Shown: piece by piece, positions 1 to 64,000 of the stretch
Position numbering within the stretch: the stretch's first letter is position 1
Layout of the letters: each line of letters begins with the position of its first letter
Origin: Flavobacteriales bacterium
Lineage (GTDB): Bacteria > Bacteroidota > Bacteroidia > Flavobacteriales_C > GCA-002722245
Reading direction: 5' to 3'
NCBI GenBank assembly: GCA_023251075.1
Contig: JAHEZM010000017.1
Coordinates: forward strand, 1 to 64,000
DNA: 64,000 nucleotides
Translations under genes and position numbers: made by a program
Notes under the pieces: generated by a model
The model's input: only the letters and a program-made list of their open reading frames with translations
Told to the model about the DNA's origin: nothing
Databases searched by the model: none

Positions 1-921
1 ATTTCCGCTGTTGTCTTGAATAATAGCGCGAACATGATTGTTGCTTAATCCTTCATTTTCGCTCAACCATGTGGTTGATTTAGCTACCGTATTGTATTGC
101 GCAATACCTTTGCTTAGTGTGGCCATCCAAACATTATCGTGTTGATCGAAAAATATATCCAGTACAGTTTGTTTATTCAGAATTTCATTAGAATCTAAAC
201 GCGAGAATTGATAACCATCGAATTTAAAAACTCCGTTGCCATAAGTTCCAATCCAAATATTTCCCTTTTGATCTTCTTTGATAGTGGTAATAGAGTTGTA
301 AATAAATTTTGTATTTTTTCCCTTTTTCACAATGCTGTATCCTTGTTTTCCATTGTTGATTTTATACAATCCTTCTGAAGTTCCGTACCATATGTTGTCG
401 TAATTATCCACATGAATAGCATTAATTACAGTCTTTTTTATATTTAGTTGTGAAGTAACATTAATGAATTTCCCATTTTCAAAAACCAAAACCCCCTCAT
501 TGGTAGCGAGCCATTTTTTGCCTTTTTTATCAATGGCAATTTCCTGAATCCAAACCTGATTGTTGCCCGAAGGTTTATAATTGGTAAAAGTTATTCCGTT
601 GTATTTCGATAGTCCGTCGTTGGTGCCAATCCATAAGTTGTTTTCAGAATCTTCCTTAATACAAAAAACATAGTTGTTGATTAGTCCGTCACGAACACTA
701 AAAGTTTTGAAATTTGTTCCATCGAAGCGAGTGATTCCCCCTCCTCTGGTAGCCATCCAAAGAAAACCTCTGGAGTCTTGTAAAAGGCCATAAACCTGTG
801 ATTGAGCAACACCGTCTTTTACCGAGTAGTTGCGGAAGTTATAGGCCTGAGAATAGGAAGAGTGAGAGAAGAGAGTGAGAGTGAGAGTGAGAGTGAGGCT
901 GCATATCACCCTATACGTCAT
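1..921 (-). CDS. Two-component-regulator propeller (Reg_prop) protein, 5' part only
   Basis: This gene reads from right to left and runs off the left edge, so only about 307 N-terminal residues are present. Reading the minus strand gives a secretory signal (MTYRVICS, then LTLTLTLTLF, then SHSSYSQA) followed by repeated propeller motifs such as GLLQDSRGFLWMAT, IKEDSENNLWIGT and IKEDQKGNIWIGT, spaced about 40-45 residues. These are typical of the periplasmic sensor half of Bacteroidota hybrid two-component regulators or of related propeller proteins with other C-termini; the C-terminal part that would decide is missing. The start at 921 puts the signal peptide at the N-terminus. An in-frame ATG at 1020 would add 33 charged residues encoded by a palindromic repeat, which is less likely. 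The ATG at 921 is itself inside that repeat. Confidence 0.8.
   Translation of the reverse strand, partial: MTYRVICSLTLTLTLTLFSHSSYSQAYNFRNYSVKDGVAQSQVYGLLQDSRGFLWMATRGGGITRFDGTNFKTFSVRDGLINNYVFCIKEDSENNLWIGTNDGLSKYNGITFTNYKPSGNNQVWIQEIAIDKKGKKWLATNEGVLVFENGKFINVTSQLNIKKTVINAIHVDNYDNIWYGTSEGLYKINNGKQGYSIVKKGKNTKFIYNSITTIKEDQKGNIWIGTYGNGVFKFDGYQFSRLDSNEILNKQTVLDIFFDQHDNVWMATLSKGIAQYNTVAKSTTWLSENEGLSNNHVRAIIQDNSGN
861..898. repeat. GTGAGA-type short tandem repeat inside the signal-peptide coding region
   Basis: An imperfect run of GAGAGT/GTGAGA hexamers. On the minus strand it is CTCACT repeated, and it encodes the alternating Leu-Thr stretch of the propeller protein's signal peptide. Hexamer gain or loss would keep the frame and change only the length of the hydrophobic core. 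A shorter stretch of the same kind (GTGAGAGTGAG...GAGAGTGG) lies just after trpG near 5701. Confidence 0.75.
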
Positions 922-993
922 TGCGAGGAGGAACGACGAAGCAAACCTATTAAGTGAAGGTAGTTTGCTTCGTCGTTCCCCCTCGCAATGACG
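916..993. repeat. Palindromic intergenic repeat, CGTCATTGCGAGG family
   Basis: Arms 916-946 and 963-993 are inverted copies of 31 bases with one mismatch, separated by a 16-base loop. The ends read CGTCATTGCGAGG and CCTCGCAATGACG, and the inner parts contain GAACGACGAAGCAAAC. It looks like a small non-autonomous palindromic repeat. Its left arm contains the ATG (minus strand, 919-921) used by the propeller gene. Confidence 0.8.
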
Positions 994-1080
994 AGTTTTA
1001 TATTTGTTTTCTTTTTTCATCCCCTTCAATATAATCAAAGATATAAAACACTTTCACAGTAAAAAGCTACGAATAATAAA

Positions 1081-3474
1081 ATGCCTTATTGGGCGCAAGC
1101 ATTTCTTTTACTTTTGAAATCAATGGTCGCAAAGTTTATTCTTACTTACAAGCAAAAAAAAGCAGCTATCAAAAAGGTGTTCAAATACCTTTTGATAGCA
1201 GTTTTTGTTTCTTTCACCATTTGGTATTGTTGCTGCCTGCCATCGGTTTTGTTTACAGATAGTACTTCTACAGTTTTATTGGATGAGGAAGGAGTAATGT
1301 TAGGGGCTAAAATAGCCGATGACGGACAATGGCGCTTTAGCGCAGCAGATTCGGTTCCTTATAAATTTGCTACCTGTTTATTGCAATTTGAAGACAGAGG
1401 ATTTCACGATCATTATGGAATTAGCATTAAAGGAATAGGAAGAGCAATTTCTCAAAATTTCAGCAAAGGAAAAGTAGTGAGTGGAGGAAGTACTATTACT
1501 ATGCAATTGTCGAGAATAATGCGTAAAAATCCACCGCGAACCATTCCTGAAAAACTCATTGAAATGGCCATAGCTACCCGTTTGGAGATAAGATATTCGA
1601 AAGAGGAGATATTGGCTTTTTATGCAGCCAATGCTCCTTTTGGAAATAATGTAGTGGGATTAGAAGCGGCTTCCTGGCGCTACTACGGAAGATCATCGCA
1701 ATATTTAAGTTGGGCTGAAAGCGCCACCTTAGCAGTTTTACCTAACGCACCAGGATTAATTTACCCCGGGAAAAATCACAATTTATTATTGAAAAAAAGA
1801 AATCGCTTGCTTACCCGTTTGATGGATATAAATATTCTTGATTCTAATGCTTATTACTTAGCATTGGCAGAACCCTTACCCGATAAACCCATTCGGATTC
1901 CTCAACTGGCCCCTCATCTTTTGAGTAAGTTGATAGCAGAAGGAAGAAAAGGAAAAACGATTCAAAGTACAATCAATAAAAATTTGCAGGAAAAAGCCAT
2001 GAAGCTTTTGCAAAAGCATTACGATATTTTAAAAGACAATAAAATTTTCAATGGAGCAGTAATGATTACTTCGGTGAAAACGGGCAAGGTGTTGGCTTAT
2101 GTTGGTAATACTAATACTACGGAAGCAGAGTTCAGTAAGGATGTAAATTGTATAGAGGCCCCCAGAAGTACGGGGAGTATTTTAAAACCATTTTTATATG
2201 CTAAAGCTTTGGAAGATGGATTGATTACGCCTTCTATGCTGTTGGTAGATATTCCTTCGAGATTTGGATCGTTCTCTCCCAAAAATTTCGCATCGTCTTT
2301 CGATGGAGCAATTCCGGCTAATAAGGCACTGGCACGCAGTTTAAATATTCCTATGGTGCGTTTACTGAATGATTATGGCTTGTCGAAATTTCATTCCGAT
2401 TTAAAAAAATACGGATTTACTACTTTCAAAAAACAACCGATGTATTACGGTTTGTCTTTAATTCTGGGAGGGGGAGAAGCTAAGCTTTTTGAATTGAATA
2501 GAGCTTATGTGCAAATGGCACAGGAACTAAAATATTCACAATGCGACGATATATTATTGGTGAATGAGAAAAAAATAAAACACAAAAAAATATTGCCTAT
2601 CACCAATCGCGCCTGTATTTATCAAACCTTTGAAGCAATGATCGATGTCAATCGTCCGGATGAAGAAGGCAACTGGCGTGCTTTTTCATCGGCGCAAAAA
2701 ATTGCGTGGAAAACAGGAACCAGTTTCGGATTTCGCGATGCATGGGCGATAGGCGTAACACCCGATTATGTGGTTTCTGTGTGGATAGGAAATGCAGATG
2801 GGGAAGGGCGACCGGGTCTTACAGGTGTAAAAGCAGCAGCGCCCTTGTTGTTCGATATTTTTGCTCAATTGCCTAAAGCTAAATTTTGGTTTACGTCCCC
2901 TTTAATGGAGATGAGCAAAATAGAGGTTTGTCACGAAAGCGGTCACCGAGCTTCGGCTTTATGTGAAACGAAAGATATGGTTTGGATGCCTAATACTTGC
3001 TTGTCATCAGCACCTTGTAAATACCATCAAATAATACATTTGTCGAAAGACGGTAAACATCGTGTAGATAGTGATTGCGAAAGTACTTTTAATATGCAGC
3101 ACGTGAATTGGTTTGTGTTGCCGCCCGTAGTAGAGCGTTTCTATAAAAGCAATCATCCTAATTACAAATTATTACCCGATTACAAAGCCGATTGTTTGGC
3201 GAAAGTAAGCGATAGGGCTTTTGCAATTCAGTACCCTAAGCCTAATGGTAAAATTTATGTGCCCTTAGAAATTGATGGAAAAAGGGGTAAAACTATTTTT
3301 GAGGCGACTCACCGAAATTTAAAAACAAAAATATACTGGCATCTCGACGATGATTTTATTGCTGAAACGATGGAGATTCATCAGGTATCGCTTTGTCCGG
3401 CCAAAGGTAAGCATAAGCTTACCCTTATTGATGAAAATGGTATTTCGAGTACCGTATTTTTTGAAGCGCAATAA
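1081..3474 (+). CDS. pbpC: Penicillin-binding protein 1C (bifunctional glycosyltransferase/transpeptidase)
   Basis: A 797-residue membrane-anchored peptidoglycan synthase. One transmembrane segment near residues 34-55 is followed by a family 51 glycosyltransferase domain with the catalytic motif FEDRGFHDHYG (Glu104) and SGGSTITMQLSR. The transpeptidase domain has the SxxK serine in TGSILKP (Ser366, Lys369), a SLN-type motif in ARSLNIP and a KTG motif in AWKTGTSFG. The Cys-containing C-terminal part after about residue 640 matches the penicillin-binding protein 1C C-terminal domain. The alpha-2-macroglobulin gene that often precedes pbpC is not next to it here. An alternative start is the ATG at 1123, which would still leave the membrane anchor intact. 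The trp leader begins 54 bases after its stop. Confidence 0.9.
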   Translation: MPYWAQAFLLLLKSMVAKFILTYKQKKAAIKKVFKYLLIAVFVSFTIWYCCCLPSVLFTDSTSTVLLDEEGVMLGAKIADDGQWRFSAADSVPYKFATCLLQFEDRGFHDHYGISIKGIGRAISQNFSKGKVVSGGSTITMQLSRIMRKNPPRTIPEKLIEMAIATRLEIRYSKEEILAFYAANAPFGNNVVGLEAASWRYYGRSSQYLSWAESATLAVLPNAPGLIYPGKNHNLLLKKRNRLLTRLMDINILDSNAYYLALAEPLPDKPIRIPQLAPHLLSKLIAEGRKGKTIQSTINKNLQEKAMKLLQKHYDILKDNKIFNGAVMITSVKTGKVLAYVGNTNTTEAEFSKDVNCIEAPRSTGSILKPFLYAKALEDGLITPSMLLVDIPSRFGSFSPKNFASSFDGAIPANKALARSLNIPMVRLLNDYGLSKFHSDLKKYGFTTFKKQPMYYGLSLILGGGEAKLFELNRAYVQMAQELKYSQCDDILLVNEKKIKHKKILPITNRACIYQTFEAMIDVNRPDEEGNWRAFSSAQKIAWKTGTSFGFRDAWAIGVTPDYVVSVWIGNADGEGRPGLTGVKAAAPLLFDIFAQLPKAKFWFTSPLMEMSKIEVCHESGHRASALCETKDMVWMPNTCLSSAPCKYHQIIHLSKDGKHRVDSDCESTFNMQHVNWFVLPPVVERFYKSNHPNYKLLPDYKADCLAKVSDRAFAIQYPKPNGKIYVPLEIDGKRGKTIFEATHRNLKTKIYWHLDDDFIAETMEIHQVSLCPAKGKHKLTLIDENGISSTVFFEAQ

Positions 3475-3528
3475 GAATATCCTTAAAATTTATTTTGCAT
3501 TCTAAATCATTCCCTTTATTTTAGTCCC

Positions 3529-3576
3529 ATGATTTTAAACACAAATACATGGCGTTGGCAAGTTTCACTTTCTTAG
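3529..3576 (+). CDS. trpL: trp operon leader peptide
   Basis: A 15-codon reading frame, MILNTNTWRWQVSLS, ending in TAG. Two Trp codons (residues 8 and 10) in so short a peptide, followed 35 bases later by an intrinsic terminator and then trpE, is the classical layout of ribosome-mediated attenuation: stalling at the Trp codons when charged tRNA-Trp is scarce would let transcription continue into trpE. Trp leader peptides have been reported for Bacteroidota from comparative work. I did not find a strong antiterminator; the GGAG at 3576-3579 could pair weakly with CTCC at 3617-3620 in the terminator's 5' arm. Inference from layout only. Confidence 0.75.
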   Translation: MILNTNTWRWQVSLS

Positions 3577-3611
3577 GAGGATGATTCTTTTCGCGCTTTT
3601 ATAATACATGA

Positions 3612-3642
3612 AAAAGCTCCGAGGAATCGGAGCTTTTTTCTT
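3612..3642 (+). terminator. trp attenuator terminator
   Basis: An 11-bp stem (3612-3622 with 3627-3637) closed by a GGAA tetraloop, followed by a T-rich tract. It lies between the leader peptide and trpE and therefore would stop transcription before the operon unless it is prevented from forming. Confidence 0.8.
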
Positions 3643-3666
3643 TTTCAACTTTTTAAACAATATTTG

Positions 3667-3682
3667 TCCGCCAGTTGGCGGA
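3667..3682. repeat. Small hairpin TCCGCCA-GT-TGGCGGA before trpE
   Basis: A perfect 7-bp inverted repeat with a 2-base centre. It lies between the attenuator and the trpE start and ends 17 bases before the ATG. It may be a short repeat or part of the leader RNA structure. Confidence 0.5.
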
Positions 3683-3699
3683 TCACTAAAAATAAAACA

Positions 3700-5118
3700 A
3701 TGGCACAGTATAAAATAAGCACAAAATACAAGAAGCTTCTGGCCGATACTATTACGCCAGTAAGTATTTATCTCAATATTCGCAAGCGTTTTCAAAATAG
3801 CTTTCTTTTAGAAAGTTCCGATTATCATGGAAATAAGGACAGCTTCTCTTTTATCTGCTTTAATCCAATGGCCTCTTTTAAAGTAGAAGATCAAAAAATC
3901 ACTTCGGTATTGCCCGATGGCACTTTTACCGTGAAGAGCACTGAAGTAAATGATGTGTTGGATTCAATGAAGGAGTTTATCGATTGTTTTATTCCTGATA
4001 ATAGTCACGATTTTAAATTTATCTCTAACGGACTATTTGGTTTTACTTCTTTTGAAGCTGTTCAACATTTTGAAGACATAAAATTTACCTACCAAGAGAA
4101 GGAAGAAAAGAAAGTGCCTGATATGCATTACTTCGTTTTTCAAAACATAATAGCGATTAATCATTTCAAGAACGAGTTATATTTATTTGAACATCATTGT
4201 GAAAATTCTGGAACTAATGTAGTTCCTATAGACGAGATATTAACTTTGATTACCACCATTGCCCCACCATCACAAAAGTTTACCAGGAAAGGAGAACAAC
4301 AAAGTAATTTTACCGATGAAAGTTATTTGGAGGTAATTGATAAAGCCAAGCAACATTGCCGAAGAGGAGATGTTTTTCAATTGGTATTATCGCGAGAGTT
4401 TTCTCAAAAATTCGATGGTGATGATTTTACTTTGTATCGCGCACTGAGAAGTGTGAACCCATCACCTTATTTGTTTTATTTCGATTATGGAACCTTCAAA
4501 ATATTTGGTTCTTCTCCCGAAGCTCAAATTGTAATCCATCGCGATACTGCTACTATTTTTCCTATTGCCGGTACATTTAGAAGAACGGGTGATGACGAGA
4601 AAGATGCTGAATTGGCTAAGGTTTTATTGAGTGATCCTAAAGAAAATTCAGAACATGTAATGTTGGTAGATTTAGCTAGAAATGATTTGAGCAGAAGTTC
4701 GGAACATGTGAAAGTAGAGACTTATAAAGAGATTCAATATTATTCTCATGTGATTCATTTGGTGTCGAAAGTGAGCGGTAAAATTCATGAAGCCACCAAT
4801 AAGTTACGAATTGTAGGTGATACTTTTCCAGCAGGAACTTTATCGGGAGCACCTAAGCACATGGCGATGCAGCTGATTAATAAATACGAAAAAAACCAAC
4901 GTGCTATTTATGGTGGTTGTATTGGTTTTATTGGTTTCAACGGCGATTTTAATCACGCCATTATAATTCGTTCTTTTTTGAGTAAAAACAACCAGTTGTT
5001 TTATCAGGCAGGAGCAGGAATTGTTGATTTATCGGTAGATGAAAGCGAAAAACAAGAAGTGTATAACAAGCTGGCTGCTTTGCATAGAGCATTGGATTTA
5101 GCAGAAGAATTAGTTTAA
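3700..5118 (+). CDS. trpE: Anthranilate synthase component I
   Basis: Converts chorismate and ammonia or glutamine-derived nitrogen to anthranilate, with TrpG. The 472-residue protein has the LLES element near residue 36 and the NPSPYLFYFD motif near 255, both of which form the tryptophan feedback site in TrpE proteins. The chorismate-binding C-terminal half includes GTFRRTGDDEKD, DPKENSEHVMLVDLARND and AGTLSGAPK. I chose the ATG at 3700, giving MAQYKIST; an upstream TTG at 3664 sits within the small hairpin and adds 12 unconserved residues. First gene of the operon; trpG follows after 12 bases. Confidence 0.95.
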   Translation: MAQYKISTKYKKLLADTITPVSIYLNIRKRFQNSFLLESSDYHGNKDSFSFICFNPMASFKVEDQKITSVLPDGTFTVKSTEVNDVLDSMKEFIDCFIPDNSHDFKFISNGLFGFTSFEAVQHFEDIKFTYQEKEEKKVPDMHYFVFQNIIAINHFKNELYLFEHHCENSGTNVVPIDEILTLITTIAPPSQKFTRKGEQQSNFTDESYLEVIDKAKQHCRRGDVFQLVLSREFSQKFDGDDFTLYRALRSVNPSPYLFYFDYGTFKIFGSSPEAQIVIHRDTATIFPIAGTFRRTGDDEKDAELAKVLLSDPKENSEHVMLVDLARNDLSRSSEHVKVETYKEIQYYSHVIHLVSKVSGKIHEATNKLRIVGDTFPAGTLSGAPKHMAMQLINKYEKNQRAIYGGCIGFIGFNGDFNHAIIIRSFLSKNNQLFYQAGAGIVDLSVDESEKQEVYNKLAALHRALDLAEELV

Positions 5119-5130
5119 AGAAATTCAGTC

Positions 5131-5700
5131 ATGAAAATATTAGTATTCGATAATTACGATTCATTCACTTACAACCTGGTTCACTATGTGAAACAGTTGG
5201 GATATAGTGATGTGGAGGTTTTTCGCAACGATAAAATTGCGTTGGAAGAAATCAATAAATACGATAAAATAATTTTATCTCCTGGTCCGGGAATCCCAAA
5301 AGAAGCAGGAATTCTGCATGATGTTATTCGCGAGTATGCTCCGCTGAAATCAATCATGGGAGTATGTTTAGGACACCAGGCTATAGGCGAAGTTTTTGGT
5401 TGTGAGTTGGAAAATATGTCGAAGGTACTTCATGGTATTGCAACACCTTTAACAGTTATAGAAGAGGATGTAATTTATAAAGGATTACCTAAAAACTTTT
5501 TAGTGGGGCGTTATCATTCATGGCAAATTAAAAAGGAGTCGATTACTCCTGAGTTGCTCATTACCGGATTGGATGATGATGGCGGAATTCAATCTATTCG
5601 TCATCGTAAATTCGATGTGGTGGGAGTACAATATCACCCTGAATCGGTGTTAACCGAGCATGGATTACAAATTATGAAAAACTGGTTGGAAGGGAAGTAG
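5131..5700 (+). CDS. trpG: Anthranilate synthase component II (glutamine amidotransferase)
   Basis: A 189-residue class I glutamine amidotransferase that supplies ammonia to TrpE. The triad is visible: Cys79 in GVCLGHQ, and His169 and Glu171 in VQYHPES. The oxyanion-loop motif LSPGPG is at residues 49-54. Length fits a stand-alone TrpG. After it there is a 111-base gap containing a GTGAGA-like stretch before trpD, the largest gap in the operon. Confidence 0.95.
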   Translation: MKILVFDNYDSFTYNLVHYVKQLGYSDVEVFRNDKIALEEINKYDKIILSPGPGIPKEAGILHDVIREYAPLKSIMGVCLGHQAIGEVFGCELENMSKVLHGIATPLTVIEEDVIYKGLPKNFLVGRYHSWQIKKESITPELLITGLDDDGGIQSIRHRKFDVVGVQYHPESVLTEHGLQIMKNWLEGK

Positions 5701-5811
5701 TGAGAGTGAGTTTTGAGAGTGGTTGTCACTTGTCGGTTGACGGGCTCCAAAGGAACTGCCGTTCTATACTTCACAAATACCAATAAATTAAGTATACTTG
5801 TTTTCGAACGT

Positions 5812-6804
5812 ATGAAAGCATTATTAGAACATATAATAAAAGGCAATAAACTCACTTTTGAGCAAGCGAAAGAGGCTCAATTGAAAATAGGAAAAGGGGA
5901 AGTAAATCATAGTATGATCGCTTCTTTTTTGACCATTTTTATGTATAGAGGAATTGAACCACAAGAGTTAGACGGCTTTCGTGCTGCTATGCTAGAACTT
6001 TGTATTCCCGTTGATTTTTCTGATTTTGATACTATAGATATGTGCGGTACAGGTGGTGATGGAAAAAACACTTTCAACGTGTCCACTATTTCGTCTTTAG
6101 TACTGTCGGCTGCAGGGGTGAAAGTGGCCAAACATGGAAACTATGGGGTGTCTTCAGCGGTTGGTTCTTCTAATGTAATTGAATCACTGGGATATAAATT
6201 TACCAACAATTCAAATCAATTGAAAAAGGAATTAGATCAGGTGGGAATTACTTTTTTACATGCTCCATTATTTCACCCGGCAATGAAACATGTTGGTCCG
6301 ATTAGAAAAGGGTTAGGTATGAAAACTTACTTTAATTTATTGGGCCCATTGGTAAATCCTTCTCGTCCGAAAAAACAATTGACAGGTGTTTATTCCAAAG
6401 AGATTTTACCACTTTATAAATACGTTTTAGATAGAGCAACGGAGAATTATGCTATTGCTTTTTCATTGGATGTTTATGATGAAATATCATTAACCAATGA
6501 GTTTTTGGTGCTTTCTAAATCGGGTGAGAAAATATATTCCCCTGAAGAATTAGGTTTTAGCAGAACCAAGCAAAGCGATATTGATGGTGGAGAAACGGTA
6601 GAGCAGGCCTCTGTGATTTTAAAGAATATTATTACTGGTAAAGGCACTAAAGCACAAAATGAGGTGATTGCTGCCAATGCTGGTTTGGCTTTGAGTATTT
6701 TTAAAAATATTTCCTTTATTGATGGAATAGCTGAAGCCAAAGAAATTCTCGCCTCAGGCAAAGCTAACGAAGTACTAAAAAAACTTTTAACGATTAATAA
6801 TTAA
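5812..6804 (+). CDS. trpD: Anthranilate phosphoribosyltransferase
   Basis: Transfers phosphoribosyl from PRPP to anthranilate. The 330-residue protein shows the PRPP-binding CGTGGDG at residues 78-84 and KHGN at 107-110, plus the anthranilate-site region FNLLGPLVNP. The ATG at 5812 gives the normal N-terminus (MKALLEHIIKG). An earlier in-frame ATG at 5713 would add 33 residues read through the spacer and is rejected. The stop TAATG overlaps the trpC start by one base, which suggests translational coupling. Confidence 0.95.
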   Translation: MKALLEHIIKGNKLTFEQAKEAQLKIGKGEVNHSMIASFLTIFMYRGIEPQELDGFRAAMLELCIPVDFSDFDTIDMCGTGGDGKNTFNVSTISSLVLSAAGVKVAKHGNYGVSSAVGSSNVIESLGYKFTNNSNQLKKELDQVGITFLHAPLFHPAMKHVGPIRKGLGMKTYFNLLGPLVNPSRPKKQLTGVYSKEILPLYKYVLDRATENYAIAFSLDVYDEISLTNEFLVLSKSGEKIYSPEELGFSRTKQSDIDGGETVEQASVILKNIITGKGTKAQNEVIAANAGLALSIFKNISFIDGIAEAKEILASGKANEVLKKLLTINN

Positions 6805-7583
6805 TGACCATTTTAGAAGAAATAATCATCAATAAAAGGCAGGAAGTAGAAGCCCTGAAAAAGCAATTCACCTATGCTGATCTAGAGAAACGGGAGCTTT
6901 TTGGCAGAAAGGTATTGTCTTTCAAAGAGTTTTTGTTAAACCGTTCAGGGGTTATTGCTGAATTCAAAAGGAAATCGCCTTCAAAAGGAATAATCAATGC
7001 CACAGCCGATGTTGTTGAAACTACGCGGGCTTATGCGGCGGCGGGAGCCTCTGCTTTATCAGTATTGACCGATGAAAAGTTTTTCGGAGGATCTGATGAA
7101 AACCTGATCAAAGCCAGAAAAGCCAATGAAATTCCTGTTTTGCGTAAGGATTTTATGATAGATGAGTTTCAAATTGTGGAGGCTAAATCGATGGGTGCCG
7201 ATATCATTTTATTAATCGCTTCGAACCTTGAAATTGAAGCCTGTAAAAAACTGGCTAAATTTGCTAAAACACTAGGATTAAATGTGCTTTTAGAGGTTCA
7301 TAACAAAGAGGAGTTAAAATTTATTAGCGAATTTATTGATGCAGTTGGTGTAAATAACAGAAATCTTAATACATTCACCGTCGATGTCCAAACATCACTT
7401 AACCTGGTGAAAGAGATACCCAATGAATTTCTAAAGATAAGTGAGAGTGGCATCTACAAGCCTGAAACCATAAAACAGTTAAAGGCGGCTGGATTTCAAG
7501 GCTTTTTGATTGGAGAAAACTTCATGAGAGAGAGCAATCCGGGCGAAACGTGCAAAAAGTTTATAGATTCAATTAAAGAGTAA
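6804..7583 (+). CDS. trpC: Indole-3-glycerol phosphate synthase
   Basis: Closes the ring of carboxyphenylamino-deoxyribulose phosphate to give indole-3-glycerol phosphate. A 259-residue TIM barrel with the signature IAEFKRKSPSKG near residues 51-62, the catalytic-lysine strand VLRKDF, GVNNRNL and KISESGI. It is a separate protein here, not fused to TrpF. It overlaps trpD and trpF by one base on each side (TAATG). Confidence 0.95.
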   Translation: MTILEEIIINKRQEVEALKKQFTYADLEKRELFGRKVLSFKEFLLNRSGVIAEFKRKSPSKGIINATADVVETTRAYAAAGASALSVLTDEKFFGGSDENLIKARKANEIPVLRKDFMIDEFQIVEAKSMGADIILLIASNLEIEACKKLAKFAKTLGLNVLLEVHNKEELKFISEFIDAVGVNNRNLNTFTVDVQTSLNLVKEIPNEFLKISESGIYKPETIKQLKAAGFQGFLIGENFMRESNPGETCKKFIDSIKE

Positions 7584-8215
7584 TGGAAGACAGATTTTAC
7601 ATTAAAGTATGTGGTTTAACCGACCCGAAAAATATCAACAAAATTGTTGATTTAGGGGTGGATTTTATAGGATTGATATTTTATCCTGAATCGAAAAGGT
7701 ATGTGGGTGATTTCGTTGATGCCAATTATATTAAATCCTTAACTGGAAGAATTAATAAGGTAGGTGTTTACGTGAACGAAGATATTGATACCGTACTGGA
7801 AGATGTGGAAGACATGGATCTTCAATACGTTCAATTGCACGGAGAAGAAACGCCTGCTTATTGTGCTAAGGTGCGAAAAGTAGCGAAAGTGATCAAAGCT
7901 TTTGGTATTGATGCCAAATTCGATTTTGAGAAATTGAAAAAATATGAGAAAGATGTGAATTGGTTTTTGTTTGATACCAAAACGAAGGATTACGGTGGAA
8001 GCGGACAAAAATTTGATTGGAAATTATTGAAGAAATATAAGTTAAAAAAACCGGTAATTATTAGTGGTGGTATCTCTTTAGATGATGCCATTCAAATTAA
8101 AAAATTACCTTATAAATTCATTAAAGCGGTTGATCTTAACAGCAAATTTGAAGAAGAACCAGGAATAAAAGATGTAGACATGGTTTACACTTTTATGGAA
8201 TATTTAAAAGCATGA
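7583..8215 (+). CDS. trpF: Phosphoribosylanthranilate isomerase
   Basis: Amadori isomerisation of phosphoribosylanthranilate. The 210-residue TIM barrel carries the catalytic Cys in KVCGL near residue 10, the QLHGEE strand, [12 protein letters not shown] with the catalytic Asp, and the phosphate-binding ISGGI. Its end overlaps the trpB start by four bases (ATGA). Confidence 0.95.
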
Positions 8216-9423
8216 TAGAGAAAGTAGGACATTCAGAATTCAGCGTTAACGAGAAAGGATTTTACGGACAATTTGGAGGCGCTTTTATCCCTGAAATGCT
8301 CTATCCAAATGTAAAAGAGCTCGAGGATAACTACCTAAGAATATTAAATTCAGAAAAATTTCAAACAGAATTTCGTGGCTTATTGAAGGACTATGTCGGA
8401 AGACCTAGTCCTTTGTATTTTGCTAAACGGCTATCGGAAAAGTATGGTGCTCAAATCTATCTCAAAAGGGAAGATTTGAATCATACCGGAGCTCATAAAG
8501 TAAACAATACCATCGGTCAGATTTTATTAGCGAAAGAATTGGGTAAAACCCGAATCATTGCAGAAACAGGTGCTGGTCAGCACGGCGTTGCAACTGCAAC
8601 CGTTTGCGCTTTGATGAATATGGAATGTGTGGTATATATGGGGGCAGTGGATATTGTGCGACAAGAACCCAACGTGAAAAGAATGTTGATGCTGGGGGCT
8701 AAAGTGGTGCCTGCTGAAAGTGGAAGTAAAACCCTGAAAGATGCTACCAACGAAGCCATTCGCGATTGGATTAACAATCCGGTGGATACACATTATATTA
8801 TTGGATCGGTAGTGGGGCCACATCCTTATCCTGATTTGGTTGCGCGTTTACAATCGGTAATCAGCGAAGAAATTAAATGGCAGTTACAAGAGAAAATAGG
8901 CAGAGATTATCCTGATGTAGTGGTGGCTTGTGTGGGTGGAGGAAGCAATGCAGCAGGTGCTTTTTATCATTTTCTCGATAACAAAAAAGTACAATTGGTG
9001 GCGGTAGAAGCAGCTGGTTTAGGAGTGAATACCGATAAAACTGCGGCAACCACTGCTCGCGGAACAGAAGGTGTAATTCATGCCAGCAGAACCATATTAA
9101 TGCAAACAGAAGATGGTCAGATTGTAGAGCCACATTCTATTTCTGCAGGATTGGATTATCCTGGTATCGGGCCTATTCACGCACATTTATTCAAAAGCGA
9201 AAGAGGAACTTTTGTGAGTGCTACCGATGATGAATCAGTGGAAGCCGGATTTGAATTGTGCCGTTTGGAAGGAATTATTCCTGCTTTAGAATCGGCTCAT
9301 GCGTTGGCTTATTTAAAGAAAGCAAAATTTAAAAAAGACGATGTGGTAGTGGTGAATCTTTCAGGAAGAGGAGATAAGGATTTGGCTACGTACATTAAAT
9401 ATTTTGATCAAGAAAAAAAATGA
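8212..9423 (+). CDS. trpB: Tryptophan synthase beta chain
   Basis: Condenses indole with serine using pyridoxal phosphate. The 403-residue protein has the PLP lysine Lys96 in [10 protein letters not shown], the phosphate-binding GGGSNAAG, and the substrate motif ETGAGQHG. Typical TrpB1 length and sequence. A palindromic repeat separates it from trpA, which is unusual because the two genes are usually tightly coupled. Confidence 0.97.
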
Positions 9424-9429
9424 CACTAA

Positions 9430-9515
9430 GACAATAGTTCCTTCGTTCCTTAGGATGACAAACAATACTCATCTATGCCCTGGTTGTCATCCTGAGGAAC
9501 GAAGGAACTATCGTC
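9430..9515. repeat. Palindromic repeat between trpB and trpA (GTCATCCTGAGG family)
   Basis: Arms 9430-9461 and 9484-9515 are near-perfect inverted copies containing AGTTCCTTCGTTCC and GGAACGAAGGAACT around a 22-base loop. The same family recurs at 50938-51042 with perfect arms. It starts 7 bases after the trpB stop and ends 16 bases before the trpA ATG. It has no following T-tract, so it is more likely a mobile palindromic repeat than a terminator. Confidence 0.8.
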
Positions 9516-9531
9516 CTAAACTTCAAGAATT

Positions 9532-10302
9532 ATGAATCGTTTAGACTCTCTTTTCCAAAAAAAGAAAAACAACATACTCTCTATTTTTATCACTGCAGGA
9601 TTTCCAAAGTTGAATGATACTGCATCTATAGTAAAACAATTACAAGCGTCAGGTGCTGATTTTATTGAATTGGGAATTCCTTTTTCTGATCCCTTGGCCG
9701 ATGGTCCGGTAATTCAGGATAGCAGTACAGTGGCTTTGGCCAATGGTATGACTTTAAAATTGCTTTTACAGCAGTTACGCGAAATCAGAAAAGAAGTGAA
9801 TATTCCCATCTTACTAATGGGTTATATCAACCCTGTTTTGCAGTATGGAATTGAGAAATTCGCGAAAGATGCCAGTGAAGCCGGAGCTGATGGAATTATC
9901 ATTCCTGATTTACCGATGCAGCAATATTTAGAAGAATATAAAAGTACTTTCGATCAGTACAATTTGAAAAATATTTTTTTGGTAACTCCTCAAACTACAG
10001 AAGAAAGAATTCGCTATATCGATACAAATTCCAATAGTTTTATTTATTTGGTTTCCTCCTCAAGTACTACTGGTAAAAAAACAGGAATTGATGGAGCGGA
10101 GGACTACTTATCACGCATTCAAAAAATGAATTTAAAATCGGCCACCGTAGTTGGATTCAATATTTCCAATCGCGATAGTTTTCAAAAGGCATGTAAATAT
10201 GCCAATGGGGCTATTATAGGGAGTGCATTTGTGAAAGCGGTGAGCAATTCAAATGATGTGGCGCAATCCACCAAAACTTTTGTGGATTCTATTTTGAATT
10301 AA
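9532..10302 (+). CDS. trpA: Tryptophan synthase alpha chain
   Basis: Cleaves indole-3-glycerol phosphate to indole, which is channelled to TrpB. The 256-residue barrel has the catalytic pair Glu46 (IELGIPFSDP) and Asp57 (DPLADGPVIQ), and the phosphate-binding VGFNISN and GAIIGSAFV. Last gene of the trp operon. Its final four bases overlap the stop of the convergent DUF4249 gene. Confidence 0.95.
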   Translation: MNRLDSLFQKKKNNILSIFITAGFPKLNDTASIVKQLQASGADFIELGIPFSDPLADGPVIQDSSTVALANGMTLKLLLQQLREIRKEVNIPILLMGYINPVLQYGIEKFAKDASEAGADGIIIPDLPMQQYLEEYKSTFDQYNLKNIFLVTPQTTEERIRYIDTNSNSFIYLVSSSSTTGKKTGIDGAEDYLSRIQKMNLKSATVVGFNISNRDSFQKACKYANGAIIGSAFVKAVSNSNDVAQSTKTFVDSILN

Positions 10303-11171
10303 GGTTTAATCATTATTTTTTGATTGTATTCTCCCATCACTATACCATAACCATTTTGTATATTGTTGTAAATTAACACTGCTTCTGCAAAGGGATTGTC
10401 CTGAGTGTTTTGGTATTTTTCCATCGACTCAGCGAAAAGTAGCTTATCTGTATTCAAGCATTTTATTTGCAATATTAAACTATCGGTAACATCAAGTTCA
10501 TGGAGATAGTAGCTTGTGTCAATTGATATTTTGATTTGAGCACTGTTACCGATGTTACTGGCGTAGGTTTTTAATTCTGTACTGCTCCAGAACCCCTCGC
10601 CATCATTGAATATGGGGCTGGTGCTAGTCAGAAAAAAACCTTCACTCATTTCATTTCCTTTATCAACAAGTGATATGACATAGCCTTGTCCTGAATTAAC
10701 TAGTTGATTTAAGGTAAATGTTATATCTCCACTTCTCTGTGAACTACCGTATTGATTGAAAGTAGAAATATTACTAGTGAGGTTGTTAATGGTGAAACAT
10801 TGTAATGGAACAACAGTGCTACCTTCTGCTTCTGTAAGATTAGCTGCTGATGCTTTTATTGTATATTTTTCTCCCGGTTTAATAATATGATTACCTGTAT
10901 AAGTATTGGCATAAGCGTAAAGCAGTGTATCTACCACTACATCGTTTTCCAAAAGATAAACTTTGGCATCTGTATAATTGGGAAAGCTTTTTGAGGTATA
11001 ACTCGATAAGCTACTACCAATATTTGCTGTAACAGTATCTCCAAGAATCAGATTTGCTGAAATTGTGATTTTAGAAGTGTGCTGGGGGACTTCAATTCCT
11101 GTGACAGTTTTTTGGCAACTATAAAGGAGGATGCAAAAAAGAAAAAAGGCAATAATATTTTTCATAATCAT
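10299..11171 (-). CDS. DUF4249-family outer-membrane lipoprotein
   Basis: A 290-residue protein with a lipoprotein signal ending in LLYSC (Cys19 if started at 11171). The body is beta-rich and matches the DUF4249 family, which is nearly always encoded beside a TonB receptor, as here, and is presumed to be its surface-exposed partner. The start is either 11171 or the ATG at 11165 two codons later; both keep the signal peptide. It begins four bases after the receptor's stop, so it is cotranscribed with it. Substrate unknown. Confidence 0.8.
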   Translation of the reverse strand: MIMKNIIAFFLFCILLYSCQKTVTGIEVPQHTSKITISANLILGDTVTANIGSSLSSYTSKSFPNYTDAKVYLLENDVVVDTLLYAYANTYTGNHIIKPGEKYTIKASAANLTEAEGSTVVPLQCFTINNLTSNISTFNQYGSSQRSGDITFTLNQLVNSGQGYVISLVDKGNEMSEGFFLTSTSPIFNDGEGFWSSTELKTYASNIGNSAQIKISIDTSYYLHELDVTDSLILQIKCLNTDKLLFAESMEKYQNTQDNPFAEAVLIYNNIQNGYGIVMGEYNQKIMIKP

Positions 11172-11175
11172 TTTA

Positions 11176-13491
11176 TTAAAATTTGAAGTTGTAGCTGAGG
11201 GAAGGAATTATAGGGAATAAACTCATTTGTTTGAGCGTACCCATATCGTTGTACAAGTAGAAAGCATTTTGGCGATTGTAAGCGTTGTAGGCTCCAAACA
11301 TCCAGGTTTGAAGTATATGTTTTTTTTGTTTTTTCACGGAGATGTTTACATCTAAACGGTGTGTTGCGGGCATTTTGAATCCGTTAATTGAATTGGGTTG
11401 ACTCACACTCGTGTATCCACTGCCATTAGCATTTGGAATTTGATATTGGTATTCTGGCAAAGTAACTGAATTTCCTGTGCCGTAAACCCAAGTTGCTGAA
11501 ATGGAAATTTTATCGGTAATATCGTACATAGCAACTATACTTATATCATTTCTTCTGTCGTATCTGTACGGAAACTCTTTTCCATGATTAATGTTGGTGA
11601 ACTGACGATTGGTCCATGATAAGGTATACCCCACCCATCCAGTGAGTTTTCCGTATTTTTTTTGAAATAAAAATTCAGCACCGTATGCATTTCCTTTTCC
11701 AACTTCTACCATGTCTTCCCAAGACTTATTAAAATTGAAATAAGTTGCGCCTTCTTTGTACATGATTACATTTTGCATTTGTTTGTAATATCCCTCCACG
11801 CTTAATTCAAATACTTGTTTTTTGATAGTAATTGGCCTTGCAATTCCCAGTGCAGCCTGCCATCCATATTGTGGAGGAATACGGTCGGTTGCCGGTACCC
11901 ATAAATCGGTTGGCAGGCCTATCGTACTGGTGCTTAATAAATGCACATATTGTCGCATCCAGGTGTATGAAGCTTTTAATGCGGTTTTCGAATCCAATAA
12001 ATAACGCACATTGGCGCGAGGTTCAATACTTGGAAAATATTTATCTCTTAATAATGCACCCGATAAATGCATTCCAATATTTGCTTTAATTCTATTGTTA
12101 ATTTTATAATCGTCTTCAATGTAAAGGTGAGATTCGTTCGAGAAAAATGGTTTTGGCCCAATAGCAGTATCATATTTACTGGTATTGTTTTCTTCTTTTA
12201 GAGTTAATACGCCAGTGGTAAAAGTGTGATAGGTATGGTTTGCCCCAAAGCGTATATAATGATTGGGATTGGGGGTGTAATCGAAATCTACTTTTGCCAT
12301 CCAGTCATAAATTCCCGACTGGTAATCTGCCGATGATTTTGTTGCGTTAACTGTACCTAAGTTGAACTCATAAGTACCGTTTACATCGAATTTATATCTT
12401 GAATAAATTAAGCTTGTATTCATGAATAATTTCGGGTTAATAATTCTGTTCCATCTGCCAGTAGCACACAAATTACCCCACCACAATTCATTTTTAATTT
12501 TCACGGTAGAAGATCCATAGGCTTCTTTCATGTAAAGTTTATCTTGCCCATTATAGGCACTTAAAAAGACTCTGTCTTTATCAGAGATTTTGTAATTTAT
12601 TTTGGCATTTAAATCATAGAAATAAATTCCGGTGGTAATTCCATCATTGGAAGCAGCAATAAAAGGTGCAGTAAGAATATCAAAATAAGTTCTTCTGGCC
12701 GAAATCATAAATGATGCTTTATTTTTAATGATGGGTCCTTCTATCATAAGTCGCGAAGCAATTAATCCAATGCTACCTTCTCCATGATATTCTTTCATGT
12801 TTCCTTCTTTCATACTGATGTCAACCACACTTGATAGCCTTCCTCCATAGCGTGCAGGGAAACCGCCTTTAATTAAAGTAACATTATTAATGGCATCGGG
12901 ATTAAAAGCGGAGAAGAATCCAAACAAATGTGATACGTTGTATAAAGGTGCCCCATCTAAAAGCATTAAATTTTGATCGGGTCCACCTCCTCTAACATAA
13001 AATCCTGCGCTACCTTCACTTCCGCCATGAACTCCGGGCAGCAATTGCAATGCTTTTATTAAATCGGGTTCTCCTAAAATGGAAGGTATTTTTTTTACGT
13101 CTTTGCCACTAATGCTAATGGTACTCATTTCCGTTGTTTCGTGAATTCTACTTTTGGTAGCAGTAATATTAACCTGATTTACAGATGTTGTTCTGCTTTC
13201 CAAATCAATATTCATTTTCATGTTTGTTGTTAACGTTGTGTCTATTTGTATATCGTTAAAGGAAATATGACTGATATTAATTACTACTTTTCCTTTAGGG
13301 AGAGTGAGAGAGTAGTAGCCATAATTATTGGAAGAGGTTCCTTTTCCGGAGATGGAGTCGATGATGGTGGCCCCTAAAATTTTCTCCCCGCTTTTACTGT
13401 CCTGAACATAACCACTAAATGTAAAATCCTGTGAATAGCTACGTAATGCACACAAAATGAAAAGCAGAATAAAATTGAATTTGAACTTCAT
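11176..13491 (-). CDS. TonB-dependent outer-membrane receptor with N-terminal carboxypeptidase-like domain
   Basis: A 771-residue receptor. A signal peptide ending near SYSQ is followed by a carboxypeptidase-regulatory-like domain (FSGYVQDSKSGEKILGATI), then a plug domain with FYVRGGGPDQNLMLLDGAPLYN and HLFGFFSAFNPDAINNVTLIKGG split across the plug, and a 22-strand-type barrel ending in aromatic residues (SYNFKF). It pairs with the downstream DUF4249 lipoprotein as a SusCD-like surface unit. The ligand cannot be told from sequence; no siderophore or polysaccharide genes are adjacent. Confidence 0.88.
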   Translation of the reverse strand: MKFKFNFILLFILCALRSYSQDFTFSGYVQDSKSGEKILGATIIDSISGKGTSSNNYGYYSLTLPKGKVVINISHISFNDIQIDTTLTTNMKMNIDLESRTTSVNQVNITATKSRIHETTEMSTISISGKDVKKIPSILGEPDLIKALQLLPGVHGGSEGSAGFYVRGGGPDQNLMLLDGAPLYNVSHLFGFFSAFNPDAINNVTLIKGGFPARYGGRLSSVVDISMKEGNMKEYHGEGSIGLIASRLMIEGPIIKNKASFMISARRTYFDILTAPFIAASNDGITTGIYFYDLNAKINYKISDKDRVFLSAYNGQDKLYMKEAYGSSTVKIKNELWWGNLCATGRWNRIINPKLFMNTSLIYSRYKFDVNGTYEFNLGTVNATKSSADYQSGIYDWMAKVDFDYTPNPNHYIRFGANHTYHTFTTGVLTLKEENNTSKYDTAIGPKPFFSNESHLYIEDDYKINNRIKANIGMHLSGALLRDKYFPSIEPRANVRYLLDSKTALKASYTWMRQYVHLLSTSTIGLPTDLWVPATDRIPPQYGWQAALGIARPITIKKQVFELSVEGYYKQMQNVIMYKEGATYFNFNKSWEDMVEVGKGNAYGAEFLFQKKYGKLTGWVGYTLSWTNRQFTNINHGKEFPYRYDRRNDISIVAMYDITDKISISATWVYGTGNSVTLPEYQYQIPNANGSGYTSVSQPNSINGFKMPATHRLDVNISVKKQKKHILQTWMFGAYNAYNRQNAFYLYNDMGTLKQMSLFPIIPSLSYNFKF

Positions 13492-13628
13492 TGATATTAG
13501 TATTATTGTAAATTTGGTGAACCCATCAAATTACAAGTTTCGACGGCAAGAACTTTTTTTTTTAGGTATTATTGCATCGAATTTTAAACAAAAATTAATT
13601 TTTATTTCGATCTGACCATATTCTATAA

Positions 13629-15632
13629 ATGCGCAATTTTATACTCTATATTATTCCCGTTGCGTTGTTGTTGGTGATTTTCGTGAATTTTTTTATTGGT
13701 GAACCAAAGTTTAATTCATTGGAGGAAGAAGAGATTCATTATTTGCAAAGCGAAGATTATGAAAAACAGGAACATTTTTATGGTGGCCTTTTACAAAAAG
13801 ATACTTTCAACATATATTATCATTTCAATTTAGTAACAGCCCATTTTAATCGCGATAATGAAGTGTCTCAGGAATTGGGTAAAAACATTAGTATTGCCGA
13901 TGATTCTGTACAAATTTATTATCGTTCATTTTTGCTGCGTTCCTCTATTATAGCACAGGATATGGGGCATTTTGGATTGGGCATGTATTATTATAAAACC
14001 GATCAGTTTGATTCGGCATACGCCAATTTCAAGCAAATTGTAAATCCCGAATTACCTTATTTAAATTATATGTTCGGTTGCGTTTTTATGCAAAACGATT
14101 CTTTGTTGGCTTCTCAGTATTTTGAAGATGAAATTGCCAATGATGGTTATTTGGAAGGCGCCTATAAGGGATTGATAGAACTAAATCTTGACAATATAGA
14201 TGAGCTGTATCGTTTGGCAACCAATGAGCATAGTTCTCCTTACATGAGTGTTTATGTGAAACGGAAAGTGTTTTTTAATAAGGGTGATTTGAGAGCTTAT
14301 TTTAAATCTATTTTTGAGCGTTTTCTTAAAGCGTTCAATGTATATGGGTTTGGTGGTGCCTTGCTTATTTTATTGGTTTGGCTAAATTATTTGGTGAAAT
14401 TAGATTTTTATCAAAAAGAGCGGTGGCGGCCTATAATCATCACTTTGTTTTTGGCAATGCCCTTTGCATTTCTAACTTCTTATTTCAGTGATTACCTGAA
14501 ATTTTCCTGGCATTTTACTTTGAATGGAGAGTTGCTGCACGATTTGTTTTATTGTGTAGTAGGTATTGGGTTGGTGGAAGAGATGATTAAAATTATTCCT
14601 TTTCTTTTGGTGCTCAAATGGGGGAAGGTAATTAAAGAACCTATTGATTATATTATTTACTCGTCTGTTTCGGCTTTGGGATTTGCCTTTATTGAAAATA
14701 TTTTCTACTTCGATTTAGGGGGCTTGCAACGTATTCAGGGAAGAGCAATTTCCGCAGTCATTATTCATTTATTCAATTCTTCTTTGATAGCTTATGCAAT
14801 GGTGTTGGGGAAATATATTCCTAAATATCAACAATGGAAAACATTTATTATAGGTTTGGCTGTGGTTGCTGTGTGGCACGGCTTTTATGATTTTTGGCTG
14901 ATCAATCAAACAGCAAGTAAGTTTAGCATGATTACTTTCTTTCAATTGCTGATAGGCATGTTTGTATGGTCGTCGATGATCAACAACTGCATGAACAATT
15001 CTTCGAATTTCGAACGATCGGAACATTACGATCCTAGAACTTTAAATGATTATTTACTTTACGGATTGTCTTTTGTTTTTATGTTTGAATACATTGTAGT
15101 GTCGTTGCAATATGGTGCATCCAGTGCCAATAAAATATTAATAAGCGATGCTTTACAGGGCTCATTTTTGTTGGTGTTTTTAACTTTTAGTTTAAGTAAA
15201 TTTGATATAATTAGGCATTATTGGGCGCCCATTTCATTTTGGGATTGGCATACTCTTATTAATAGTCATCGCATTCATCCGCAGTATTTCAATTTAAAAG
15301 AAATCATCGGCCAAAATATTGAAATTTCGGTGTTTCGTGAAGAGAGTTTATTGAAAGAGACCTTGCCGGTAAATGGGGTTATCCAATCTCGTGAATTGAT
15401 TTCGTGGGAAAAAGATTGGTATTTTGTGAAACTCAATAAGCCAATTCTAATTGGCGAAACTCAATACCATCAAATACTAATTAAGGCAAAAGAAATCAAT
15501 GAAATAATTTTATCAAAACCAAGGCAAATAGTCAATGTACGAGGGGTAAGCAATGAATTGCTTTTGTTCGAAAAAAAGAAAACAAAAACGGATTTTCCTT
15601 TCTTAGATTATGCAGTAATTTTCAAATGCTAA
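13629..15632 (+). CDS. PrsW-family intramembrane metalloprotease with large N- and C-terminal extensions
   Basis: A 667-residue membrane protein. The central region (about residues 220-460) has the PrsW/CAAX-type features: GLVEEMIK with the Glu-Glu pair, ALGFAFIENIFYF, HLFNSSLIAYAM and AVWHGFYDF, each in or near a transmembrane helix. An N-terminal signal-anchor is followed by a tetratricopeptide-like extracytoplasmic part (about 30-200). About 130 C-terminal residues after the last helices are unassigned. In Bacillus PrsW cleaves an anti-sigma factor; no such target gene is nearby here. Probably monocistronic, divergent from the TonB receptor. Confidence 0.75.
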   Translation: MRNFILYIIPVALLLVIFVNFFIGEPKFNSLEEEEIHYLQSEDYEKQEHFYGGLLQKDTFNIYYHFNLVTAHFNRDNEVSQELGKNISIADDSVQIYYRSFLLRSSIIAQDMGHFGLGMYYYKTDQFDSAYANFKQIVNPELPYLNYMFGCVFMQNDSLLASQYFEDEIANDGYLEGAYKGLIELNLDNIDELYRLATNEHSSPYMSVYVKRKVFFNKGDLRAYFKSIFERFLKAFNVYGFGGALLILLVWLNYLVKLDFYQKERWRPIIITLFLAMPFAFLTSYFSDYLKFSWHFTLNGELLHDLFYCVVGIGLVEEMIKIIPFLLVLKWGKVIKEPIDYIIYSSVSALGFAFIENIFYFDLGGLQRIQGRAISAVIIHLFNSSLIAYAMVLGKYIPKYQQWKTFIIGLAVVAVWHGFYDFWLINQTASKFSMITFFQLLIGMFVWSSMINNCMNNSSNFERSEHYDPRTLNDYLLYGLSFVFMFEYIVVSLQYGASSANKILISDALQGSFLLVFLTFSLSKFDIIRHYWAPISFWDWHTLINSHRIHPQYFNLKEIIGQNIEISVFREESLLKETLPVNGVIQSRELISWEKDWYFVKLNKPILIGETQYHQILIKAKEINEIILSKPRQIVNVRGVSNELLLFEKKKTKTDFPFLDYAVIFKC

Positions 15633-15739
15633 TTGTTTCCGAAAAAAACTTTCAAAAATTATTAACAGTCTTTTCAATACTTCGCCGAAAAACTCTATTT
15701 TCGTGCAAAATTTTTGCAAACAAATAATTACTTAATACA

Positions 15740-16804
15740 ATGGGCAAGATTAAATTAGAGTACATTTGGCTAGATGGTTACAAGCCAACTCAAAGTCTTC
15801 GTAGTAAGACTAAAATCGTTGACAGTTCTAAATTTTCAGGAAAACTGAAAGAATGTGATGTATGGTCATTCGACGGAAGTTCAACTGAACAAGCTGCCGG
15901 TGGATCATCTGACTTGCTTTTACGTCCTGTATTTATCTGTAAAGATCCTGCTAGAAAAGCAGCGTATTTGGTAATGTGTGATGTATTGAATTCAAACGGT
16001 ACTCCTCACCCTACTAACGGAAGAGCTACAATCGAAGATAACGACAATGATTTCTGGTTCGGTTTCGAACAAGAATATTTCTTGTGGGATAACGAAATCA
16101 ACAAACCTCTTGGTTTTCCAGTTAACGGATACCCATCTCCACAAGGTCCATACTACTGTTCAGTAGGAGCTAAAAATGCTTACGGTAGAGATATCGTTGA
16201 AGAGCATTTAGATCTTTGTATCGAAGCAGGTTTGAACATTGAAGGAATCAACGCTGAAGTTGCTGCCGGACAATGGGAATTCCAAATCTTTGCTAAAGGT
16301 GCTAAAGAAGCTGGTGACCAAATTTGGGTAGCTAGATATTTATTGGAAAGATGTGGTGAGAAATATGGTATTAGCATTAACTGGCATTGTAAACCACTAG
16401 GTGCTACCGACTGGAATGGTTCTGGTATGCATGCTAACTTCTCTAACACTGCGTTGAGAAGCTCGGGTAAAAAAGAAGTTTACGATGCAATTTGCCAGGC
16501 TTTTGCTCCGGTAGTTAAAGAACACATCGCTGTTTATGGTGCTGATAACCACTTAAGATTAACTGGTTTGCACGAAACTCAATCTATCGATAAATTCTCT
16601 TACGGTATTTCTGATAGAGGTGCTTCTATCCGTATTCCAATCGCTACAGTTGAAAATGGCTGGAAAGGTTGGTTGGAAGACAGAAGACCAAATTCTGCTG
16701 CAGATCCTTATAAAGTTGCTGCTAGAATTATCAAAACTGTTAAAACGGCAAAAATTACATCTAAAGCAGCTCCTGCAAAAAAAGCAGTTGCTAAGAAAAA
16801 GTAA
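15740..16804 (+). CDS. Glutamine synthetase, short type II-like form, with Lys/Ala-rich C-terminal tail
   Basis: ATP-dependent synthesis of glutamine from glutamate and ammonia. The 354-residue enzyme has the beta-grasp segment (LEYIWLDGYKPTQSLRSKT), the signature DVWSFDGSSTEQA, the metal-binding FGFEQEYFLWD, and the ATP/glutamate regions INAEVAAGQWEFQ and GSGMHANFSN. Length and motifs fit the eukaryote-like type II group rather than the large type III enzymes also common in Bacteroidota. The last 15 or so residues (SKAAPAKKAVAKKK) form a basic Lys/Ala tail not needed for catalysis and resembling the two proteins at 39.6-40.2 kb. Codon choice is smoother than in neighbouring genes, as for a highly expressed gene. 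Confidence 0.92.
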   Translation: MGKIKLEYIWLDGYKPTQSLRSKTKIVDSSKFSGKLKECDVWSFDGSSTEQAAGGSSDLLLRPVFICKDPARKAAYLVMCDVLNSNGTPHPTNGRATIEDNDNDFWFGFEQEYFLWDNEINKPLGFPVNGYPSPQGPYYCSVGAKNAYGRDIVEEHLDLCIEAGLNIEGINAEVAAGQWEFQIFAKGAKEAGDQIWVARYLLERCGEKYGISINWHCKPLGATDWNGSGMHANFSNTALRSSGKKEVYDAICQAFAPVVKEHIAVYGADNHLRLTGLHETQSIDKFSYGISDRGASIRIPIATVENGWKGWLEDRRPNSAADPYKVAARIIKTVKTAKITSKAAPAKKAVAKKK

Positions 16805-16825
16805 TAAGCTAGTTTATTCAAATAT

Positions 16826-16859
16826 AAAATCCCTCGGTGAACAACCGAGGGATTTTTTT
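16826..16859 (+). terminator. Intrinsic terminator after glutamine synthetase
   Basis: The stem AAAATCCCTCGGT/ACCGAGGGATTTT with a 5-base loop is followed by a T-run. It lies between convergent genes and can act in both directions. Confidence 0.9.
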
Positions 16860-16873
16860 ATATGACATTGCCC

Positions 16874-17749
16874 CTACGGGAGGAGAAATTCTTCAATGAA
16901 CTTTTTACTTCCTTCTTTATTTAAATGATCGGCATCCATTAACAGTTGATCGTAATTTGTTGAAGTTCTCCAGATCGTAATTTTTCTTTCGGCAGCCAAT
17001 CCTTTCATATTGGCTTTAAAAAATGCATTTATCTTTTCTTCGTATTGATGGTGAGTAGGTGTTTTAAAGAGAATGAGTGAAATATTATTTTTAGCACAAA
17101 AAACAATAATACTGTCGAGGTACATTACATTGATATTACTCACTAAAACACTGTCGCCAAAATTTTTGGTTAGTGTTTTTTCTATGTTTGTTTTATCATT
17201 ACTCCAATTGGGTTCTTCTGTGTAAGGGTTGTTTTTTGCATTTTTAAATCCCAATAAATCGTGGAAAAAAGATTTCTCATCTTTATGTAATTCTATTGGT
17301 ATTTGTACTTTTTTGGAATAATAGTAGTTTTTAATATAAGTACTGTGAAGATGTTTTTTGAAAAAATATTCAGGTGTTATTTTTCTATAGCGGTTAATCA
17401 TTTCAATAATTTTCTCCTCATCGTTTAAATTTCTTTCCCACACTTTTGCAAAGTTATGTTCACCAACACTTAGGTAAACTTTGTTGAGAAGAGAGTTGTT
17501 TTCTTTCAGTGCTTTTAATTTGAAATAGGTGAATGGGTAGAGTTCTGCGGTTTGGGCAAAGTTCGCTATTGAATCGTTTTTCAATGCATTGAAAGCAAAT
17601 AAAGCATGTGAGTCTCCCAAAATAACAGTGTTTTGTTTTTTAGTCAATTGTAAATAATTGTCCCCGCTATTTTCACTAATCCACCAATGAATAACAATTC
17701 CCTCCACTATTAAGAAAATCAATATCCATATGATGTTATACTTCTTCAC
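16874..17749 (-). CDS. Membrane-anchored protein with a GDSx motif, partner of the MBOAT acyltransferase
   Basis: A 291-residue protein with one N-terminal transmembrane segment (IIWILIFLIVEGIVIHWWI) and a GDSHALFAFN motif near residue 47 that recalls the SGNH/AlgJ/DltD-type proteins which accompany MBOAT transferases. A possible His partner is the Asp-x-x-His near the C-terminus (DADHLN). Its start overlaps the last base of the MBOAT gene, so the two are translationally coupled. Inference: it completes acyl transfer to an envelope or exported glycan. The acceptor is unknown. Confidence 0.6.
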   Translation of the reverse strand: MKKYNIIWILIFLIVEGIVIHWWISENSGDNYLQLTKKQNTVILGDSHALFAFNALKNDSIANFAQTAELYPFTYFKLKALKENNSLLNKVYLSVGEHNFAKVWERNLNDEEKIIEMINRYRKITPEYFFKKHLHSTYIKNYYYSKKVQIPIELHKDEKSFFHDLLGFKNAKNNPYTEEPNWSNDKTNIEKTLTKNFGDSVLVSNINVMYLDSIIVFCAKNNISLILFKTPTHHQYEEKINAFFKANMKGLAAERKITIWRTSTNYDQLLMDADHLNKEGSKKFIEEFLLP

Positions 17750-19128
17750 TAGAATTGAAAATAAATAAATTGTTCAGAAGAAAATACTCCAAAGAAATAC
17801 AATAAGTTGATGCAAATAAGCAATACTATTATTCTAAAAAAGGTAGAGCTGTTTTCGAAAAATAATTTGCTTTTAGTCCTCATCAAATAAATGTCGCAAA
17901 ACAAAAGAAAAGCAATGGATATAAAGCTGATAAGTAAATCGAGTTTAGTAAAGTTTTTAGTGAAGCCGGTAACTGGTCCTCCCTGTGTTAGTTGAGAAAA
18001 TGTCGTTATTGCATCGTGTATAGAATTGGCTTTGAAAAATATCCATAGTAGAGAAACTGCAATAAAAACAACAATACCTTTTAAGAAATTCATTCCTTTA
18101 TTTTGTGTTGGCGGAGGTGAAATAAAATGTTCAATAATCATTAAACTTCCATGCAGTAAACCCCAAAGTATGAAAGTCCAATTGGCGCCATGCCACAATC
18201 CACTTATCGCAAAAACAATTAAAATATTATAAGCGTATCTCCATGCTACAACTCTGTTTCCACCTAAGGGGAAATACACGTAATCTTTAAACCACGAGGA
18301 AAGAGAGATGTGCCAGCGGGTCCAGAATTCTTTTATAGAAGTAGAAAAATACGGACGATCAAAATTTTTCATTAAAGAAATACCAAAGCAAAGTGCTACA
18401 CCTGTTGCTATATCAGTATACCCTGAAAAGTCGCAATAAATTTGAAAACTGAAAAGTAGAGTAGAGAGCCATGAATCTCCACCGGTGTAGATTTCCGGAT
18501 TTTCAAAAAAGTGTGTCACAAAAATTCCTACGCGATCGGCAATGACCAGCTTTTTAAAAAATCCCCAAATCATTAAATTGCAACCCAGTACTAAGTTTTC
18601 ATATGTTACGGGGGTGTTTTTTCGCAGTTGAGGCAATAGAGTATAGGATCGTTCAATGGGGCCAGCTACCAATTGTGGAAAGAAAGAATGATACAAAGCA
18701 AAATATCCAAAATGTTTTTCTACAGGATGATTTCCTCTATACACATCAATAGTATAACCCAATGTTTGTAAAGTATAAAATGAAATCCCAACAGGTAAAA
18801 TAATATCAAATCCGATATCAAATCCTGCTTCCTTTTCGAAAAATGAAAAGTATTTAAAAAAGAAAATCGTAGCTAAATTACTTACGATACTAAGGGTGAG
18901 ATATAGTTTTCGTTGTTGTGTGTTTTTTGCGGAATCAATAGCAATTGCAAGGTAGTAAGCTAAAACAGTTGAACCGAATAAAAGAAAGAAATACCAAGGT
19001 TCGTAATAGGCGTAAAAGGCGTAGCTGGCTGCGAGTAATATCACCCATCTGTAATTTGCCGAAGCAAACTGATAGAGCAATAAAGCGATTGGAAGAAAAA
19101 TAAAAAAGTCGAGTGAGTTGAATAGCAT
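17749..19128 (-). CDS. MBOAT-family membrane-bound O-acyltransferase (AlgI/DltB-like)
   Basis: A 459-residue multi-spanning protein with the MBOAT core: PQLVAGPIERSYTLLPQL, YFSTSIKEFWTRWHISLSSW and the catalytic-His motif ISGLWHGANWTFILWGLLHG. These proteins move acyl groups across the membrane to alginate, teichoic acid or exopolysaccharide. The overlapping downstream gene with the GDS motif supports an AlgI-AlgJ-like pair. Its ATG at 19128 lies opposite the region just upstream of the divergent SGNH hydrolase gene. Confidence 0.88.
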   Translation of the reverse strand: MLFNSLDFFIFLPIALLLYQFASANYRWVILLAASYAFYAYYEPWYFFLLFGSTVLAYYLAIAIDSAKNTQQRKLYLTLSIVSNLATIFFFKYFSFFEKEAGFDIGFDIILPVGISFYTLQTLGYTIDVYRGNHPVEKHFGYFALYHSFFPQLVAGPIERSYTLLPQLRKNTPVTYENLVLGCNLMIWGFFKKLVIADRVGIFVTHFFENPEIYTGGDSWLSTLLFSFQIYCDFSGYTDIATGVALCFGISLMKNFDRPYFSTSIKEFWTRWHISLSSWFKDYVYFPLGGNRVVAWRYAYNILIVFAISGLWHGANWTFILWGLLHGSLMIIEHFISPPPTQNKGMNFLKGIVVFIAVSLLWIFFKANSIHDAITTFSQLTQGGPVTGFTKNFTKLDLLISFISIAFLLFCDIYLMRTKSKLFFENSSTFFRIIVLLICINLLYFFGVFSSEQFIYFQF

Positions 19129-19169
19129 TGCTGCGTATCTTTGTAGTAAATGTATTAAATTGCAAGCAG

Positions 19170-19886
19170 ATGCAAAAAATTATACTCAATATCTCTGTAG
19201 CTCTGAATTTATTGCTCATTGTTGCTGCAATTACGTTTGTAGTGAGAAAAGGTGGTAGTGATTATGTTGTAAGTAAATTCAGTGCACCGAAGGAATTACC
19301 ACTTCCTTACAATTATTACAATTTCAAAAATCAATACCAATCATATCAAAGCAACGACAGCATGATTATTTTTCTAGGAAATAGCTTAACTCAGTATTGT
19401 GAGTGGCACGAATTATTGAAACGCAACGATATTCTTAACAGGGGGATAGGAGGGGAGAGAACTGATCTTTTGCTGGCCAGACTGGATGAAGTTACCACTA
19501 GAAATCCAAGTAAGATTTTTTTGGAAATAGGAATCAATGATATTATTCACAAGGTGGATGAAAAAACTATTATTGAAAACTACGAAACTATCGTTTATGA
19601 ATTAACTCATAAATGCAAAGCCAAAGTTTATTTGTATGCTATATTTCCGGTGAATCTTGATATGCGATCGGAAAATTACCCTCCTATCGATACCCGAAAA
19701 ATTTCGACCATTAATTCAGCTATTCAATCAATTGCCAAAGAATATTCTTGTGAATATCTTGATTTGCGGCCTGTTTTGACGGATGAGAGAGGGCTTTTAA
19801 AAGCCGAGTTTACTTATGATGGTTTGCACCTCAATGGTGAAGGCTATGATGTTTGGGCTAAGTTTTTAGAGAAATATATTCAATAA
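19170..19886 (+). CDS. SGNH/GDSL-family hydrolase, membrane-anchored or secreted
   Basis: A 238-residue protein with an N-terminal hydrophobic segment (residues 2-24) and all four SGNH blocks: FLGNSLTQ (nucleophile Ser), NRGIGGERT, EIGINDI and DGLHLNGEGYDVW with the Asp-His pair. Probably an acetylesterase or acyltransferase acting on a glycan outside the cytoplasm. I chose the ATG at 19170, which puts the hydrophobic segment at the very N-terminus; the longer frame from 19128 has a TTG-like start inside the divergent gene's start region. It stands next to the MBOAT pair, so all three may work on the same glycan. Confidence 0.8.
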   Translation: MQKIILNISVALNLLLIVAAITFVVRKGGSDYVVSKFSAPKELPLPYNYYNFKNQYQSYQSNDSMIIFLGNSLTQYCEWHELLKRNDILNRGIGGERTDLLLARLDEVTTRNPSKIFLEIGINDIIHKVDEKTIIENYETIVYELTHKCKAKVYLYAIFPVNLDMRSENYPPIDTRKISTINSAIQSIAKEYSCEYLDLRPVLTDERGLLKAEFTYDGLHLNGEGYDVWAKFLEKYIQ

Positions 19887-19924
19887 GGGCTCCTTCAAAA
19901 AATCAATTCGCAAAAAAATATTTT

Positions 19925-19953
19925 TTGTTTTTGTTATTTTTATTTTAACTTTG
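19925..19953 (+). promoter_or_regulatory. Putative promoter for the xrtK operon
   Basis: TTG at 19925-19927 and TAACTTTG at 19946-19953 with an 18-base spacer fit the Bacteroidota -33/-7 consensus TTG/TAnnTTTG. It lies 31 bases before the xrtK start. Confidence 0.45.
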
Positions 19954-19984
19954 AAATACAAAGTACTTTTTTAAAATACGAATA

Positions 19985-20506
19985 TTGAAAAACAATCGAC
20001 TCAAATATCTTCTGCCTTTTGCTGTAATCTTTGTGCTTGCGGGGAATTATATACAAAGTATTCTCACTACTGTTCAGGTTTTGTTTTTAATTAAACCAGT
20101 AAGTTTTTTGGTGGGTGAGTTTTTGGGAGTTACCTTTTCTTATTCTGATGTTGCCGGGTTTTTATGCAATGAATATCCTATTGCTATTGAGAAAAGTTGT
20201 TCTGGCTTTACGTTTTTCACTATGCTCATTTTATTGGGCATCGTAACCTATTTCTTGTTTTCTGAAAGTGTGAATCTTAAAAAAAGTATTCGCTCTGTTT
20301 CATTGGTTCTTTTATTTTCTTACCTCTTTACCTTGCTGGTTAATTCAATTCGGATTATTACAGGCATTAAGTTGCAAATATTTTCACTAGCCCATTCATG
20401 GTTCCCTAATCATATCGTTCACGAATTGATGGGGGTGTTGTATTTCTTATTGAGTATGGTGCTTTTTTACACAATGGTTAAAAATCAAAAATCAAAAATT
20501 TGTTGA
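19985..20506 (+). CDS. xrtK: Exosortase K-like transmembrane sorting enzyme
   Basis: A 173-residue membrane protein with about five hydrophobic segments. Exosortase catalytic residues are recognisable: Cys72 in KSCSGFTFF, Arg123 in VNSIRIITG and a His in the NHIVHELMG segment (143 or 146). Exosortases cut and re-attach proteins carrying a C-terminal sorting tail. The identity as exosortase K rests on the next gene, which has the MSEP-CTERM tail known to accompany that small subtype. No ATG exists before the catalytic region, so translation must begin at the TTG at 19985. The gene is one base from its partner. Confidence 0.82.
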   Translation: MKNNRLKYLLPFAVIFVLAGNYIQSILTTVQVLFLIKPVSFLVGEFLGVTFSYSDVAGFLCNEYPIAIEKSCSGFTFFTMLILLGIVTYFLFSESVNLKKSIRSVSLVLLFSYLFTLLVNSIRIITGIKLQIFSLAHSWFPNHIVHELMGVLYFLLSMVLFYTMVKNQKSKIC

Positions 20507-20507
20507 T

Positions 20508-23294
20508 ATGGATCTTCTTAAAAAACCTTTTTGGTTATTTATTACTACTGTTTTACCGCAGCTTTTATTGCTGTATCTTTTTAGTGTTGCCTATGGTGTA
20601 ATAGAAACTTTGCTAGATGCCGAGCAAAAAGAGCAATGGGAGTTTTTTGGTGTTTATCTGCTTACGCTTTCTATTCTTTATTCTGCTTACGGTGCTATTC
20701 AGTGGGTGCGCAAACAACCTTTATCGATAGCTTTTGGATTTATCTCTCTATTGATTCATATTTTAAATATTACTCTTTTCTTCTATTTCAGTAATTCTTT
20801 TTTGCCTTTTGATATTCCTCAGTGGATGTACACTTCAGAAGATTTGGAAATTTATCCTTACGCTTTTCTGATGTTGGGTGCCATACACGCTCTAATTATT
20901 TTAGTGGTGCAATTTACCGATGAAGAGAAAATAGGCAAGTATGGGTTAAATCTGCTTTGGGCTTTTTGTATTCCTTTGTCAATTGTGGCTTTGGTATTGG
21001 TTTTTAATTTATTCGATTTGGATTACTTTGACCATTTGGGAAAATATGTTTTTCTCTATTTTTTTATTGCATCTACTTGTGTTTTCTTGTTTTTTATTTT
21101 TCGATTTGCCTTCATTTTTACTTTTTACCGAAAATCGAAAAATGATTCTATTTCGGTAATTAAGATTTTGATTTGCTTGATTTTTCCAATTGTTGGATTG
21201 TTGGTAAATGGAGGGTTTGGCAATTCTATTTCTGGAGGTATGTTTGGCACTTTTGATCATCCTTTGTACTTTATTATTGCGATTGTCAATGGAATTGTTT
21301 TATTGATTCCCAATCCCGAAAATAAAATGCTGCACTTGCTTTTATTTTTAGTTCGTTCTGTTTTCATGGTTTACGTACTTTATTTCTTCATGGTGTTTTT
21401 ACCTTGGTTGCCTTTGTCGTTGCTTGCCATAATATTTTTCGGATTGGGATTTTTAATGATGAGTCCGATTTTGATTTTTGCCTATCAGCTAAGTGCCATC
21501 AATACTGATTACAAAGATTTGCAACAACACTTTTCTAAACGATTATTAGCGACATTGTTTGTGATTTCCTTTTTAACTATTCCTATTGGTATTACTACGG
21601 ATTATATGAAGGATAGAGCCGAATTGGATAAGTGTTTGAACCATTTGTATGCCCGTTCTTATTTTGATGAGGTAGATAATGATTTTGATAAAGACAGAGT
21701 AGAACATTTGCTGGAGAAAGTTGGACAAATAAAAGAAGGAGTAATGAAGAATACGCCATTTTTGGATTCGTATTACAATTGGTTGGTGCTCGATAACCTT
21801 ATTTTATCAGATGCTAAATTGAAAGATTTACAAAATATTATTACAGGTACCCATTATATCTCTCAGCAACGTTGGTGGAATGGATCGTGGCGTTATCCCT
21901 CCGTAAATGCTAAAATAAAATCATCACAGATTGAAAGTAAATACGACGATAAATCAAAATTATGGAGAAGTACCTTGCATTTGAAATTGGGTACTGAAAA
22001 CCAGAATCAAGTAATGTTTAAGGGCTATTTGCGTATTCCGGAAGGGGCTTTTATCAGTAATTTTTATTTAGATATGCCGGAGGGTAAAAGGAAATTTGGA
22101 ATTTTAGCTGAAAAGAAAACGGCAAACTGGATTTTTAATAATATTGTGAAAACGCGGCGAGATCCGGCTATTCTTCAGGAAATTTCCCCTAATAATTTTT
22201 CGCTTTCTGTTTTTCCTGTATCTGAAAATTTAGTGCGTAGCACAGGAATTGAAATCATTCATAAAGAAGCAATTAAAATTCAACTCGATTCTTTGGAATT
22301 CAATTTGGGAAAGGCTATTGCTCCTGAAAATGCTGTGATTGATAAAGGCGACGTTCTTTATGTCACTAAGGAAGCTAAAAAAACTTTGAAAGAAGTTCAA
22401 CGAAAAATGCAAGTGAATATTTTGGTGGATTGGTCGAATGGCATCGATCCTAAAACGATTCTTCAATTGGCCAAAAAAGTAAATGAGCATTTTAAAAAAC
22501 GGGGAAATGAAATTCGGATTTTCGCAGTGAATCATAGTGAACATCTTTTGGGAAAAAATTGGGAAAATGAAATTTACACTATCGATTCTGTAGGTGGCTT
22601 TTTTCCTGAATACACTATGAAAAAGATATTGGCTCAAACTCATGTAAGTCATAGTGATTGTGCTCAGTTAATGGTGTTGGTAACAGAGAATTCAGCTACT
22701 GAAATTTTCTTGGAAGGAATGGATGATTTTGTTTTTGCATCGCCCGATGTACATCATTATTTCACCTATTCGCAGGGAGATGCTTTACAAAAAACGTCTT
22801 TTTTAACAGGAGAAAAAAGTGCATCGTCATTTCAAGAAATGAAGGTATCTAAAGTATTCCAATTGAATTGGGGAACTAAGAATTGGTATGTACCTAACGA
22901 TGGCCAATCTTCAGTAATTTGTAAGCATATTGCTTTAACAGCATTGACTTCAAAAAATCAGTGGGAGGAAGGTTTGGCAATGTTTCAGCGACAACAATAC
23001 AGAACGCTTTATCCTGAAACTGATATATGGTTGCAAACAGTAAAGAATAGTTTCAATTCACATTTATTATCGAAATACACTGCTTTCCTAGTGGTAGAAA
23101 CCGAAGCGCAAGAAAAGATGTTGTATCACAAACAAAAAGAAGTGCTCAATTCAGGCGAGCATTTGGATTTGGAAGAGAAAATTGAAAACATGTCGGAGCC
23201 TAGTATTTTGTGGTATGTGATTGTAGGAGGGGTGTTGATCTTATTGGTGTGGTGGTGGAAGACTAGAATTCTGGTGAAAGATTTGAATATATGA
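20508..23294 (+). CDS. MSEP-CTERM protein, probable sole substrate of exosortase K
   Basis: A 928-residue protein, the length typical of the MSEP-CTERM family. About ten transmembrane helices fill residues 1-370. A soluble part follows with a VIT-like stretch (YLRIPEGAFISNFYLDMP, GILAEKKTANWIF, KTRRDPAIL) and a vWA-like region after about residue 630. The C-terminus is a tripartite sorting signal: MSEP at 895-898, a hydrophobic helix (ILWYVIVGGVLILLVWWW) and basic residues. Established knowledge: this family is encoded next to exosortase K. Inference: XrtK cuts at MSEP. Why a polytopic protein should be sorted in this way is unknown. Confidence 0.85.
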   Translation: MDLLKKPFWLFITTVLPQLLLLYLFSVAYGVIETLLDAEQKEQWEFFGVYLLTLSILYSAYGAIQWVRKQPLSIAFGFISLLIHILNITLFFYFSNSFLPFDIPQWMYTSEDLEIYPYAFLMLGAIHALIILVVQFTDEEKIGKYGLNLLWAFCIPLSIVALVLVFNLFDLDYFDHLGKYVFLYFFIASTCVFLFFIFRFAFIFTFYRKSKNDSISVIKILICLIFPIVGLLVNGGFGNSISGGMFGTFDHPLYFIIAIVNGIVLLIPNPENKMLHLLLFLVRSVFMVYVLYFFMVFLPWLPLSLLAIIFFGLGFLMMSPILIFAYQLSAINTDYKDLQQHFSKRLLATLFVISFLTIPIGITTDYMKDRAELDKCLNHLYARSYFDEVDNDFDKDRVEHLLEKVGQIKEGVMKNTPFLDSYYNWLVLDNLILSDAKLKDLQNIITGTHYISQQRWWNGSWRYPSVNAKIKSSQIESKYDDKSKLWRSTLHLKLGTENQNQVMFKGYLRIPEGAFISNFYLDMPEGKRKFGILAEKKTANWIFNNIVKTRRDPAILQEISPNNFSLSVFPVSENLVRSTGIEIIHKEAIKIQLDSLEFNLGKAIAPENAVIDKGDVLYVTKEAKKTLKEVQRKMQVNILVDWSNGIDPKTILQLAKKVNEHFKKRGNEIRIFAVNHSEHLLGKNWENEIYTIDSVGGFFPEYTMKKILAQTHVSHSDCAQLMVLVTENSATEIFLEGMDDFVFASPDVHHYFTYSQGDALQKTSFLTGEKSASSFQEMKVSKVFQLNWGTKNWYVPNDGQSSVICKHIALTALTSKNQWEEGLAMFQRQQYRTLYPETDIWLQTVKNSFNSHLLSKYTAFLVVETEAQEKMLYHKQKEVLNSGEHLDLEEKIENMSEPSILWYVIVGGVLILLVWWWKTRILVKDLNI

Positions 23295-23848
23295 GATGGT
23301 ACCATTTAGTTTTTTTTGCACTTATTTTTTTAATAGGGTTGTATTTATACGTTGTTTCTACCTTTCTGGATAATGGAAGAAGTGTGGAAGAACTGAAGGA
23401 AACTTACAGCACTCATGAAAAGGATTTCGAAAAGTTGTATTACTCTTTTGTGCGCTTGTTGCCTAAAGATGGAGTGGAGTTATTGAGTTTTGAAGAAAAT
23501 GAGCAAGGTGTAGCTGAGATTGTGATAAAGAAATCGGGCCAAATAAAGAGAATAAACATAGATAAAGATTCCAAAGAATTAGAGCGTTTTATGTTTGATT
23601 ACGGATGGGATGAAGATAAATTTGAAATCATAGAGGATTTGCTTGATGAAATAGATTGTACTTCGATCTCTATTGAACAGATAAATGGTAAAAGGGTTGT
23701 TGATATTGGTCATGATGATAGAGGTTGGTGTTATTATTCTTATCAAATTCATGAATCTGATACGGAATCTCCTATAGGCAGAAGTATTCCAATTGGTAAT
23801 TCAATTTTTAGCAAAAGGGTTTTTATTGTCGGGGATTGTGCACTTTGA
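23291..23848 (+). CDS. Uncharacterised membrane-anchored protein, third gene of the xrtK operon
   Basis: A 185-residue protein with one N-terminal hydrophobic segment (residues 4-26) and an acidic soluble part rich in Asp and Glu. Two Cys (in DEIDCTSIS and the final GDCAL) and a DRGWCYY stretch are visible. No family recognised. Its ATG overlaps the stop of the MSEP-CTERM gene (ATGA), so it is almost certainly translated with it and may belong to the same system. Codon use is like its neighbours. Confidence 0.7.
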   Translation: MRWYHLVFFALIFLIGLYLYVVSTFLDNGRSVEELKETYSTHEKDFEKLYYSFVRLLPKDGVELLSFEENEQGVAEIVIKKSGQIKRINIDKDSKELERFMFDYGWDEDKFEIIEDLLDEIDCTSISIEQINGKRVVDIGHDDRGWCYYSYQIHESDTESPIGRSIPIGNSIFSKRVFIVGDCAL

Positions 23849-23970
23849 TTGTTTTTCTTCCATTCCTGTCAAATTTAGCGATAGCGTAACTTATCGGAAT
23901 TTTCTCTTCAAGCTTTCAGCTAAGTTGAAAACTTAACTGAATGAATTTAGTGCTGTAGTAGGTATTAATT

Positions 23971-24034
23971 CCAAATATACAAAATATTGCAAAATTGGAA
24001 TTTAGTCCAAATATGCAATATTTTGTATATTTGG
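23971..24034. repeat. Long inverted repeat upstream of the AAA/DUF4143 gene
   Basis: Perfect 21-base arms (23971-23991 and 24014-24034) beginning CCAAATATACAAAATATTGC, separated by 22 bases that hold a further TTGG/CCAA pair. It ends 15 bases before the ATG, so it would form a hairpin in the leader or serve as an operator. Its core resembles the palindrome after the gene. Confidence 0.85.
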
Positions 24035-24049
24035 ATTAAATATATCTTT

Positions 24050-25204
24050 ATGATACAACGTGTTTTAACCAAAGAGATACTTCAAACAGCTAAAGAATTC
24101 AAGGTTTTGTGTGTAACTGGTCCGCGTCAATCGGGTAAAACAACCTTATGCAAATTATTGTTTAAAGATAAGCCTTATGTTACTTTAGAAGATCCTGATG
24201 TGGCAGAAGAAGCAACAAAAGAGGGTAGAGCATTCTTGAATAAATTTCCAAAGGGAGCTGTTATCGATGAGGCGCAACGTGTTCCTTCCTTGTTTAATTA
24301 TTTACAAGGTATTGTAGACGCTAAAGGAAAAAATAATCAGTTTGTACTTACTGGCAGCAACAATTTTTTATTGCAACAAAGTATCTCTCAGTCGTTGGCA
24401 GGCAGAACCGCATATATTGAACTATTGCCTTTTAGTTGTAGCGAGTTAAGAAGCAGAATCGTGAAAAATGATGTTGTGGGTTCTTTGTTGTTGAATGGCT
24501 TTTATCCAGCTATTGTAACCAAAAAATCATCACCTGAAAGATGGCTGTCCAATTATATTAAAACTTATGTAGATAGAGATGTTCGTTTGTTGCGGAATAT
24601 TTCAAACGCTAATCTTTTCACTAAATTTTTAAAGCTGTGTGCTGGAAGAGCAGCACAAATTTTAAATATCAATTCCTTATCTATTGAAGTGGGCGTAGAC
24701 CACAAGACAATTCAGGCTTGGCTGGCTATTTTAGAAAGTAGTTATATCATTTTTTTATTGCAGCCTTATCATCAGAATTTCAATAAACGAATGATAAAAT
24801 CCCCAAAATTGTACTTTCATGATGTAGGCTTATTGTCACATTTGTTAGGGTTGAAATCTACATCGGCCATAGAGAAAAGCAGTTTTTACGGACATATTTT
24901 TGAAAATTTTATTGTTTCAGAAATTCGTAAAAATCGTTACAATAAAGAACAATCCGGTGAAATGTATTTTTTGAGAGACAGTTCGGGGAATGAAGTAGAT
25001 GTTATTTTAGAGAAAGACGGAGAATTGATTCCTGTTGAAATTAAGTCGGCCAAAAAAATAAATGCTTCCGATATCAAAAATTTAGCTTGGTTTCAAAAGG
25101 TATATCGTCAGCATGGTGGAATTATTTTGTATCGTGGTGATGTTGAGAAAACCTATGAAAATGCGGTAGAGCAAATGAATTGGAAGGCTGTTTGTGATTT
25201 GTGA
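24050..25204 (+). CDS. AAA-family ATPase with C-terminal DUF4143 domain
   Basis: A 384-residue protein. Walker A is GPRQSGKTTL near residues 23-32, and Walker B with catalytic Glu is AVIDEAQ near 72. A sensor-like TGSNNFLL follows. The C-terminal DUF4143 part includes FHDVGLLSHLLG and GHIFENFIVSEI, then GNEVDVILE...VEIKSAK, a restriction-endonuclease-like Asp/Glu-x-Lys arrangement. Such genes occur in many scattered copies in bacterial genomes and their role is unsettled. The ATG at 24050 is preferred; upstream in-frame codons lie inside the inverted repeat. Palindromes flank the gene on both sides and it has no evident operon partner. Confidence 0.85.
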   Translation: MIQRVLTKEILQTAKEFKVLCVTGPRQSGKTTLCKLLFKDKPYVTLEDPDVAEEATKEGRAFLNKFPKGAVIDEAQRVPSLFNYLQGIVDAKGKNNQFVLTGSNNFLLQQSISQSLAGRTAYIELLPFSCSELRSRIVKNDVVGSLLLNGFYPAIVTKKSSPERWLSNYIKTYVDRDVRLLRNISNANLFTKFLKLCAGRAAQILNINSLSIEVGVDHKTIQAWLAILESSYIIFLLQPYHQNFNKRMIKSPKLYFHDVGLLSHLLGLKSTSAIEKSSFYGHIFENFIVSEIRKNRYNKEQSGEMYFLRDSSGNEVDVILEKDGELIPVEIKSAKKINASDIKNLAWFQKVYRQHGGIILYRGDVEKTYENAVEQMNWKAVCDL

Positions 25205-25205
25205 A

Positions 25206-25263
25206 AACCACCCTTCAACTCCAAATTTGCAAAATTTTGCAAATTTGGAGTTGAAGGGTGGTT
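25206..25263. repeat. Perfect 58-bp palindrome after the AAA/DUF4143 gene
   Basis: Arms 25206-25234 and 25235-25263 are exact inverted copies with no spacer; the centre reads TTTGCAAAATTTTGCAAA. It starts one base after the stop codon, and its right end includes two bases of the stop codon of the convergent DUF1653 gene. There is no strong T-tract. It may be a terminator, a cruciform, or the end of a mobile unit. Confidence 0.9.
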
Positions 25264-25471
25264 ACGATTGAATAAACTCAAATCTCTTTACCATTTCCCC
25301 CTCTATTTCCACTTCTTCATTAAACATTTCTTCAGGGCGGATCCACATTTTACCTTCGCCATAAAGAGGTTGGTAAACTACAAATTGTTCCAGTGTTTCT
25401 GAATGCGTAGCGGTATCCAATACTTTGTACAGTTTATTTTTATAATGGCGGTATATTCCTGGTTTAGTCAT
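25262..25471 (-). CDS. DUF1653 domain protein
   Basis: A 69-residue protein made up entirely of the DUF1653 fold. The characteristic GIYRHYKNKLYKVLDTATHSET start, followed by VVYQPLYGEGKMWIRPEEMF, is easily recognised (here split into two short strings). Function unknown; small cytoplasmic proteins of this type occur widely. Its stop codon overlaps the right edge of the preceding palindrome. Confidence 0.8.
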   Translation of the reverse strand: MTKPGIYRHYKNKLYKVLDTATHSETLEQFVVYQPLYGEGKMWIRPEEMFNEEVEIEGEMVKRFEFIQS

Positions 25472-25565
25472 GGCACAAGGTAAAGAAATTTATTTTCCTT
25501 GTAAATAATTCACTTTTTCTTTGAAAATCTTGAAGAAATAATTCAGGGGCTGAGGAAGGGAGTTA

Positions 25566-25867
25566 TTAATGTTGAATCATTAGCGGAATGCTTTGAGAAT
25601 TTGAATTACTCAACACTTGAATGTAGTACAATCCATTGCTTAAATTTTCAGTTGAAATATTAATTAAGCTGTTGTTTACATTGTTTTGAGAATAAACTTC
25701 TTCACCTAAAACATTTACGATTTTAATATTTGTTTTATTTCCTTCAATTCCATGAATGCTTAAATAAACATTTCAGATGAAGCACAAACAGGTGATACAG
25801 GATCAATGCTGAGTTGCGAAAATAAGGGCGAACCCAGCAGTGTGAATAGGTAGAGTAATTTTTTCAT
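25566..25867 (-). pseudogene. Remnant of a T9SS-secreted protein: signal peptide joined out of frame to a C-terminal sorting domain
   Basis: Read on the minus strand, the 5' part encodes a normal signal peptide (MKKLLYLFTLLGSPLFSQ) and a few mature residues (LSIDPVSPVCASSE), then stops at a TAA. Overlapping in another frame begins NVYLSIHGIEGNKTNIKIVN, followed by VLGEEVYSQ, ISTENLSNGLYYIQV and a terminal stop at 25566-25568. That is the characteristic end of a type A sorting domain. The whole passenger domain is missing and the join is out of frame, so this is an internal-deletion remnant that cannot make a secreted protein. Confidence 0.82.
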
Positions 25868-26124
25868 GAAATTGTTTGTATTTAATTAGTAATTGTGAAC
25901 TCTCCCTTGTAAGATGCCTTGAAAATAGTACGGTTGCAGGTGTTTTCAGGAATAAAAAATGCTGAAACTTAAGACTTGAAAAGGTGGAATTTTAAAGAAA
26001 ATAAAAAGGGGTATTTAAGGAAAATGCCTTTTGAATAAAGATTTTACTAGATCATATCTCCATAATAAAAAAGGAGAAAACTTTAGTTTAATGAAATTAT
26101 TTTCTTGTAGAAATATATAGGTGT
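25868..26124. other. AT-rich spacer, nothing recognised
   Basis: This stretch lies between the T9SS remnant and the DUF2490 gene. No reading frame of useful length, strong hairpin or promoter consensus was found. It may be eroded sequence of the same decaying locus. Confidence 0.5.
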
Positions 26125-26688
26125 TTAATAAAACGTATGGGCGAAACCAATCCCTATCACATATTTTTTAGGGGAATTGTTATTCATGTAATTGTCTTCG
26201 TAAAGAAAATAAAATTCTAATTCATCTACTTTGTTTATTTCATAAAACATGCCCACGAAATATCTGGTTCTATTGGATAATAGGGCATAAGGCCCTGTTA
26301 ATTGTACATATATCTCTGAAGCCAAATAGGGTGTAAACCAAGGTGTTTTATATTTAAGTGTAAATTTATTTCTTTGAATAAAGTCGGGAATCATTCCGGT
26401 TTCACTCGACCATACGTCTTTATATTCCATTTGTATCATTCCTCTGTAATTTAAGGAAAACCGCTTCCATTTTTGTTTCACTACTATATCGAAATAATAT
26501 TGGTGTCGAGAGCTGAATTGTTGTTGGTAGGAACGTCTTCCGATATAAACGTAATCTAAAGAGAAATGAATTTTTTTATTCAACCGGTAAGTTATACCCA
26601 TGTCGCAATCGAAATAGTAGAGGCGCGAGACATTCTCGTTAAATCGAACTCTTTCACTAATATGTGCAATCCATCGGTGAGTAATCAA
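26125..26688 (-). CDS. DUF2490-like outer-membrane protein, probably N-terminally truncated
   Basis: 187 residues of alternating beta-strand pattern with FDIVVKQKWKRFSLNYRG and YYFDCDMGITYRLNKKIHF-type stretches, resembling DUF2490 porin-like barrels, and a terminal aromatic (AHTFY). Such proteins normally begin with a signal peptide and a first strand; here there is none. The frame opens with a TTG only a few bases after the fabV terminator, and no upstream ATG exists. I infer loss of the 5' end, so it may not be expressed or exported. Confidence 0.55.
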   Translation of the reverse strand: MITHRWIAHISERVRFNENVSRLYYFDCDMGITYRLNKKIHFSLDYVYIGRRSYQQQFSSRHQYYFDIVVKQKWKRFSLNYRGMIQMEYKDVWSSETGMIPDFIQRNKFTLKYKTPWFTPYLASEIYVQLTGPYALLSNRTRYFVGMFYEINKVDELEFYFLYEDNYMNNNSPKKYVIGIGFAHTFY

Positions 26689-26693
26689 TAAAA

Positions 26694-26728
26694 TAAAAAA
26701 GACCGCCCTTTCAGGCAGTCTTTATTTT
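26694..26728 (-). terminator. Terminator after fabV
   Basis: Read on the minus strand: AAAGACTGCC, loop TGAAA, GGGCGGTCTTTTTT, with one mismatch in the stem and a good T-tract. It begins 16 bases beyond the fabV stop. Confidence 0.85.
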
Positions 26729-26743
26729 TATTTGAACTGATTT

Positions 26744-27934
26744 TTAAACTAATCCCGGTACATCTACCAATTCGTTGGTATCAAGGGTGTAATCAACACC
26801 CCCAATTTTAAATCCGAATAAATTGTAGAAATCATTTCTGTAACCTTCCAAATCACTTATTTCTAAAAGGTTTTCGGTGGTGGCAATTTCCCACAGTTTT
26901 AAAACTTCCTCCTGTACTTTAGGATTTAATTCCCAGTCGTCGATACGAATTCTTCCTTCAGAGTCAAGAGGTATAGCACCACCAGTATATAATCTTTGGC
27001 TGTACAATCTTTGAATTTGTTCGATACAACCTTCGTGAGTTCCCTCCCTTTTCATTATTTTGTACAATAACGATATATATAATGGAATAACCGGAATGGC
27101 CGAACTTGCTTGAGTAACCAAGGCTTTGTTTACTGAAACATATGCTTTTCCGTCAATATCTTTCAATTTATCGCTAATACTGAAAGCGGTTTTTTCTAGG
27201 TGATCTTTAGCGCGACCAATAGTACCTTTTCTATAAACGGCATCGGTTAATCCTGGTCCGATATAAGAATAAGCCACTGTAGTTGCTTTAGGTGCTAACA
27301 AACCATTTTGTTTTAAAGTATCCATCCACATATCCCAATCTTCACCCCCCATCACCGCAACGGTATTTGCAATATCTTCTTCATTACAAGGGTCAATAGA
27401 AATAGTAGAAACTTTACCTGCGTGAAAATCTACCGTTTTATTGCTGAAAGTAGTTCCAATTGGTTTTAAAACCGAACGATGGGTAATGCCTGTAACAGGA
27501 TTTGTTCTAACGGGAGAAGCCAAGCTGTAAATGATCAGGTCGATTTGACCCAGATCTGCTTTAATCAAATCCACCACTTTTTGTTTTATTTCATTAGAGA
27601 AAGCGTCACCATTGATACTTTTAGCATATAAGCCGGCAGCTTGAGCTTCCTTTTCGAAAGCGGCTGTATTGTACCAACCCGGAGAAGCAGTTTTGCCTTC
27701 GCTGGCTGGTTTTTCAAAATAAACACCAATGGTTTTAGCACCACAACCAAAAGCACTGGTAATACGAGATGCCATACCAAATCCGGTAGAAGCACCAATT
27801 ACCAAAACTCGTTTAGGACCGTTGATGGCACCTTTTGATTTAACGTATTGAATCTGGTTCTTAATGTTTTGAGCACAACCGGTAGGGTGGGCTGTAAGAC
27901 AGATGAATCCGCGCATTCTTGGTTCAATAATCAT
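26744..27934 (-). CDS. fabV: Enoyl-[acyl-carrier-protein] reductase / trans-2-enoyl-CoA reductase FabV
   Basis: Last reduction of fatty-acid elongation, NADH-dependent. The 396-residue length and the N-terminus (MIIEPRMRGFICLTAHPTGC) are those of FabV. The cofactor loop is VLVIGASTGFGMASR, and the catalytic Tyr-x8-Lys is in YSYIGPGLTDAVYRKG...GRAK. FabV is the long, often triclosan-tolerant, member of the short-chain reductase group. The gene is alone on its transcript, with a terminator behind it and two structured-RNA-like units upstream. Confidence 0.95.
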   Translation of the reverse strand: MIIEPRMRGFICLTAHPTGCAQNIKNQIQYVKSKGAINGPKRVLVIGASTGFGMASRITSAFGCGAKTIGVYFEKPASEGKTASPGWYNTAAFEKEAQAAGLYAKSINGDAFSNEIKQKVVDLIKADLGQIDLIIYSLASPVRTNPVTGITHRSVLKPIGTTFSNKTVDFHAGKVSTISIDPCNEEDIANTVAVMGGEDWDMWMDTLKQNGLLAPKATTVAYSYIGPGLTDAVYRKGTIGRAKDHLEKTAFSISDKLKDIDGKAYVSVNKALVTQASSAIPVIPLYISLLYKIMKREGTHEGCIEQIQRLYSQRLYTGGAIPLDSEGRIRIDDWELNPKVQEEVLKLWEIATTENLLEISDLEGYRNDFYNLFGFKIGGVDYTLDTNELVDVPGLV

Positions 27935-27965
27935 AGTATACTTTTTAAATAATCTGTGTTTGGGG

Positions 27966-27973
27966 CAAATTTA
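27966..27973 (-). promoter_or_regulatory. Putative -7 element for fabV
   Basis: TAAATTTG on the minus strand fits the TAnnTTTG element and lies 32 bases before the fabV ATG. No TTG was found at the usual -33 distance, so support is partial. Confidence 0.35.
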
Positions 27974-28013
27974 TAAATAAAAAGTAGGGAATCATCATGT
28001 CATTTATACACAA

Positions 28014-28130
28014 CAAAAAAGACACATTAGGTGTATGTGTCTTTTTTTGTTTCGAGAGCTGTATATCTCCAGTGCTTCGTTTAAACTTTTTTTTGTGATT
28101 CTCAGCTCATCAAATATTTTTAGTTTCTGT
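28014..28130 (-). ncRNA. Candidate structured RNA unit A (with its own terminator)
   Basis: Read on the minus strand: a conserved lead AACTAAAAATATTT, then a stem GAGCTG/CAGCTC (28103-28108 with 28056-28061) and a short inner helix ATC/GAT, enclosing ACAAAAAAAAG and CGAAGCACTGGAGA. Seven bases later comes an intrinsic terminator, GACACAT/ATGTGTC with a T-run (28014-28048). Unit B just upstream has the same conserved loop while its stem bases differ and still pair. That is covariation, the usual mark of a conserved RNA fold. Not a known tRNA or riboswitch to my eye; a Flavo-1-type class is possible. Confidence 0.6.
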
Positions 28131-28208
28131 ATATAAGATGCTGAAAAGTTGAATAGGTTGCTTAATACTTTTAAAAATATATTTTTTGATAGCTACACAA
28201 TAAAATAT

Positions 28209-28320
28209 AAAACCCCTCTATGTTCGATAGAGGGGTTTTAAGCTTATGAGTCTGGGTCTCCAGTGCTTCGCAAATGCTTTTTTTTGTGACCCCTGACTCT
28301 TAAATGTTTTCAGTTTAGTA
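28209..28320 (-). ncRNA. Candidate structured RNA unit B (with its own terminator)
   Basis: Minus-strand reading: lead AAACTGAAAACATTT, then helix GAGTC/GACTC (28295-28299 with 28248-28252) stacked over GGGTC/GACCC (28288-28292 with 28254-28258), enclosing ACAAAAAAAAGC and CGAAGCACTGGAGA. Eight bases later is a strong 12-bp terminator (28209-28239, AAAACCCCTCTA/TAGAGGGGTTTT). It shares the loop but not the stem sequence with unit A. Having its own terminator argues for a short independent transcript. It starts just after the end of the PAP2 gene on the same strand, so it could also be processed from that message. Confidence 0.6.
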
Positions 28321-28340
28321 ATAAGACACAAAAAGAGTAA

Positions 28341-29012
28341 TTAGTTGCCTGAACGACGGAAAAAAATTGCTAAGGAATTGTTAAATATGGGGTGCTTAAG
28401 TAAAGTTTTCTGTTCGTAAATAAAGTAATAGAATAGTGTTGAAATACTTGTTCCTACTATAGATCCTGCAATAATATCTTTTAAAAAGTGTTGTGAAAGA
28501 TAGACTCTTGAAAAAGCGATAATTGTGGCTGCCAAAAAGCAAAGTAGTTTTAAATAGTTGTTTTTTACTAAAAAAGCCAGGCAAATGAAAATAGAGAAGG
28601 CTGAAGTGGTGTGGCCTGAAGGAAAGCTATTGAATTCTTGTATTACAACATCTTTAATTCTTCGGAATTCAGGGTGCTGGTGTAGAAAATGCACTGGTCG
28701 CAATTGTTCATCAAAAACTACTCTTTTCAGTATTTGAGTAATTCCGGCACTAATTCCATAAGATAAAGCAGTAAAAACAAAGGCTCTGTAATTGTAAAAA
28801 AGCAAAGCAATTAAAATGGGTATGGTAAACCATCCTTCGGCCATTTTAGTAATCCACACAAAAAGTATATCAGTAATTTGGCTATAGTAACTGGTTAGCC
28901 ATAAGTGAGAATTTAATTTATCAATAGTTAAAGCAAAATAAATTCCTATTGACAAAAATAAGAAATAGGGAACAAAGAAATATTTATGCTCTTTAATTAT
29001 TTTCAAAATCAT
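28341..29012 (-). CDS. PAP2-superfamily membrane phosphatase
   Basis: A 223-residue protein with six hydrophobic segments and the lipid-phosphatase signature in order: KRVVFDEQLRP (Lys-x6-Arg-Pro), FPSGHTTSAF and SRVYLSQHFLKDI. Such enzymes dephosphorylate undecaprenyl pyrophosphate or phosphatidic/lipid-A-type phosphates at the membrane. The ATG at 29012 is preferred over a TTG two codons upstream. The substrate cannot be told from the context. Confidence 0.88.
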   Translation of the reverse strand: MILKIIKEHKYFFVPYFLFLSIGIYFALTIDKLNSHLWLTSYYSQITDILFVWITKMAEGWFTIPILIALLFYNYRAFVFTALSYGISAGITQILKRVVFDEQLRPVHFLHQHPEFRRIKDVVIQEFNSFPSGHTTSAFSIFICLAFLVKNNYLKLLCFLAATIIAFSRVYLSQHFLKDIIAGSIVGTSISTLFYYFIYEQKTLLKHPIFNNSLAIFFRRSGN

Positions 29013-29051
29013 TCTCAATAATAAGAAGAAATAAGCAATGCTTAAAAAATC

Positions 29052-29100
29052 GATGTACTAAAAGAAAATAATTGTCGTTGATCAGAACGGATGTACTAAA
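29052..29100. promoter_or_regulatory. Direct repeats GATGTACTAAA in a divergent promoter region
   Basis: GATGTACTAAA occurs at 29052-29062 and again at 29090-29100, 38 bases apart start to start (about 3.6 helical turns), between the divergent PAP2 gene and the 237-residue secreted protein. It could be a regulator-binding pair. Confidence 0.35.
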
Positions 29101-29111
29101 CACTATTATTT

Positions 29112-29825
29112 ATGAAAATTCAAATTCTTGCACTTTGTTGTCTGATTGCCATTGTAAGTAATGCGCAAAATCCCACTAAAAAATTTATGGTTAAAATGTA
29201 TTCCGGATTTCAGTTTGTGAGTACAGAAACTGTAACTGAAAATACAGTGGGGCAAAACATAACAATGGTAAAGACTAGCACAGCTAATATTTTACCTATT
29301 TCTCCTTCTTTTACCTTTATAACTAATAAAGGAAATTATCATGAATTTGAATTGGCGAATTTGATGTGGAGGGAGTATTATTCAAGAACAGAAAATACTA
29401 AAGCAGGAGGTTCAACTATTGTTACGGACGGAAGCAAGAATTACCATAATCTCTACGGATTGAAATACAAATACACAAAACAATTATTCTCTTCAAAAAA
29501 CTGGAAATTAAAACCATGTTTGGGGGCAGGGGTGTTAGTACAGTTGTCTTATAATGCTATTCGTCCCTTAACCGAAATGACATTTGCTAGTGATGAAACT
29601 CATTTGACTGATTATTTTCAAATTGAACCAGGTTTTGAATGTTCTTTGATTAAGAATACAAGTCTTCATTTTTCGGTGCCTTTAACGGTATTTGATTTAG
29701 CCTGGGATCAAAACACAATTTACAATCCGGCGCTTGCTCCAATACAACAAACTTCAGCAAATTTTTCATTAAACTTTTTCCCTACGTTTTATCAACTTAA
29801 ATTAGCGCTTGCATATAAATTTTAA
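29112..29825 (+). CDS. Uncharacterised secreted protein, probably outer-membrane barrel
   Basis: 237 residues with a clear signal peptide (MKIQILALCCLIAIVSNAQ), alternating hydrophobic strands in the mature part and a C-terminal phenylalanine (LALAYKF) typical of barrel proteins. No family recognised. It is followed after two bases by the mutarotase-like gene, so the two are probably cotranscribed. Confidence 0.6.
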   Translation: MKIQILALCCLIAIVSNAQNPTKKFMVKMYSGFQFVSTETVTENTVGQNITMVKTSTANILPISPSFTFITNKGNYHEFELANLMWREYYSRTENTKAGGSTIVTDGSKNYHNLYGLKYKYTKQLFSSKNWKLKPCLGAGVLVQLSYNAIRPLTEMTFASDETHLTDYFQIEPGFECSLIKNTSLHFSVPLTVFDLAWDQNTIYNPALAPIQQTSANFSLNFFPTFYQLKLALAYKF

Positions 29826-29827
29826 GC

Positions 29828-30703
29828 ATGATTTATTCAATAGAAAACGATTTCGCTAAAGCTTCTATCAATAGTTTTGGAGCTGAATTAAATAAGTATT
29901 ATAATAAAGATACCGGTGTTAGTTATTTGTGGAGTGGAGATAGTAAGCATTGGGGAAAATTTGCTCCGGTTCTTTTTCCTGTAATTGGAAAAGTGTACAA
30001 GGATAAGATTAAAGTAAATGGAGTAGATTACTTAATCACTAAGCATGGTTTTGCCCGGGATATGGAATTTACTTTAAAAAGTAAAAAGGAGGATAGTATA
30101 GAATTATTGATTAGCTCCAATGCTCATACCCGTTCAATGTATCCCTTTGATTTTGAATTTATAGTGAAGTATGAATTGAAAGAAGCAAAGCTAATAACCT
30201 CTTTCATTACTAAAAATACAGGTGATGAAAACATGTATTTCTCGGTAGGTGGGCATCCTGCGTTTGCTTGTCCGGTTAACAGTGTGGGTGATTACAGCGA
30301 TTTTTATCTTTCTTTTTCTCAGGAAGAAGATGCAGATAATGTTTTGTTGGTTCCATCCACTGGATTTAGAAGTGGTGAAGTACAAAAAAGTTATTTAAAG
30401 GGAAATAAAATTCCTTTAACTAAAACTTTATTTTTAAACGATGCTTTGGTGTTCTTTGGTTTGAAATCGCAGCAAATAACCATTCGATCTGATAAATATC
30501 CTCATCGTCTAGAATTTTCATTTGATGGTTTTCCGCAATTTGGTATATGGGCTCCGGTGGGTGCTCCTTTTGTTTGCTTAGAGCCGTGGCAAGGGGTGTG
30601 TGATGAAGAAGGTTATGAGGGTGAATTTAAAGATAGACTAGGCGTTTTAGAGCTTGCTCCAAATCATATTCATTTGTGCACTTATAGTATTGAAGGGAAA
30701 TAG
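29828..30703 (+). CDS. Aldose 1-epimerase (galactose mutarotase-like) family protein
   Basis: A 291-residue beta-sandwich protein of the aldose epimerase/LacX group. It shows YLWSGDSKHWGKFAPVLFPVIG near residues 33-54 (given here as YLWSGDSKHWG and PVLFPVIG), YLITKHGFARD, FSVGGHPAFACP with the catalytic His, and FVCLEPWQG with the catalytic Glu. Inference: interconverts sugar anomers in the cytoplasm; no signal peptide. The sugar is unknown. Confidence 0.85.
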   Translation: MIYSIENDFAKASINSFGAELNKYYNKDTGVSYLWSGDSKHWGKFAPVLFPVIGKVYKDKIKVNGVDYLITKHGFARDMEFTLKSKKEDSIELLISSNAHTRSMYPFDFEFIVKYELKEAKLITSFITKNTGDENMYFSVGGHPAFACPVNSVGDYSDFYLSFSQEEDADNVLLVPSTGFRSGEVQKSYLKGNKIPLTKTLFLNDALVFFGLKSQQITIRSDKYPHRLEFSFDGFPQFGIWAPVGAPFVCLEPWQGVCDEEGYEGEFKDRLGVLELAPNHIHLCTYSIEGK

Positions 30704-30729
30704 AAAACCTTTCCTTATTTTTAAGCAGA

Positions 30730-31695
30730 ATGAAAAAAGCACTTTATTTAATTTTTTACAATATCATTATCGTAGTGGTGATTTTATTGTTACTTGAATT
30801 TGGTGTGCGTATTTTTTCCAGCAATATTGTTACGCAGGGAACCGATCAATCTATATTGTTAGAAAACAGGTATTATTCAACTCCCGGATTAAAACCCAAT
30901 AGTGAAGGCTATGTTTTTGGTAAAGAAATTCACGTAAATGAATTTGGTTTTTTAAGAAATGCCTGTGTTTCTAAAAAGAAAAGAAAAAAGGTTTTGTTTT
31001 TTGGAGATTCGGTAACCATGGGAGTAGGAGTGGATGAAGATTCTACTTTTGTTGCCCGTTTACAACAACACTATTGCGATTCTTTAGAGATTGATAATGT
31101 GGCTTTGATTGGCTATAATATCAATGATTATGAACGAATCATAAAAAAAATGAAGGAGGAAAATACACTTTCCAATTACGATCAAATCCTTTTCTTTTTC
31201 TGTTTAAACGATAATTATTTACAAAAAGCAGTAAAGGGAGCTGCCGATCAAGAAACTGTTTTTTCTTCGCTTTTCACAGCTTTAAAAAGTTCGTCGTATC
31301 TATATATAGGTTTAAAAGGTTTGGCGAGTGATCGATCAAAAATATATTATGATTTCGATAGGGCCTTATATAAGGATAGTATTTTGCTCCATAATCTGGA
31401 TTCAAAAATTTCATCCATTGTTGAATTCGTAAGTTCAGATAAAATTTCTTTTATTCTTTTGCCTTACGAATATCAATTGCGTGAGAATTATTCTAAAAAC
31501 AATCTTCCTCAGCAGGAAATGCAGGGAATGCTAAAGAAAAAATCCATCGTTAATTTTGATATCGCTCCTTCTCTGGTTAAAAGCACCCATGAAGCCAATG
31601 ATTTGTATTTATATGCCGATGGAATTCATTTTTCCTCAATGGGTCATTGCGAAGTAGCAAAGTATGTTATAGAAAATAAGGTTTTACATCAATAA
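30730..31695 (+). CDS. Membrane-anchored SGNH/GDSL-family hydrolase
   Basis: A 321-residue protein with an N-terminal transmembrane anchor (about residues 7-28). It has the GDS block VLFFGDSVTMGVGVDEDSTF near residues 94-113, a FCLNDNY block III-like Asn, and the Asp-x-x-His block DGIHFSSMGH near the C-terminus. It is likely an envelope esterase. It lies 26 bases after the mutarotase gene and 26 before an outer-membrane-like gene, so it may be part of the same run of genes. Confidence 0.75.
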   Translation: MKKALYLIFYNIIIVVVILLLLEFGVRIFSSNIVTQGTDQSILLENRYYSTPGLKPNSEGYVFGKEIHVNEFGFLRNACVSKKKRKKVLFFGDSVTMGVGVDEDSTFVARLQQHYCDSLEIDNVALIGYNINDYERIIKKMKEENTLSNYDQILFFFCLNDNYLQKAVKGAADQETVFSSLFTALKSSSYLYIGLKGLASDRSKIYYDFDRALYKDSILLHNLDSKISSIVEFVSSDKISFILLPYEYQLRENYSKNNLPQQEMQGMLKKKSIVNFDIAPSLVKSTHEANDLYLYADGIHFSSMGHCEVAKYVIENKVLHQ

Positions 31696-31721
31696 GTTTA
31701 TCTTTGTTGAAATAAGTTAAA

Positions 31722-32282
31722 ATGAGCAAACAATTTTTCAGTATCATTTTGTTTTTAGTGACTTTCTCTGTTTACGGACAGTTCTACAAACCCAACGATA
31801 ATTATCCCAATTTTTCTATTTCAGGAGGGGCAACCTATCTAATAGATTCGAAAGATTTTGGTTCTCACCTTCGTTTTTGTTTGCCAACACAAAGTGGTGT
31901 GAATATATATCTACAAGGTAATTTAATGTATCCTCGTGAGTTTCGTTATTTAGAATATCGTGCCGAGTTTGCCATGGAGCTTACTTTTTTAAAAGTAGGG
32001 AATCTTTCTGCATTTGCGGTGGGTGGCTTCAATTGGGGCTATTGGAAAATGCTGGATACTCTTGCCAGTTCCTATCATTATGATATTCTTCATAAAGACA
32101 GATCGTACATGGTGGGCGGAGGCTTACATTATGATTTTAGTGAGAAATGGGGCTTGTATAGCACTTATAAAGCCTACCCTGAAATACACAATTCGTATGC
32201 TGAGCTTGGATTCAAATACAATTACTATTACAAACGCAAACCCGGCAAAAGAAAAGGAAGGGTTGCAAAAGTTATTAAGTAA
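31722..32282 (+). CDS. Uncharacterised secreted protein, barrel-like
   Basis: 186 residues, signal peptide ending VYGQ (residues 1-20), then beta-rich sequence with YRAEFAMELTFLKVG and GGGLHYDFSEKWGLY, and a basic tail (KRKPGKRKGRVAKVIK) after the last strand. No family recognised. The stop directly abuts the bioA ATG. Confidence 0.6.
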   Translation: MSKQFFSIILFLVTFSVYGQFYKPNDNYPNFSISGGATYLIDSKDFGSHLRFCLPTQSGVNIYLQGNLMYPREFRYLEYRAEFAMELTFLKVGNLSAFAVGGFNWGYWKMLDTLASSYHYDILHKDRSYMVGGGLHYDFSEKWGLYSTYKAYPEIHNSYAELGFKYNYYYKRKPGKRKGRVAKVIK

Positions 32283-33569
32283 ATGAGTATAAGCACCACT
32301 GATGCGCAAAATATCTGGCATCCCTTCACGCAAAGTTATGGTGCCGCTTTGCCGATTCCCATTGTAAGTGCTAAAGGATTGTATCTCTATAAAGAAAATG
32401 GCGACAAGGTTTTAGATGCAGTTTCTTCTTGGTGGACTAGCATACACGGTCATTGTCACCCCTACATTGCTCAAAAAATTGCAGAGCAGGCAAGTACATT
32501 AGATCATGTTATTTTTGCTGGTTTCACTCATCCCAAAGCGGTTGAGCTTTCCCAAAAAATATTGAAACATCTTCCTTCGGCATATTCGAAAGTATTTTTT
32601 TCTGATGATGGTTCTACTGCGGTGGAGGTGGGAATAAAGATGGCTTTGCAATATTGGTCGAATATTGGAAAACCCAAAAGAAAAATTATCGCTTTTAAAG
32701 AAAGCTATCATGGTGATACTTTTGGTGCTATGAGTGTGGGCGACAGAAATGAATTTACTGCACCTTTTCATTCTATGTTGTTTGAGGTACATTTTATTCA
32801 GGCTCCATTTAAAGGTTTTGAAGAAGAAGCGCTTCAACAACTTTCTGCTACAATAGATAATGAAACAGCAGCTTTTATTTTTGAACCTCTTCTGATGGGA
32901 ACGGCAGGAATGAAAATGTATAGCGCTGAGGTGTTAGATAAAATGATTTCAATTTGCGAATCAAAAAATGTACTCACTATTGCCGATGAAGTGCTTACCG
33001 GTTTTTATAGAACGGGTGAATTTTTCGCCATCCATCAATTAAAAAATATTCCTTCTATAGTTTGTTTGTCGAAAGGAATTACCGGTGGAACAATGGCTTT
33101 GGGTGCTACAGTTTGTGAAAGCTTTATTTACGATGCCTTTGTATCGGAAGATAAATTCAAAACATTTTTTCACGGACATTCTTATACGGCCAACGCCATT
33201 GCCTGTGCTGCTGCCTGTGCCAACTTCGAGTTGCTGGAGAAAGAAGAGTGTAAATTAAAAATTAAAAATATTTGTGATTGGCAACTTCAATGGACTTCTG
33301 AAATGAAGAAAAATAAAGTGTTGAAAGAAGCAAGGAGTATAGGAACTGTAGTAGCTCTTGAGCTTTCTACAAGCAATGAATCTTCTTATTTTGAACCCAT
33401 CAGAGATAAAATTTACAATCATTTTATTGGAAGGAATATTTTATTGCGACCTTTGGGAAATGTGATTTATGTTCTTCCTCCGTATTGCATCGAAAAAGAA
33501 GAATTAGATTATTTGTACAACGAAATAACATTGTTTTTAAATGACATCCATGAAGAAAATAGGAAATAA
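32283..33569 (+). CDS. bioA: Adenosylmethionine-8-amino-7-oxononanoate aminotransferase
   Basis: A 428-residue class III PLP aminotransferase for biotin synthesis. Seen: SSWWTSIHGHCHP near residues 47-59, the cofactor-aspartate motif TIADEVLTGFYRTG, the PLP lysine in CLSKGITGGTMALG, and FFHGHSYTANAIACAAA. These are BioA-type rather than general ornithine or acetylornithine aminotransferase motifs (the SWW and GHSYT segments). No other biotin gene is in the window. The 184-residue gene overlaps its 3' end by 29 bases. Confidence 0.92.
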   Translation: MSISTTDAQNIWHPFTQSYGAALPIPIVSAKGLYLYKENGDKVLDAVSSWWTSIHGHCHPYIAQKIAEQASTLDHVIFAGFTHPKAVELSQKILKHLPSAYSKVFFSDDGSTAVEVGIKMALQYWSNIGKPKRKIIAFKESYHGDTFGAMSVGDRNEFTAPFHSMLFEVHFIQAPFKGFEEEALQQLSATIDNETAAFIFEPLLMGTAGMKMYSAEVLDKMISICESKNVLTIADEVLTGFYRTGEFFAIHQLKNIPSIVCLSKGITGGTMALGATVCESFIYDAFVSEDKFKTFFHGHSYTANAIACAAACANFELLEKEECKLKIKNICDWQLQWTSEMKKNKVLKEARSIGTVVALELSTSNESSYFEPIRDKIYNHFIGRNILLRPLGNVIYVLPPYCIEKEELDYLYNEITLFLNDIHEENRK

Positions 33570-34095
33570 TATTCAGTTTAATGAGCAAAACAATGAGTTG
33601 TTAGTGGAGATTATTCCAACTTTTGATCAAAAGAAATACAATTTGGTTTTGGTTTGGTTTATCGGCTGGTCGTTGTGTGGTATTGCTATCATCTCTCAAT
33701 TGTTTTTAGATTATTCGCGCAATGATAAATTATTCATGGTAATCTTTTTAGCTCTCTGGTTGTATTTTGAATTTCATGTTTTAAATGCTTTACGCTGGAG
33801 AAAAACAGGAAAAGAAATGATTAAAATCAATGAAAAGGAATTGAGATATGTAAAAGAAATTGGGGGAAGAGGAATGGAGAAAATATATGATGTTGCGTTG
33901 TGTACTCCCTTGAAATATGAAGCTGGTTCACCAGAAGGTTTTTTGAGTTCAATCAATCAAAGTGCATGGATGATTGGGGTGGAGGTTTTAGAATTTACTT
34001 ATAAGGGTAATGTGCGAAGGTTAGGTATTCAATTGGTGAAAAGTGATGCCGAACAATTGGCTAAAAAAATAAATTACTTTATAAAGGCGCAGTGA
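33541..34095 (+). CDS. Uncharacterised membrane protein with two transmembrane segments
   Basis: 184 residues. After a short polar N-terminus come two hydrophobic helices (LVLVWFIGWSLCGIAIISQL and LFMVIFLALWLYFEFHVL), then a cytoplasmic-type domain resembling small PH-like bacterial membrane proteins. Its start, ATG at 33541 (or 33550), lies inside the end of bioA, so it is translationally coupled. Its stop overlaps the start of the phosphopantetheinyl transferase. Function unknown. Confidence 0.6.
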   Translation: MTSMKKIGNNIQFNEQNNELLVEIIPTFDQKKYNLVLVWFIGWSLCGIAIISQLFLDYSRNDKLFMVIFLALWLYFEFHVLNALRWRKTGKEMIKINEKELRYVKEIGGRGMEKIYDVALCTPLKYEAGSPEGFLSSINQSAWMIGVEVLEFTYKGNVRRLGIQLVKSDAEQLAKKINYFIKAQ

Positions 34096-34742
34096 AAGAG
34101 GCATGCCTATATATATGTACAACGACGGAGTGGCCTAATGGTGACGATCTTCAAAAGGCATATAGTAGTTTGCCCCAACTATTAAAAAATCAGATCGACA
34201 GATATAAGATTAAAAGTGACTGGAACAGAAGTTTGTTGGGCAAATTAATGCTGCGAAAGGTGCTTTTTGAAAAGGGAAGAGCGAACAATTTTAATGGTAT
34301 TCAATGCGATGAATTTGGGAAATATTCCTGCTCCTCAGAATTTGATTTTAATATTTCACATACAGATGAAGCGGTAGTGTTGGCTTTTGCTGAAGGCTTG
34401 AAAGTAGGGGTAGACATTGAGCAAAATACCAAAGGTAGTTTAGTGTTGGCCGAGCGTTTTTTTGCAGAAGATGAAGTAGCCTGGTTGCATAAGCAAAGTA
34501 ACTTGGAAGCGGCTTTCGTGCATCTGTGGACTCGCAAGGAAGCTCTCGCAAAATGCTATGGCACAGGAATACGTATGCCTCTTAAATCTTTTAGCGTTTT
34601 AAACGAAGTGGTTGATTACGCTGATTCAAAGTGGTATTTGCAAAGTTTTCCGCAGAAAAAGTCAAATTGTATTTTGTCACTTGCCTCCAGTGAAAAAGTT
34701 AGTGTTTCACTCCATGAAACTCCCTTGTTATCAGTTCTTTAG
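34092..34742 (+). CDS. 4'-phosphopantetheinyl transferase superfamily protein
   Basis: A 216-residue Sfp-type enzyme that attaches phosphopantetheine from CoA to carrier proteins. The core reads FNISHTDEAVVLAF, VGVDIEQ with the Mg-binding Asp and Glu, FFAEDEVAWL and WTRKEALAKCYGTG. The GTG start at 34092 overlaps the preceding stop (GTGA), so it is coupled. It may serve fatty-acid ACP, as the window shows no polyketide or peptide synthase. Confidence 0.9.
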   Translation: MKEACLYICTTTEWPNGDDLQKAYSSLPQLLKNQIDRYKIKSDWNRSLLGKLMLRKVLFEKGRANNFNGIQCDEFGKYSCSSEFDFNISHTDEAVVLAFAEGLKVGVDIEQNTKGSLVLAERFFAEDEVAWLHKQSNLEAAFVHLWTRKEALAKCYGTGIRMPLKSFSVLNEVVDYADSKWYLQSFPQKKSNCILSLASSEKVSVSLHETPLLSVL

Positions 34743-34827
34743 AGGTGGTGCGGTAAAAGTGCGGTTAATTTTCTTTTTACCTTCCTGAATATTGTTAGTT
34801 TTGTAGTTCACTCACTTCAATAAAATT

Positions 34828-37413
34828 ATGATTAAAAAAGTGTTCACATTGGTAGTAGGCGTTGCAATAACATTTGCTGCTTGTCAGGAAACCGAAAAAG
34901 TGGTAGAAACCGCTAAAGCGAAAGATTTATCTATCTATTATGAAATGGTAGCCAATAAAAGAGAAGGTAAGGCGGATGTAAGTAATAGTGAAATAACCAT
35001 TACGAATAATGGTAGAGGTGATTTGCTAAAAAATTGGACGATCTATTTCAATCAGGCAAGAACTCTGGTGGATAAGTCGGTAAAAGGTCCGGTTACCGTT
35101 ACCAATATCAATGGTGATTTTTATAAAATAGAACCTTCTGCTGATTATGATACATTGAAATCGAATGAAGATTTAGTGATTAATTTTGAAACCAATGCCT
35201 GGATGACTAAAGAGTGTGATCTTCCGGTTGGTTTTTATATCGTATTTAAGGATTCTGCTGGTAAGGAACTTGCGGCTGAAACAATTAATGATGTAAAATA
35301 TGCTGCCCTCAGCAAACCCGAGCAAATCAACAGAAATCCTGATGATATATTACCAATTCCAACTCCTGAAACCCGTTTTGAAGCCAATACAATTTATAGC
35401 TCTTTAGCGGAGAACGAAATTTGTCCTATTATCCCAACACCCAATATGTATTCTAAAGGAACGAGTGATTTTACTTTAGATGCCAACACAAAAATTTTCT
35501 TTGCCAAAGGATTGGAAAATGAAGTGAAATATTTGAAAGCTTCAATCAAAGCGTTGATTGGTACTGAACTTAGTTCTCAAGAGGGTAGTGGTGTAGGTAT
35601 TCAATTGTCGTTAGGAAAATTAGCAGAAGAAGCATACACTTTAAATGTTTCTGATAAAGGTGTTGTAATTAATGGTGGTGCCAATGTAGGTGTGTTCTAT
35701 GGAATTCAAAGTTTAAGAGCTTTATTACCGGTTGATGCTTATGTTAAAACAGGAAAATCTGTTAAGGTTCCGGGTGCCAATGTAGCTGATGCTCCTCGTT
35801 TTGGATATAGAGGTTATCATTTAGATGTGGCTAGAAATTTCCATAAAAAAGAAGATATCTTGAACTTATTGAACCTGATGTCATTCTATAAATTAAACAA
35901 ATTTCATTTCCACGTTTGTGATGATGAAGGATGGAGAGTAGAAATTCAGGGTTTACCTGAGTTAACGGAAGTGGGCTCTAAAAGAGGGCATTCAGCAGAT
36001 GAAAGTACTATGTTGAATCCGGCTTTCGGTTCTGGTCCGGTGGCCGATGCAGCTAAAGGTCATGGTACAGGTTTTTACACTAAAGCCGATTTTATTGAAA
36101 TCTTGAAATATGCTAAAGATCGCCATATTGAAATTATTCCTGAATTAGATTTTCCTGGTCATGCTCGTGCGGCTATTGTTTCAATGAAGGCGAGATACAA
36201 CAAGTATATCAAGTCGGATGCAAACAAAGCGAAGGAGTTTATGTTGAATGAAATCGGTGATAAATCAGAATATCTCTCCGTTCAATTTTACAAAGACAAT
36301 GTGATCAATGTTTGCCAGGAATCAAGTTATAAATTCCTTGCTAAAATAACTGATGAGATGATGAAGATGTATGCTGAAGCTGGTTCAACTTTGAAAATGG
36401 TGCATACAGGTGGTGATGAAGTTCCGGCTGGTGCCTGGGCAAAGTCACCCGCATGTGTTGCTTTTATGGCTACATCAGAGAAGTTTAAAAAAGCTCCCGA
36501 TTTACAATATTATTTTATTGAAAGATTTAGTGCTCTTTTAGCAGAAAGAAAAATTACTACCGGTGGTTGGGAAGAAATTGGTTTGAAAAAACAAATGAAC
36601 GAAGAAGAAGGGGTAGAGGAAATGTCGCCTAACAAAGATTATGTGAATAGTAATTTTGTTCCTTATATCTGGAATACTGTATGGGGTTGGGAGAATGAAG
36701 ATAGAGGATATCGATTGGCAAATGAAGGATATAAGGTGGTAATGTCGAATGTGAATCATTTATATTTTGACTTAGCTACAGATAAAGATCCAAGAGAACC
36801 AGGATATTATTGGGGTGGATATATTAGTGCTAAAAAAGTTTGGGATTTTGTTCCTTTGAACATATACACCAGCTGTAAAACGAACAACTTTGGGGCGCTT
36901 TTAAAACCTGATTATACCAAGGAATTAGAGAGATTAACTCCCAAAGGGAAAGCCAATGTATTGGGTATTCAAGGACAGTTGTGGAGTGAAACAGTAAAGG
37001 GAACTGATTTGCTGGAATACATGACTTATCCTAAATTAATTTCATTGGCCGAAAGAGCCTGGGCTTCTGATCCTAAATGGTCATCAATTGTTAAAGCGGA
37101 AGAAAGAGAAGCAGCAATGAATGTAGAGTGGAATAAGTTTTCAAATACTTTAGCGAAAAGAGATTTAGTAAGAATTGAATATCTTTCTAACTCTAAAAAA
37201 TTGAACTACCGTTTGCCAGATCCCGGCGCAAAAATTCAAAATGATACATTATATATGAATACCGAATATCCTGGTTTTACTATGAAATACAGTTTAGATG
37301 GTAAAACATGGAATGTATATGCTACACCAACGCCAGTTAAAAAAGGAACTAAAGTTTCATTGAAATTGGTGGCTATAACAGGAAGAGAAGGTCGCGTTAC
37401 TACGGTAAAATAA
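34828..37413 (+). CDS. Beta-N-acetylhexosaminidase (GH20), lipoprotein
   Basis: An 861-residue enzyme that removes terminal N-acetylhexosamine from chitin oligomers or glycans. A lipoprotein signal ends in TFAAC (Cys19). An N-terminal chitobiase-type carbohydrate-binding domain (about 30-170) is followed by a GH20b domain (about 185-315) and the catalytic barrel, which begins APRFGYRGYHLDVARNFH and has the Asp-Glu pair in HTGGDEVP. A chitobiase C-terminal-like domain ends the protein. It is likely anchored at the cell surface or in the periplasm. TAGTTTTG at 34796-34803 fits a -7 element 24 bases before the ATG. Confidence 0.93.
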   Translation: MIKKVFTLVVGVAITFAACQETEKVVETAKAKDLSIYYEMVANKREGKADVSNSEITITNNGRGDLLKNWTIYFNQARTLVDKSVKGPVTVTNINGDFYKIEPSADYDTLKSNEDLVINFETNAWMTKECDLPVGFYIVFKDSAGKELAAETINDVKYAALSKPEQINRNPDDILPIPTPETRFEANTIYSSLAENEICPIIPTPNMYSKGTSDFTLDANTKIFFAKGLENEVKYLKASIKALIGTELSSQEGSGVGIQLSLGKLAEEAYTLNVSDKGVVINGGANVGVFYGIQSLRALLPVDAYVKTGKSVKVPGANVADAPRFGYRGYHLDVARNFHKKEDILNLLNLMSFYKLNKFHFHVCDDEGWRVEIQGLPELTEVGSKRGHSADESTMLNPAFGSGPVADAAKGHGTGFYTKADFIEILKYAKDRHIEIIPELDFPGHARAAIVSMKARYNKYIKSDANKAKEFMLNEIGDKSEYLSVQFYKDNVINVCQESSYKFLAKITDEMMKMYAEAGSTLKMVHTGGDEVPAGAWAKSPACVAFMATSEKFKKAPDLQYYFIERFSALLAERKITTGGWEEIGLKKQMNEEEGVEEMSPNKDYVNSNFVPYIWNTVWGWENEDRGYRLANEGYKVVMSNVNHLYFDLATDKDPREPGYYWGGYISAKKVWDFVPLNIYTSCKTNNFGALLKPDYTKELERLTPKGKANVLGIQGQLWSETVKGTDLLEYMTYPKLISLAERAWASDPKWSSIVKAEEREAAMNVEWNKFSNTLAKRDLVRIEYLSNSKKLNYRLPDPGAKIQNDTLYMNTEYPGFTMKYSLDGKTWNVYATPTPVKKGTKVSLKLVAITGREGRVTTVK

Positions 37414-37418
37414 AAACT

Positions 37419-38186
37419 ATGTACGGCATAAGTTTGTTGAGTCATATTCCAGGAAGAAAAGATCCATCTGATAAAAGTGAGATGGTTACTCAACTTCTTT
37501 TTGGCGACGCTTATGTTGTATTGGATTTGCAGGAAAAATGGGTGAAAATAAAAACTCATTTCGATGAATATGAATGTTGGATTTGTAGAAAACAACATTT
37601 TGCAATTGAACAAAAAACTTACGGGGAGCTGGCATCAGCTCCCCTTATCCTTTCTGATGAGTTGGCCCAGGTAGTACAAGAAGGTAATGCTTATATTCCT
37701 ATTGTATTGGGTAGCACTCTTCCTTTGCTTTCAGGAAATGAAATGAAAATTGAAGGAAGAACTTTTTTCTTCGACGGACGATCTATTGAACCACACGATA
37801 TCAATAAAAGCAAAATTTTAGAATATGCTTTTATGTATCTCAATGCTCCTTATTTGTGGGGAGGAAAATCGCCTTTTGGAATTGATTGTTCGGGCTTCAC
37901 TCAAATGGTATATAAATTATCAGGATACAACTTACCGCGTGATGCTTACCAACAATTTGAATTAGGAACATCTTATTCTTTTGTGGAGGAAGCAGAGGCA
38001 GGTGATTTAGCTTTCTTCGACAATGAAGCAGGTAAAATTGTTCATGTTGGAATTATAGTTGAACCCGGAAAAATTATTCATGCTTCCGGTAAGGTTCGTA
38101 TTGATACGATAGATCATCAGGGAATATTCAACAAGGAATTGAATCAATACACTCATCGTTTAAGAATCATTAAAAATCTTTTATAA
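37419..38186 (+). CDS. NlpC/P60-family peptidoglycan hydrolase with N-terminal SH3-like domain
   Basis: A 255-residue protein. Residues 1-110 are an SH3-like segment. The C-terminal cysteine peptidase domain has the catalytic Cys in FGIDCSGFTQMVYK, His in IVHVGIIVEPG and a third polar residue in IIHASGKVR. Such enzymes cut between gamma-D-Glu and the diamino acid of stem peptides. No signal peptide is visible, as in recycling-type enzymes such as YkfC. Five bases separate it from the hexosaminidase, so the two are probably cotranscribed and may share a role in wall-fragment turnover. Confidence 0.88.
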   Translation: MYGISLLSHIPGRKDPSDKSEMVTQLLFGDAYVVLDLQEKWVKIKTHFDEYECWICRKQHFAIEQKTYGELASAPLILSDELAQVVQEGNAYIPIVLGSTLPLLSGNEMKIEGRTFFFDGRSIEPHDINKSKILEYAFMYLNAPYLWGGKSPFGIDCSGFTQMVYKLSGYNLPRDAYQQFELGTSYSFVEEAEAGDLAFFDNEAGKIVHVGIIVEPGKIIHASGKVRIDTIDHQGIFNKELNQYTHRLRIIKNLL

Positions 38187-38187
38187 T

Positions 38188-38817
38188 ATGTTGAATGCGG
38201 AGAGAATGGATTACCAAAAAAACGAAGGTTTAGATTTGGGGAATCTGATCAAAAATCCTTTCGAGCAATTTGAACACTGGTTTCAATTTGCTGTTGATGC
38301 AGATGCTTTCTACGCAAATGCAATGACTTTATCGACCGTACAAAATGAAAAACCTAAAAGCAGAATTGTGTTGTTGAAAGATGTGGATGAAAGAGGTTTT
38401 TCTTTTTTCACTAATTATACCAGTGCAAAATCTCAAGAAATTGTAGAAAATAAAAATGCATCTCTTTTATTTTTTTGGAAAGAGATTGAGCGACAAATTA
38501 GGATTGAAGGAGTTTTAGAGAAAGTATCTGCTAAAGCTTCCGATGAATATTTTAAAACTCGTCCGCGCGAAAGTCAGATTGGTGCGTGGGCTTCTCCACA
38601 AAGCTCTCCTGTAACCCGAGCTGAGTTGATTGAGCGTGTGGAAGAGTTCACCAAAAAATTTGAAGCGCAAGAAGTTCCTCGTCCTGATTTTTGGGGAGGA
38701 TACAGATTGATTCCAACTTACTTTGAATTTTGGCAAGGCCGACCAGGAAGATTACACGATCGTTTTGTTTATGAAAATAAAAATGGGGAGTGGAAAATTT
38801 TTCAAGTCGCTCCTTAA
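38188..38817 (+). CDS. pdxH: Pyridoxamine 5'-phosphate oxidase
   Basis: FMN enzyme that makes pyridoxal phosphate from pyridoxine or pyridoxamine phosphate. The 209-residue protein has NAMTLSTVQ, KSRIVLLKDVDERGFSFFT, FFWKEIERQIRIEG and the C-terminal signature PDFWGGYRLIPTYFEFW followed by GRPGRLHDR. Full length. One base separates it from the NlpC/P60 gene; translational coupling is likely. Confidence 0.95.
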   Translation: MLNAERMDYQKNEGLDLGNLIKNPFEQFEHWFQFAVDADAFYANAMTLSTVQNEKPKSRIVLLKDVDERGFSFFTNYTSAKSQEIVENKNASLLFFWKEIERQIRIEGVLEKVSAKASDEYFKTRPRESQIGAWASPQSSPVTRAELIERVEEFTKKFEAQEVPRPDFWGGYRLIPTYFEFWQGRPGRLHDRFVYENKNGEWKIFQVAP

Positions 38818-38820
38818 TTA

Positions 38821-39378
38821 ATGAAAAAGCTACTTTATCTTTTCCTGTTATTTTTTTTAGTTCATACCGCATTTATTTCTTTCGACGGATTAATCGATGA
38901 TGAAGTACATGCTGATGTTGCTTTGGTACTGGGAAACAAAGTGAATGAAGATGGAACATTAAGTGATCGATTGGAATCACGTTGTGAAAAAGCATTGGAG
39001 TTGTATAATAATGGTAAAGTGAATTTCATCGTGGTAAGTGGTGGAGTGGGGAATGAAGGCTTTAGCGAAGCAGATAAAATGAAATACTATTTTTTAAAAA
39101 ATGGAGTTCCCGATTCATTAGTATTGTGTGATAATAGAGGGGATAATACAGAATCAACTGTAAAGAATTTTGTGCAGCTAAATCAATACAGAAAATTTTC
39201 TTCGCTAATTGTTGTGTCGCAATTTTATCATATCACTCGCACCAAAAAAATGTTGAGAGATAAAGAGGTACAAAATGTTTTTGGAGTTAGTCCGTTTTAT
39301 TTTGAGTGGAGGGATTTCTATTCTGTCCTCAGAGAATTTTTTGCTTTCTATTGGTATCTTTTAAGCAGTATGTTGTAG
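38821..39378 (+). CDS. YdcF/SanA-like DUF218 protein
   Basis: 185 residues with an N-terminal transmembrane segment and the DUF218 core: DVALVLGNKVNEDG near residues 33-46, SDRLESRCEKALELY, FIVVSGGVGNEGFSEA, DNTESTVKNF and IVVSQFYHITRTK. SanA-type proteins affect envelope permeability, though the biochemistry is unsettled. The stop codon lies inside an inverted repeat. Confidence 0.85.
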   Translation: MKKLLYLFLLFFLVHTAFISFDGLIDDEVHADVALVLGNKVNEDGTLSDRLESRCEKALELYNNGKVNFIVVSGGVGNEGFSEADKMKYYFLKNGVPDSLVLCDNRGDNTESTVKNFVQLNQYRKFSSLIVVSQFYHITRTKKMLRDKEVQNVFGVSPFYFEWRDFYSVLREFFAFYWYLLSSML

Positions 39379-39471
39379 AGACGAAATGCTTTCGTCTAAA
39401 AAGAAATTTCAACCGCTGAGAAAAAAGAAGTGGAAAATGATTTATAAAAGTCGAAAAGCATTTCGACTCTA
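39376..39471. repeat. Small inverted-repeat element after ydcF-like gene
   Basis: Arms 39376-39397 and 39449-39471 are imperfect inverted copies (TAGAGACGAAATGCTTTCGT and its partner). Each arm is itself a hairpin (AGACGAAA-TGC-TTTCGTCT; AGTCGAAA-AGCA-TTTCGACT). A similar hairpin, AGACGAATTGAATTCGTCT, is at 41065-41083. Confidence 0.65.
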
Positions 39472-39506
39472 TGGAGATGTAAAAATGAATTTCATTAAAT
39501 AAAAAT

Positions 39507-39538
39507 AAAAAAGGTTCATGTTGCCATGAACCTTTTTT
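39507..39538. terminator. Bidirectional terminator between the ydcF-like gene and bTHX
   Basis: A 14-bp stem AAAAAAGGTTCATG/CATGAACCTTTTTT with a TTGC loop and T-runs on both strands. It serves two convergent genes. Its core, AAGGTTCA, is shared with the terminator of the next cassette. Confidence 0.88.
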
Positions 39539-39556
39539 ATTTTAAAATAACCGCGA

Positions 39557-39784
39557 TTATTTTTTCTTAGCAGCAGCTTTTTTCGGAGCGGCTTCTTTTT
39601 TCGGGGCAGCAGCTTTCTTAGGAGCGGCAGCTTTTTTCGGAGCAGCAGCCTTCTTAGGAGCGGCAGCTTTTTTCGGAGCTTCTTTTTTAACAGGAGCTAC
39701 TTTGTTTTTTTTCGCCGGTCTGGAATTTCCATGAGAACCTTTGAATCTTTTTCCTTTTGCGGTTTTTTTGTCGCCTTTACCCAT
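39557..39784 (-). CDS. 30S ribosomal protein bTHX with Lys/Ala-rich C-terminal extension
   Basis: 75 residues. The N-terminus MGKGDKKTAKGKRFKGSHGN is the bTHX signature (a small basic protein bound in the head of the 30S subunit). The second half (about residues 33-75) is a repeat of KKAAAPKK units, which is much longer than the usual bTHX tail. The tail looks borrowed from, or exchanged with, the H1-like gene next door. It has its own promoter and terminator. Confidence 0.85.
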   Translation of the reverse strand: MGKGDKKTAKGKRFKGSHGNSRPAKKNKVAPVKKEAPKKAAAPKKAAAPKKAAAPKKAAAPKKEAAPKKAAAKKK

Positions 39785-39810
39785 GATTAAAAATTTAATG
39801 ATTGATGTAT

Positions 39811-39842
39811 CAAATGTAATTAAAAATTTATTTGCTTGTCAA
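39811..39842 (-). promoter_or_regulatory. Promoter of the bTHX gene
   Basis: On the minus strand TTG (39842-39840), 21 bases, then TACATTTG (39818-39811): an exact fit to the Bacteroidota consensus. It is nearly identical to the promoter of the neighbouring H1-like gene (TTGACAA, 21-base spacer, TTTTAATTACATTTGA). Confidence 0.8.
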
Positions 39843-39883
39843 TAAATCTGCATTAAGCATCATTGCAAAAATTTAGAGCATAA

Positions 39884-39913
39884 AAAAAGGTTCAAGTAAA
39901 CTTGAACCTTTTT
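39884..39913 (-). terminator. Terminator of the H1-like gene
   Basis: Stem AAAAAGGTTCAAG/CTTGAACCTTTTT with a TAAA loop; the run of A on the plus strand gives the T-tract for the minus-strand transcript. Close relative of the terminator at 39507-39538. Confidence 0.85.
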
Positions 39914-39932
39914 GTTTGCGATTGCTCGCTGA

Positions 39933-40151
39933 TTACTTCTTCTTAGCAGCAGCTTTCTTAGCAGGAGCAGCTTTCTTAGCAGGAGCAGCCTTTTTAGCAG
40001 CAGCTTTCTTAGGAGCAGCTTTCTTTGCAGGAGCAGCTTTCTTAGCAGCAGCTTTCTTTTTTGGAGCAGCTTTAACCGCTTTTTTTGCAGCAGCTACTTT
40101 AGTAGTTTTTTTCTTAGCTACTACTTTTTTTGATTTTGCTTTTGTTGCCAT
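39933..40151 (-). CDS. Histone H1-like Lys/Ala-rich DNA-binding protein
   Basis: 72 residues made almost entirely of Lys, Ala and Pro: MATKAKSKKVVAKKKTTK followed by KKAAPAKKAAPKKAAAKKAA-like units. The composition and repeat are those of bacterial H1-like proteins (Hc1/AlgP-like), expected to bind nucleic acid without a fixed fold. It has a strong own promoter and a terminator, which suggests an abundant product. The repeat number may vary between strains. Confidence 0.8.
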   Translation of the reverse strand: MATKAKSKKVVAKKKTTKVAAAKKAVKAAPKKKAAAKKAAPAKKAAPKKAAAKKAAPAKKAAPAKKAAAKKK

Positions 40152-40179
40152 GATTAAAAAATTTAAATGGTTGATAAGT

Positions 40180-40211
40180 CAAATGTAATTAAAATATATT
40201 TTCATTGTCAA
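40180..40211 (-). promoter_or_regulatory. Promoter of the H1-like gene, overlapping the end of trmH
   Basis: Minus strand: TTG (40211-40209), 21 bases, TACATTTG (40187-40180). The -33 element is inside the last codons of trmH. Spacer and leader closely match those in front of bTHX. Confidence 0.8.
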
Positions 40212-40887
40212 GTTTATTACGATAGTTTTCAAAAAAATGTTTCTCTATTAATTCTGAACTCTTCACTACCTGTTTTGTCCACTTCAATAAAATTTCTGTT
40301 TTTTCTGAATCACTTAATTTATATGGTATTTCCGAATTACTGATTTTCCATCTTAAGTGATGTAAACATATCGCGGCGCTCACAGAAATATTAAAACTTT
40401 CCGTGAATCCCAACATTGGAATGTTAATAAGTTCGTCGCAATTTTCAATCGCAAGGGAGGTCATTCCGGGTTCTTCCGATCCAAATACCAAAGCAAATTT
40501 TCCTTTCGACACATCAAATTCTTCGAGCGAACAACTTTTTGAATGAGGAGTTGTTCCAACAATTCTATATCCTTCACTTTTTAATTTCTTGATGCAATCG
40601 AGTGTATTATTTTCTTTTTCAAAATAGCGATTAATGGTTAACCACTTTGTTGAACCCATTGCAATTTCTTTATTCTCTTCGAAATTATTTTTATTCTCAA
40701 TCACGTGTATGTCTTGTATTCCGAAGCAATCACAAGAACGCATCACAGCGCTTGCGTTGTGTGGTTGATACAAGTCTTCCAAAACAAGTGTCATGTATTT
40801 TGTTCTGTGTTCAATATTTTTTGCGAACAATTTTTTCTTGTTGTCGGATACAAATTCTAAGAGATGTTCTAATAATTTTTCTTTCAT
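40189..40887 (-). CDS. trmH: tRNA (guanosine-2'-O-)-methyltransferase TrmH
   Basis: A 232-residue SpoU-class (SPOUT, knotted) methyltransferase that modifies G18 of tRNA. Motif 1 is NASAVMRSCDCFG near residues 43-55; motif 2 is FALVFGSEEPGMT; motif 3 is IPMLGFTESFNISVSAAI. The ATG at 40887 gives a standard N-terminus; one ten codons upstream is possible. The overlap of its end with the next promoter means no terminator separates them. Confidence 0.9.
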   Translation of the reverse strand: MKEKLLEHLLEFVSDNKKKLFAKNIEHRTKYMTLVLEDLYQPHNASAVMRSCDCFGIQDIHVIENKNNFEENKEIAMGSTKWLTINRYFEKENNTLDCIKKLKSEGYRIVGTTPHSKSCSLEEFDVSKGKFALVFGSEEPGMTSLAIENCDELINIPMLGFTESFNISVSAAICLHHLRWKISNSEIPYKLSDSEKTEILLKWTKQVVKSSELIEKHFFENYRNKLDNENIF

Positions 40888-41109
40888 GTTTTTCAAAATT
40901 GAAAATGAATGATTCAAAGTTCAAACAAAAAATCATTCATCAAATTTTTATTTCAATTATTTCCCACTTCATTTTTCTGAAAAAGTTTTTTCAAAAAAAA
41001 TGTTATTGAGTGAATATAGAAATTCGAAAGTGATTTTTATAAAACGAAAAATTGAATTTTGTGGAGACGAATTGAATTCGTCTTCAAAAGAAATATTTTC
41101 AAAATTCAG
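40888..41109. other. Intergenic stretch with a hairpin
   Basis: No gene seen. It carries a perfect 19-base palindrome, AGACGAATTGAATTCGTCT (41065-41083), of the same type as those at 39379-39397, and an AT-rich region upstream of trmH. Confidence 0.55.
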
Positions 41110-41342
41110 TTCGTCGTTGCGAAAATTTTGTACTCAAAATTAAAGCAATCTTATAGTGTTTTTAAATTCAATTACCGTCGGTTTTAACCGACGGATTTGA
41201 TTGTTTTTATAATTGGCTTTAGCCGAAATTATATTTTGTTTTGGCTAAAGCCTTTTATAGGTAATCTTTTCCCGTTGGTTAAAACCAACGGCAATTCCAT
41301 GAGATTGCTTTAATTTTGGGTACAAAATTTTCGCAATGACGA
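41110..41342. mobile_element. MITE-like element with 42-bp terminal inverted repeats
   Basis: 233 bases bounded by 42-base inverted repeats (41110-41151 and 41301-41342) with two mismatches, starting TTCGTCGTTGCGAAAATTTT. Between them are three hairpins: CCGTCGGTTTTAACCGACGG near 41176, GGCTTTAGCC/GGCTAAAGCC near 41216-41252, and CCGTTGGTTAAAACCAACGG near 41271. No reading frame. It is a non-autonomous element or a large folded RNA. Confidence 0.75.
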
Positions 41343-41481
41343 ATATTTAAATCTAATTCAATTCGACCTTTTCAAAAATACACCTATATATAGGCATAAG
41401 TCTTCATGTAAATTAAAAATTAACGATTCTTTGATTTTATTTCTAAATACCTTAACTTAACAATATTAAAATAACGGGTAT

Positions 41482-41616
41482 ATGAAAAACTTTAAAACAT
41501 TAATCGTAGCTGCTTTTGCTTGTTCTATTATTTTTGTTTCTTGTGGACCAACTCACAGTCAGGCCGGCCATCAGGAAAACATCGATCTTTATCACAGCAT
41601 CAAAGGAGTTAAATAG
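41482..41616 (+). CDS. Small lipoprotein, 44 residues
   Basis: The sequence starts MKNFKTLIVAAFACSIIFVS, with the lipobox cysteine at position 21 (FVSCG), and a short mature part of 24 residues with several His (PTHSQAGHQENIDLYHSIKG). No family recognised. It is bounded by the MITE-like element upstream and a strong terminator downstream, so it looks like a stand-alone gene. I saw no clear -7 element. Confidence 0.65.
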   Translation: MKNFKTLIVAAFACSIIFVSCGPTHSQAGHQENIDLYHSIKGVK

Positions 41617-41630
41617 ATAACAAGCGTTAG

Positions 41631-41668
41631 AAAAAAATAGCCCCGAAATTTTCGGGGCTATTTTTTTG
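41631..41668. terminator. Bidirectional terminator
   Basis: AAAAAAATAGCCCCGAAA paired with TTTCGGGGCTATTTTTTT. It lies between the convergent small lipoprotein and the thioredoxin-like gene. Confidence 0.9.
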
Positions 41669-41674
41669 TTCTTA

Positions 41675-43351
41675 TTAATGTTGTTTTGGTCTTCCTGATT
41701 CGGGTGTCTTATTATCCCCGTTAGGCTTTGTGCCATTGTTCGTTGGAGCAGGGTTTTCTTTCTTTTTTCTTTCCTCTTCTTGTTGCTGTCGCAATGCTTC
41801 TAAATATCGATCACCTAACATTAATATTGCTTCAATTTCATTTTGACTGGCAATCGCTTTCATTTTCATCATTCCTAATTTCAATTGAAATGCTTTTTCG
41901 GTTTCCGGATTTTGTTTGGCCATTTCAATTTTATGAATTGAATCTAAGTGGGTGGTATCTTCGGCATTGTAATCCCATTTTCTTTTTAAGAATTCATACA
42001 AACCATCTGGATCGAGTCTTTTCGCGATTACTTTTTTGTCTTTATCCAACAAGTACATTACAGGAGTGGAGTAGATGTCGTAGAAATCTCTGAAGCGGGT
42101 CATGTGCAAGGTATCGCTTACGTTAATCCAATCACCGATTCCATTTTCTTTTACATATTTTTTAAAACCAGGGGTTTCATTTTCAATATCAATAGCAAAC
42201 ACCACCACACTATCTTTAAAAGGATGCATATCGGTTAGCATTTTTAATTTAGGGGTTTGGGCTTTGCAGTGTCCGCAGTCAGAATCCCAAAACCACAAAA
42301 CAGTGTAAGGAGATTTAATGTTGCTCATTTTGTACCAGTTTCCATCGAGTCCCTGCATGGTTAAATCTTTAGCAGTAGCTCCGCATAGGGTTGGTGAAAG
42401 TGCTTTTGCTCTCGACTTCATTTTTGTTAAAGTTACTTCATCAATCCACGGACATTGATTGGTTGCATAATACTTATTAATAAGGTGAACAAAGATGGCA
42501 TCGAAACACATGATTTGAGAACGCTCATATTTAGTAGTTAAGGTATGCGTTACATATTTGAATATTTCAGGATTGGCTTTTGATTTTGCCAAAACATAAT
42601 CAACCGCAACAATTAAGGAGTCGTGATGCTGAGCAGTTAGTTGATCAAAATATTTCATCACTTTATTGTGAAAAAGAGGTGATCTCAATAGCCCCTCTTC
42701 GGAGAAATCGGTTTTATCAAAATAATGTGCTTTGTAATAATCGAATTTTAAAGTATCGTTGGTCAGTTCTTTTGGCATCTCTACATCTTCCATGATCATA
42801 AAGAGTTTAGCTAAAAGATGTTTTGGGTGCGTAACGATATAGTCTTTTTTGTATTTCTCTACATCTTTATCCACGTCGCTCATTTTCTTTTTAAGCTTCG
42901 ATGCTAAAGCGGTATCTGTTTTACTGTTGGTGAGTAATTTATTAATACTATCTCTTTCTTTTCCTTTTTTGCTGATGTAGGTATTGTATTGAAAGAATAA
43001 AGTGTTTTGTTCCGATCCTTTTACTTTCATGTGTTTAAGGTAGTCGCCAGTATCGGTTTCCAATATGAAGTGTTGTTCATCATGAATAATAAAATCGAAA
43101 TAGCTTTTTTTATCCATAGGCACTATCATATATATACCTGGTTCAATAGCTTTGTCTTCTTTAATAGTTGCCCATCCTTTAATTACTTTAACGGTATCGC
43201 GGATATATTGCTTATTGCCATAATAGTTGGCTAAGTACAAAACAGAATCTTTGTAATGTTTAATGTTTACCTTGATTTCGGCACCTGGTTTTTGGGCAAA
43301 GGAAGATAGGGTGAATAAACTAAAAAGGCTTATTAAAACTAATCTATTCAT
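41675..43351 (-). CDS. TlpA-like thiol-disulfide oxidoreductase with DUF4369-like N-terminal part
   Basis: A 558-residue secreted protein. The signal peptide is MNRLVLISLFSLFTLSSFAQ. A DUF4369-like beta domain (about 20-120) and an alpha-helical DUF5106-like middle (about 125-310) precede the thioredoxin domain with FWDSDCGHCKAQTP near residue 354, an active CGHC centre. The C-terminal 40 residues are low complexity (Pro, Asn, Gly, Lys). Such proteins handle disulfides in the periplasm, often of cytochromes or receptors. TACATTTG on the minus strand at 43387-43380 fits a -7 element. Confidence 0.85.
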   Translation of the reverse strand: MNRLVLISLFSLFTLSSFAQKPGAEIKVNIKHYKDSVLYLANYYGNKQYIRDTVKVIKGWATIKEDKAIEPGIYMIVPMDKKSYFDFIIHDEQHFILETDTGDYLKHMKVKGSEQNTLFFQYNTYISKKGKERDSINKLLTNSKTDTALASKLKKKMSDVDKDVEKYKKDYIVTHPKHLLAKLFMIMEDVEMPKELTNDTLKFDYYKAHYFDKTDFSEEGLLRSPLFHNKVMKYFDQLTAQHHDSLIVAVDYVLAKSKANPEIFKYVTHTLTTKYERSQIMCFDAIFVHLINKYYATNQCPWIDEVTLTKMKSRAKALSPTLCGATAKDLTMQGLDGNWYKMSNIKSPYTVLWFWDSDCGHCKAQTPKLKMLTDMHPFKDSVVVFAIDIENETPGFKKYVKENGIGDWINVSDTLHMTRFRDFYDIYSTPVMYLLDKDKKVIAKRLDPDGLYEFLKRKWDYNAEDTTHLDSIHKIEMAKQNPETEKAFQLKLGMMKMKAIASQNEIEAILMLGDRYLEALRQQQEEERKKKENPAPTNNGTKPNGDNKTPESGRPKQH

Positions 43352-43387
43352 AGGTGTACGGTGTTAAAATTATACTATTCAAATGTA

Positions 43388-43670
43388 AGCAAATATGCAA
43401 GTAAAGTAAAATTGAAAATAAATCTTACAAATTACTTCAATAATTGTGCTAAAAGATTTATTTTAGTTACAGGTTCTTTGAACATAAAATATTTAAGATT
43501 TCCACACAGATACGCGCGAGAAACTTACACTAATAACATTTGGAGATAAGCTCATGCGAGCACAGGGCGTGCCTGACTTGTTTCAGGATTACCGAATTTC
43601 GCGGCAGCTCCATACATGACATATTACAGTTTCTTTGAGTTATTTCTGTGTGGTTTTTTTTGAATACATA
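43388..43670. other. Intergenic region with a GC-richer degenerate palindrome
   Basis: No convincing gene. From 43551 to 43615 the base composition is richer in G and C than its surroundings and includes CCTGA...TCAGG (43572-43587) around CTTGTT, which resembles eroded copies of palindromic repeats. Nothing else recognised. Confidence 0.4.
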
Positions 43671-43735
43671 TTTAGGCTTGTCTAAAAATATATTTGCATA
43701 ACCCTAATTTGTGCTCTATATTTGTTTAAAACAAA
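43671..43735 (+). promoter_or_regulatory. Putative promoter and metal-regulator operator for mntR
   Basis: TTTAG-N6-CTAAA (43671-43686) is an inverted repeat of the form bound by DtxR/MntR-type repressors. TTG (43694-43696), 20 bases, TATATTTG (43717-43724) is a good promoter match; another TATATTTG is at 43689-43696. TTTGTTT-A-AAACAAA (43721-43735) is a second palindrome just before the ATG at 43740. Self-regulation by MntR is inferred. Confidence 0.5.
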
Positions 43736-43739
43736 CATT

Positions 43740-44411
43740 ATGAACTCTTCCACAGAAGAAGATTATTTAAAGGCCATTTATATGTTGAGTGCTCAGCATT
43801 CCAGTGGTGTATCAACTTCTGCTATTGCAGAAAGAATGGAAACCAAAGCATCATCGGTAACCGATATGCTGAAAAAATTATCGGAAAAAGGATTCATTAA
43901 TTACGTAAAATACCAGGGGGTAACATTACAGCAAAAAGGTAGTGATGTAGCAATAAAAGTAATTCGCAAACACCGCTTATGGGAGGTTTTTTTATGCACC
44001 AAATTGAATTTCACCTGGGATGAAATTCATGAAGTTGCCGAACAGTTAGAACATATCACTTCGGTAAAATTGGTAGATAGCTTAGATCAGTTTTTGGGTT
44101 ATCCCAAAGTCGATCCTCACGGAGATCCTATTCCCGATAAAAATGGAAATTTTCATAAAATAAAAGAAGTGGCTTTGCGCGATTTGAAAGTAGGGGAAAA
44201 GGCTGTTTTGATTGGTGTGCGAGAAGATTCAAGAGAGTTTTTAAAGTATTTGGAAAGTATAAAATTATTGTTGGGTTCTAAAATGGAGGTGTTGAATAAA
44301 TTCGAATTCGATGAATCGGTTTTAATAAAAGTAAATGGCGGCAATGAAATAATGTTGAGCAGTTTGGTTTGTAAAAATTTAAGTGTGACTTATGATAAGA
44401 ATAAAAAATAG
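43740..44411 (+). CDS. mntR: DtxR-family metal-dependent repressor (MntR-like) with FeoA-type C-terminal domain
   Basis: 223 residues. The N-terminal winged helix (EEDYLKAIYMLSAQHSSGVS, SAIAERMETKASSVTDMLKK) binds DNA. The dimerisation and metal domain contains HRLWEVFL, HEVAEQLEHI and YPKVDPHGDPIP with the metal-ligand His and Glu residues. The C-terminal part from DLKVGEKAVLIGV is an SH3-like FeoA domain. The operon context with a TroA-type binding protein suggests Mn(II). I chose the ATG at 43740 over one six codons upstream. It overlaps the next gene by 20 bases. Confidence 0.85.
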   Translation: MNSSTEEDYLKAIYMLSAQHSSGVSTSAIAERMETKASSVTDMLKKLSEKGFINYVKYQGVTLQQKGSDVAIKVIRKHRLWEVFLCTKLNFTWDEIHEVAEQLEHITSVKLVDSLDQFLGYPKVDPHGDPIPDKNGNFHKIKEVALRDLKVGEKAVLIGVREDSREFLKYLESIKLLLGSKMEVLNKFEFDESVLIKVNGGNEIMLSSLVCKNLSVTYDKNKK

Positions 44412-45309
44412 TGTTGTTTTAATTTTTGTTTTTTTTACTTTTTATAGTTGTGATTCAACAACGAAAAAAAGTGAAAAACCTTTGATTGTCACCACTACAG
44501 GAATGATTGCCGATGCGGTTAAAAACGTAGTAGATACTTTGTTTACAGTAGAATCTTTAATGGGGCCCGGTGTGGATCCTCATTTGTATAAAACCAAACA
44601 GAGCGATACCAAAAAAATGATGGAGGCAGAAGTGATTTTTCACAATGGTGTTCATTTGGAAGGGAAGATGAGTGAAGCATTGGAAAATCTATCGAAAAGC
44701 AAAACAGTTATAGCCGTTGCTTCAGGCTTCGATCAATCGAGATTGATTTCTAATTCTGCATTTGCAGGTAGTCATGATCCTCACATTTGGTTTGATGTTC
44801 AGTTGTGGATAAAAGTGGTGCAATATATCAAACATGAAATGCAAAAAAAATATCCTCAGCATAAAGATGTTTTTGAGAAAAATGCTGTAGTCTATGTAAA
44901 AAAACTGGAAGTTTTTGATGAATGGATTCGCCTTGAAATTGAAAAAATCCCTCTTGAAAAAAGAGTAATGATTACAGCACACGATGCCTTCAGTTATTTT
45001 GGTAGAGCTTACAATATTCAGGTTCGTGGATTGCAAGGAATATCAACTGCTTCAGAATATGGATTGAATGATAGAATACAATTGGTGAACTTTATTTGCG
45101 AACAAAAAATCGCAGCCGTTTTTGTAGAAAGTTCAGTGTCGCCTAAATCGATTCAGGCGATCATGGAAGATTGCAACCAAAAAGGTCATCCTTTAAAATT
45201 AGGAGGTGAGCTTTTTTCCGATGCAATGGGTGCCGCCAATACTTCTGAGGGTACTTATATAGGCATGATAGAACACAATGTGAAAACGATTGTTGCAGGA
45301 TTGAAATAA
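44392..45309 (+). CDS. Metal ABC transporter substrate-binding lipoprotein (TroA/MntA/ZnuA family)
   Basis: A 305-residue lipoprotein with signal ending FYSC (Cys20). The metal ligands of the TroA family can be read as His in GVDPHLYK, His in SHDPHIWFD, Glu in VFVESSVSP and Asp in GELFSDAMG. A His-His-Glu-Asp set is the manganese/iron-type set, whereas zinc-binding ZnuA normally has three His. There is no long His-rich loop, again pointing away from zinc. Start overlaps mntR, so expression is coupled. Confidence 0.88.
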   Translation: MIRIKNSVVLIFVFFTFYSCDSTTKKSEKPLIVTTTGMIADAVKNVVDTLFTVESLMGPGVDPHLYKTKQSDTKKMMEAEVIFHNGVHLEGKMSEALENLSKSKTVIAVASGFDQSRLISNSAFAGSHDPHIWFDVQLWIKVVQYIKHEMQKKYPQHKDVFEKNAVVYVKKLEVFDEWIRLEIEKIPLEKRVMITAHDAFSYFGRAYNIQVRGLQGISTASEYGLNDRIQLVNFICEQKIAAVFVESSVSPKSIQAIMEDCNQKGHPLKLGGELFSDAMGAANTSEGTYIGMIEHNVKTIVAGLK

Positions 45310-45318
45310 GAAAATAGT

Positions 45319-46107
45319 ATGATTATACATGTTGAAAATCCAATTGTTGAGGTTCACGATTTAACGGTGAGTTACAATAGTAAACCTGTTTTGTGGAATG
45401 TGGATTTTACTTTGCCTGTCGGACAAATGATTGGTATTATCGGTCCGAATGGAGCAGGGAAATCCACTTTGCTTAAATCCTTAATGGATTTGGTTCCAAC
45501 CTCGAGTGGTTTTATTAAATTATTTAACGATGATTTAGATAAAGTGCGTCATAAAATTTCCTACGTGCCACAGCGTGAATCAGTAGATTGGGATTTTCCG
45601 GCAAGTGTTATGGATGTGGCTTTGATGGGAAGATATAAACCCAAAAATATTTTTGGAAGATTTACTAAAGAAGACAAAGAAATTGCTGCCGATTGTTTGA
45701 AAAGAGTAAATATGCTGGATTATGCAAACCGACAAATTTCGCAGCTTTCAGGCGGACAGCAACAACGTGCTTTTTTGGCCAGGGCATTGGCGCAACAGGC
45801 CGATTTGTATTTGATGGATGAACCATTTGCCGGAGTGGATGCCGCAACAGAAAAATCGATTGTTGATTTATTTCTTTCCATGAAAAAAGAAGGAAAAACT
45901 ATTTTGGTAGTGCATCACGATTTACAATCGGCTATCGATTATTTCAATTGGGTTTTACTCATCAATACCCGCTTGGTAGCTTCTGGTCCGGTAAAGGAAG
46001 TTTTTACAACTGAGTTGTTGCAAGAAACTTATGGCGGACAATTAACCTTGTTGAGTAAGATTGGTGATTTGATAAAAGAGAAACAATTTCCAATGCGTGA
46101 GCAATAG
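45319..46107 (+). CDS. Metal ABC transporter ATP-binding protein
   Basis: 262 residues with Walker A GPNGAGKST near 41-49, Q-loop in YVPQRESVDWDFP, signature LSGGQQQRAFLARAL, Walker B LYLMDEPFAG and H-loop VVHHDL. The VDWDFP sequence after the Q-loop is usual in manganese/zinc importers. Its stop overlaps the start of the first permease. Confidence 0.93.
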   Translation: MIIHVENPIVEVHDLTVSYNSKPVLWNVDFTLPVGQMIGIIGPNGAGKSTLLKSLMDLVPTSSGFIKLFNDDLDKVRHKISYVPQRESVDWDFPASVMDVALMGRYKPKNIFGRFTKEDKEIAADCLKRVNMLDYANRQISQLSGGQQQRAFLARALAQQADLYLMDEPFAGVDAATEKSIVDLFLSMKKEGKTILVVHHDLQSAIDYFNWVLLINTRLVASGPVKEVFTTELLQETYGGQLTLLSKIGDLIKEKQFPMREQ

Positions 46108-47402
46108 TGAATGAGCATTTAAACATATTAGATTTTATTTTATTGCGTGAAGCAAACGTTCGCTATGTTGTTTTGGGAACCATGTTGTTGAGCGTAGCAT
46201 CTTCAGTAATTGGTTGTTTTGCATTGTTGCGTAAACGAGCATTGGTGGTAGATTCTATTTCACATTCAGTATTGCCGGGAATTTGTTTGGGCTTCATTCT
46301 TTCAGGAACTAAAGATCCCTTATTCTTAATAGTGGGTGCGGTAATCACCGGTTGGTTGTCGGTATATTTTATTGATATTATTACACGCTATTCTAAAATT
46401 AAAGCCGATACTGCTATAGGTTTAAACTTATCGCTTTTTTTCGCTATTGGTGTACTTCTGTTAACGGTAATTCAAAATTCAGGCAATCCTAATCAGGCAG
46501 GATTAAGCGATTATCTTTTTGGAAAAGCGGCCGCAATCGTTTTATCTGATTTGTATGTTTTTGGTTCTTTGGCGGTCATTATCATTTTAGCGGTAGTTGT
46601 ATTTTTTAAACAATTTACTTTAGTTTCTTTCGATTTGCACTTTGCAAAAACAATTGGTTTGCCTATAAAGTTTTATGAGTTTTTATTGTCGATTTTAACT
46701 GTAATTGCAGTAGCTATCGGAATACAAACAGTGGGAGTGGTATTGATGGCGGCTATGCTGATAACACCAGCAGCTACTGCAAAATACTGGACCAACGATT
46801 TGCGCAAAATGGTTGTAATTGCAGCAGTAATTGGTGCACTATCGGGAGTGGTAGGTGTTTTTATTTCTTATCTCTTTGCCAACATGCCTACCGGTCCGTG
46901 GATCGTTTTAATATTTTCTATGGTGGCCGTTTTCTCTATCGTATTTGCTCCTGAAAAAGGAATTTTTGCGAAGTATTTCCGACAAAAGAAAAACAAGAAA
47001 AAGATGTTGGAGGATAATATCTTAAAAGCATTTTACAAATTGGGTGAACACGATGGCGATTTCTTTAAAAAGAGAAGTGCAGAGGAATTAATTATGGCAA
47101 GAAAATTTAAAAGAAGTTTATTGTTGAAAGGATTGCGCTCGCTTAGAAAATTAAATTTACTTACCAAAGTAAATGATTCGTTTGTGTTGAGCAGAGATGG
47201 AATGGCGGCAGGTGCACGTATTACCAAAATCCATCGTTTATGGGAAATTTATTTAACCAAATATTTACGTGTTGCCGATGATCACGTGCACGATGATGCA
47301 GAAACTATTGAACATATTATTACTCCCGATTTAGAAAAACGATTGGAAGATTTATTACAATATCCACAAGAAGATCCACACAATAAGCAAATACCGTATT
47401 AA
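46107..47402 (+). CDS. Metal ABC permease fused to a DtxR-like C-terminal domain
   Basis: 431 residues. The N-terminal 285 or so are an ABC-3 permease (about eight helices; FALLRKRALVVDSISHSVLPG, GVVLMAAMLITPAATAKYW). The C-terminal part from about residue 300 has a winged-helix-like stretch and then KIHRLWEIYL, DAETIEHIITP and LQYPQEDPHNKQIP, which align with MntR's RKHRLWEVFL, AEQLEHIT and LGYPKVDPHGDPIP. The permease therefore carries a metal-sensing-type domain on its cytoplasmic end. The start is a GTG overlapping the previous stop by one base. It probably pairs with the next permease. Confidence 0.88.
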   Translation: MNEHLNILDFILLREANVRYVVLGTMLLSVASSVIGCFALLRKRALVVDSISHSVLPGICLGFILSGTKDPLFLIVGAVITGWLSVYFIDIITRYSKIKADTAIGLNLSLFFAIGVLLLTVIQNSGNPNQAGLSDYLFGKAAAIVLSDLYVFGSLAVIIILAVVVFFKQFTLVSFDLHFAKTIGLPIKFYEFLLSILTVIAVAIGIQTVGVVLMAAMLITPAATAKYWTNDLRKMVVIAAVIGALSGVVGVFISYLFANMPTGPWIVLIFSMVAVFSIVFAPEKGIFAKYFRQKKNKKKMLEDNILKAFYKLGEHDGDFFKKRSAEELIMARKFKRSLLLKGLRSLRKLNLLTKVNDSFVLSRDGMAAGARITKIHRLWEIYLTKYLRVADDHVHDDAETIEHIITPDLEKRLEDLLQYPQEDPHNKQIPY

Positions 47403-47405
47403 GAA

Positions 47406-48281
47406 ATGTTGGAAGATTGGACTGTCATAATCACCGCCTGCTTAGTTGCTGCTTCGTGTAGCATCATAGGTTGTTTTTTGGTGTTGCGAAAAATGGCCAT
47501 GGTGGGTGATGCCATATCACATGCGGTATTGCCAGGTATTGTAATTGCCTTTATGATGGGAGGAAAAATGGGGTCGTGGTATTTGTTGGTGGGGGCAGCG
47601 GCATTTGGATTAATCACTACTTTTTTAATAGAGTTTTTTAATAAGAAAGGTGGAGTGCAGCAAGATGCTTCTATCGGCGTGGTATTCACTTCTCTTTTTG
47701 CTATTGGTATTATTCTCATTTCATTATATACCCGAAATGTAGATTTAGATCAGGAATGTGTTTTGTATGGTGATTTAGATAGTGTGTACTTAGAATTACA
47801 AGAGCCGTTTTTTGGCTTCATGATTAAACCAACCATTTTCCAATTATTGGTTTTACTATTGGTTATTTCAACTTTGGTTATTATTGGTTTTAGAGGTTTA
47901 GCCTTAACTACTTTTGATCCTGCTTATGCTGCCACGATAGGTATTAGCGTTATGGCTTGGCATTATGTGCTGATGGGGGCAGTTTCTATTTCTACAGTTA
48001 TTTCTTTTAATTCTGTAGGAGCTATTTTGGTAGTTGCATTTTTAATTACTCCAGCTGCTACAGCCTATTTAATTAGCAGTAAATTAATCCCAATGATTTT
48101 ACTGGCGCTATTATTTGGTGTCACTGCTTCCTTTTTAGGTTATTTGTTGGCCTATAAAATTAACGGAGCAAGCTCTGCTGCCATTGCCACAGTGTTGGGT
48201 TTGCAGTTTGTGGTGGTTTTTATTTTAAAGCTCTTTAAAGATAAAATTGTACTTTTAAATCGCAATGCCGGAAATCGTTAA
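47406..48281 (+). CDS. Second metal ABC transporter permease
   Basis: A 291-residue ABC-3 permease with about eight helices and the motif pair FLVLRKMAMVGDAISHAVLPG and GAILVVAFLITPAATAYL. Unlike the first permease it ends after the last helix with no soluble tail. The ATG at 47406 follows the previous stop by three bases. The two probably form a heterodimeric channel, as in TroCD-type importers. Confidence 0.9.
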   Translation: MLEDWTVIITACLVAASCSIIGCFLVLRKMAMVGDAISHAVLPGIVIAFMMGGKMGSWYLLVGAAAFGLITTFLIEFFNKKGGVQQDASIGVVFTSLFAIGIILISLYTRNVDLDQECVLYGDLDSVYLELQEPFFGFMIKPTIFQLLVLLLVISTLVIIGFRGLALTTFDPAYAATIGISVMAWHYVLMGAVSISTVISFNSVGAILVVAFLITPAATAYLISSKLIPMILLALLFGVTASFLGYLLAYKINGASSAAIATVLGLQFVVVFILKLFKDKIVLLNRNAGNR

Positions 48282-48714
48282 CATAAAGAATAAAAGAGCA
48301 AACTTCGAATATGAAGTGTTAGATAAGTATGTGGCGGGAATTCAGATTACGGGCACAGAAATCAAGTCGATAAGAAACAATAAAGCTTCGCTTACCGAAT
48401 CGTACTGCACATTTACCGATGATGAACTTTTTGTAAGAGGTATGCATATCGGTTTGTATGAGAATGGTGGTTTCTACAATCATTCAGAAAAAAGAGACCG
48501 AAAATTATTGTTGCAAAGAAGGGAACTCGATAAACTTTTGAAAAAGGTTAAAGAGAAAGGATTAACCATTATTGTTTTGAGATTGTTTATCAATGATAAA
48601 GGTTTGGCAAAATTAGAGATAGCTTTGGCGCAAGGAAAGAAAACTTTCGATAAGCGTGAAGACTTGAAATTGAAAGATGCCAAACGAGAAATGGATAGAA
48701 GATTGAAAAAATAA
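48265..48714 (+). CDS. smpB: SsrA-binding protein
   Basis: 149 residues; binds tmRNA and delivers it to stalled ribosomes. The motifs are NKRANFEYEVLDKYVAGIQ, GTEIKSIRNNKASLTESYC, LYENGGFYNHSEKRDRKLLL and the C-terminal tail KKTFDKREDLKLKDAKREMD. The first 17 bases overlap the end of the permease gene, an unusual coupling between metal import and ribosome rescue. Confidence 0.96.
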   Translation: MPEIVNIKNKRANFEYEVLDKYVAGIQITGTEIKSIRNNKASLTESYCTFTDDELFVRGMHIGLYENGGFYNHSEKRDRKLLLQRRELDKLLKKVKEKGLTIIVLRLFINDKGLAKLEIALAQGKKTFDKREDLKLKDAKREMDRRLKK

Positions 48715-48742
48715 AAAGCAAAAAAGTACGTTGAAGCAGTTC

Positions 48743-49219
48743 ATGAAAAAAGGACTTACTATAAAGAAAATCATTTTGCTATGCTTTGGCTTGTGTTTGC
48801 TGAGTTTTACTATTTCCTGCGAAAAAAATACAGGCACAGATATTTATAAAGTGTGGTATCTGTTAGAGGTTCCGGCTAAATTTGATGTGAAGATCAATTA
48901 CAATTCCGATAAGTATGCGGCTATGGGCACAATGGATACTATTCATTATACCGATACAACTTATTCCCCTTATACTGCATCCTTAAGTGAGAATTCATCG
49001 AAAATAAAAGTATGGGTGGGCAACCATGCGCAAAGAAATCATTCTTTGCCTTATTTTATAGAAGCCCAATTCAGCTCTTATACTCAGTTCGATAATACAG
49101 CGGGTAAGAAATATGTAATGATGGTTTTTGCCAATGACACCACTTTACTCGATTCTATTCAGTTTACACCCACTTTTGGAAAGGTAAAGTTGAGCGGAGA
49201 TATTCCTAAGAATTTTTAA
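48743..49219 (+). CDS. Uncharacterised lipoprotein
   Basis: 158 residues. The signal peptide ends SFTISCEKN, with the lipidated Cys near position 26. The mature part is beta-rich with many Thr and Tyr. No family recognised. Twenty-eight bases after smpB, so probably cotranscribed. The ATG at 48743 is chosen over a TTG four codons upstream. Confidence 0.65.
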   Translation: MKKGLTIKKIILLCFGLCLLSFTISCEKNTGTDIYKVWYLLEVPAKFDVKINYNSDKYAAMGTMDTIHYTDTTYSPYTASLSENSSKIKVWVGNHAQRNHSLPYFIEAQFSSYTQFDNTAGKKYVMMVFANDTTLLDSIQFTPTFGKVKLSGDIPKNF

Positions 49220-49298
49220 TTCAAGCCATCAATTTTCCCGGTAAAACTTCATTTTGTTGAAATCTTAATAAAATAGATTGAATTTTAATGCCTATTCT

Positions 49299-49330
49299 TT
49301 GGGAATACCGCCAATAACGACGTACTTTTG
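49299..49330 (+). promoter_or_regulatory. Promoter of the SF2 helicase gene
   Basis: TTG (49299-49301), 21 bases, TACTTTTG (49323-49330): an exact fit to the Bacteroidota consensus. The ATG is 17 bases beyond. Confidence 0.7.
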
Positions 49331-49347
49331 CAAATTAACGATTATTG

Positions 49348-50877
49348 ATGGAGAATTCAGATTTTCAAGCATTGCCCGATAGTGGGGTGAGAAAGTTGTA
49401 TCCTTACCAGGAACAGGCGATTCACGCGATTGTGAATAAGCTTGATCAAAATGCCGATGACTTTAAGTTGTTGTATCAGCTTCCTACGGGGGGTGGAAAA
49501 ACTATTGTGTTTGCTGAAATTGCCCGTCATTTAATTCAAAATAAAAACAAAAGAGTTCTTATTTTAACACATAGAGTGGAGTTGTTGGCTCAAACTTCTA
49601 ATCGTTTGAATGACATTAGCGTTAAAAATTTCATTATCAATAGTGAGATTAAAAAAATAGAAAATCAGCACGATTATCCTTGTTTTGTTGCCATGGTGGA
49701 AACCTTGAACAACCGATTGATGGAGGATGATCATTTTCTGGAAAACATAGGATTGGTAATTGTAGATGAGGCGCACAATAACTCTTTCCGTAAAATATTT
49801 CAATACTTCCGTCATTGTGCCCTATTGGGGGTTACTGCCACACCTTTAAGTTCTAATAAGAGTTTGCCTTTGAAAGGAAACTATAATGAATTGGTTTGTG
49901 GTGATTCGATTTCTACTTTAATTGAATGTGGTTATTTATGTGAGCCTTCTACTTACACTTACGATGTAAATTTAGGTTCTTTGAAAGTGGGTATCAATGG
50001 TGATTATACCGTTAGTTCTTCTGAGCGTTTGTATTCGGGATACGATATGCAATTCAAACTGATTAGTGCATATAAAGAAAGAGGGGTGGGAAAGAAGACT
50101 CTGATTTTTAATCCGGGTATTCAGGTGTCGTGGCTGGTTTACGATTTTTTTAAAGAAGCCGGAATTCAAAATGTAAAACATTTAGATAGTACTTTCGGGG
50201 AAAAGGAAAGAAGAGAGGTTTTGGAATGGTTTAGAAGTACACCCGATGCTGTGCTGACTTCAGTAGGAATTTTAACTACAGGTTTTGATGAGCCATCGGT
50301 AGAAATAATTATTCTGAACAGAGCTACCCGCTCACTTACCTTGTATCATCAAATGATAGGTAGAGGTTCAAGGGTATTGCCCAATAAAAAAGCATTTACC
50401 ATTATAGATTTAGGAAATAATGTTCATCGTTTTGGTTTGTGGGAACAGGCTATCGATTGGCCAGATGTTTTTAAAAATCCTGACAAATATTTAGAACAAG
50501 AATATTTCGACGAGATTGAGCGTCAGCGAGAAATGACTTACAATATGCCTGAAGAAATGAGGGCGCGTTTTGCCAACTCTTTGGATTTATTGGAATTCCC
50601 TGTGGTGGAGATGTATGAGGAGTTTTTAAGTATGGGCATAAAACCCAATCGTATTATTGATGATTGCATTATCAATCACGCAGAGATCATAAAGCTCAAT
50701 GCGAAAGACTTTGAAGAAGCAAAGGAAATGCAAATTCTTTTGCAAGATAGTATCAAACACCGTTTGAAATTATATACTTCCTGTTTATCTAAATCCACCA
50801 AAAATTATTTCAATTGGTTGTTAGAAACCTACAATAGAAAATTGCGCAATTCTATTAGGATAATAGTAGAGGATTAA
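49348..50877 (+). CDS. Superfamily 2 DEAD/DEAH-box helicase
   Basis: 509 residues (ATG 49348; a TTG sits one codon upstream). Motif Ia Q/Walker A is QLPTGGGKTIVFAEIA, motif II is VIVDEAHNN, motif III GVTATPL, motif VI QMIGRGSRVLP. The C-terminal 100 residues are helical and unassigned. The arrangement resembles XPB/Ssl2-like and restriction-helicase-like ATPases. No restriction or methylase gene is near. Likely nucleic-acid remodelling. Confidence 0.85.
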   Translation: MENSDFQALPDSGVRKLYPYQEQAIHAIVNKLDQNADDFKLLYQLPTGGGKTIVFAEIARHLIQNKNKRVLILTHRVELLAQTSNRLNDISVKNFIINSEIKKIENQHDYPCFVAMVETLNNRLMEDDHFLENIGLVIVDEAHNNSFRKIFQYFRHCALLGVTATPLSSNKSLPLKGNYNELVCGDSISTLIECGYLCEPSTYTYDVNLGSLKVGINGDYTVSSSERLYSGYDMQFKLISAYKERGVGKKTLIFNPGIQVSWLVYDFFKEAGIQNVKHLDSTFGEKERREVLEWFRSTPDAVLTSVGILTTGFDEPSVEIIILNRATRSLTLYHQMIGRGSRVLPNKKAFTIIDLGNNVHRFGLWEQAIDWPDVFKNPDKYLEQEYFDEIERQREMTYNMPEEMRARFANSLDLLEFPVVEMYEEFLSMGIKPNRIIDDCIINHAEIIKLNAKDFEEAKEMQILLQDSIKHRLKLYTSCLSKSTKNYFNWLLETYNRKLRNSIRIIVED

Positions 50878-50887
50878 GGGGGTAGTT

Positions 50888-51104
50888 TAATTAACGTGAG
50901 TTCGATATGAAAATTCCGGGTTGTATTTTAAGTTCAGGACGATAGTTCCTTCGTGCCTCAGGATGACACCCGCTGCTAAAACACAAAGTAAGAAAGAGTT
51001 TTGGGAGCGGGTGTCATCCTGAGGCACGAAGGAACTATCGTCATACACATAAAAAACCAAGGGATGATATTACTTTTATTTTTATATCGAACTGACGTTA
51101 ATTA
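50888..51104. mobile_element. Nested inverted-repeat element between the helicase and desaturase genes
   Basis: Outer arms 50888-50913 and 51079-51104 are 26-base inverted repeats with two mismatches (TAATTAACGTGAGTTCGATA). Inside sits a palindromic repeat with perfect 37-base arms (50938-50974 and 51006-51042) of the GTCATCCTGAGG family seen also between trpB and trpA. The right outer arm includes the stop codon of the desaturase gene. No reading frame inside. Confidence 0.75.
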
Positions 51105-52303
51105 CTGTTTTTTAATGCATCCTTGTGTTTCAATAACCAAGGAATAAAAAGCACCAATGGTGCAGCAGCTAAAATTAGTAATGAAGATAGATTGAGTAAG
51201 TAAAGTACTATAAAAGTACAAGCCGACATGAGTACCAATCTCATAAATTCCAATGGTAAAGCAAAGTTGTGTTTGTCGATTACAAAGCCAATACTTAAAG
51301 TGGTAAATACAATGAATCCGATAATGGTGTATTGTACTTCTTTCGACATTACATCAATATAGTAGTATATGGAAATGAAGAGCATCACAATAATGAAAAA
51401 CTGGGTGATGAAATAGTAGCGCAAACGCTCATCGGCTTTAATTTCCTTAACTTCTGTTTGTTTGTGATTTTCGTAGTAATTACTTAGTGTTTCCGGACCT
51501 TTTAAGAATATTTTTATTTTGCTCATTATTCCGTTTTCGTATTTCGCAGCGTTCCATAAATCGAAAAAGTAATGAAACCAGGATGCGATGGTGGTATGAC
51601 TCTTCATTGGTTTAGTAATACCATATTTAACTTCTTCTTTTTCTTCTTCAAAAGTGCCGAATAATTTATCCCAAATCACTAAAATACCTCCGTAGTTTTT
51701 GTCGATATACACTTCGTTTTTTCCATGATGAACTCTATGATGTGAAGGAGTAATGATTATTTTTTCTAAAATTCCCAACCGGTTAATTAATCGGGTATGG
51801 ATAAAGAATTGATAAGCAGCGTTAATACCTATAATCAGTGTGGTGATACCAGGATCGAAACCAATAATAGGTAACCACAACCAAAAGAACATTCTAATGA
51901 TTAATTGAAATGCAGAAACTCTGAACGACAGGGTGAAATTGTATTCTTCACTTTGGTGGTGGGTGATGTGTGCTGCCCAAAGAATATTTATTTCGTGTCC
52001 GGCACGATGATACCAATACCACAAGAAATCAACGGCTAAGAAAAGAATAATATTGGTCATCCAGTTTACCGGAATGTGTGCGATAGAGAAGTGAATATAG
52101 AAATACTGAAAAGAAGCATAGTAAATAACAACAAAAAGCAAGAAAATAGTTCTTTCTAAAATTCCACAGGCAAGATTGGTCAGGGAGTCGGAAAAATCAA
52201 ACACCTTTTTTTTCATAAGCTTACTTAGTGCAAATTCGCCTAAAACCAAAGCCATCATAGTAATGATGCTGAATGCGAATGCTTTGGTTAAATCTACAGT
52301 CAT
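51098..52303 (-). CDS. Sterol desaturase / fatty-acid hydroxylase superfamily membrane enzyme
   Basis: 401 residues with several transmembrane segments and the three His boxes of the di-iron superfamily: HRAGHE, HHQSEEYN and HRVHHGKN. They are in the first 220 residues; the C-terminal 150 residues add more helices. Such enzymes hydroxylate or desaturate lipids; related bacterial members act on alkylglycerol, carotenoid or fatty-acid substrates. The ATG at 52303 is preferred over one eight codons upstream. Confidence 0.88.
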   Translation of the reverse strand: MTVDLTKAFAFSIITMMALVLGEFALSKLMKKKVFDFSDSLTNLACGILERTIFLLFVVIYYASFQYFYIHFSIAHIPVNWMTNIILFLAVDFLWYWYHRAGHEINILWAAHITHHQSEEYNFTLSFRVSAFQLIIRMFFWLWLPIIGFDPGITTLIIGINAAYQFFIHTRLINRLGILEKIIITPSHHRVHHGKNEVYIDKNYGGILVIWDKLFGTFEEEKEEVKYGITKPMKSHTTIASWFHYFFDLWNAAKYENGIMSKIKIFLKGPETLSNYYENHKQTEVKEIKADERLRYYFITQFFIIVMLFISIYYYIDVMSKEVQYTIIGFIVFTTLSIGFVIDKHNFALPLEFMRLVLMSACTFIVLYLLNLSSLLILAAAPLVLFIPWLLKHKDALKNSN

Positions 52304-52405
52304 AATTTTTTGTCTCAGGTGTTGCAAAAATACTAATCCGTTTAGATTTTAAAAAGGATAATTTTTATTGTTTAAAACTTGTGCAAATTTAACATTTTTA
52401 ATAAA

Positions 52406-52435
52406 AAAATCCCTCGTCAAACGACGAGGGATTTT
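52406..52435 (-). terminator. Terminator of the T9SS metalloprotease gene
   Basis: Stem AAAATCCCTCGTC/GACGAGGGATTTT with an AAAC loop. On the minus strand a T-run follows. It lies 29 bases after the protease stop and before the desaturase start. Confidence 0.88.
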
Positions 52436-52464
52436 AACCTTGTATTCCTAATAGTAGCTGGTAA

Positions 52465-54249
52465 TTATTTGATCACTTTTGTAGTGATGGTTTCTTGACT
52501 GGTAGTTGCCTGAATAAAATAGATTCCCTCAGAAAAATTAGCCATTTGAACGAAATTAACCTTGGCATCTGTTAGTAATAATTTACCTGAGGCATCGAAT
52601 ATTTTAACTGCATCCACAGTAGTAGAGAAGTTAAGTACCTCATTTTTCCCTAAGGGATTAGGGTAAATATTTAAAGAGCTTTTTGATTTGCTGTCTATGG
52701 CCAAGCCTGTTGTTGCATCTGCATTGGCAATCGTACCAGAAATATCGTAAACACCCATTGAGTTATAATCACTCCATCCGGTAGTAGGATCACCAGAACC
52801 AACACCATCAATAGTAAAATAGTAGTTACCTGAAGTAAGATTTTGATTGATCGTTACGCCATTGATGGTAGTGTTGTCATGAGTAGTACTAAGTGTTGAT
52901 CCAACTTGATTGTTATTACTGTCGTACAATTTTACCTCAACATCTAAGTTGGTTTTATAAGCAGCGGATGGAACAATTTTCAAGTTTGTTACTCCTCCGT
53001 CGGTAAAGAATTTAAAAACGTCTAAATCAGTTCTGTTGTTAATAATCCCTCTGTTTTTAGCAGAATCTACTATTCCATCACTTCCCGAAAGTGTGAAATC
53101 GATGGCGGTAGCGTTTGCATAATTATCACCATGTTCATCGGCTAAGAAATTTACATAATTAGACACTACATCTAAGTCATCTTGTACAAAAGGAACTTTG
53201 TTTCCTTGATTATCGGTGGTGTAAGAAAAGGCATTATTGTATTCTCCAATGCTAAATTGTGATAATGCTTTACCGTATGCTGCGCCCATAATAGGCCCCC
53301 AGTTTCCGTGTCCTGAGTAATAATCTAAAGTGTCGGCAGGACCGGTTTTTAGTTCACCATGATGCTCTAAGCCTAAGGTATGACCTGCTTCATGGGCACC
53401 TGCTTCACCTGCATTTTTAGCTTTACTTGCTCCGCCACCCATTTGATTAACGAATACCCATCCGGTTTTATAGGCTGCGTTGTTGTTGGTAAAAACGCCC
53501 ACATAAGCTACTCCTCCAGCATTTGGATACCAACTGTCGGTAACAGTAAATACCATTCTTATTTTTTTGTTGTTGGGAGCAGAGGCATATAAAGTTGAAT
53601 CGGTAGTTACGTTAACATTATAAGGGGAGTAGTCTTCTGCAATTTCACTCCATGCTTGAAAAACTTCTGTATCATTAAAACCTGAAGCTCCTGCGGCCAT
53701 TGCTACACCGCCGTTCCATCCCGAACCTGCCGGTAAATCATAACCATCGAAATCGAGGAACAAAATATTAGCAGAACCAGGCAAGCTTTCAAACAAAGGT
53801 ACACCACCACCTAAAGTGCTGGTACTATTTGTTTTTTGGTTTACTTCTTTAATGTTTGCGATACTGTTGTTGATATAATCAACACACATAATGGAATTTA
53901 TACTTACTCTGTTCAGTTCTACTTCATTATTGCCGTTAGTACTGTATTTATAAGCTATATCGTTTTCTTTAGATAAGATTACAAATCCATTAATTTGATT
54001 GTTCTCATTAGAGATAATGAATTGCGAACCTTCGTATCCTTGAATACTTCCAATTAAATCACTTTCGCTAGTGAAGTGAATAGAAGTATTGTAAGTTGAT
54101 CCATTTATAAATAATTGACTAGGGTTGTTTTTTAAATTGTTGCTCACTTGAGAAACAGTTCCTAAAACGTAGGTTCCATCAACATTTTTACCTGCGTAGG
54201 TGGTGAAAAATAAGGTTGATGATAGTGCCAGAGTAATGATTTGTTTCAT
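52465..54249 (-). CDS. Secreted metzincin-type zinc protease with T9SS C-terminal sorting domain
   Basis: 594 residues. The signal peptide is MKQIITLALSSTLFFTTYAG. The catalytic centre HEAGHTLGLEHHG near residue 285 is a HExxHxxGxxH metzincin site, with the Met-turn in GPIMGAAYG. A PPC-like pre-C-terminal domain (about 390-505) follows, and the last 80 residues are a type A sorting domain (LNIYPNPLGKNE...GIYFIQATTS...TTKVIK). The protein should be exported through T9SS and attached to the surface or released. Confidence 0.9.
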   Translation of the reverse strand: MKQIITLALSSTLFFTTYAGKNVDGTYVLGTVSQVSNNLKNNPSQLFINGSTYNTSIHFTSESDLIGSIQGYEGSQFIISNENNQINGFVILSKENDIAYKYSTNGNNEVELNRVSINSIMCVDYINNSIANIKEVNQKTNSTSTLGGGVPLFESLPGSANILFLDFDGYDLPAGSGWNGGVAMAAGASGFNDTEVFQAWSEIAEDYSPYNVNVTTDSTLYASAPNNKKIRMVFTVTDSWYPNAGGVAYVGVFTNNNAAYKTGWVFVNQMGGGASKAKNAGEAGAHEAGHTLGLEHHGELKTGPADTLDYYSGHGNWGPIMGAAYGKALSQFSIGEYNNAFSYTTDNQGNKVPFVQDDLDVVSNYVNFLADEHGDNYANATAIDFTLSGSDGIVDSAKNRGIINNRTDLDVFKFFTDGGVTNLKIVPSAAYKTNLDVEVKLYDSNNNQVGSTLSTTHDNTTINGVTINQNLTSGNYYFTIDGVGSGDPTTGWSDYNSMGVYDISGTIANADATTGLAIDSKSKSSLNIYPNPLGKNEVLNFSTTVDAVKIFDASGKLLLTDAKVNFVQMANFSEGIYFIQATTSQETITTKVIK

Positions 54250-54335
54250 GCGGAGTAGTATTTATTAGTATAAAGGAATTACCTTTTTTAACTCCTATTG
54301 ATAAAAAATGTTTCCTTTTTTATCAGTAAAAAAAA

Positions 54336-54728
54336 CTAGGGGATGTAAACCAGTGTAGTGGCGCCACTTTCGTAAGTAACATGACATTTTTTAAAGCTGA
54401 AAACATAAGGCGATTTAATGGTGTCGCCATTGATAACTCCATGAAAAGTGAAAGGGCTTTTTACATTTTCAGTAAGTTGATTGTTGTAGGTGTCGCTAAT
54501 TATAGGATAAAAGTGCGAACTATCGCCCGTAACTTTGGGTAAGCGAAGAGTATCATTCGTAGCGTCATTGATGGTATAGTAAGAGTTTAAAATTAATGGC
54601 TGATGATTGGCGTTGTATATTTTAACCAAATGATAGATGAAAATTTCACTGCATTTTGAGGGTTTCTCTGTGCACGAAAAGCTAAATGTGAAAAGGAATG
54701 CTATGATGAGTATTGGTCGCATTTTCAA
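54336..54728 (-). CDS. Uncharacterised lipoprotein
   Basis: 130 residues with a lipobox (FTFSFSC, Cys19) and a beta-rich mature region containing two Cys. No family recognised. Its start overlaps the end of ribD by four bases, so it is translated with it, but no functional link to riboflavin is evident. Confidence 0.65.
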   Translation of the reverse strand: MKMRPILIIAFLFTFSFSCTEKPSKCSEIFIYHLVKIYNANHQPLILNSYYTINDATNDTLRLPKVTGDSSHFYPIISDTYNNQLTENVKSPFTFHGVINGDTIKSPYVFSFKKCHVTYESGATTLVYIP

Positions 54729-55780
54729 TAATAAGAATTATTAGGGTTAACTAACAAATTTAATTGATCGCTTCCCAGCATTTTTTGCTCAATTAATTTG
54801 CCGTCAATAAGCGGAGCGTTAATTCCTGATTCGAATTCAGTGTTTCCTCTAATAACAAAAGCTTCATCCCATAAGCCGGCAGCAATAAATTCTTCTAAAG
54901 TTTTTTTTCCTCCTTCTACTATTAAAGAAGAGATTCCTTTTTGAACAAGGGTTTCGAATAGGGTTTTGAAAAAGGCTTTTTCTTCAAATTTAATCCATTC
55001 AATATTTTCTTTTGCATCGTTTTTCAGCAAATTAAAAATAAGAGTATTGGCTTGCTGATTAAAAATTTTACTTTCTTTTTTAAGAACCAAATTCTTATCG
55101 ATTACCATGCGCAAGGGATTTTTTCCTGCAACTTCCCGGGTGGTTAATTCCGGATTATCGATTTTTACGGTTTGTGTTCCTACCAGTATAGCCTGCTCAT
55201 TGGCCCGCATTTGATGTGTATAAATTTTGCTTTCCGCTCCGCTGATCCAGTTTTGTTCTTTACTTGTAATATCTTCTAAGTTTCTGCTGATAAATCCGTT
55301 TTTGGTTTCTGCCCATTTTAAAATGATATAAGGACGATTTCTTTCGTGAACAGTAAAAAATCTTTTATTGAGTAAACGACTCTCTTGTTCTAAAACATTG
55401 AATTCAACATCAATTCCTGCCTCTTTCAATTTTTCAATGCCTTTGCCATCCACTTTGTGAAAAGAATCAACACAACCAATGACTACTCTTTTAATTTTGT
55501 TTTTAATAAGAAGATCGCTGCATGGCGGAGTTTTCCCGTAATGATTACAGGGCTCCAAACTAACATAAACGGTACTTTCAGGAAGCAAAGACAAATCCTT
55601 TACCGATTGAATGGCATTTACTTCTGCGTGTGCTTCACCATATTTTGCATGAAAACCTTCTCCTATAATACTATTGTGGTGTACAATAACACAGCCCACC
55701 ATAGGATTGGGTGCCACATTACCAGCTCCTTTCAGTGCCAGATTGATACAGTGTTGAAGATATAATTTATCGTTCTGCAT
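54725..55780 (-). CDS. ribD: Bifunctional riboflavin deaminase/reductase
   Basis: Second and third steps of riboflavin synthesis. 351 residues. The N-terminal deaminase has PNPMVGCVIVH, the zinc motifs HAEVNAI and PCNHYGKTPPCSDLL. The C-terminal reductase includes ILKWAETKNGFI, GTQTVKIDNPELTTR and SLIVEGGKKTLEEF. I chose the ATG at 55780 (MQNDKLYLQHC), because the longer frame begins inside the divergent prmC gene. No other rib gene is in view. Confidence 0.93.
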   Translation of the reverse strand: MQNDKLYLQHCINLALKGAGNVAPNPMVGCVIVHHNSIIGEGFHAKYGEAHAEVNAIQSVKDLSLLPESTVYVSLEPCNHYGKTPPCSDLLIKNKIKRVVIGCVDSFHKVDGKGIEKLKEAGIDVEFNVLEQESRLLNKRFFTVHERNRPYIILKWAETKNGFISRNLEDITSKEQNWISGAESKIYTHQMRANEQAILVGTQTVKIDNPELTTREVAGKNPLRMVIDKNLVLKKESKIFNQQANTLIFNLLKNDAKENIEWIKFEEKAFFKTLFETLVQKGISSLIVEGGKKTLEEFIAAGLWDEAFVIRGNTEFESGINAPLIDGKLIEQKMLGSDQLNLLVNPNNSYY

Positions 55781-55811
55781 TGTTGTAAAGATAAACAGTT
55801 TATTAGCTTTG
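55780..55811 (+). promoter_or_regulatory. Promoter of prmC, possibly giving a leaderless message
   Basis: TTG (55780-55782), 21 bases, TAGCTTTG (55804-55811). The prmC ATG at 55817 is only five bases after the -7 element, so transcription may start at or next to the start codon. The -33 element overlaps the ribD start codon on the other strand. Confidence 0.6.
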
Positions 55812-55816
55812 TCGAT

Positions 55817-56671
55817 ATGAAAATTGCTCAAAATACCCTTTCCGCGGTTGAACACTATTTGCAAGAAAATCTTGCTTCATTTTATTCATCGCGCGAAATT
55901 GAAATTTTTAGTACTTTTCTGATAGAGGATTTATTGGGTGTTTCAAAGCAAGAGAGAAAGAGAGATATTCGTTTGTCGGAATCGCAATTGCTCACTATAA
56001 TATATGCCTGTAAAGATTTGAAACAATACATTCCTATTCAATACATCACCGGCAAAATATTTTTTCGCGATTTAGAAATCCATGTAAATAAAAGTGTTTT
56101 AATTCCTCGTCCGGAAACAGAAGAGTTGGTGAGTATCATTGAAAAAGAAAATTCTAATCCATCAACGATCATCGATTTTTGTACAGGAAGTGGTTGTATC
56201 GCCTTAGCTTTAAAAAAGTATTTTTCTTCTTCAAAAATATTGGCAAGTGATATTTCTTTGGATGCTTTACATGTGGCAAAAAACAATTCTAATCGATTGA
56301 ATTTGGCTGTTGATTTTTTTGAAGATGACGCATTAAATTCATCGGCGTTTAAAAATATTAAAGCATCTGTTATAGCTTCTAATCCCCCTTACGTTTTGGA
56401 AAGTGATAAAGCGGAAATGGCCCAAAATGTTTTAGATCATGAACCGCATCTAGCTTTGTTTGTTCCCAATGACAATGCACTTAAGTTCTATAAGTCCATC
56501 GCTAAAACAGCATTTTCACTTTTAGAAAAAGGCGGAAAATTGTATTTCGAGATACATGAAAATAAAGGAAAAGAAATAGAAAATTTACTTTTGAAAGAAG
56601 GGTTTTCAGACGTGAGAATTATCAAAGATTTTTACGAGAAAGATCGTTTTGCATCGGCTCTCAAGAATTAA
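55817..56671 (+). CDS. prmC: Peptide chain release factor N5-glutamine methyltransferase
   Basis: Methylates the Gln of the GGQ motif of release factors. 284 residues: N-terminal helical substrate-binding domain, SAM-binding motif I DFCTGSGCIALALKK, and the catalytic SNPPYV near residue 192. Divergent from ribD with 36 bases between start codons. Confidence 0.93.
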   Translation: MKIAQNTLSAVEHYLQENLASFYSSREIEIFSTFLIEDLLGVSKQERKRDIRLSESQLLTIIYACKDLKQYIPIQYITGKIFFRDLEIHVNKSVLIPRPETEELVSIIEKENSNPSTIIDFCTGSGCIALALKKYFSSSKILASDISLDALHVAKNNSNRLNLAVDFFEDDALNSSAFKNIKASVIASNPPYVLESDKAEMAQNVLDHEPHLALFVPNDNALKFYKSIAKTAFSLLEKGGKLYFEIHENKGKEIENLLLKEGFSDVRIIKDFYEKDRFASALKN

Positions 56672-56758
56672 GTGTTTATAACCGTGTTAAAAAAAACGTG
56701 CTAACGTTTTCCATTCGCTACATTTAATTGAGTTAATTAGAACTCATAAACCATTGGT

Positions 56759-58456
56759 ATGAAGAAATTATTGTTTACTGTATTGTTTTGTGCAGCATTA
56801 ACGGGCTTTTCACAAGATTCAACCCTTACTCTTAAAAAGAATGATTCGCTTCAGCATTTTGTGAATTATTACAGCAAAGGAAAACTCGAAGCCAAAGGTG
56901 ATTACAAAAATGGTTTAGAGACGGGTAAATGGACCTATTGGTATGCTAACGGAAATATCCGTCAGGAAGCAGAATATCTGGCGGGTAGATTTCATGGTAA
57001 TGTGACTGTTTATTACGATAATGGTAAAAAAGAAGACGAAGGTTCTTTTTATTTGGCTAAAAGAGTGGGGCCTTATACCAGCTATTACAAAAATGGTAAC
57101 ATAAAATTACAAGGTTCTTACAAAAATGATTTAAGATCAGGGAAATTTGTTTCTTATTATGAAAGCGGACAAAAAGAATGGGAAGGAAATTTTGTGGATG
57201 GAGAAAAAAATGATGCTTTTCATTTTTGGTATATCAACGGAAAAAAAATGAAAGAATCGCGTTTCTTTCAAGGTAAAGAACAAATTGATCAATTCTGGGA
57301 TGCTAAAGAAAAACAAACAGTGAAAGATGGTGAAGGAGTAGTGGAAGAGTTTTATGCCAATGGAAATAAAAAATCACTTATTCCAATTGGTGGCGGATTT
57401 CCTGATGGTATCGCAAAAAATTATTATGAAGATGGAATGTTGTGGACAGAAATTCAATACCGCATTGGTAGATTAAATGGTATTTATAAAACCTACTACA
57501 CCAATGGAAAACTAAAGGAAAGTACTAATTACAGCAACAATAAAGAACATGGCCGATGGGAGAATTTCACCTATGATGGAGATAGAGAAAGTGATGGGTT
57601 TTATAAAATGGGAGTGGAGGATAGCAACTGGACCTGGTACGCCAATGGTAAAAAAAGAATTGAAGGTTTCTTTATTGATGGTAAAAGAAATAAACAGTGG
57701 ACTTACTACTATCCGGGTGGCAAACAAATTGAGCATATTGGTTTCTTTAAAGATGATTTGAAAAATGGTAATTGGATTTTTTACTATTCTGAAGGAGCAG
57801 TGCTAAAAAAGGGAATGTTTATAGAGGATAAACGTGAGGGATTATGGACTACCTATTTCGAAAACGGAGCAAAGGAACATGAAGGAACTTTTAAAAATGA
57901 CAAAGAAAATGGCGAGTGGACCTCATGGTTTAAGAACGCACAAATTCATGAGAAAGGAAGTTTTAATATGGGAGATCTTGATGGAAGATGGGAAGCTTGG
58001 TATGAAGATGGAAAACCTGAATATATTGCAGTATATGCTAACAAGAAAAAGAATGGTGAATACAAAAAATGGTTTGCTAATGGCAATCCTCAAATAGATG
58101 GTTTTTATAAAGACGATAATGAATCTGGTCATTGGAAAAAATACCATGAGCGTGGTGGTATGATGGAAGAAGGCGATTATGAAGTTAAAACCAATACTAT
58201 CAACAAAAATAAAGTTGTAGAAAGTGCCAAAACCGGAAAATGGACTGTTTACTTTCCTCATGGAGTTCCGGCACAAACCATGTCTTATCAGTTTGGAAAA
58301 TTAAATGGTAAAATGACTACCTTTTATTCCGATGGTAAAATAGAAAGTGAATGCAAATATGTAAATGATTTAAAACACGGAACCTTTAAACTTTACGATA
58401 AAAAAGGTAAATTAATCAAACAAGAAAAGTTTGAGTTTAACAACAAGGTGAAGTAA
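56759..58456 (+). CDS. Secreted MORN-like repeat protein (YwqK-type repeats)
   Basis: 565 residues with signal peptide (MKKLLFTVLFCAALTGFSQ). Almost the whole mature protein is made of about 22-24-residue units of the form YYxNGxxKxEGxYxxGxxxGxW, more than twenty copies, which form an extended beta-hairpin array. Repeats of this kind occur in MORN proteins and in YwqK-family proteins. Role unknown; likely exported scaffold or protein-binding surface. Confidence 0.85.
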   Translation: MKKLLFTVLFCAALTGFSQDSTLTLKKNDSLQHFVNYYSKGKLEAKGDYKNGLETGKWTYWYANGNIRQEAEYLAGRFHGNVTVYYDNGKKEDEGSFYLAKRVGPYTSYYKNGNIKLQGSYKNDLRSGKFVSYYESGQKEWEGNFVDGEKNDAFHFWYINGKKMKESRFFQGKEQIDQFWDAKEKQTVKDGEGVVEEFYANGNKKSLIPIGGGFPDGIAKNYYEDGMLWTEIQYRIGRLNGIYKTYYTNGKLKESTNYSNNKEHGRWENFTYDGDRESDGFYKMGVEDSNWTWYANGKKRIEGFFIDGKRNKQWTYYYPGGKQIEHIGFFKDDLKNGNWIFYYSEGAVLKKGMFIEDKREGLWTTYFENGAKEHEGTFKNDKENGEWTSWFKNAQIHEKGSFNMGDLDGRWEAWYEDGKPEYIAVYANKKKNGEYKKWFANGNPQIDGFYKDDNESGHWKKYHERGGMMEEGDYEVKTNTINKNKVVESAKTGKWTVYFPHGVPAQTMSYQFGKLNGKMTTFYSDGKIESECKYVNDLKHGTFKLYDKKGKLIKQEKFEFNNKVK

Positions 58457-58491
58457 AATTTCAATTCGTATTAATTTTAAATTATATAGTT

Positions 58492-58593
58492 ATGTCAAAA
58501 GGTCAAGACAAAAAAAAGGAAACCAAAAAAGCTCCACTTAAAACTGCAAAAGAAAAGAAAGCAGAAAAAAGAGAGAAAAAATCAAAAAAATAA
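58492..58593 (+). CDS. Very small Lys-rich protein, 33 residues
   Basis: The sequence starts MSKGQDKKKETKKAPLKTAK and is almost half lysine with several Glu. Too short for domain assignment; similar tiny basic proteins are frequent in Bacteroidota and may bind RNA. It lies 35 bases after the MORN-like gene and right before a strong terminator, so it is a plausible last gene of that transcript. Confidence 0.55.
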   Translation: MSKGQDKKKETKKAPLKTAKEKKAEKREKKSKK

Positions 58594-58602
58594 TTTTTAT
58601 TT

Positions 58603-58635
58603 CTCCCGCTAACGAAAGTTAGCGGGAGTTTTTTT
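58603..58635. terminator. Strong terminator with GAAA tetraloop
   Basis: Perfect 11-bp stem CTCCCGCTAAC/GTTAGCGGGAG closed by GAAA and followed by eight T. It serves the plus-strand genes and possibly the convergent cdaA. Confidence 0.92.
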
Positions 58636-58642
58636 GAACAGC

Positions 58643-59422
58643 TTACCTGTAATGCTCTTCCATCAATTTCTCCATTTCTTCTTTGTTCAAATTTGGAAAA
58701 ATCACACCACCTTTAGCCAGCGAAACTTTTCCTGTTTCTTCTGAAACAGAAAGAGCTAAACAATCCGATGATTCAGTAACACCAATGGCTGCACGGTGAC
58801 GCATACCGTAATGAGCAGGTAAATCTTCTTGTTCTGTTACAGGTAAAACACAGCGGGCAGCTTTAATTTTATTCCCTTCAATGATTACTGCACCATCGTG
58901 TAAGGGACTGTTTTTAAAAAAAATATTTTCAATCAATCGTGCACTTAACGAAGCATCAATTCTATCTCCCGTACTTTCATAAAAGCTTAAATCGCTTTGA
59001 TTGGCCAGGATGATGAGTGCGCCTGTTTTACTTTGTGCAAGGTGATAGGCGGCTTGTAAAACCGGACGAATTTCTTTTTTGTCTCCCTCCACATTTTTCA
59101 TCAATCGGTTAAACAATAATGTTCTTCCTGAAAAACTTTTGGTGCCCAGAAATATTAGAAATTTTCTTATTTCCTGTTGAAATAAAATAACGATTACAAT
59201 GATACCTACATTAATAAACTGTCCGATAATTTTACTCAATTGCTTCATCTTTAGTAAATCTACCACCTGGTACAAAAAGTAAATGGCAAGGAGTCCAATA
59301 AAAATATTGATAGCAACGGTTCCCTTAACAATTTTATAGAGCTGATAAAACAGAATAGCCACCAACAGAATATCTAGGATATCTGTCCAGTTCAATGTTA
59401 GAAATAAGAGTGGTGTTATCAT
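58643..59422 (-). CDS. cdaA: Diadenylate cyclase CdaA
   Basis: Makes cyclic di-AMP from two ATP. 259 residues: three N-terminal transmembrane helices (about residues 10-85), then a DisA_N domain with the catalytic motifs PLHDGAVII (DGA) and GMRHRAAIG (RHR). The usual neighbours cdaR (ybbR) and glmM or folP are absent here, so it is a solitary gene in this window. Confidence 0.93.
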   Translation of the reverse strand: MITPLLFLTLNWTDILDILLVAILFYQLYKIVKGTVAINIFIGLLAIYFLYQVVDLLKMKQLSKIIGQFINVGIIVIVILFQQEIRKFLIFLGTKSFSGRTLLFNRLMKNVEGDKKEIRPVLQAAYHLAQSKTGALIILANQSDLSFYESTGDRIDASLSARLIENIFFKNSPLHDGAVIIEGNKIKAARCVLPVTEQEDLPAHYGMRHRAAIGVTESSDCLALSVSEETGKVSLAKGGVIFPNLNKEEMEKLMEEHYR

Positions 59423-59605
59423 GTTTATTTATTACCTCAAGTTTACAGTATTCTGTTGAGATAGACAAGTCGTTTGAGTCAATAAGGAATTCGTTTCAAT
59501 TCAATGTTTTTTCATTGGGATTGTATGCAGAGAATTTAATGGAGATCACAAACATGAAGATCCAAAGTGGGAGATTTTGGAAGTAGTATGATCTATCATT
59601 ACAAA

Positions 59606-60844
59606 TTACTCTTTATCCAGTGTAAGCACTTTATTGAGTTCTTCAGTGCGTATTTCAGTTAGCCAGTTTTTCCAGTTTTCAAGACTGATGGAGGGGTCTA
59701 TTTTGAAAAACAATGCAGCTGAAGCGTCACGATAGCTAATCCATAATCTTTGTGCCGATCGAACTCCTTCTTCAGTTACTTCATAGGTGTTTGGAGTGGA
59801 TATTGGAGATTTTTTTAATCGGACAATGACTTTTTGGTATGTTTCATTGAGTAAGCGATCAGCGGTATTTGATGCGTTTTTGAAATCGGTTAAAGTTCCA
59901 TTATTCACTTTTTCAACCAGAGTCAAAAAATTTTCTATTTGTTCTGTTTCAGAATCTATCACAAAACTAGCTCTTCCTGATCCTCCGTGAAATTCTTCGT
60001 TAAGAGCTTTCTTTTTAAAGAATTTACTGGCGCTATTGTAAGCTGGTTTTAACAATGTGCCTGCGTTGTTTTTGAGTTGTGATTGAAGTGTTTTTATTTT
60101 CTCATTTCTAAATTTACTTTCTTGTTCTGCTCTCCATGAAGAGCAAAAACCTGATGTATAGCCACTAGTTGCGTGGTCGCAAATGTTGAATTCGTAATAT
60201 TCATTTTTTTTGTAATGTTCATAAACAGTTAAAACAGCCGATTCTAATTCGGCTGGAGCAAAGGAATCACGTAATATTAACTGTAATGCTATTTTCAAAT
60301 TTGGTTTTCCAAACCTTCCGCCGCGTGATGCTTCTTCTGCTAATTTTTGTAGAGAAAAGGCATAAATTAATTCATCTTTTTTAATCTTGTATTTTTTTGC
60401 AAATTCATCAATGCTGAAAGGTTGGGTTTCAACATATATTTTTAAAATTTGAATTGTTGTAGAGGATTCTAAGGTCGAAAATTCAGGGTGTTTTTCTTTA
60501 GCTGCATTGTATAGTTGCAACGCAAATTCGGGGTTTGATGTTTTTGAAGAATAGAAAGTGTAAAGATGAATCAAATGAAATAATGTATTTTCATCCACGA
60601 ACATAGCTGCTTGGGAGATATGATAAGCAATAAGGCTATCTGATGGCGAATAGTTATTCGCCAAGAAGCAATGAGCTTCAGCATTATTTAAAGCGGCAGC
60701 TTTCTCAAAATATTTTTTTGCTACAGATGGGTTTTTTTCTAAGGTGTCGTTTGCCAATGTAAGATATTCTTCTCCTGTTTGGCAAAGTATGGTGAAGCCT
60801 TGAAGCATTAGGATTAAAGTAAAAATGAATTTCAAAATTTTCAT
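59606..60844 (-). CDS. Secreted protein with Sel1/TPR-like N-terminal part and LprI (DUF1311)-like C-terminal part
   Basis: 412 residues from the ATG at 60844; signal peptide ending TILCQ. The first 190 residues are helical repeats (SVAKKYFEKAAALNNAEAHCF) of the Sel1 or TPR kind. The C-terminal third includes RLLNETYQKVIVRLKKS and RLWISYRDASAALFF, the pattern of the DUF1311/LprI family of lysozyme-inhibitor-like proteins. A Cys pair (CDHATSGYTSGFC) lies in the middle. Function inferred only weakly. Confidence 0.65.
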   Translation of the reverse strand: MKILKFIFTLILMLQGFTILCQTGEEYLTLANDTLEKNPSVAKKYFEKAAALNNAEAHCFLANNYSPSDSLIAYHISQAAMFVDENTLFHLIHLYTFYSSKTSNPEFALQLYNAAKEKHPEFSTLESSTTIQILKIYVETQPFSIDEFAKKYKIKKDELIYAFSLQKLAEEASRGGRFGKPNLKIALQLILRDSFAPAELESAVLTVYEHYKKNEYYEFNICDHATSGYTSGFCSSWRAEQESKFRNEKIKTLQSQLKNNAGTLLKPAYNSASKFFKKKALNEEFHGGSGRASFVIDSETEQIENFLTLVEKVNNGTLTDFKNASNTADRLLNETYQKVIVRLKKSPISTPNTYEVTEEGVRSAQRLWISYRDASAALFFKIDPSISLENWKNWLTEIRTEELNKVLTLDKE

Positions 60845-61033
60845 GTTTGTAAAAATTAGATTGTGCGGATACAAGTGTACCGGTTATTGGGTAATAAAGC
60901 AATTTAATTTTAAATATGGAGGGTGATATGAGGTGTATTTATCATCACTTCATTATTTCTTGTATTAATTATTTTTCACGCGATTTTTGCTCTACATACT
61001 TTTGAAGCACTAAACATTATAAAATTCTTTTCA

Positions 61034-61942
61034 ATGAAAAAGTTAACTTTTACTCTTGTATCATTTGCTTTAATGATTACTAATTTAATGAATGGCCAGT
61101 GTGCTATCACCAATCATGATTTTGAATCATGGACAAAGGTTTCTGTAAAAAATCCCCAACAGGTTCCTTACATCGATTATAATTATCCTGGAAATATGGA
61201 TCATATATGGGGAGCGCCCTATGATGTTGCAGATATTCTTGTTTATAGTTTAATGGGAATGAATCCAAGTAACTTAGATAATTTATGGGTGTTTAAGTCA
61301 ACAGACGCACATGCAGGAGCTTATTCATTAGGGATTCAATACAATCCGGCTCATGCAGTAGAGCCTTTCGTTTTGGATATAGAACCCTGTAATAGTATTT
61401 CAGCGCGTTTAGAGGGGTATATAAAATTAACAGGGGGTGTTGATGATTCTGCTTTTGTTTCTGTTGCCTATACCAAAGGAAAAACCAGTGATGATAAAAA
61501 TATAATTACTGCAGGTGCACAAACTTATGGAACAACTAATGGCTGGAGAAAAATTTCTGTTGATATTTTACCCAATGGAAATGCGGTTGATTCCATGATG
61601 ATTACAATAGGGATGTTAAATAGCAAGGGCGCACAAACTGCAAAGTTGTTGGTAGATGATCTAGTTTTAACTTCTGCCAACAACACATCGTTGGGAGATG
61701 TTGCAGATGAAAAAGTGATGCTGTTTCCTAATCCATCAGAAAATGGTGTAGTGAATTTTGTACTTAAGCAAGATGCAAATTATATGGTTAATATTACTGA
61801 TAATATGGGGAAGCTAGTGTTGAGCAGCAGAATTAATCAATCTAATAGTGTTTTAGATGTAAGTTCTTTATCGCAAGGAGTTTATTTTGTTCAACTAAAC
61901 AATAATGAAAGTATTGAAACAATAAAGTTGGCAATTCAGTAG
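61034..61942 (+). CDS. T9SS-exported protein with a carbohydrate-binding-like beta domain
   Basis: 302 residues with a signal peptide (MKKLTFTLVSFALMITNLMNGQ), a beta-sandwich-like region beginning ITNHDFESWTKV and ending KLLVDDLVLTSANN (about 25-215; recalls PCMD/CBM-like glycan-binding domains), and a type A sorting domain (VMLFPNPSENGVVNFV...GVYFVQL). No enzyme motif. Likely a surface adhesin or glycan-binding protein. TACTTTTG at 60997-61004 is a -7 match. Confidence 0.75.
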   Translation: MKKLTFTLVSFALMITNLMNGQCAITNHDFESWTKVSVKNPQQVPYIDYNYPGNMDHIWGAPYDVADILVYSLMGMNPSNLDNLWVFKSTDAHAGAYSLGIQYNPAHAVEPFVLDIEPCNSISARLEGYIKLTGGVDDSAFVSVAYTKGKTSDDKNIITAGAQTYGTTNGWRKISVDILPNGNAVDSMMITIGMLNSKGAQTAKLLVDDLVLTSANNTSLGDVADEKVMLFPNPSENGVVNFVLKQDANYMVNITDNMGKLVLSSRINQSNSVLDVSSLSQGVYFVQLNNNESIETIKLAIQ

Positions 61943-61995
61943 GAGTTGCACAAGATGTTTTTATATCCACAGATAATAGCTGGAGTATATCGAAT

Positions 61996-62027
61996 AATAA
62001 ATCATTAACGCAGGTTAATGATTTATT
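61996..62027 (+). terminator. Terminator after the T9SS protein gene
   Basis: 14-bp stem AATAAATCATTAAC/GTTAATGATTTATT with a GCAG loop and a short T-rich tail. Confidence 0.75.
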
Positions 62028-62056
62028 TTGTTTCTTGTTGAGACTAAAAAAAAAGT

Positions 62057-62965
62057 ATGCGAAAAGTAATAGTATGTTTGATGGTTTTGATGACATTACC
62101 ATCTTTTGCTCAAAAAAAGGACAAGGACTTTAATAAATTGGTAAAGGAAACCAATAAATTGCTTGATGTTCTCTTTAGTATGAGTCCATTGGAAAATTGT
62201 ACCTTAAAAGAGTATGGCCTTTCTCATACAGATGAGAGGATTAGAGATTATAGAGGATATCCAATAGCGACGGATACGGATGTTATTCTTCAGGTTAACG
62301 TAATGTCGTTTTACAGAGATAGAATTAATGAAAATATTCAAAGCATATTAAATTACCCGTCTATTATACAGTATGATTTAGTGGGGTTGTTACACCACGT
62401 ACAGGTAGCGAAATCAGAAGATGGTAGATTGTATATTTTAAAATACTATGAAGATGATGGAGGGAGCATGGCATTCTTTCGTACTTTTATTCACTACAGA
62501 TCGGAACATAATGGTGTTGTAAATCATTTTCCTGTGTACAATATTGCTGAATCGGGTGATCCCAATGCTCCATTTGAGGAGAATGGATATGATTCAATTT
62601 ACACCATAAAAACAACTGCAGGAAACAAATATTTGCTTTTTGGTGTCGGGCAATCGTGTCATACGTGTGTTAGTAATTGCTTTGAATTGGTTTCATATAA
62701 GGATTCAAATTTTGTGAAGGAATTTAATTCGTTTGCTACTTCAAGGGCATGGAATACTACTGTTACTTACGATAAAAAAGATACTGTTATTGATGTTTTG
62801 TTTTATTCTGATGATGTGAATGGTGGTTGTATATGTTCTGATACTTTTCAAGATGAAAAGAGGAGAAACCATTCTTGTCATTACATTTATAAATTCAATG
62901 GCAGTACCTTTGAATTAAAAAAACAAGAGATTGAATTCCTTCCTCCGGAAAAAGAGGAAGAGTAA
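62057..62965 (+). CDS. Uncharacterised secreted protein
   Basis: 302 residues, signal peptide MRKVIVCLMVLMTLPSFAQ. The mature part has several Cys, including a close cluster (GQSCHTCVSNC) and GGCICSDTF, which could form disulfides or bind metal. No family recognised. Ten bases separate it from the next lipoprotein gene's longest frame. Confidence 0.6.
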   Translation: MRKVIVCLMVLMTLPSFAQKKDKDFNKLVKETNKLLDVLFSMSPLENCTLKEYGLSHTDERIRDYRGYPIATDTDVILQVNVMSFYRDRINENIQSILNYPSIIQYDLVGLLHHVQVAKSEDGRLYILKYYEDDGGSMAFFRTFIHYRSEHNGVVNHFPVYNIAESGDPNAPFEENGYDSIYTIKTTAGNKYLLFGVGQSCHTCVSNCFELVSYKDSNFVKEFNSFATSRAWNTTVTYDKKDTVIDVLFYSDDVNGGCICSDTFQDEKRRNHSCHYIYKFNGSTFELKKQEIEFLPPEKEEE

Positions 62966-63053
62966 TTTTTTTTAATTGATTTTCTGTATTATGCAAATGA
63001 AAATAAGATTTTACGAAGCATTACATTGGCTTAAAAAAAGATGTGCAGTGAAA

Positions 63054-63770
63054 ATGAAGTTAACATTTCAGAAACTGTTTTTTGTTTTTATGGCGTTGCA
63101 AAGTTTTTCCTGTATGATGAACAAAAAAGAAATGGCCAAAATAAAAAAAATGGCAGTAGTTTCTATTTCCTGTGACAAATCATTAAATGGAAATGAAATG
63201 TCGGTTTTGCAGTTTGCGGGTAGTACATTGTTAGATTCTTTGGAGCTGGATTCTTTTGCTCAAAACATTCAGGAAAAGTGTTACGCGGAAATGTTTAAGT
63301 CGGCGAAATTTTCTTTACTTGAAAGTGATACACTTATCCGTAACACGGTGTATCTGCAAATAAGAAATCCTTTAATTAAGGCATATAAAGGAACAGCAGT
63401 TCCGCAAGGATATACATTTGTTGACCACAGTATTCGCGATAATTTTCCGAAATTGAAATCGATGTATAAAGAGGCCCAGGCATTTGCATTTATTGAAGCT
63501 CATTATATGATGCAGGCAATAGTGTTAGGAGATACTAATTCCACAAAATTAGGAACAGCTCGCATTTGGGCGACTTATGAAGTTTTTATTTACAATGCCA
63601 AAGGCAAGAAAATATTTTATCAGAATATTCGCGAGCAGAGTGATGATTCATTCAATTGGACTTTTGCACCTTCTTTTAATAAAGATTGTGTAGTGCCCTT
63701 GAGGCAAGCTGATGGTAAAGCTTTGAAAAGGACAGTAGAGGTTTTGAAAAATAAATTTAGCGCCTACTGA
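63054..63770 (+). CDS. Uncharacterised lipoprotein
   Basis: 238 residues from the ATG at 63054, chosen because the signal peptide (MKLTFQKLFFVFMALQSFSC) begins there and ends in a lipobox. Longer in-frame starts exist at 62976 and 62991. The mature part is alpha/beta with no known motif seen. It probably shares a transcript with the gene before it. Confidence 0.6.
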   Translation: MKLTFQKLFFVFMALQSFSCMMNKKEMAKIKKMAVVSISCDKSLNGNEMSVLQFAGSTLLDSLELDSFAQNIQEKCYAEMFKSAKFSLLESDTLIRNTVYLQIRNPLIKAYKGTAVPQGYTFVDHSIRDNFPKLKSMYKEAQAFAFIEAHYMMQAIVLGDTNSTKLGTARIWATYEVFIYNAKGKKIFYQNIREQSDDSFNWTFAPSFNKDCVVPLRQADGKALKRTVEVLKNKFSAY

Positions 63771-63940
63771 AAGTAGTGTTATTAAAAAAATGGCGAATGC
63801 AAATTAATTGTGTTTAATCGTTCGTGCCATGATCAAAATTCAATAAAATAAATAATTTATATTATTCGTTGGAAGTAATTGTTGGCAATTGAAATTCCGA
63901 CGAATTAGATATTATCATTAAAAACTTAATTATTTATTCC

Positions 63941-64000
63941 ATGAAAAATTTATTAATTCTAAGCATTTTGTTTTTTGCTTCTTGTAGTACAGTGAAGCTT
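63941..64000 (+). CDS. Start of a lipoprotein gene, cut by the window edge
   Basis: Only 20 codons are present: MKNLLILSILFFASCSTVKL. The sequence is a lipoprotein signal with the Cys at position 15. Everything further lies outside the window. Confidence 0.6.
   Translation, partial: MKNLLILSILFFASCSTVKL

Follow-up and report, generated by a model that had tools for sequence, protein, structure and literature searches.

We examined a window of 64,000 nt from a Flavobacteriales bacterium (GCA_023251075.1, contig JAHEZM010000017.1, positions 1 to 64,000, forward strand), in which three tightly spaced genes encode an exosortase K (XrtK), an MSEP-CTERM protein presumed to be its sole client, and a small protein of a sporadic family (Table 1). 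Exosortases were reportedly described by Haft in 2012. A preliminary description of this DNA had proposed the same layout, and its observations hold: the exosortase is above the TIGR04287 cut-off and has its Cys, Arg and His as described; a single base (20507) separates it from the 928-residue polytopic partner, whose end runs through MSEP, a hydrophobic stretch and then basic residues; and the 185-residue membrane-anchored reading frame overlaps that partner by ATGA. The two-gene pairing had also been called a described bioinformatic family, which is borne out, since both proteins are above their NCBIfam cut-offs. The XrtK/MSEP-CTERM pair is thus an already existing NCBIfam family; what is new here is the evidence from a tag swap in Hymenobacter (see below).

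Table 1. Features of the xrtK locus in window coordinates, with curated cut-offs in bits where a model was matched.
Feature	Coordinates	Strand	Basis or remark
xrtK, exosortase K, 173 aa, TTG start	19985..20506	+	TIGR04287 80.7 bits (cut-off 55); PF09721 32.4 (cut-off 25.7)
Catalytic-type Cys72 codon of XrtK	20198..20200	+	Kept in 78/78 aligned XrtK
XrtK Arg123 codon	20351-20353	+	Kept in 78/78
XrtK His146 codon	20420-20422	+	Kept in 78/78
MSEP-CTERM protein, 928 aa, presumed sole XrtK client	20508..23294	+	TIGR04286 674.8 bits (cut-off 150)
N-terminal membrane domain, 11 helices, residues 8-381	20529..21650	+	Model helices; hydropathy, charge pattern
Beta-sandwich with VIT domain, residues 469-600	21912..22307	+	PF08487 at 507-573; model strands; inter-alpha-inhibitor heavy chain matches
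vWA-like alpha/beta domain, incomplete MIDAS, residues 633-796	22404..22895	+	VIA-align to vWA domains
MSEP motif, residues 895-898, disordered linker	23190..23201	+	pLDDT <50 at 889-899
C-terminal transmembrane helix and basic end, residues 900-927	23205..23288	+	Model helix; positive charge at end
185-aa anchored protein, undescribed sporadic family	23291..23848	+	ATGA overlap with partner stop (23291-23294)

The structure model of XrtK (pLDDT 89.2, pTM 0.83) matched no PDB fold at E <= 0.001, so its fold has no tie to a solved structure, and a search of its sequence against PDB sequences returned nothing. The client was modelled with AlphaFold2 (pLDDT 86.3, pTM 0.84); its hydropathy and charge pattern are consistent with a cytoplasmic N terminus and with a chain that is periplasmic from residue 382 onward. 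The VIT domain is recognized by PF08487 (27.1 bits, cut-off 26.5). The vWA fold rests on VIA-align comparisons, in which vWA chains reach Z scores of up to 9.9 over about 130-156 residues within positions 627-797; Pfam gave no vWA match. In the 49 aligned client rows, Asp641 of the MIDAS is kept in 47 and Ser643 in 45, and the third serine is found in four (it is a glycine in the window protein), so that the window's client does not have the complete DxSxS... signature. A sequence search of the client against the PDB gave a weak match to ITIH4 only, and its tail had no match to the PID_CTERM model (NF046080, cut-off 26 bits).

Pairing of XrtK with its client, and the third gene

Relatives of the locus were collected by searching contigs with an alignment of the client (the best 80 of 138 matches were taken); a contig search with the single client protein yielded no confirmed relative. 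The comparison comprised 89 rows (the window, L007-L014, and L016-L095), with three loci apparently included twice; in alignment A1, the identity to the eight relatives is 26-38%. XrtK lies inside the partner's locus in 78 of the 89 rows, so the pairing is not due to chance, and the commonest arrangement of the two genes is a 17-nt overlap. Among the 11 rows without XrtK, eight have PID-tailed clients, two are at contig ends, and one (L053) has XrtK elsewhere in the genome. Nearly all tails in the 78 rows with XrtK (77) end in M[S/T/A/D/P]EP, the other (L085) being cut by a contig end.

When a profile of the MSEP tail was compared with 15 genomes containing XrtK, the best match was the partner in every one of them, and therefore one client per enzyme appears to be the rule; two further matches reached into the motif, with E values of 0.30 (in G405) and 0.59 (in G000). 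The preliminary description had considered a dedicated sorting enzyme for one VIT/vWA-like protein to be odd. The single client and its VIT and vWA-like domains stand, and "odd" is too strong, because XrtN, too, has a dedicated VIT client, as does a proteobacterial sortase, judging by the name of the model TIGR03788. In our literature searches, among the matches listed and judged by title, we found no study of XrtK/MSEP-CTERM, of XrtX or of XrtN and none on PID-CTERM, and nothing for a sortase together with a VIT domain.

The third gene had been proposed to belong to the XrtK system, a proposal that its distribution does not support, the pattern being the one named in advance as refuting it: a homologue of the 185-aa protein was found in none of the 88 other loci (phmmer --max, E <= 1; no significant profile match). 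The protein starts with a hydrophobic stretch and gave no hit in NCBIfam or Pfam at E <= 1, nor anything credible among PDB sequences. In a class-wide sample of 395 genomes (the window's and 394 others), relatives occur in eight of the 394, and none of these eight genomes has the partner, which is present in eight different genomes of the 394. The locus-based and class-wide searches together rule out the third gene as a core component. It may still be a true component, for example one that acts in the periplasm as a receptor for the client after processing, and may have disappeared or been replaced in most lineages, as the ATGA overlap in the window would allow; one relative (in G029) also sits between two genes, c2 and c3, that is, exactly in the slot occupied by the XrtK-MSEP pair in Halpernia humi. 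We regard this as unlikely, given its absence from 88 of 88 other loci, the lack of the partner in all eight genomes with a relative, and the fact that seven of the eight relatives have neither c2 nor c3 in the surrounding stretch examined.

Clustering of neighboring genes pointed instead to the c2-c3 module itself (a membrane protein and an HTH_34 regulator), which lies beside 14 of 80 XrtK-MSEP pairs, mostly upstream, and also beside one XrtN-VIT pair (in G005); no conserved downstream gene of any kind was found beside XrtK-MSEP. As candidate companions of the pair, the genes of this module are preferable to the third gene.

The tag swap in Hymenobacter

We then have a set of 40 Hymenobacter-genus genomes, all containing the client. 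Its tail is of the M[S/T]EP type in 15 of the 15 genomes with XrtK, and of the PID type (P[I/L/V]D) in 25 of the 25 genomes without it. Another exosortase, XrtX, is found in 24 of the 25 PID-tailed genomes vs. four of the 15 MSEP-tailed ones, and the four genomes that contain both XrtK and XrtX keep the MSEP-type tail. In the eight swapped genomes that were found first, XrtX is the one exosortase in each; in addition, a small PID-tagged open reading frame adjoins xrtX in 5 of 15 genomes searched, which suggests, on bioinformatic grounds, that XrtX reads the PID tag. The tree places a single swap with a support of 100, and a second one, sought in the 89 rows and the Hymenobacter-genus set, was not found; because the swap is one event, the 40 genomes behind the 15/15 and 25/25 do not count as independent observations.

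It is conceivable that the gene end was replaced by chance and then drifted after the loss of XrtK, so that the PID-like tail does not function as a tag: only one event is seen, some tails score below the PID_CTERM cut-off (among the first eight, L081 with 21.0 bits and L089 with 21.9), and XrtX was not matched in one swapped genome (G503, 90% complete, in about 600 contigs). We find this improbable, since all 25 tails, although spread over a deep radiation, keep P-x-D, a hydrophobic stretch and an end that is mostly basic, and since XrtX is so unevenly distributed between the two groups of genomes. Because a PID tail and XrtX occur where XrtK is absent, with one swap on the tree, the tail of the client is most likely a sorting signal, for which the swap provides natural evidence; and the client most likely continues to depend on an exosortase after one enzyme has given way to another. 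This would imply that what is conserved is the need of the client, not the enzyme.

Proposed processing and comparison with known systems

Taken as a whole, the explanation that we consider probable is that XrtK acts as an inner-membrane exosortase dedicated to a single client, the MSEP-CTERM protein, which it processes. The client would be inserted by its 11 helices, followed by a large VIT-vWA region in the periplasm and by a last helix whose basic end lies in the cytoplasm. Using its Cys, Arg and His, XrtK would recognize MSEP, the helix and the basic end and cleave the chain at the disordered linker, so that the last helix is lost (as suggested by the tag swap and by the family to which the enzyme belongs). 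Such a cut cannot release the client, because 11 helices remain, and would rather free or re-anchor the far end of its periplasmic part, the new C terminus probably being handed to a lipid or glycan acceptor, an acceptor proposed purely by analogy with archaeosortase A. The function of the client, presumably in the cell envelope, would need processing by whichever exosortase is present, with XrtK and MSEP replaced by XrtX and a PID tail in one Hymenobacter lineage, and the third gene would be a local passenger or a rare accessory. That the MSEP tail is a membrane anchor only, with XrtK as a chaperone or regulatory partner, would agree with a client already held by 11 helices, which need not miss the last one, and with a proteolysis that is a prediction, but it is the least probable of the alternatives, since a plain anchor would keep neither Pro898 in 49 of 49 clients, Met895 in 47 and Glu897 in 46, nor switch to the tag of another exosortase where XrtK is absent, and since Cys, Arg and His are all present in the 78 XrtK.

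As a more speculative extension of the processing by XrtK, and a doubtful one in our own estimate, the exosortase-VIT pairs (XrtK, XrtN and, by the tag swap, XrtX) may correspond, in bacteria, to the transfer of inter-alpha-inhibitor heavy chains: a VIT-vWA domain of the heavy-chain type, held in the inner membrane, would lose its C-terminal tail, and the new C terminus would be passed covalently to an envelope glycan or lipid, stapling the membrane to the envelope, in some lineages under the c2 and HTH_34 module. If true, a common transfer chemistry, and not coincidence, would explain why VIT proteins recur as dedicated clients; the heavy-chain-like fold of the client makes this a concrete chemical hypothesis. 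In inter-alpha-inhibitor heavy chain 1 (PDB 6fpy), the VIT and vWA-like parts follow each other as they do in the client (Foldseek 1.8e-07, with 335 residues aligned over 466-870), although the domain arrangement differs, given an rmsd of 9.5 over the whole; according to PMC7170535, the heavy chain loses a C-terminal pro-domain while its newly formed C terminus becomes joined to a glycan by an ester bond. Unlike the client, heavy chain 1 is secreted, has a complete MIDAS, and has no exosortase.

Among exosortase systems, the window agrees with the exosortase K/MSEP-CTERM family (TIGR04287/TIGR04286) in its adjacent genes and its one tagged protein per genome, and departs from it solely in the unshared third gene. 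Exosortase X/PID-CTERM (NF046081/NF046080) has apparently adopted the orthologous client in a single Hymenobacter lineage, but XrtX belongs to a different exosortase family, is not encoded next to the client, and is accompanied by other small tagged open reading frames. Exosortase N and its VIT protein (TIGR04476/TIGR04477) likewise combine an enzyme with a neighboring polytopic VIT protein with a sorting tail, and this VIT protein is related to the client over residues 287-582 (hhalign probability 98.4); the XrtN system differs in its VPEP tail, its 822-position model and an enzyme model that is larger, at 406 positions. Archaeosortase A of Haloferax volcanii, placed in the same enzyme superfamily by model (TIGR04178), shares the tripartite C-terminal tag and Cys active site; it has several clients, and lipid attachment has been shown for it (PMC7157517), whereas for XrtK such attachment is a proposal. 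Finally, XrtF and the exosortase F system-associated protein of Flavobacterium johnsoniae form a similar two-gene exosortase pair in Bacteroidota, whose families differ from XrtK/MSEP-CTERM and whose in-frame deletions impaired surface colonization, as PMC10936215 reports.

The exosortase K/MSEP-CTERM pair and its distribution

All three open reading frames claimed in the preliminary description were found in place, and both the pairing and the tight spacing it proposed hold: the exosortase K (XrtK) and the MSEP-CTERM protein (the client) score above the NCBIfam curated cut-offs, a single base separates the first two frames, and the third starts in an ATGA overlap with the second. The window pair is a member of the known exosortase K/MSEP-CTERM kind; what it adds is a natural experiment on the tag.

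Features of the locus, its surroundings and a related locus
Sequence	Position	Strand	Feature
Window	13629-15632		Membrane protein of 667 aa carrying an intramembrane protease domain of the PrsW type (PF13367, 73.7 bits)
Window	16874-19886		Cluster upstream of xrtK: MBOAT acyltransferase, possible SGNH-type protein (E 0.12 only), GDSL lipase-like protein
Window	19985-20506	+	XrtK
Window	20508-23294	+	Client, 928 aa
Window	23291-23848	+	Third gene, 185-aa anchored protein
Window	23963-24042		Inverted repeat of 37 nt (complementarity 89%, loop of 6 nt) where the next ORF starts
Window	23987-25204		ORF next after the third gene, P-loop ATPase-like by eye
L191 (genome G005)	1-6044	-	c2, c3 and XrtN-type VIT protein

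A client above cut-off was detected in 9 of the 395 class genomes drawn, the window's genome among them, and in none of four genomes of the same genus and five of the same family. From the 138 relatives that an alignment scan of named genomes gave, the 80 best were retained. Most are from Bacteroidota; Balneola, Elusimicrobia, Leptospiraceae and Spirochaetia each appear in the title of one record. The last three titles belong to metagenome-assembled records with XrtK-MSEP loci (L050, L056, and L061), whose place outside Bacteroidota may reflect transfer or wrong binning. Together with eight loci from the 395-genome draw and the window, the scan loci make 89 rows, including the apparent duplicates L007/L018, L008/L069, and L010/L079.

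The pairing, the conservation of catalytic-type residues and a constraint on the tail are established by these rows: XrtK is present at the locus in 78 of the 89, and Cys72, Arg123, and His146 are kept in the alignment of all 78. The client ends in an M[S/T/A/D/P]EP motif in 77 of the 78 XrtK-bearing rows (the client of L085 leaves its contig). In the most frequent layout the two genes overlap by 17 nt; a few are 143-369 nt apart, and one spacing is computed as -454 (L082), where either the client gene is split or its start was oddly assigned. Client genes in two frames or two matched stretches occur in L014/L015 (genome G177), L082, and L171 (G429), and may be due to frameshift, sequencing error or a real split.

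A search for further tagged proteins points to one client per XrtK genome. A profile built from 37 MSEP tails, several of the tested clients included, placed the client as the top match in each of 15 XrtK genomes (E 1.3e-19 to 0.006); the remaining matches start past or late in the motif, with two weak exceptions (G405, E 0.30; G000, E 0.59), and five genomes without XrtK gave no match covering the motif.

Tag swap in Hymenobacter

Among the 11 rows without XrtK at the locus, two clients lie at contig ends (L017 and L035, with tails MSEP and MTEP), and L053 has the tail MTAP and an XrtK elsewhere in the same genome (L120, 120 bits). The other eight, seven named Hymenobacter and L009, carry PID-type tails, six above the cut-off of the PID_CTERM model NF046080 and two (L081 and L089) below; another exosortase, XrtX, is the sole exosortase in each of these eight genomes. 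We pair XrtX with PID because a small PID-tagged ORF adjoins xrtX (at most about 0.7 kb away, same strand) in five genomes (G395, G397, G398, G401, and G403). Three Hymenobacter genomes with XrtK as the only exosortase (G404-G406) gave no PID match above cut-off.

The swap is established across 120 genomes from the genus of G191, which we infer to be Hymenobacter since its client tails match those of named Hymenobacter loci exactly. The client is present in 40, XrtK in 15, and XrtX in 83 (one below cut-off), and tails were determined for all 40 clients. Every XrtK-bearing genome has an M[S/T]EP tail (15/15), and every client without XrtK a P[I/L/V]D-type tail (25/25; 19 by the PxD pattern, the six others having E or H after P[I/L]D). 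XrtX accompanies 24 of the 25 swapped clients and 4 of the 15 unswapped ones, and occurs in 55 of the 80 client-less genomes; the swapped genome without an XrtX match, G503, is 90% complete and in about 600 contigs. Fisher values computed on these XrtX counts disregard kinship and carry no weight as evidence. The four genomes with both enzymes retain the MSEP-type tail. In a client tree built without the tail (a quick method, with SH-aLRT support only), the 25 swapped clients form one clade nested among the MSEP-tailed ones (support 100), which indicates one swap.

Neighboring genes

The third gene, proposed earlier as part of the system, did not bear this out when XrtK neighborhoods were searched: a homologue is found in 0 of the 88 other client loci, and in none of nine other genomes of the order. 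It has no NCBIfam or Pfam match at E <= 1. The class draw yielded four weak relatives by single sequence and eight by profile; none of these eight genomes is among the eight other client-bearing ones. The MBOAT/SGNH/GDSL cluster of the window is likewise not common to other XrtK loci.

Clustering the neighbors of the 80 named loci revealed a better candidate companion of XrtK-MSEP than the third gene: c2, a 209-aa membrane protein without a Pfam family above cut-off, in 14 loci (L019, L021, L028, L032, L037, L038, L046, L055, L058, L067, L070, L077, L082, and L086), and c3, an HTH_34 winged-helix regulator found by profile in all 14. Both lie no more than about 6.5 kb from XrtK-MSEP and are often accompanied by DUF4153, CreD or DUF1361; CreD is immediately upstream of XrtK in L021, L028, L070, and L082, and one ORF off in L038. 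Since Aquimarina contributes three of the 14 loci and Psychroserpens, Flavobacterium, and Pedobacter two each, the independent cases number about seven. Neither c2 nor c3 was found in the 64-kb window by tblastn. In G005, from the window's own family, both are upstream of an exosortase-like frame and an XrtN-type VIT protein (TIGR04477, 781 bits) that has a VPEP tail, which suggests one regulatory module for two kinds of exosortase-VIT pair.

The neighbors of the third-gene relatives (about 1.5 kb seen) are unrelated to exosortases, except in G029, where the order is hydratase, c2, third-gene relative, c3 (L158/L173). In Halpernia humi (L055) it is hydratase (76%), c2 (76%), XrtK, MSEP, c3 (80%); thus the third-gene family can fill the same slot as XrtK-MSEP, and this shared slot weakly keeps a link between them alive.

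Client architecture and related systems

The architecture established here is a predicted one (pLDDT 86.3, pTM 0.84, 49 sequences): 11 helices up to residue 381 and short helices to 446 are followed by a beta-sandwich, an alpha/beta domain, and a helical stretch, with MSEP within a disordered linker (889-899) before the last helix (900-927). The charge pattern fits a putative orientation with the N terminus inside and the soluble part periplasmic. The vWA-like part suspected earlier was recovered by VIA-align, which matched vWA domains to residues 627-797 with Z up to 9.9; conservation extends to two of the MIDAS residues but not to the third. Foldseek ranks chains of inter-alpha-inhibitor heavy chain 1 highest (6fpy, 1.8e-07), and VIA-align superposes 6fpy at Z 8.6 over 335 residues across 466-870; the rmsd is 9.5, so the domains are alike and their arrangement unlike. 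PMC7170535 describes removal of the C-terminal pro-domain of the human heavy chain with an ester link of the new C terminus to GalNAc. By analogy, this chemistry may be a lead for that of the client, short of proof.

The client would be cut at the linker, its new C terminus might then be passed on in a transfer, and the product may have a role in the envelope. Archaeosortase A, of the same superfamily as XrtK, is tied to client cleavage and lipid anchoring in PMC7157517, and another report (PMC10936215) describes the XrtF pair as required for colonisation in F. johnsoniae.

What the first reader, a model, noticed from the sequence alone, without database searches (positions are those of the whole stretch)
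28014..28320. Two tandem structured-RNA units with covarying stems, each with its own terminator
Seen on the minus strand: both units share the lead AACT(G)AAAA, and the loop ACAAAAAAAAG...CGAAGCACTGGAGA, but the closing helices differ (GAGCTG/CAGCTC versus GAGTC/GACTC + GGGTC/GACCC) and still pair. Compensatory change between two copies is direct evidence of selection on structure. An intrinsic terminator follows each within 8 bases. Inference: two small non-coding RNAs, perhaps of a Flavo-1-like class or something new.
Basis: seen in the sequence. Interest (0 to 1): 0.8.

Follow-up and report, generated by a model that had tools for sequence, protein, structure and literature searches.

The report
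ECF-sigma-driven small RNA pair
Two neighbouring copies of a previously undescribed small non-coding RNA, kept in the same shape in all five related freshwater bacteria examined, appear to be switched on by the kind of sigma factor that bacteria use to sense trouble at their cell surface.

Summary
Minus-strand units at 28316-28203 (u1) and 28130-28012 (u2) share an invariant core, CACAAAAAAAAG-[hairpin]-CGAAGCACTGGAG. Different helices close the core, and each unit ends in an intrinsic terminator. Covariance and pattern searches found one further copy in each of the four other genomes of the genus. They found none elsewhere: not in the sister genus, 385 other class genomes, a pattern scan of 84,980 species, or Rfam (including Flavo-1). 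In six sequences every drawn pair is a standard pair and seven pairs changed on both sides. The new point is the upstream block, GGCAAC-N16/17-GTCTTA. Genome-wide it lies just upstream of envelope genes: 13 of 16 matches precede an ORF, two are these RNAs, one is chance, whereas 9 of 9 control matches lie inside ORFs. It fits an ECF sigma promoter, like motif SM6 of Flavobacterium psychrophilum, whose regulon includes T9SS genes and an sRNA (Rfp11). A second site, a direct repeat about 60 bp upstream of the predicted start, occurs only at this RNA. In most copies the next gene downstream is convergent, which argues against a cis-leader. Best reading: a trans-acting sRNA of an ECF (envelope) regulon, working like MicA/RybB or FoxJ but in a genus without Hfq. 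Targets are unknown. It is a new family of a known kind.

The parts
28365..28384 (-). upstream element TTAACAATTCCTTAGCAATT (direct repeat TTARCA-N5-TTAGCA, 11-bp period), centred about 60 bp upstream of the predicted start; possible activator site; lies inside the 3' end of the PAP2 ORF
   Evidence: Perfectly spaced block in 5 of 6 copies. Zero-mismatch matches occur once per genome, only at this RNA; the best 1-mismatch hits read (tsf, a thiol-disulphide protein) lie in coding sequence.
28322..28349 (-). ECF-sigma type promoter of u1: -35 GGCAAC, N16, -10 GTCTTA
   Evidence: Conserved in 5 of 6 copies; the same pattern precedes envelope genes across the genus.
28203..28316 (-). u1 small RNA, predicted transcript of about 114 nt (start about 28318-28313, end at the terminator U run)
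   Evidence: Promoter and terminator positions; fold; covariation. Start inferred from the -10 spacing given in PMC10880074.
28248..28299 (-). u1 structured core: P1 GAGTC/GACTC, P2 GGGTC/GACCC, invariant internal loop with inner hairpin GC-ATTT-GC
28207..28240 (-). intrinsic terminator of u1 (AAAACCCCTCTAT-CGAAC-ATAGAGGGGTTTT)
28134..28163 (-). degenerate ECF-type promoter of u2: AAGCAAC, N17, ATCTTA; no copy of the upstream repeat element
28012..28130 (-). u2 small RNA, second copy, predicted transcript of about 119 nt
28056..28108 (-). u2 structured core: P1 GAGCTG/CAGCTC, P2 ATC/GAT, inner hairpin GT-TTAA-AC
28012..28045 (-). intrinsic terminator of u2 (AAAAGACACAT-ACACCTA-ATGTGTCTTTTTT)
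27966..27973 (-). sigma-A -7 box TAAATTTG of the downstream FabV gene; shows that FabV has its own promoter after the u2 terminator
   Evidence: TAnnTTTG consensus from PMC9723704 and PMC7366714.
26744..27934 (-). FabV-type trans-2-enoyl-CoA reductase gene (next gene, same strand)
   Evidence: Pfam PF12241, PF12242, PF07055.
28341..29018 (-). PAP2 phosphatase gene; its last codons overlap the -35 box and upstream element of u1
   Evidence: Pfam PF01569.
29828..30703 (+). aldose 1-epimerase gene; its orthologue lies divergently right beside the RNA in G002 and G003, giving positional orthology
   Evidence: Pfam PF01263.

Best explanation
The two units are copies of one family of independent, trans-acting regulatory RNAs of about 115 nt. 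Each is transcribed from its own promoter by an extracytoplasmic-function (ECF) sigma factor and ends at its own intrinsic terminator. The single-stranded leader and the invariant internal loop (CACAAAAAAA / AAGCACUGGAG), held open by covarying helices, are the likely working parts. When the sigma factor is released by an envelope signal, the RNA is made together with lipoprotein, peptidase and secretion genes. By analogy with sigma-E sRNAs it then adjusts envelope or secreted-protein mRNAs by base pairing. Shown by sequence: structure, family, promoter pattern, shared regulon, terminators, trans arrangement. Inferred: ECF recognition itself, the start site, the regulatory role and base pairing. 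Unknown: targets and helper protein.
For: All drawn base pairs are standard pairs in all six sequences and seven pairs are changed on both sides. There is one copy in every other genome of the genus, E 1e-15 to 1e-18. The ungapped upstream block GGCAAC-N16/17-GTCTTA is shared with envelope genes: 13 of 16 genus matches sit just upstream of an ORF start, mostly lipoproteins and a PF10023 peptidase. Two more are these RNAs and one is chance; 9 of 9 reversed-pattern controls lie inside ORFs. In F. psychrophilum, promoters with a CGT -10 box (SM6) are attributed to ECF sigma factors and drive T9SS genes, an ECF/anti-sigma pair and the sRNA Rfp11 (PMC9723704). In an outside genome of the class (G138) a similar promoter precedes PorP/SprF directly behind an ECF sigma gene. 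Downstream genes are convergent in G001, G002, G003 and G004, so cis action is unlikely.
Against: No transcript data. An exact-complement search with the invariant loop found no shared mRNA target. Hfq is absent, so the standard sRNA pairing machinery is missing. Minimum-energy z-scores of single cores without terminators are modest (-3.0 to 0.0). The u2 promoter is degenerate, and the G001 copy lacks a clear U run after its terminator hairpin.
Confidence: 0.66

Rival explanations
1. A protein-binding or protein-titrating RNA (6S- or CsrB-like decoy): the invariant internal loop is bound by a regulator rather than pairing with mRNAs.
For: The most conserved part is a closed internal loop with helices on both sides. 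No mRNA complement is conserved and there is no Hfq. It carries one GGA motif.
Against: Only one binding site per RNA and one or two copies per genome, unlike titrating RNAs with many sites. No candidate protein identified. CsrA is not known from Bacteroidota (own knowledge, not tested).
Confidence: 0.2
2. A cis-acting leader or attenuator (riboswitch-like) of the downstream gene.
For: In the window u2 lies upstream of FabV on the same strand and ends in a terminator.
Against: In the other four genomes the next gene is convergent or unrelated. FabV has its own sigma-A -7 box after the u2 terminator. u1 is followed by u2, not by a gene.
Confidence: 0.05
3. The units are driven by the housekeeping sigma-A factor (a TAnnTTTG-like box directly before P1), and the GGCAAC block is something else.
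For: Four copies have ATTTG or ATTTA just before P1.
Against: No copy has the leading T of TAnnTTTG, and G002 and G003 read ATTGG. A start there would fall inside P1. The GGCAAC-GTCTTA block is rigidly spaced and recurs before other genes at the distance expected of a promoter.
Confidence: 0.08
4. A non-functional repeat or mobile palindrome whose copies persist by descent.
For: Low copy number and one tandem duplication.
Against: Conserved position beside aldose epimerase in three genomes, conserved promoter, compensatory changes, and no spread elsewhere.
Confidence: 0.03

Closest known systems
Rfp11 of Flavobacterium psychrophilum (PMC9723704)
   Same: An sRNA of Bacteroidota transcribed from a promoter with the ECF-type CGT -10 box (SM6), structured and conserved across related species.
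   Different: Its sequence could not be compared (not in the main text; supplements not readable). Model R2 found no copy of the present RNA in 385 genomes of the class outside this family, so homology is unproven.
MicA / RybB / MicL (sigma-E sRNAs of enterobacteria; PMC1804206)
   Same: Short independent sRNAs with own ECF promoter and intrinsic terminator, in a regulon of envelope genes; trans-encoded.
   Different: No sequence relation found in Rfam, no Hfq in the genome, targets unknown, larger invariant internal loop.
FoxJ of Fusobacterium nucleatum (PMC11005410)
   Same: Sigma-E-dependent sRNA in a bacterium that lacks Hfq and ProQ.
   Different: Sequence not compared here; FoxJ was shown experimentally to act on mRNAs.
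Flavo-1 RNA (Rfam)
   Same: Only that it is a Bacteroidota RNA of unknown function (own knowledge).
   Different: No match of this locus at E up to 10.
Qrr sRNAs of Vibrio
   Same: Small number of near-copies with own promoters, upstream activator sites and a conserved inner pairing region (own knowledge).
   Different: Sigma-54 and LuxO rather than ECF; Hfq-dependent.

Membership tests
ECF-sigma (sigma-E type) dependent sRNA | Own promoter of ECF type (GCAAC-like -35, CGTC-like -10, spacer 15-17) | tested here: met
   GGCAAC-N16/17-GTCTTA at 5 of 6 copies, shared with envelope genes; reversed-pattern control clean. By sequence only.
ECF-sigma (sigma-E type) dependent sRNA | Intrinsic terminator and no downstream gene under its control | tested here: met
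   Clear terminator in 5 of 6 copies, hairpin without U run in G001; convergent next gene in four genomes.
ECF-sigma (sigma-E type) dependent sRNA | Base pairs with envelope protein mRNAs | tested here: inconclusive
   Exact complement of the invariant 11-mer gave no shared target; gapped or G-U pairing not tested.
ECF-sigma (sigma-E type) dependent sRNA | Transcript shown to depend on the sigma factor | not testable with these tools
   Needs RNA-seq or a reporter in a sigma mutant.
MicA/RybB family | Sequence membership in an Rfam family | tested here: not met
   No Rfam match at gathering score; no MicA or RybB match at E up to 10.
MicA/RybB family | Hfq dependence | tested here: not met
   No Hfq (PF17209) in 8 genomes of the family, while 5 of 14 control genomes were positive.
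Flavo-1 RNA (Rfam) | Match to the Flavo-1 covariance model | tested here: not met
   Not listed among matches at E up to 10 for 27950-28400.
Rfp11 of F. psychrophilum | Sequence and structure homology | not testable with these tools
   Rfp11 sequence is not in the main text, supplements could not be read, and named genomes could not be selected.
Riboswitch / cis leader | Conserved downstream gene on the same strand | tested here: not met
   FabV in G000, RNase Z (convergent) in G001, a convergent ATP-binding enzyme gene in G002 and G003, a convergent secreted-protein gene in G004.

The most novel reading that the evidence does not exclude
This genus of Bacteroidota has an envelope-stress circuit in which one ECF sigma factor drives both envelope genes and at least two unrelated sRNAs: the family described here and a second, PF10023-linked RNA. 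They would act without Hfq, and the first would be gated by an extra activator at about -60. That would be a phylum-specific counterpart of the sigma-E/MicA/RybB arm.
Probability: 0.4. Interest if true: 0.62.

Novelty: new member of a known kind. Interest (0 to 1): 0.5.

Why it matters
Very few sRNAs of Bacteroidota have been tied to a regulon, and the helper proteins for sRNAs in this Hfq-poor phylum are an open question. The finding gives a compact, conserved RNA whose sigma-factor control can be tested directly. It also gives a promoter pattern that lists the rest of the regulon in lake and groundwater Bacteroidota.

Tried and rejected
(1) Sigma-A promoter directly before P1: an early reading of mine, dropped once the GGCAAC-GTCTTA block was seen before other genes. 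(2) Pho-box idea for the TTAACA-N5-TTAGCA repeat: no second gene shares it at zero mismatches, and the best 1-mismatch hits inspected lie in tsf and a thiol-disulphide gene; left as an unnamed activator site. (3) Weak CM hits L039, L040, L042 (inside a capsule-export-type gene, an aldo/keto reductase and gldM) are chance. (4) Apart from the genus members, the 67 pattern hits in the 84,980-species collection do not continue the P2/P1 pairing with a promoter or terminator and look like chance. (5) mRNA target by exact complement of AAGCACUGGAG: only scattered coding hits, none shared. (6) Viral contigs: no match.

Full report
Observation. The minus strand of 28014-28320 carries two units with the features described. 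Unit u1 reads GAGTC-AG-GGGTC-A-CA-AAAAAAA-GC-ATTT-GC-GAAGCAC-TG-GA-GACCC-A-GACTC. Unit u2 reads GAGCTG-AGA-ATC-A-CA-AAAAAAA-GT-TTAA-AC-GAAGCAC-TG-GA-GAT-ATA-CAGCTC. Each is followed after 7-9 nt by an intrinsic terminator. The shared 14-mer is found nowhere else in the window or genome, and both units fold better than shuffles.

Homologues. A model of u1, u2 and one relative (R1) and a second model of six sequences (R2) were run over the genus, family, order and class. Each of the four other genomes of the genus holds exactly one copy (E 1e-15 to 1e-18 with R2) and the window genome holds two. The five genomes of the sister genus and 385 other genomes of the class hold none. A pattern scan of 84,980 species found only genus members as convincing copies: L083, L089, L092, L102. 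Their record titles point to uncultivated Bacteroidota assemblies, for example a Flavobacteriales bacterium and a Lac Pavin Bacteroidetes bacterium. There is no viral match and no Rfam match.

Structure. In a hand-made structural alignment every drawn pair is a standard pair in every sequence. Seven pairs show changes on both sides: P1 positions 3-6, P2 positions 3 and 4 (TA/CG, GC/AT), and inner hairpin position 2 (CG/TA). The register of P2 and of the hairpin is fixed by the invariant core, so those pairs do not depend on alignment choices. The register of P1 between the two subgroups (GAGYY and ACC) was chosen to fit, so I give it less weight. Folding energies of isolated cores are unremarkable for some members (z -3.0 to 0.0), so the case rests on covariation. 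The invariant parts are CACAAAAAAA on one side of the internal loop and AAGCACUGGAG on the other.

Promoter. Alignment A4 shows a rigid block upstream of five of the six copies: WTAACAAWTCNTTARNAATT, 15 nt, AGGCAAC, 16-17 nt, GTCTTA or close to it. Weak CM hits in other genomes matched only this promoter part. A search for GGCAAC-N15-18-GTCTTA in the five genus genomes gave 16 sites. Thirteen lie just upstream of an ORF start: eight lipoprotein-like genes, most with a start codon about 5-60 nt downstream, and five copies of a PF10023 peptidase locus. Two are the RNAs and one lies inside coding sequence. All nine sites of the reversed control pattern lie inside ORFs. In G138, outside this family, a similar promoter lies between an ECF sigma/putative anti-sigma pair and a PorP/SprF gene. 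In F. psychrophilum the experimentally mapped SM6 promoters have a CGT box at -10, are assigned to ECF sigma factors, and drive T9SS genes, an ECF/anti-sigma pair and the sRNA Rfp11 (PMC9723704). The 16-17 nt spacer also fits the 15-17 nt used for ECF promoters in PMC10880074. I therefore read the block as an ECF promoter with a start 3-6 nt after GTCTTA, so the AAACnnAAAACATTTG lead is the transcribed 5' end. That a sigma factor really binds there is inferred. u2 has a decayed version (AAGCAAC-N17-ATCTTA) and lacks the upstream repeat, so it may be weaker or differently controlled.

Extra upstream site. The direct repeat is found at zero mismatches once per genome, only at this RNA, and is missing from the other promoters of the set. 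Its centre near -60 would suit an activator. The activator is unknown.

Context. In G002 and G003 the RNA lies divergently beside aldose epimerase. In the window the same epimerase (150 of 291 positions identical) lies 1.5 kb away, with PAP2 and a porin-like gene between, which supports descent from one locus. In G001-G004 the next gene downstream of the RNA is convergent, and FabV in the window has its own sigma-A box. A cis-leader role is therefore unlikely.

Mechanism. The best-supported reading is an independent trans-acting sRNA of an ECF envelope regulon. Hfq is absent, as in F. nucleatum, whose sigma-E sRNA FoxJ works in a bacterium that lacks Hfq and ProQ (PMC11005410). Target pairing is inferred by analogy with MicA and RybB (PMC1804206). 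An exact complement search found no conserved target. A protein-binding decoy remains the main rival.

Verdict. Real, conserved within the genus, not in Rfam, and a new family of a known kind. The promoter assignment makes it testable and more interesting than an orphan structure.

Noticed in passing
G000:C17 about 103,560-103,712 minus strand (L151), with L159, L165, L158, L160 in the other four genus genomes: A second conserved RNA behind the same ECF-type promoter: about 40 nt leader (TAAGTAATCGTRYYTGTTC...AAATCCAGCTA), then a long terminator hairpin ACCCCTGCTATT...AATAGCAGGGGT with a C/T-rich loop (CCTCTTCTTCC), directly upstream of a PF10023 peptidase gene. It could be an independent sRNA or an attenuator. 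No Rfam match in the two loci searched.
   Followed up: partly
window 28341-28384: The 3' end of the PAP2 coding sequence (FNNSLAIFFRRSGN*) doubles as the conserved upstream promoter region of u1.
   Followed up: partly
L131 1501-1603 (genome G138): ECF sigma gene, putative anti-sigma gene, ECF-type promoter and PorP/SprF gene in a row, suggesting that the same promoter class runs T9SS-related genes outside this family.
   Followed up: partly
L136 1200-1608 minus strand (genome G138): Another AGGCAAC-CGTCTTAT promoter followed by roughly 320 nt without an obvious ORF before a hypothetical gene; possible long leader or sRNA.
   Followed up: no
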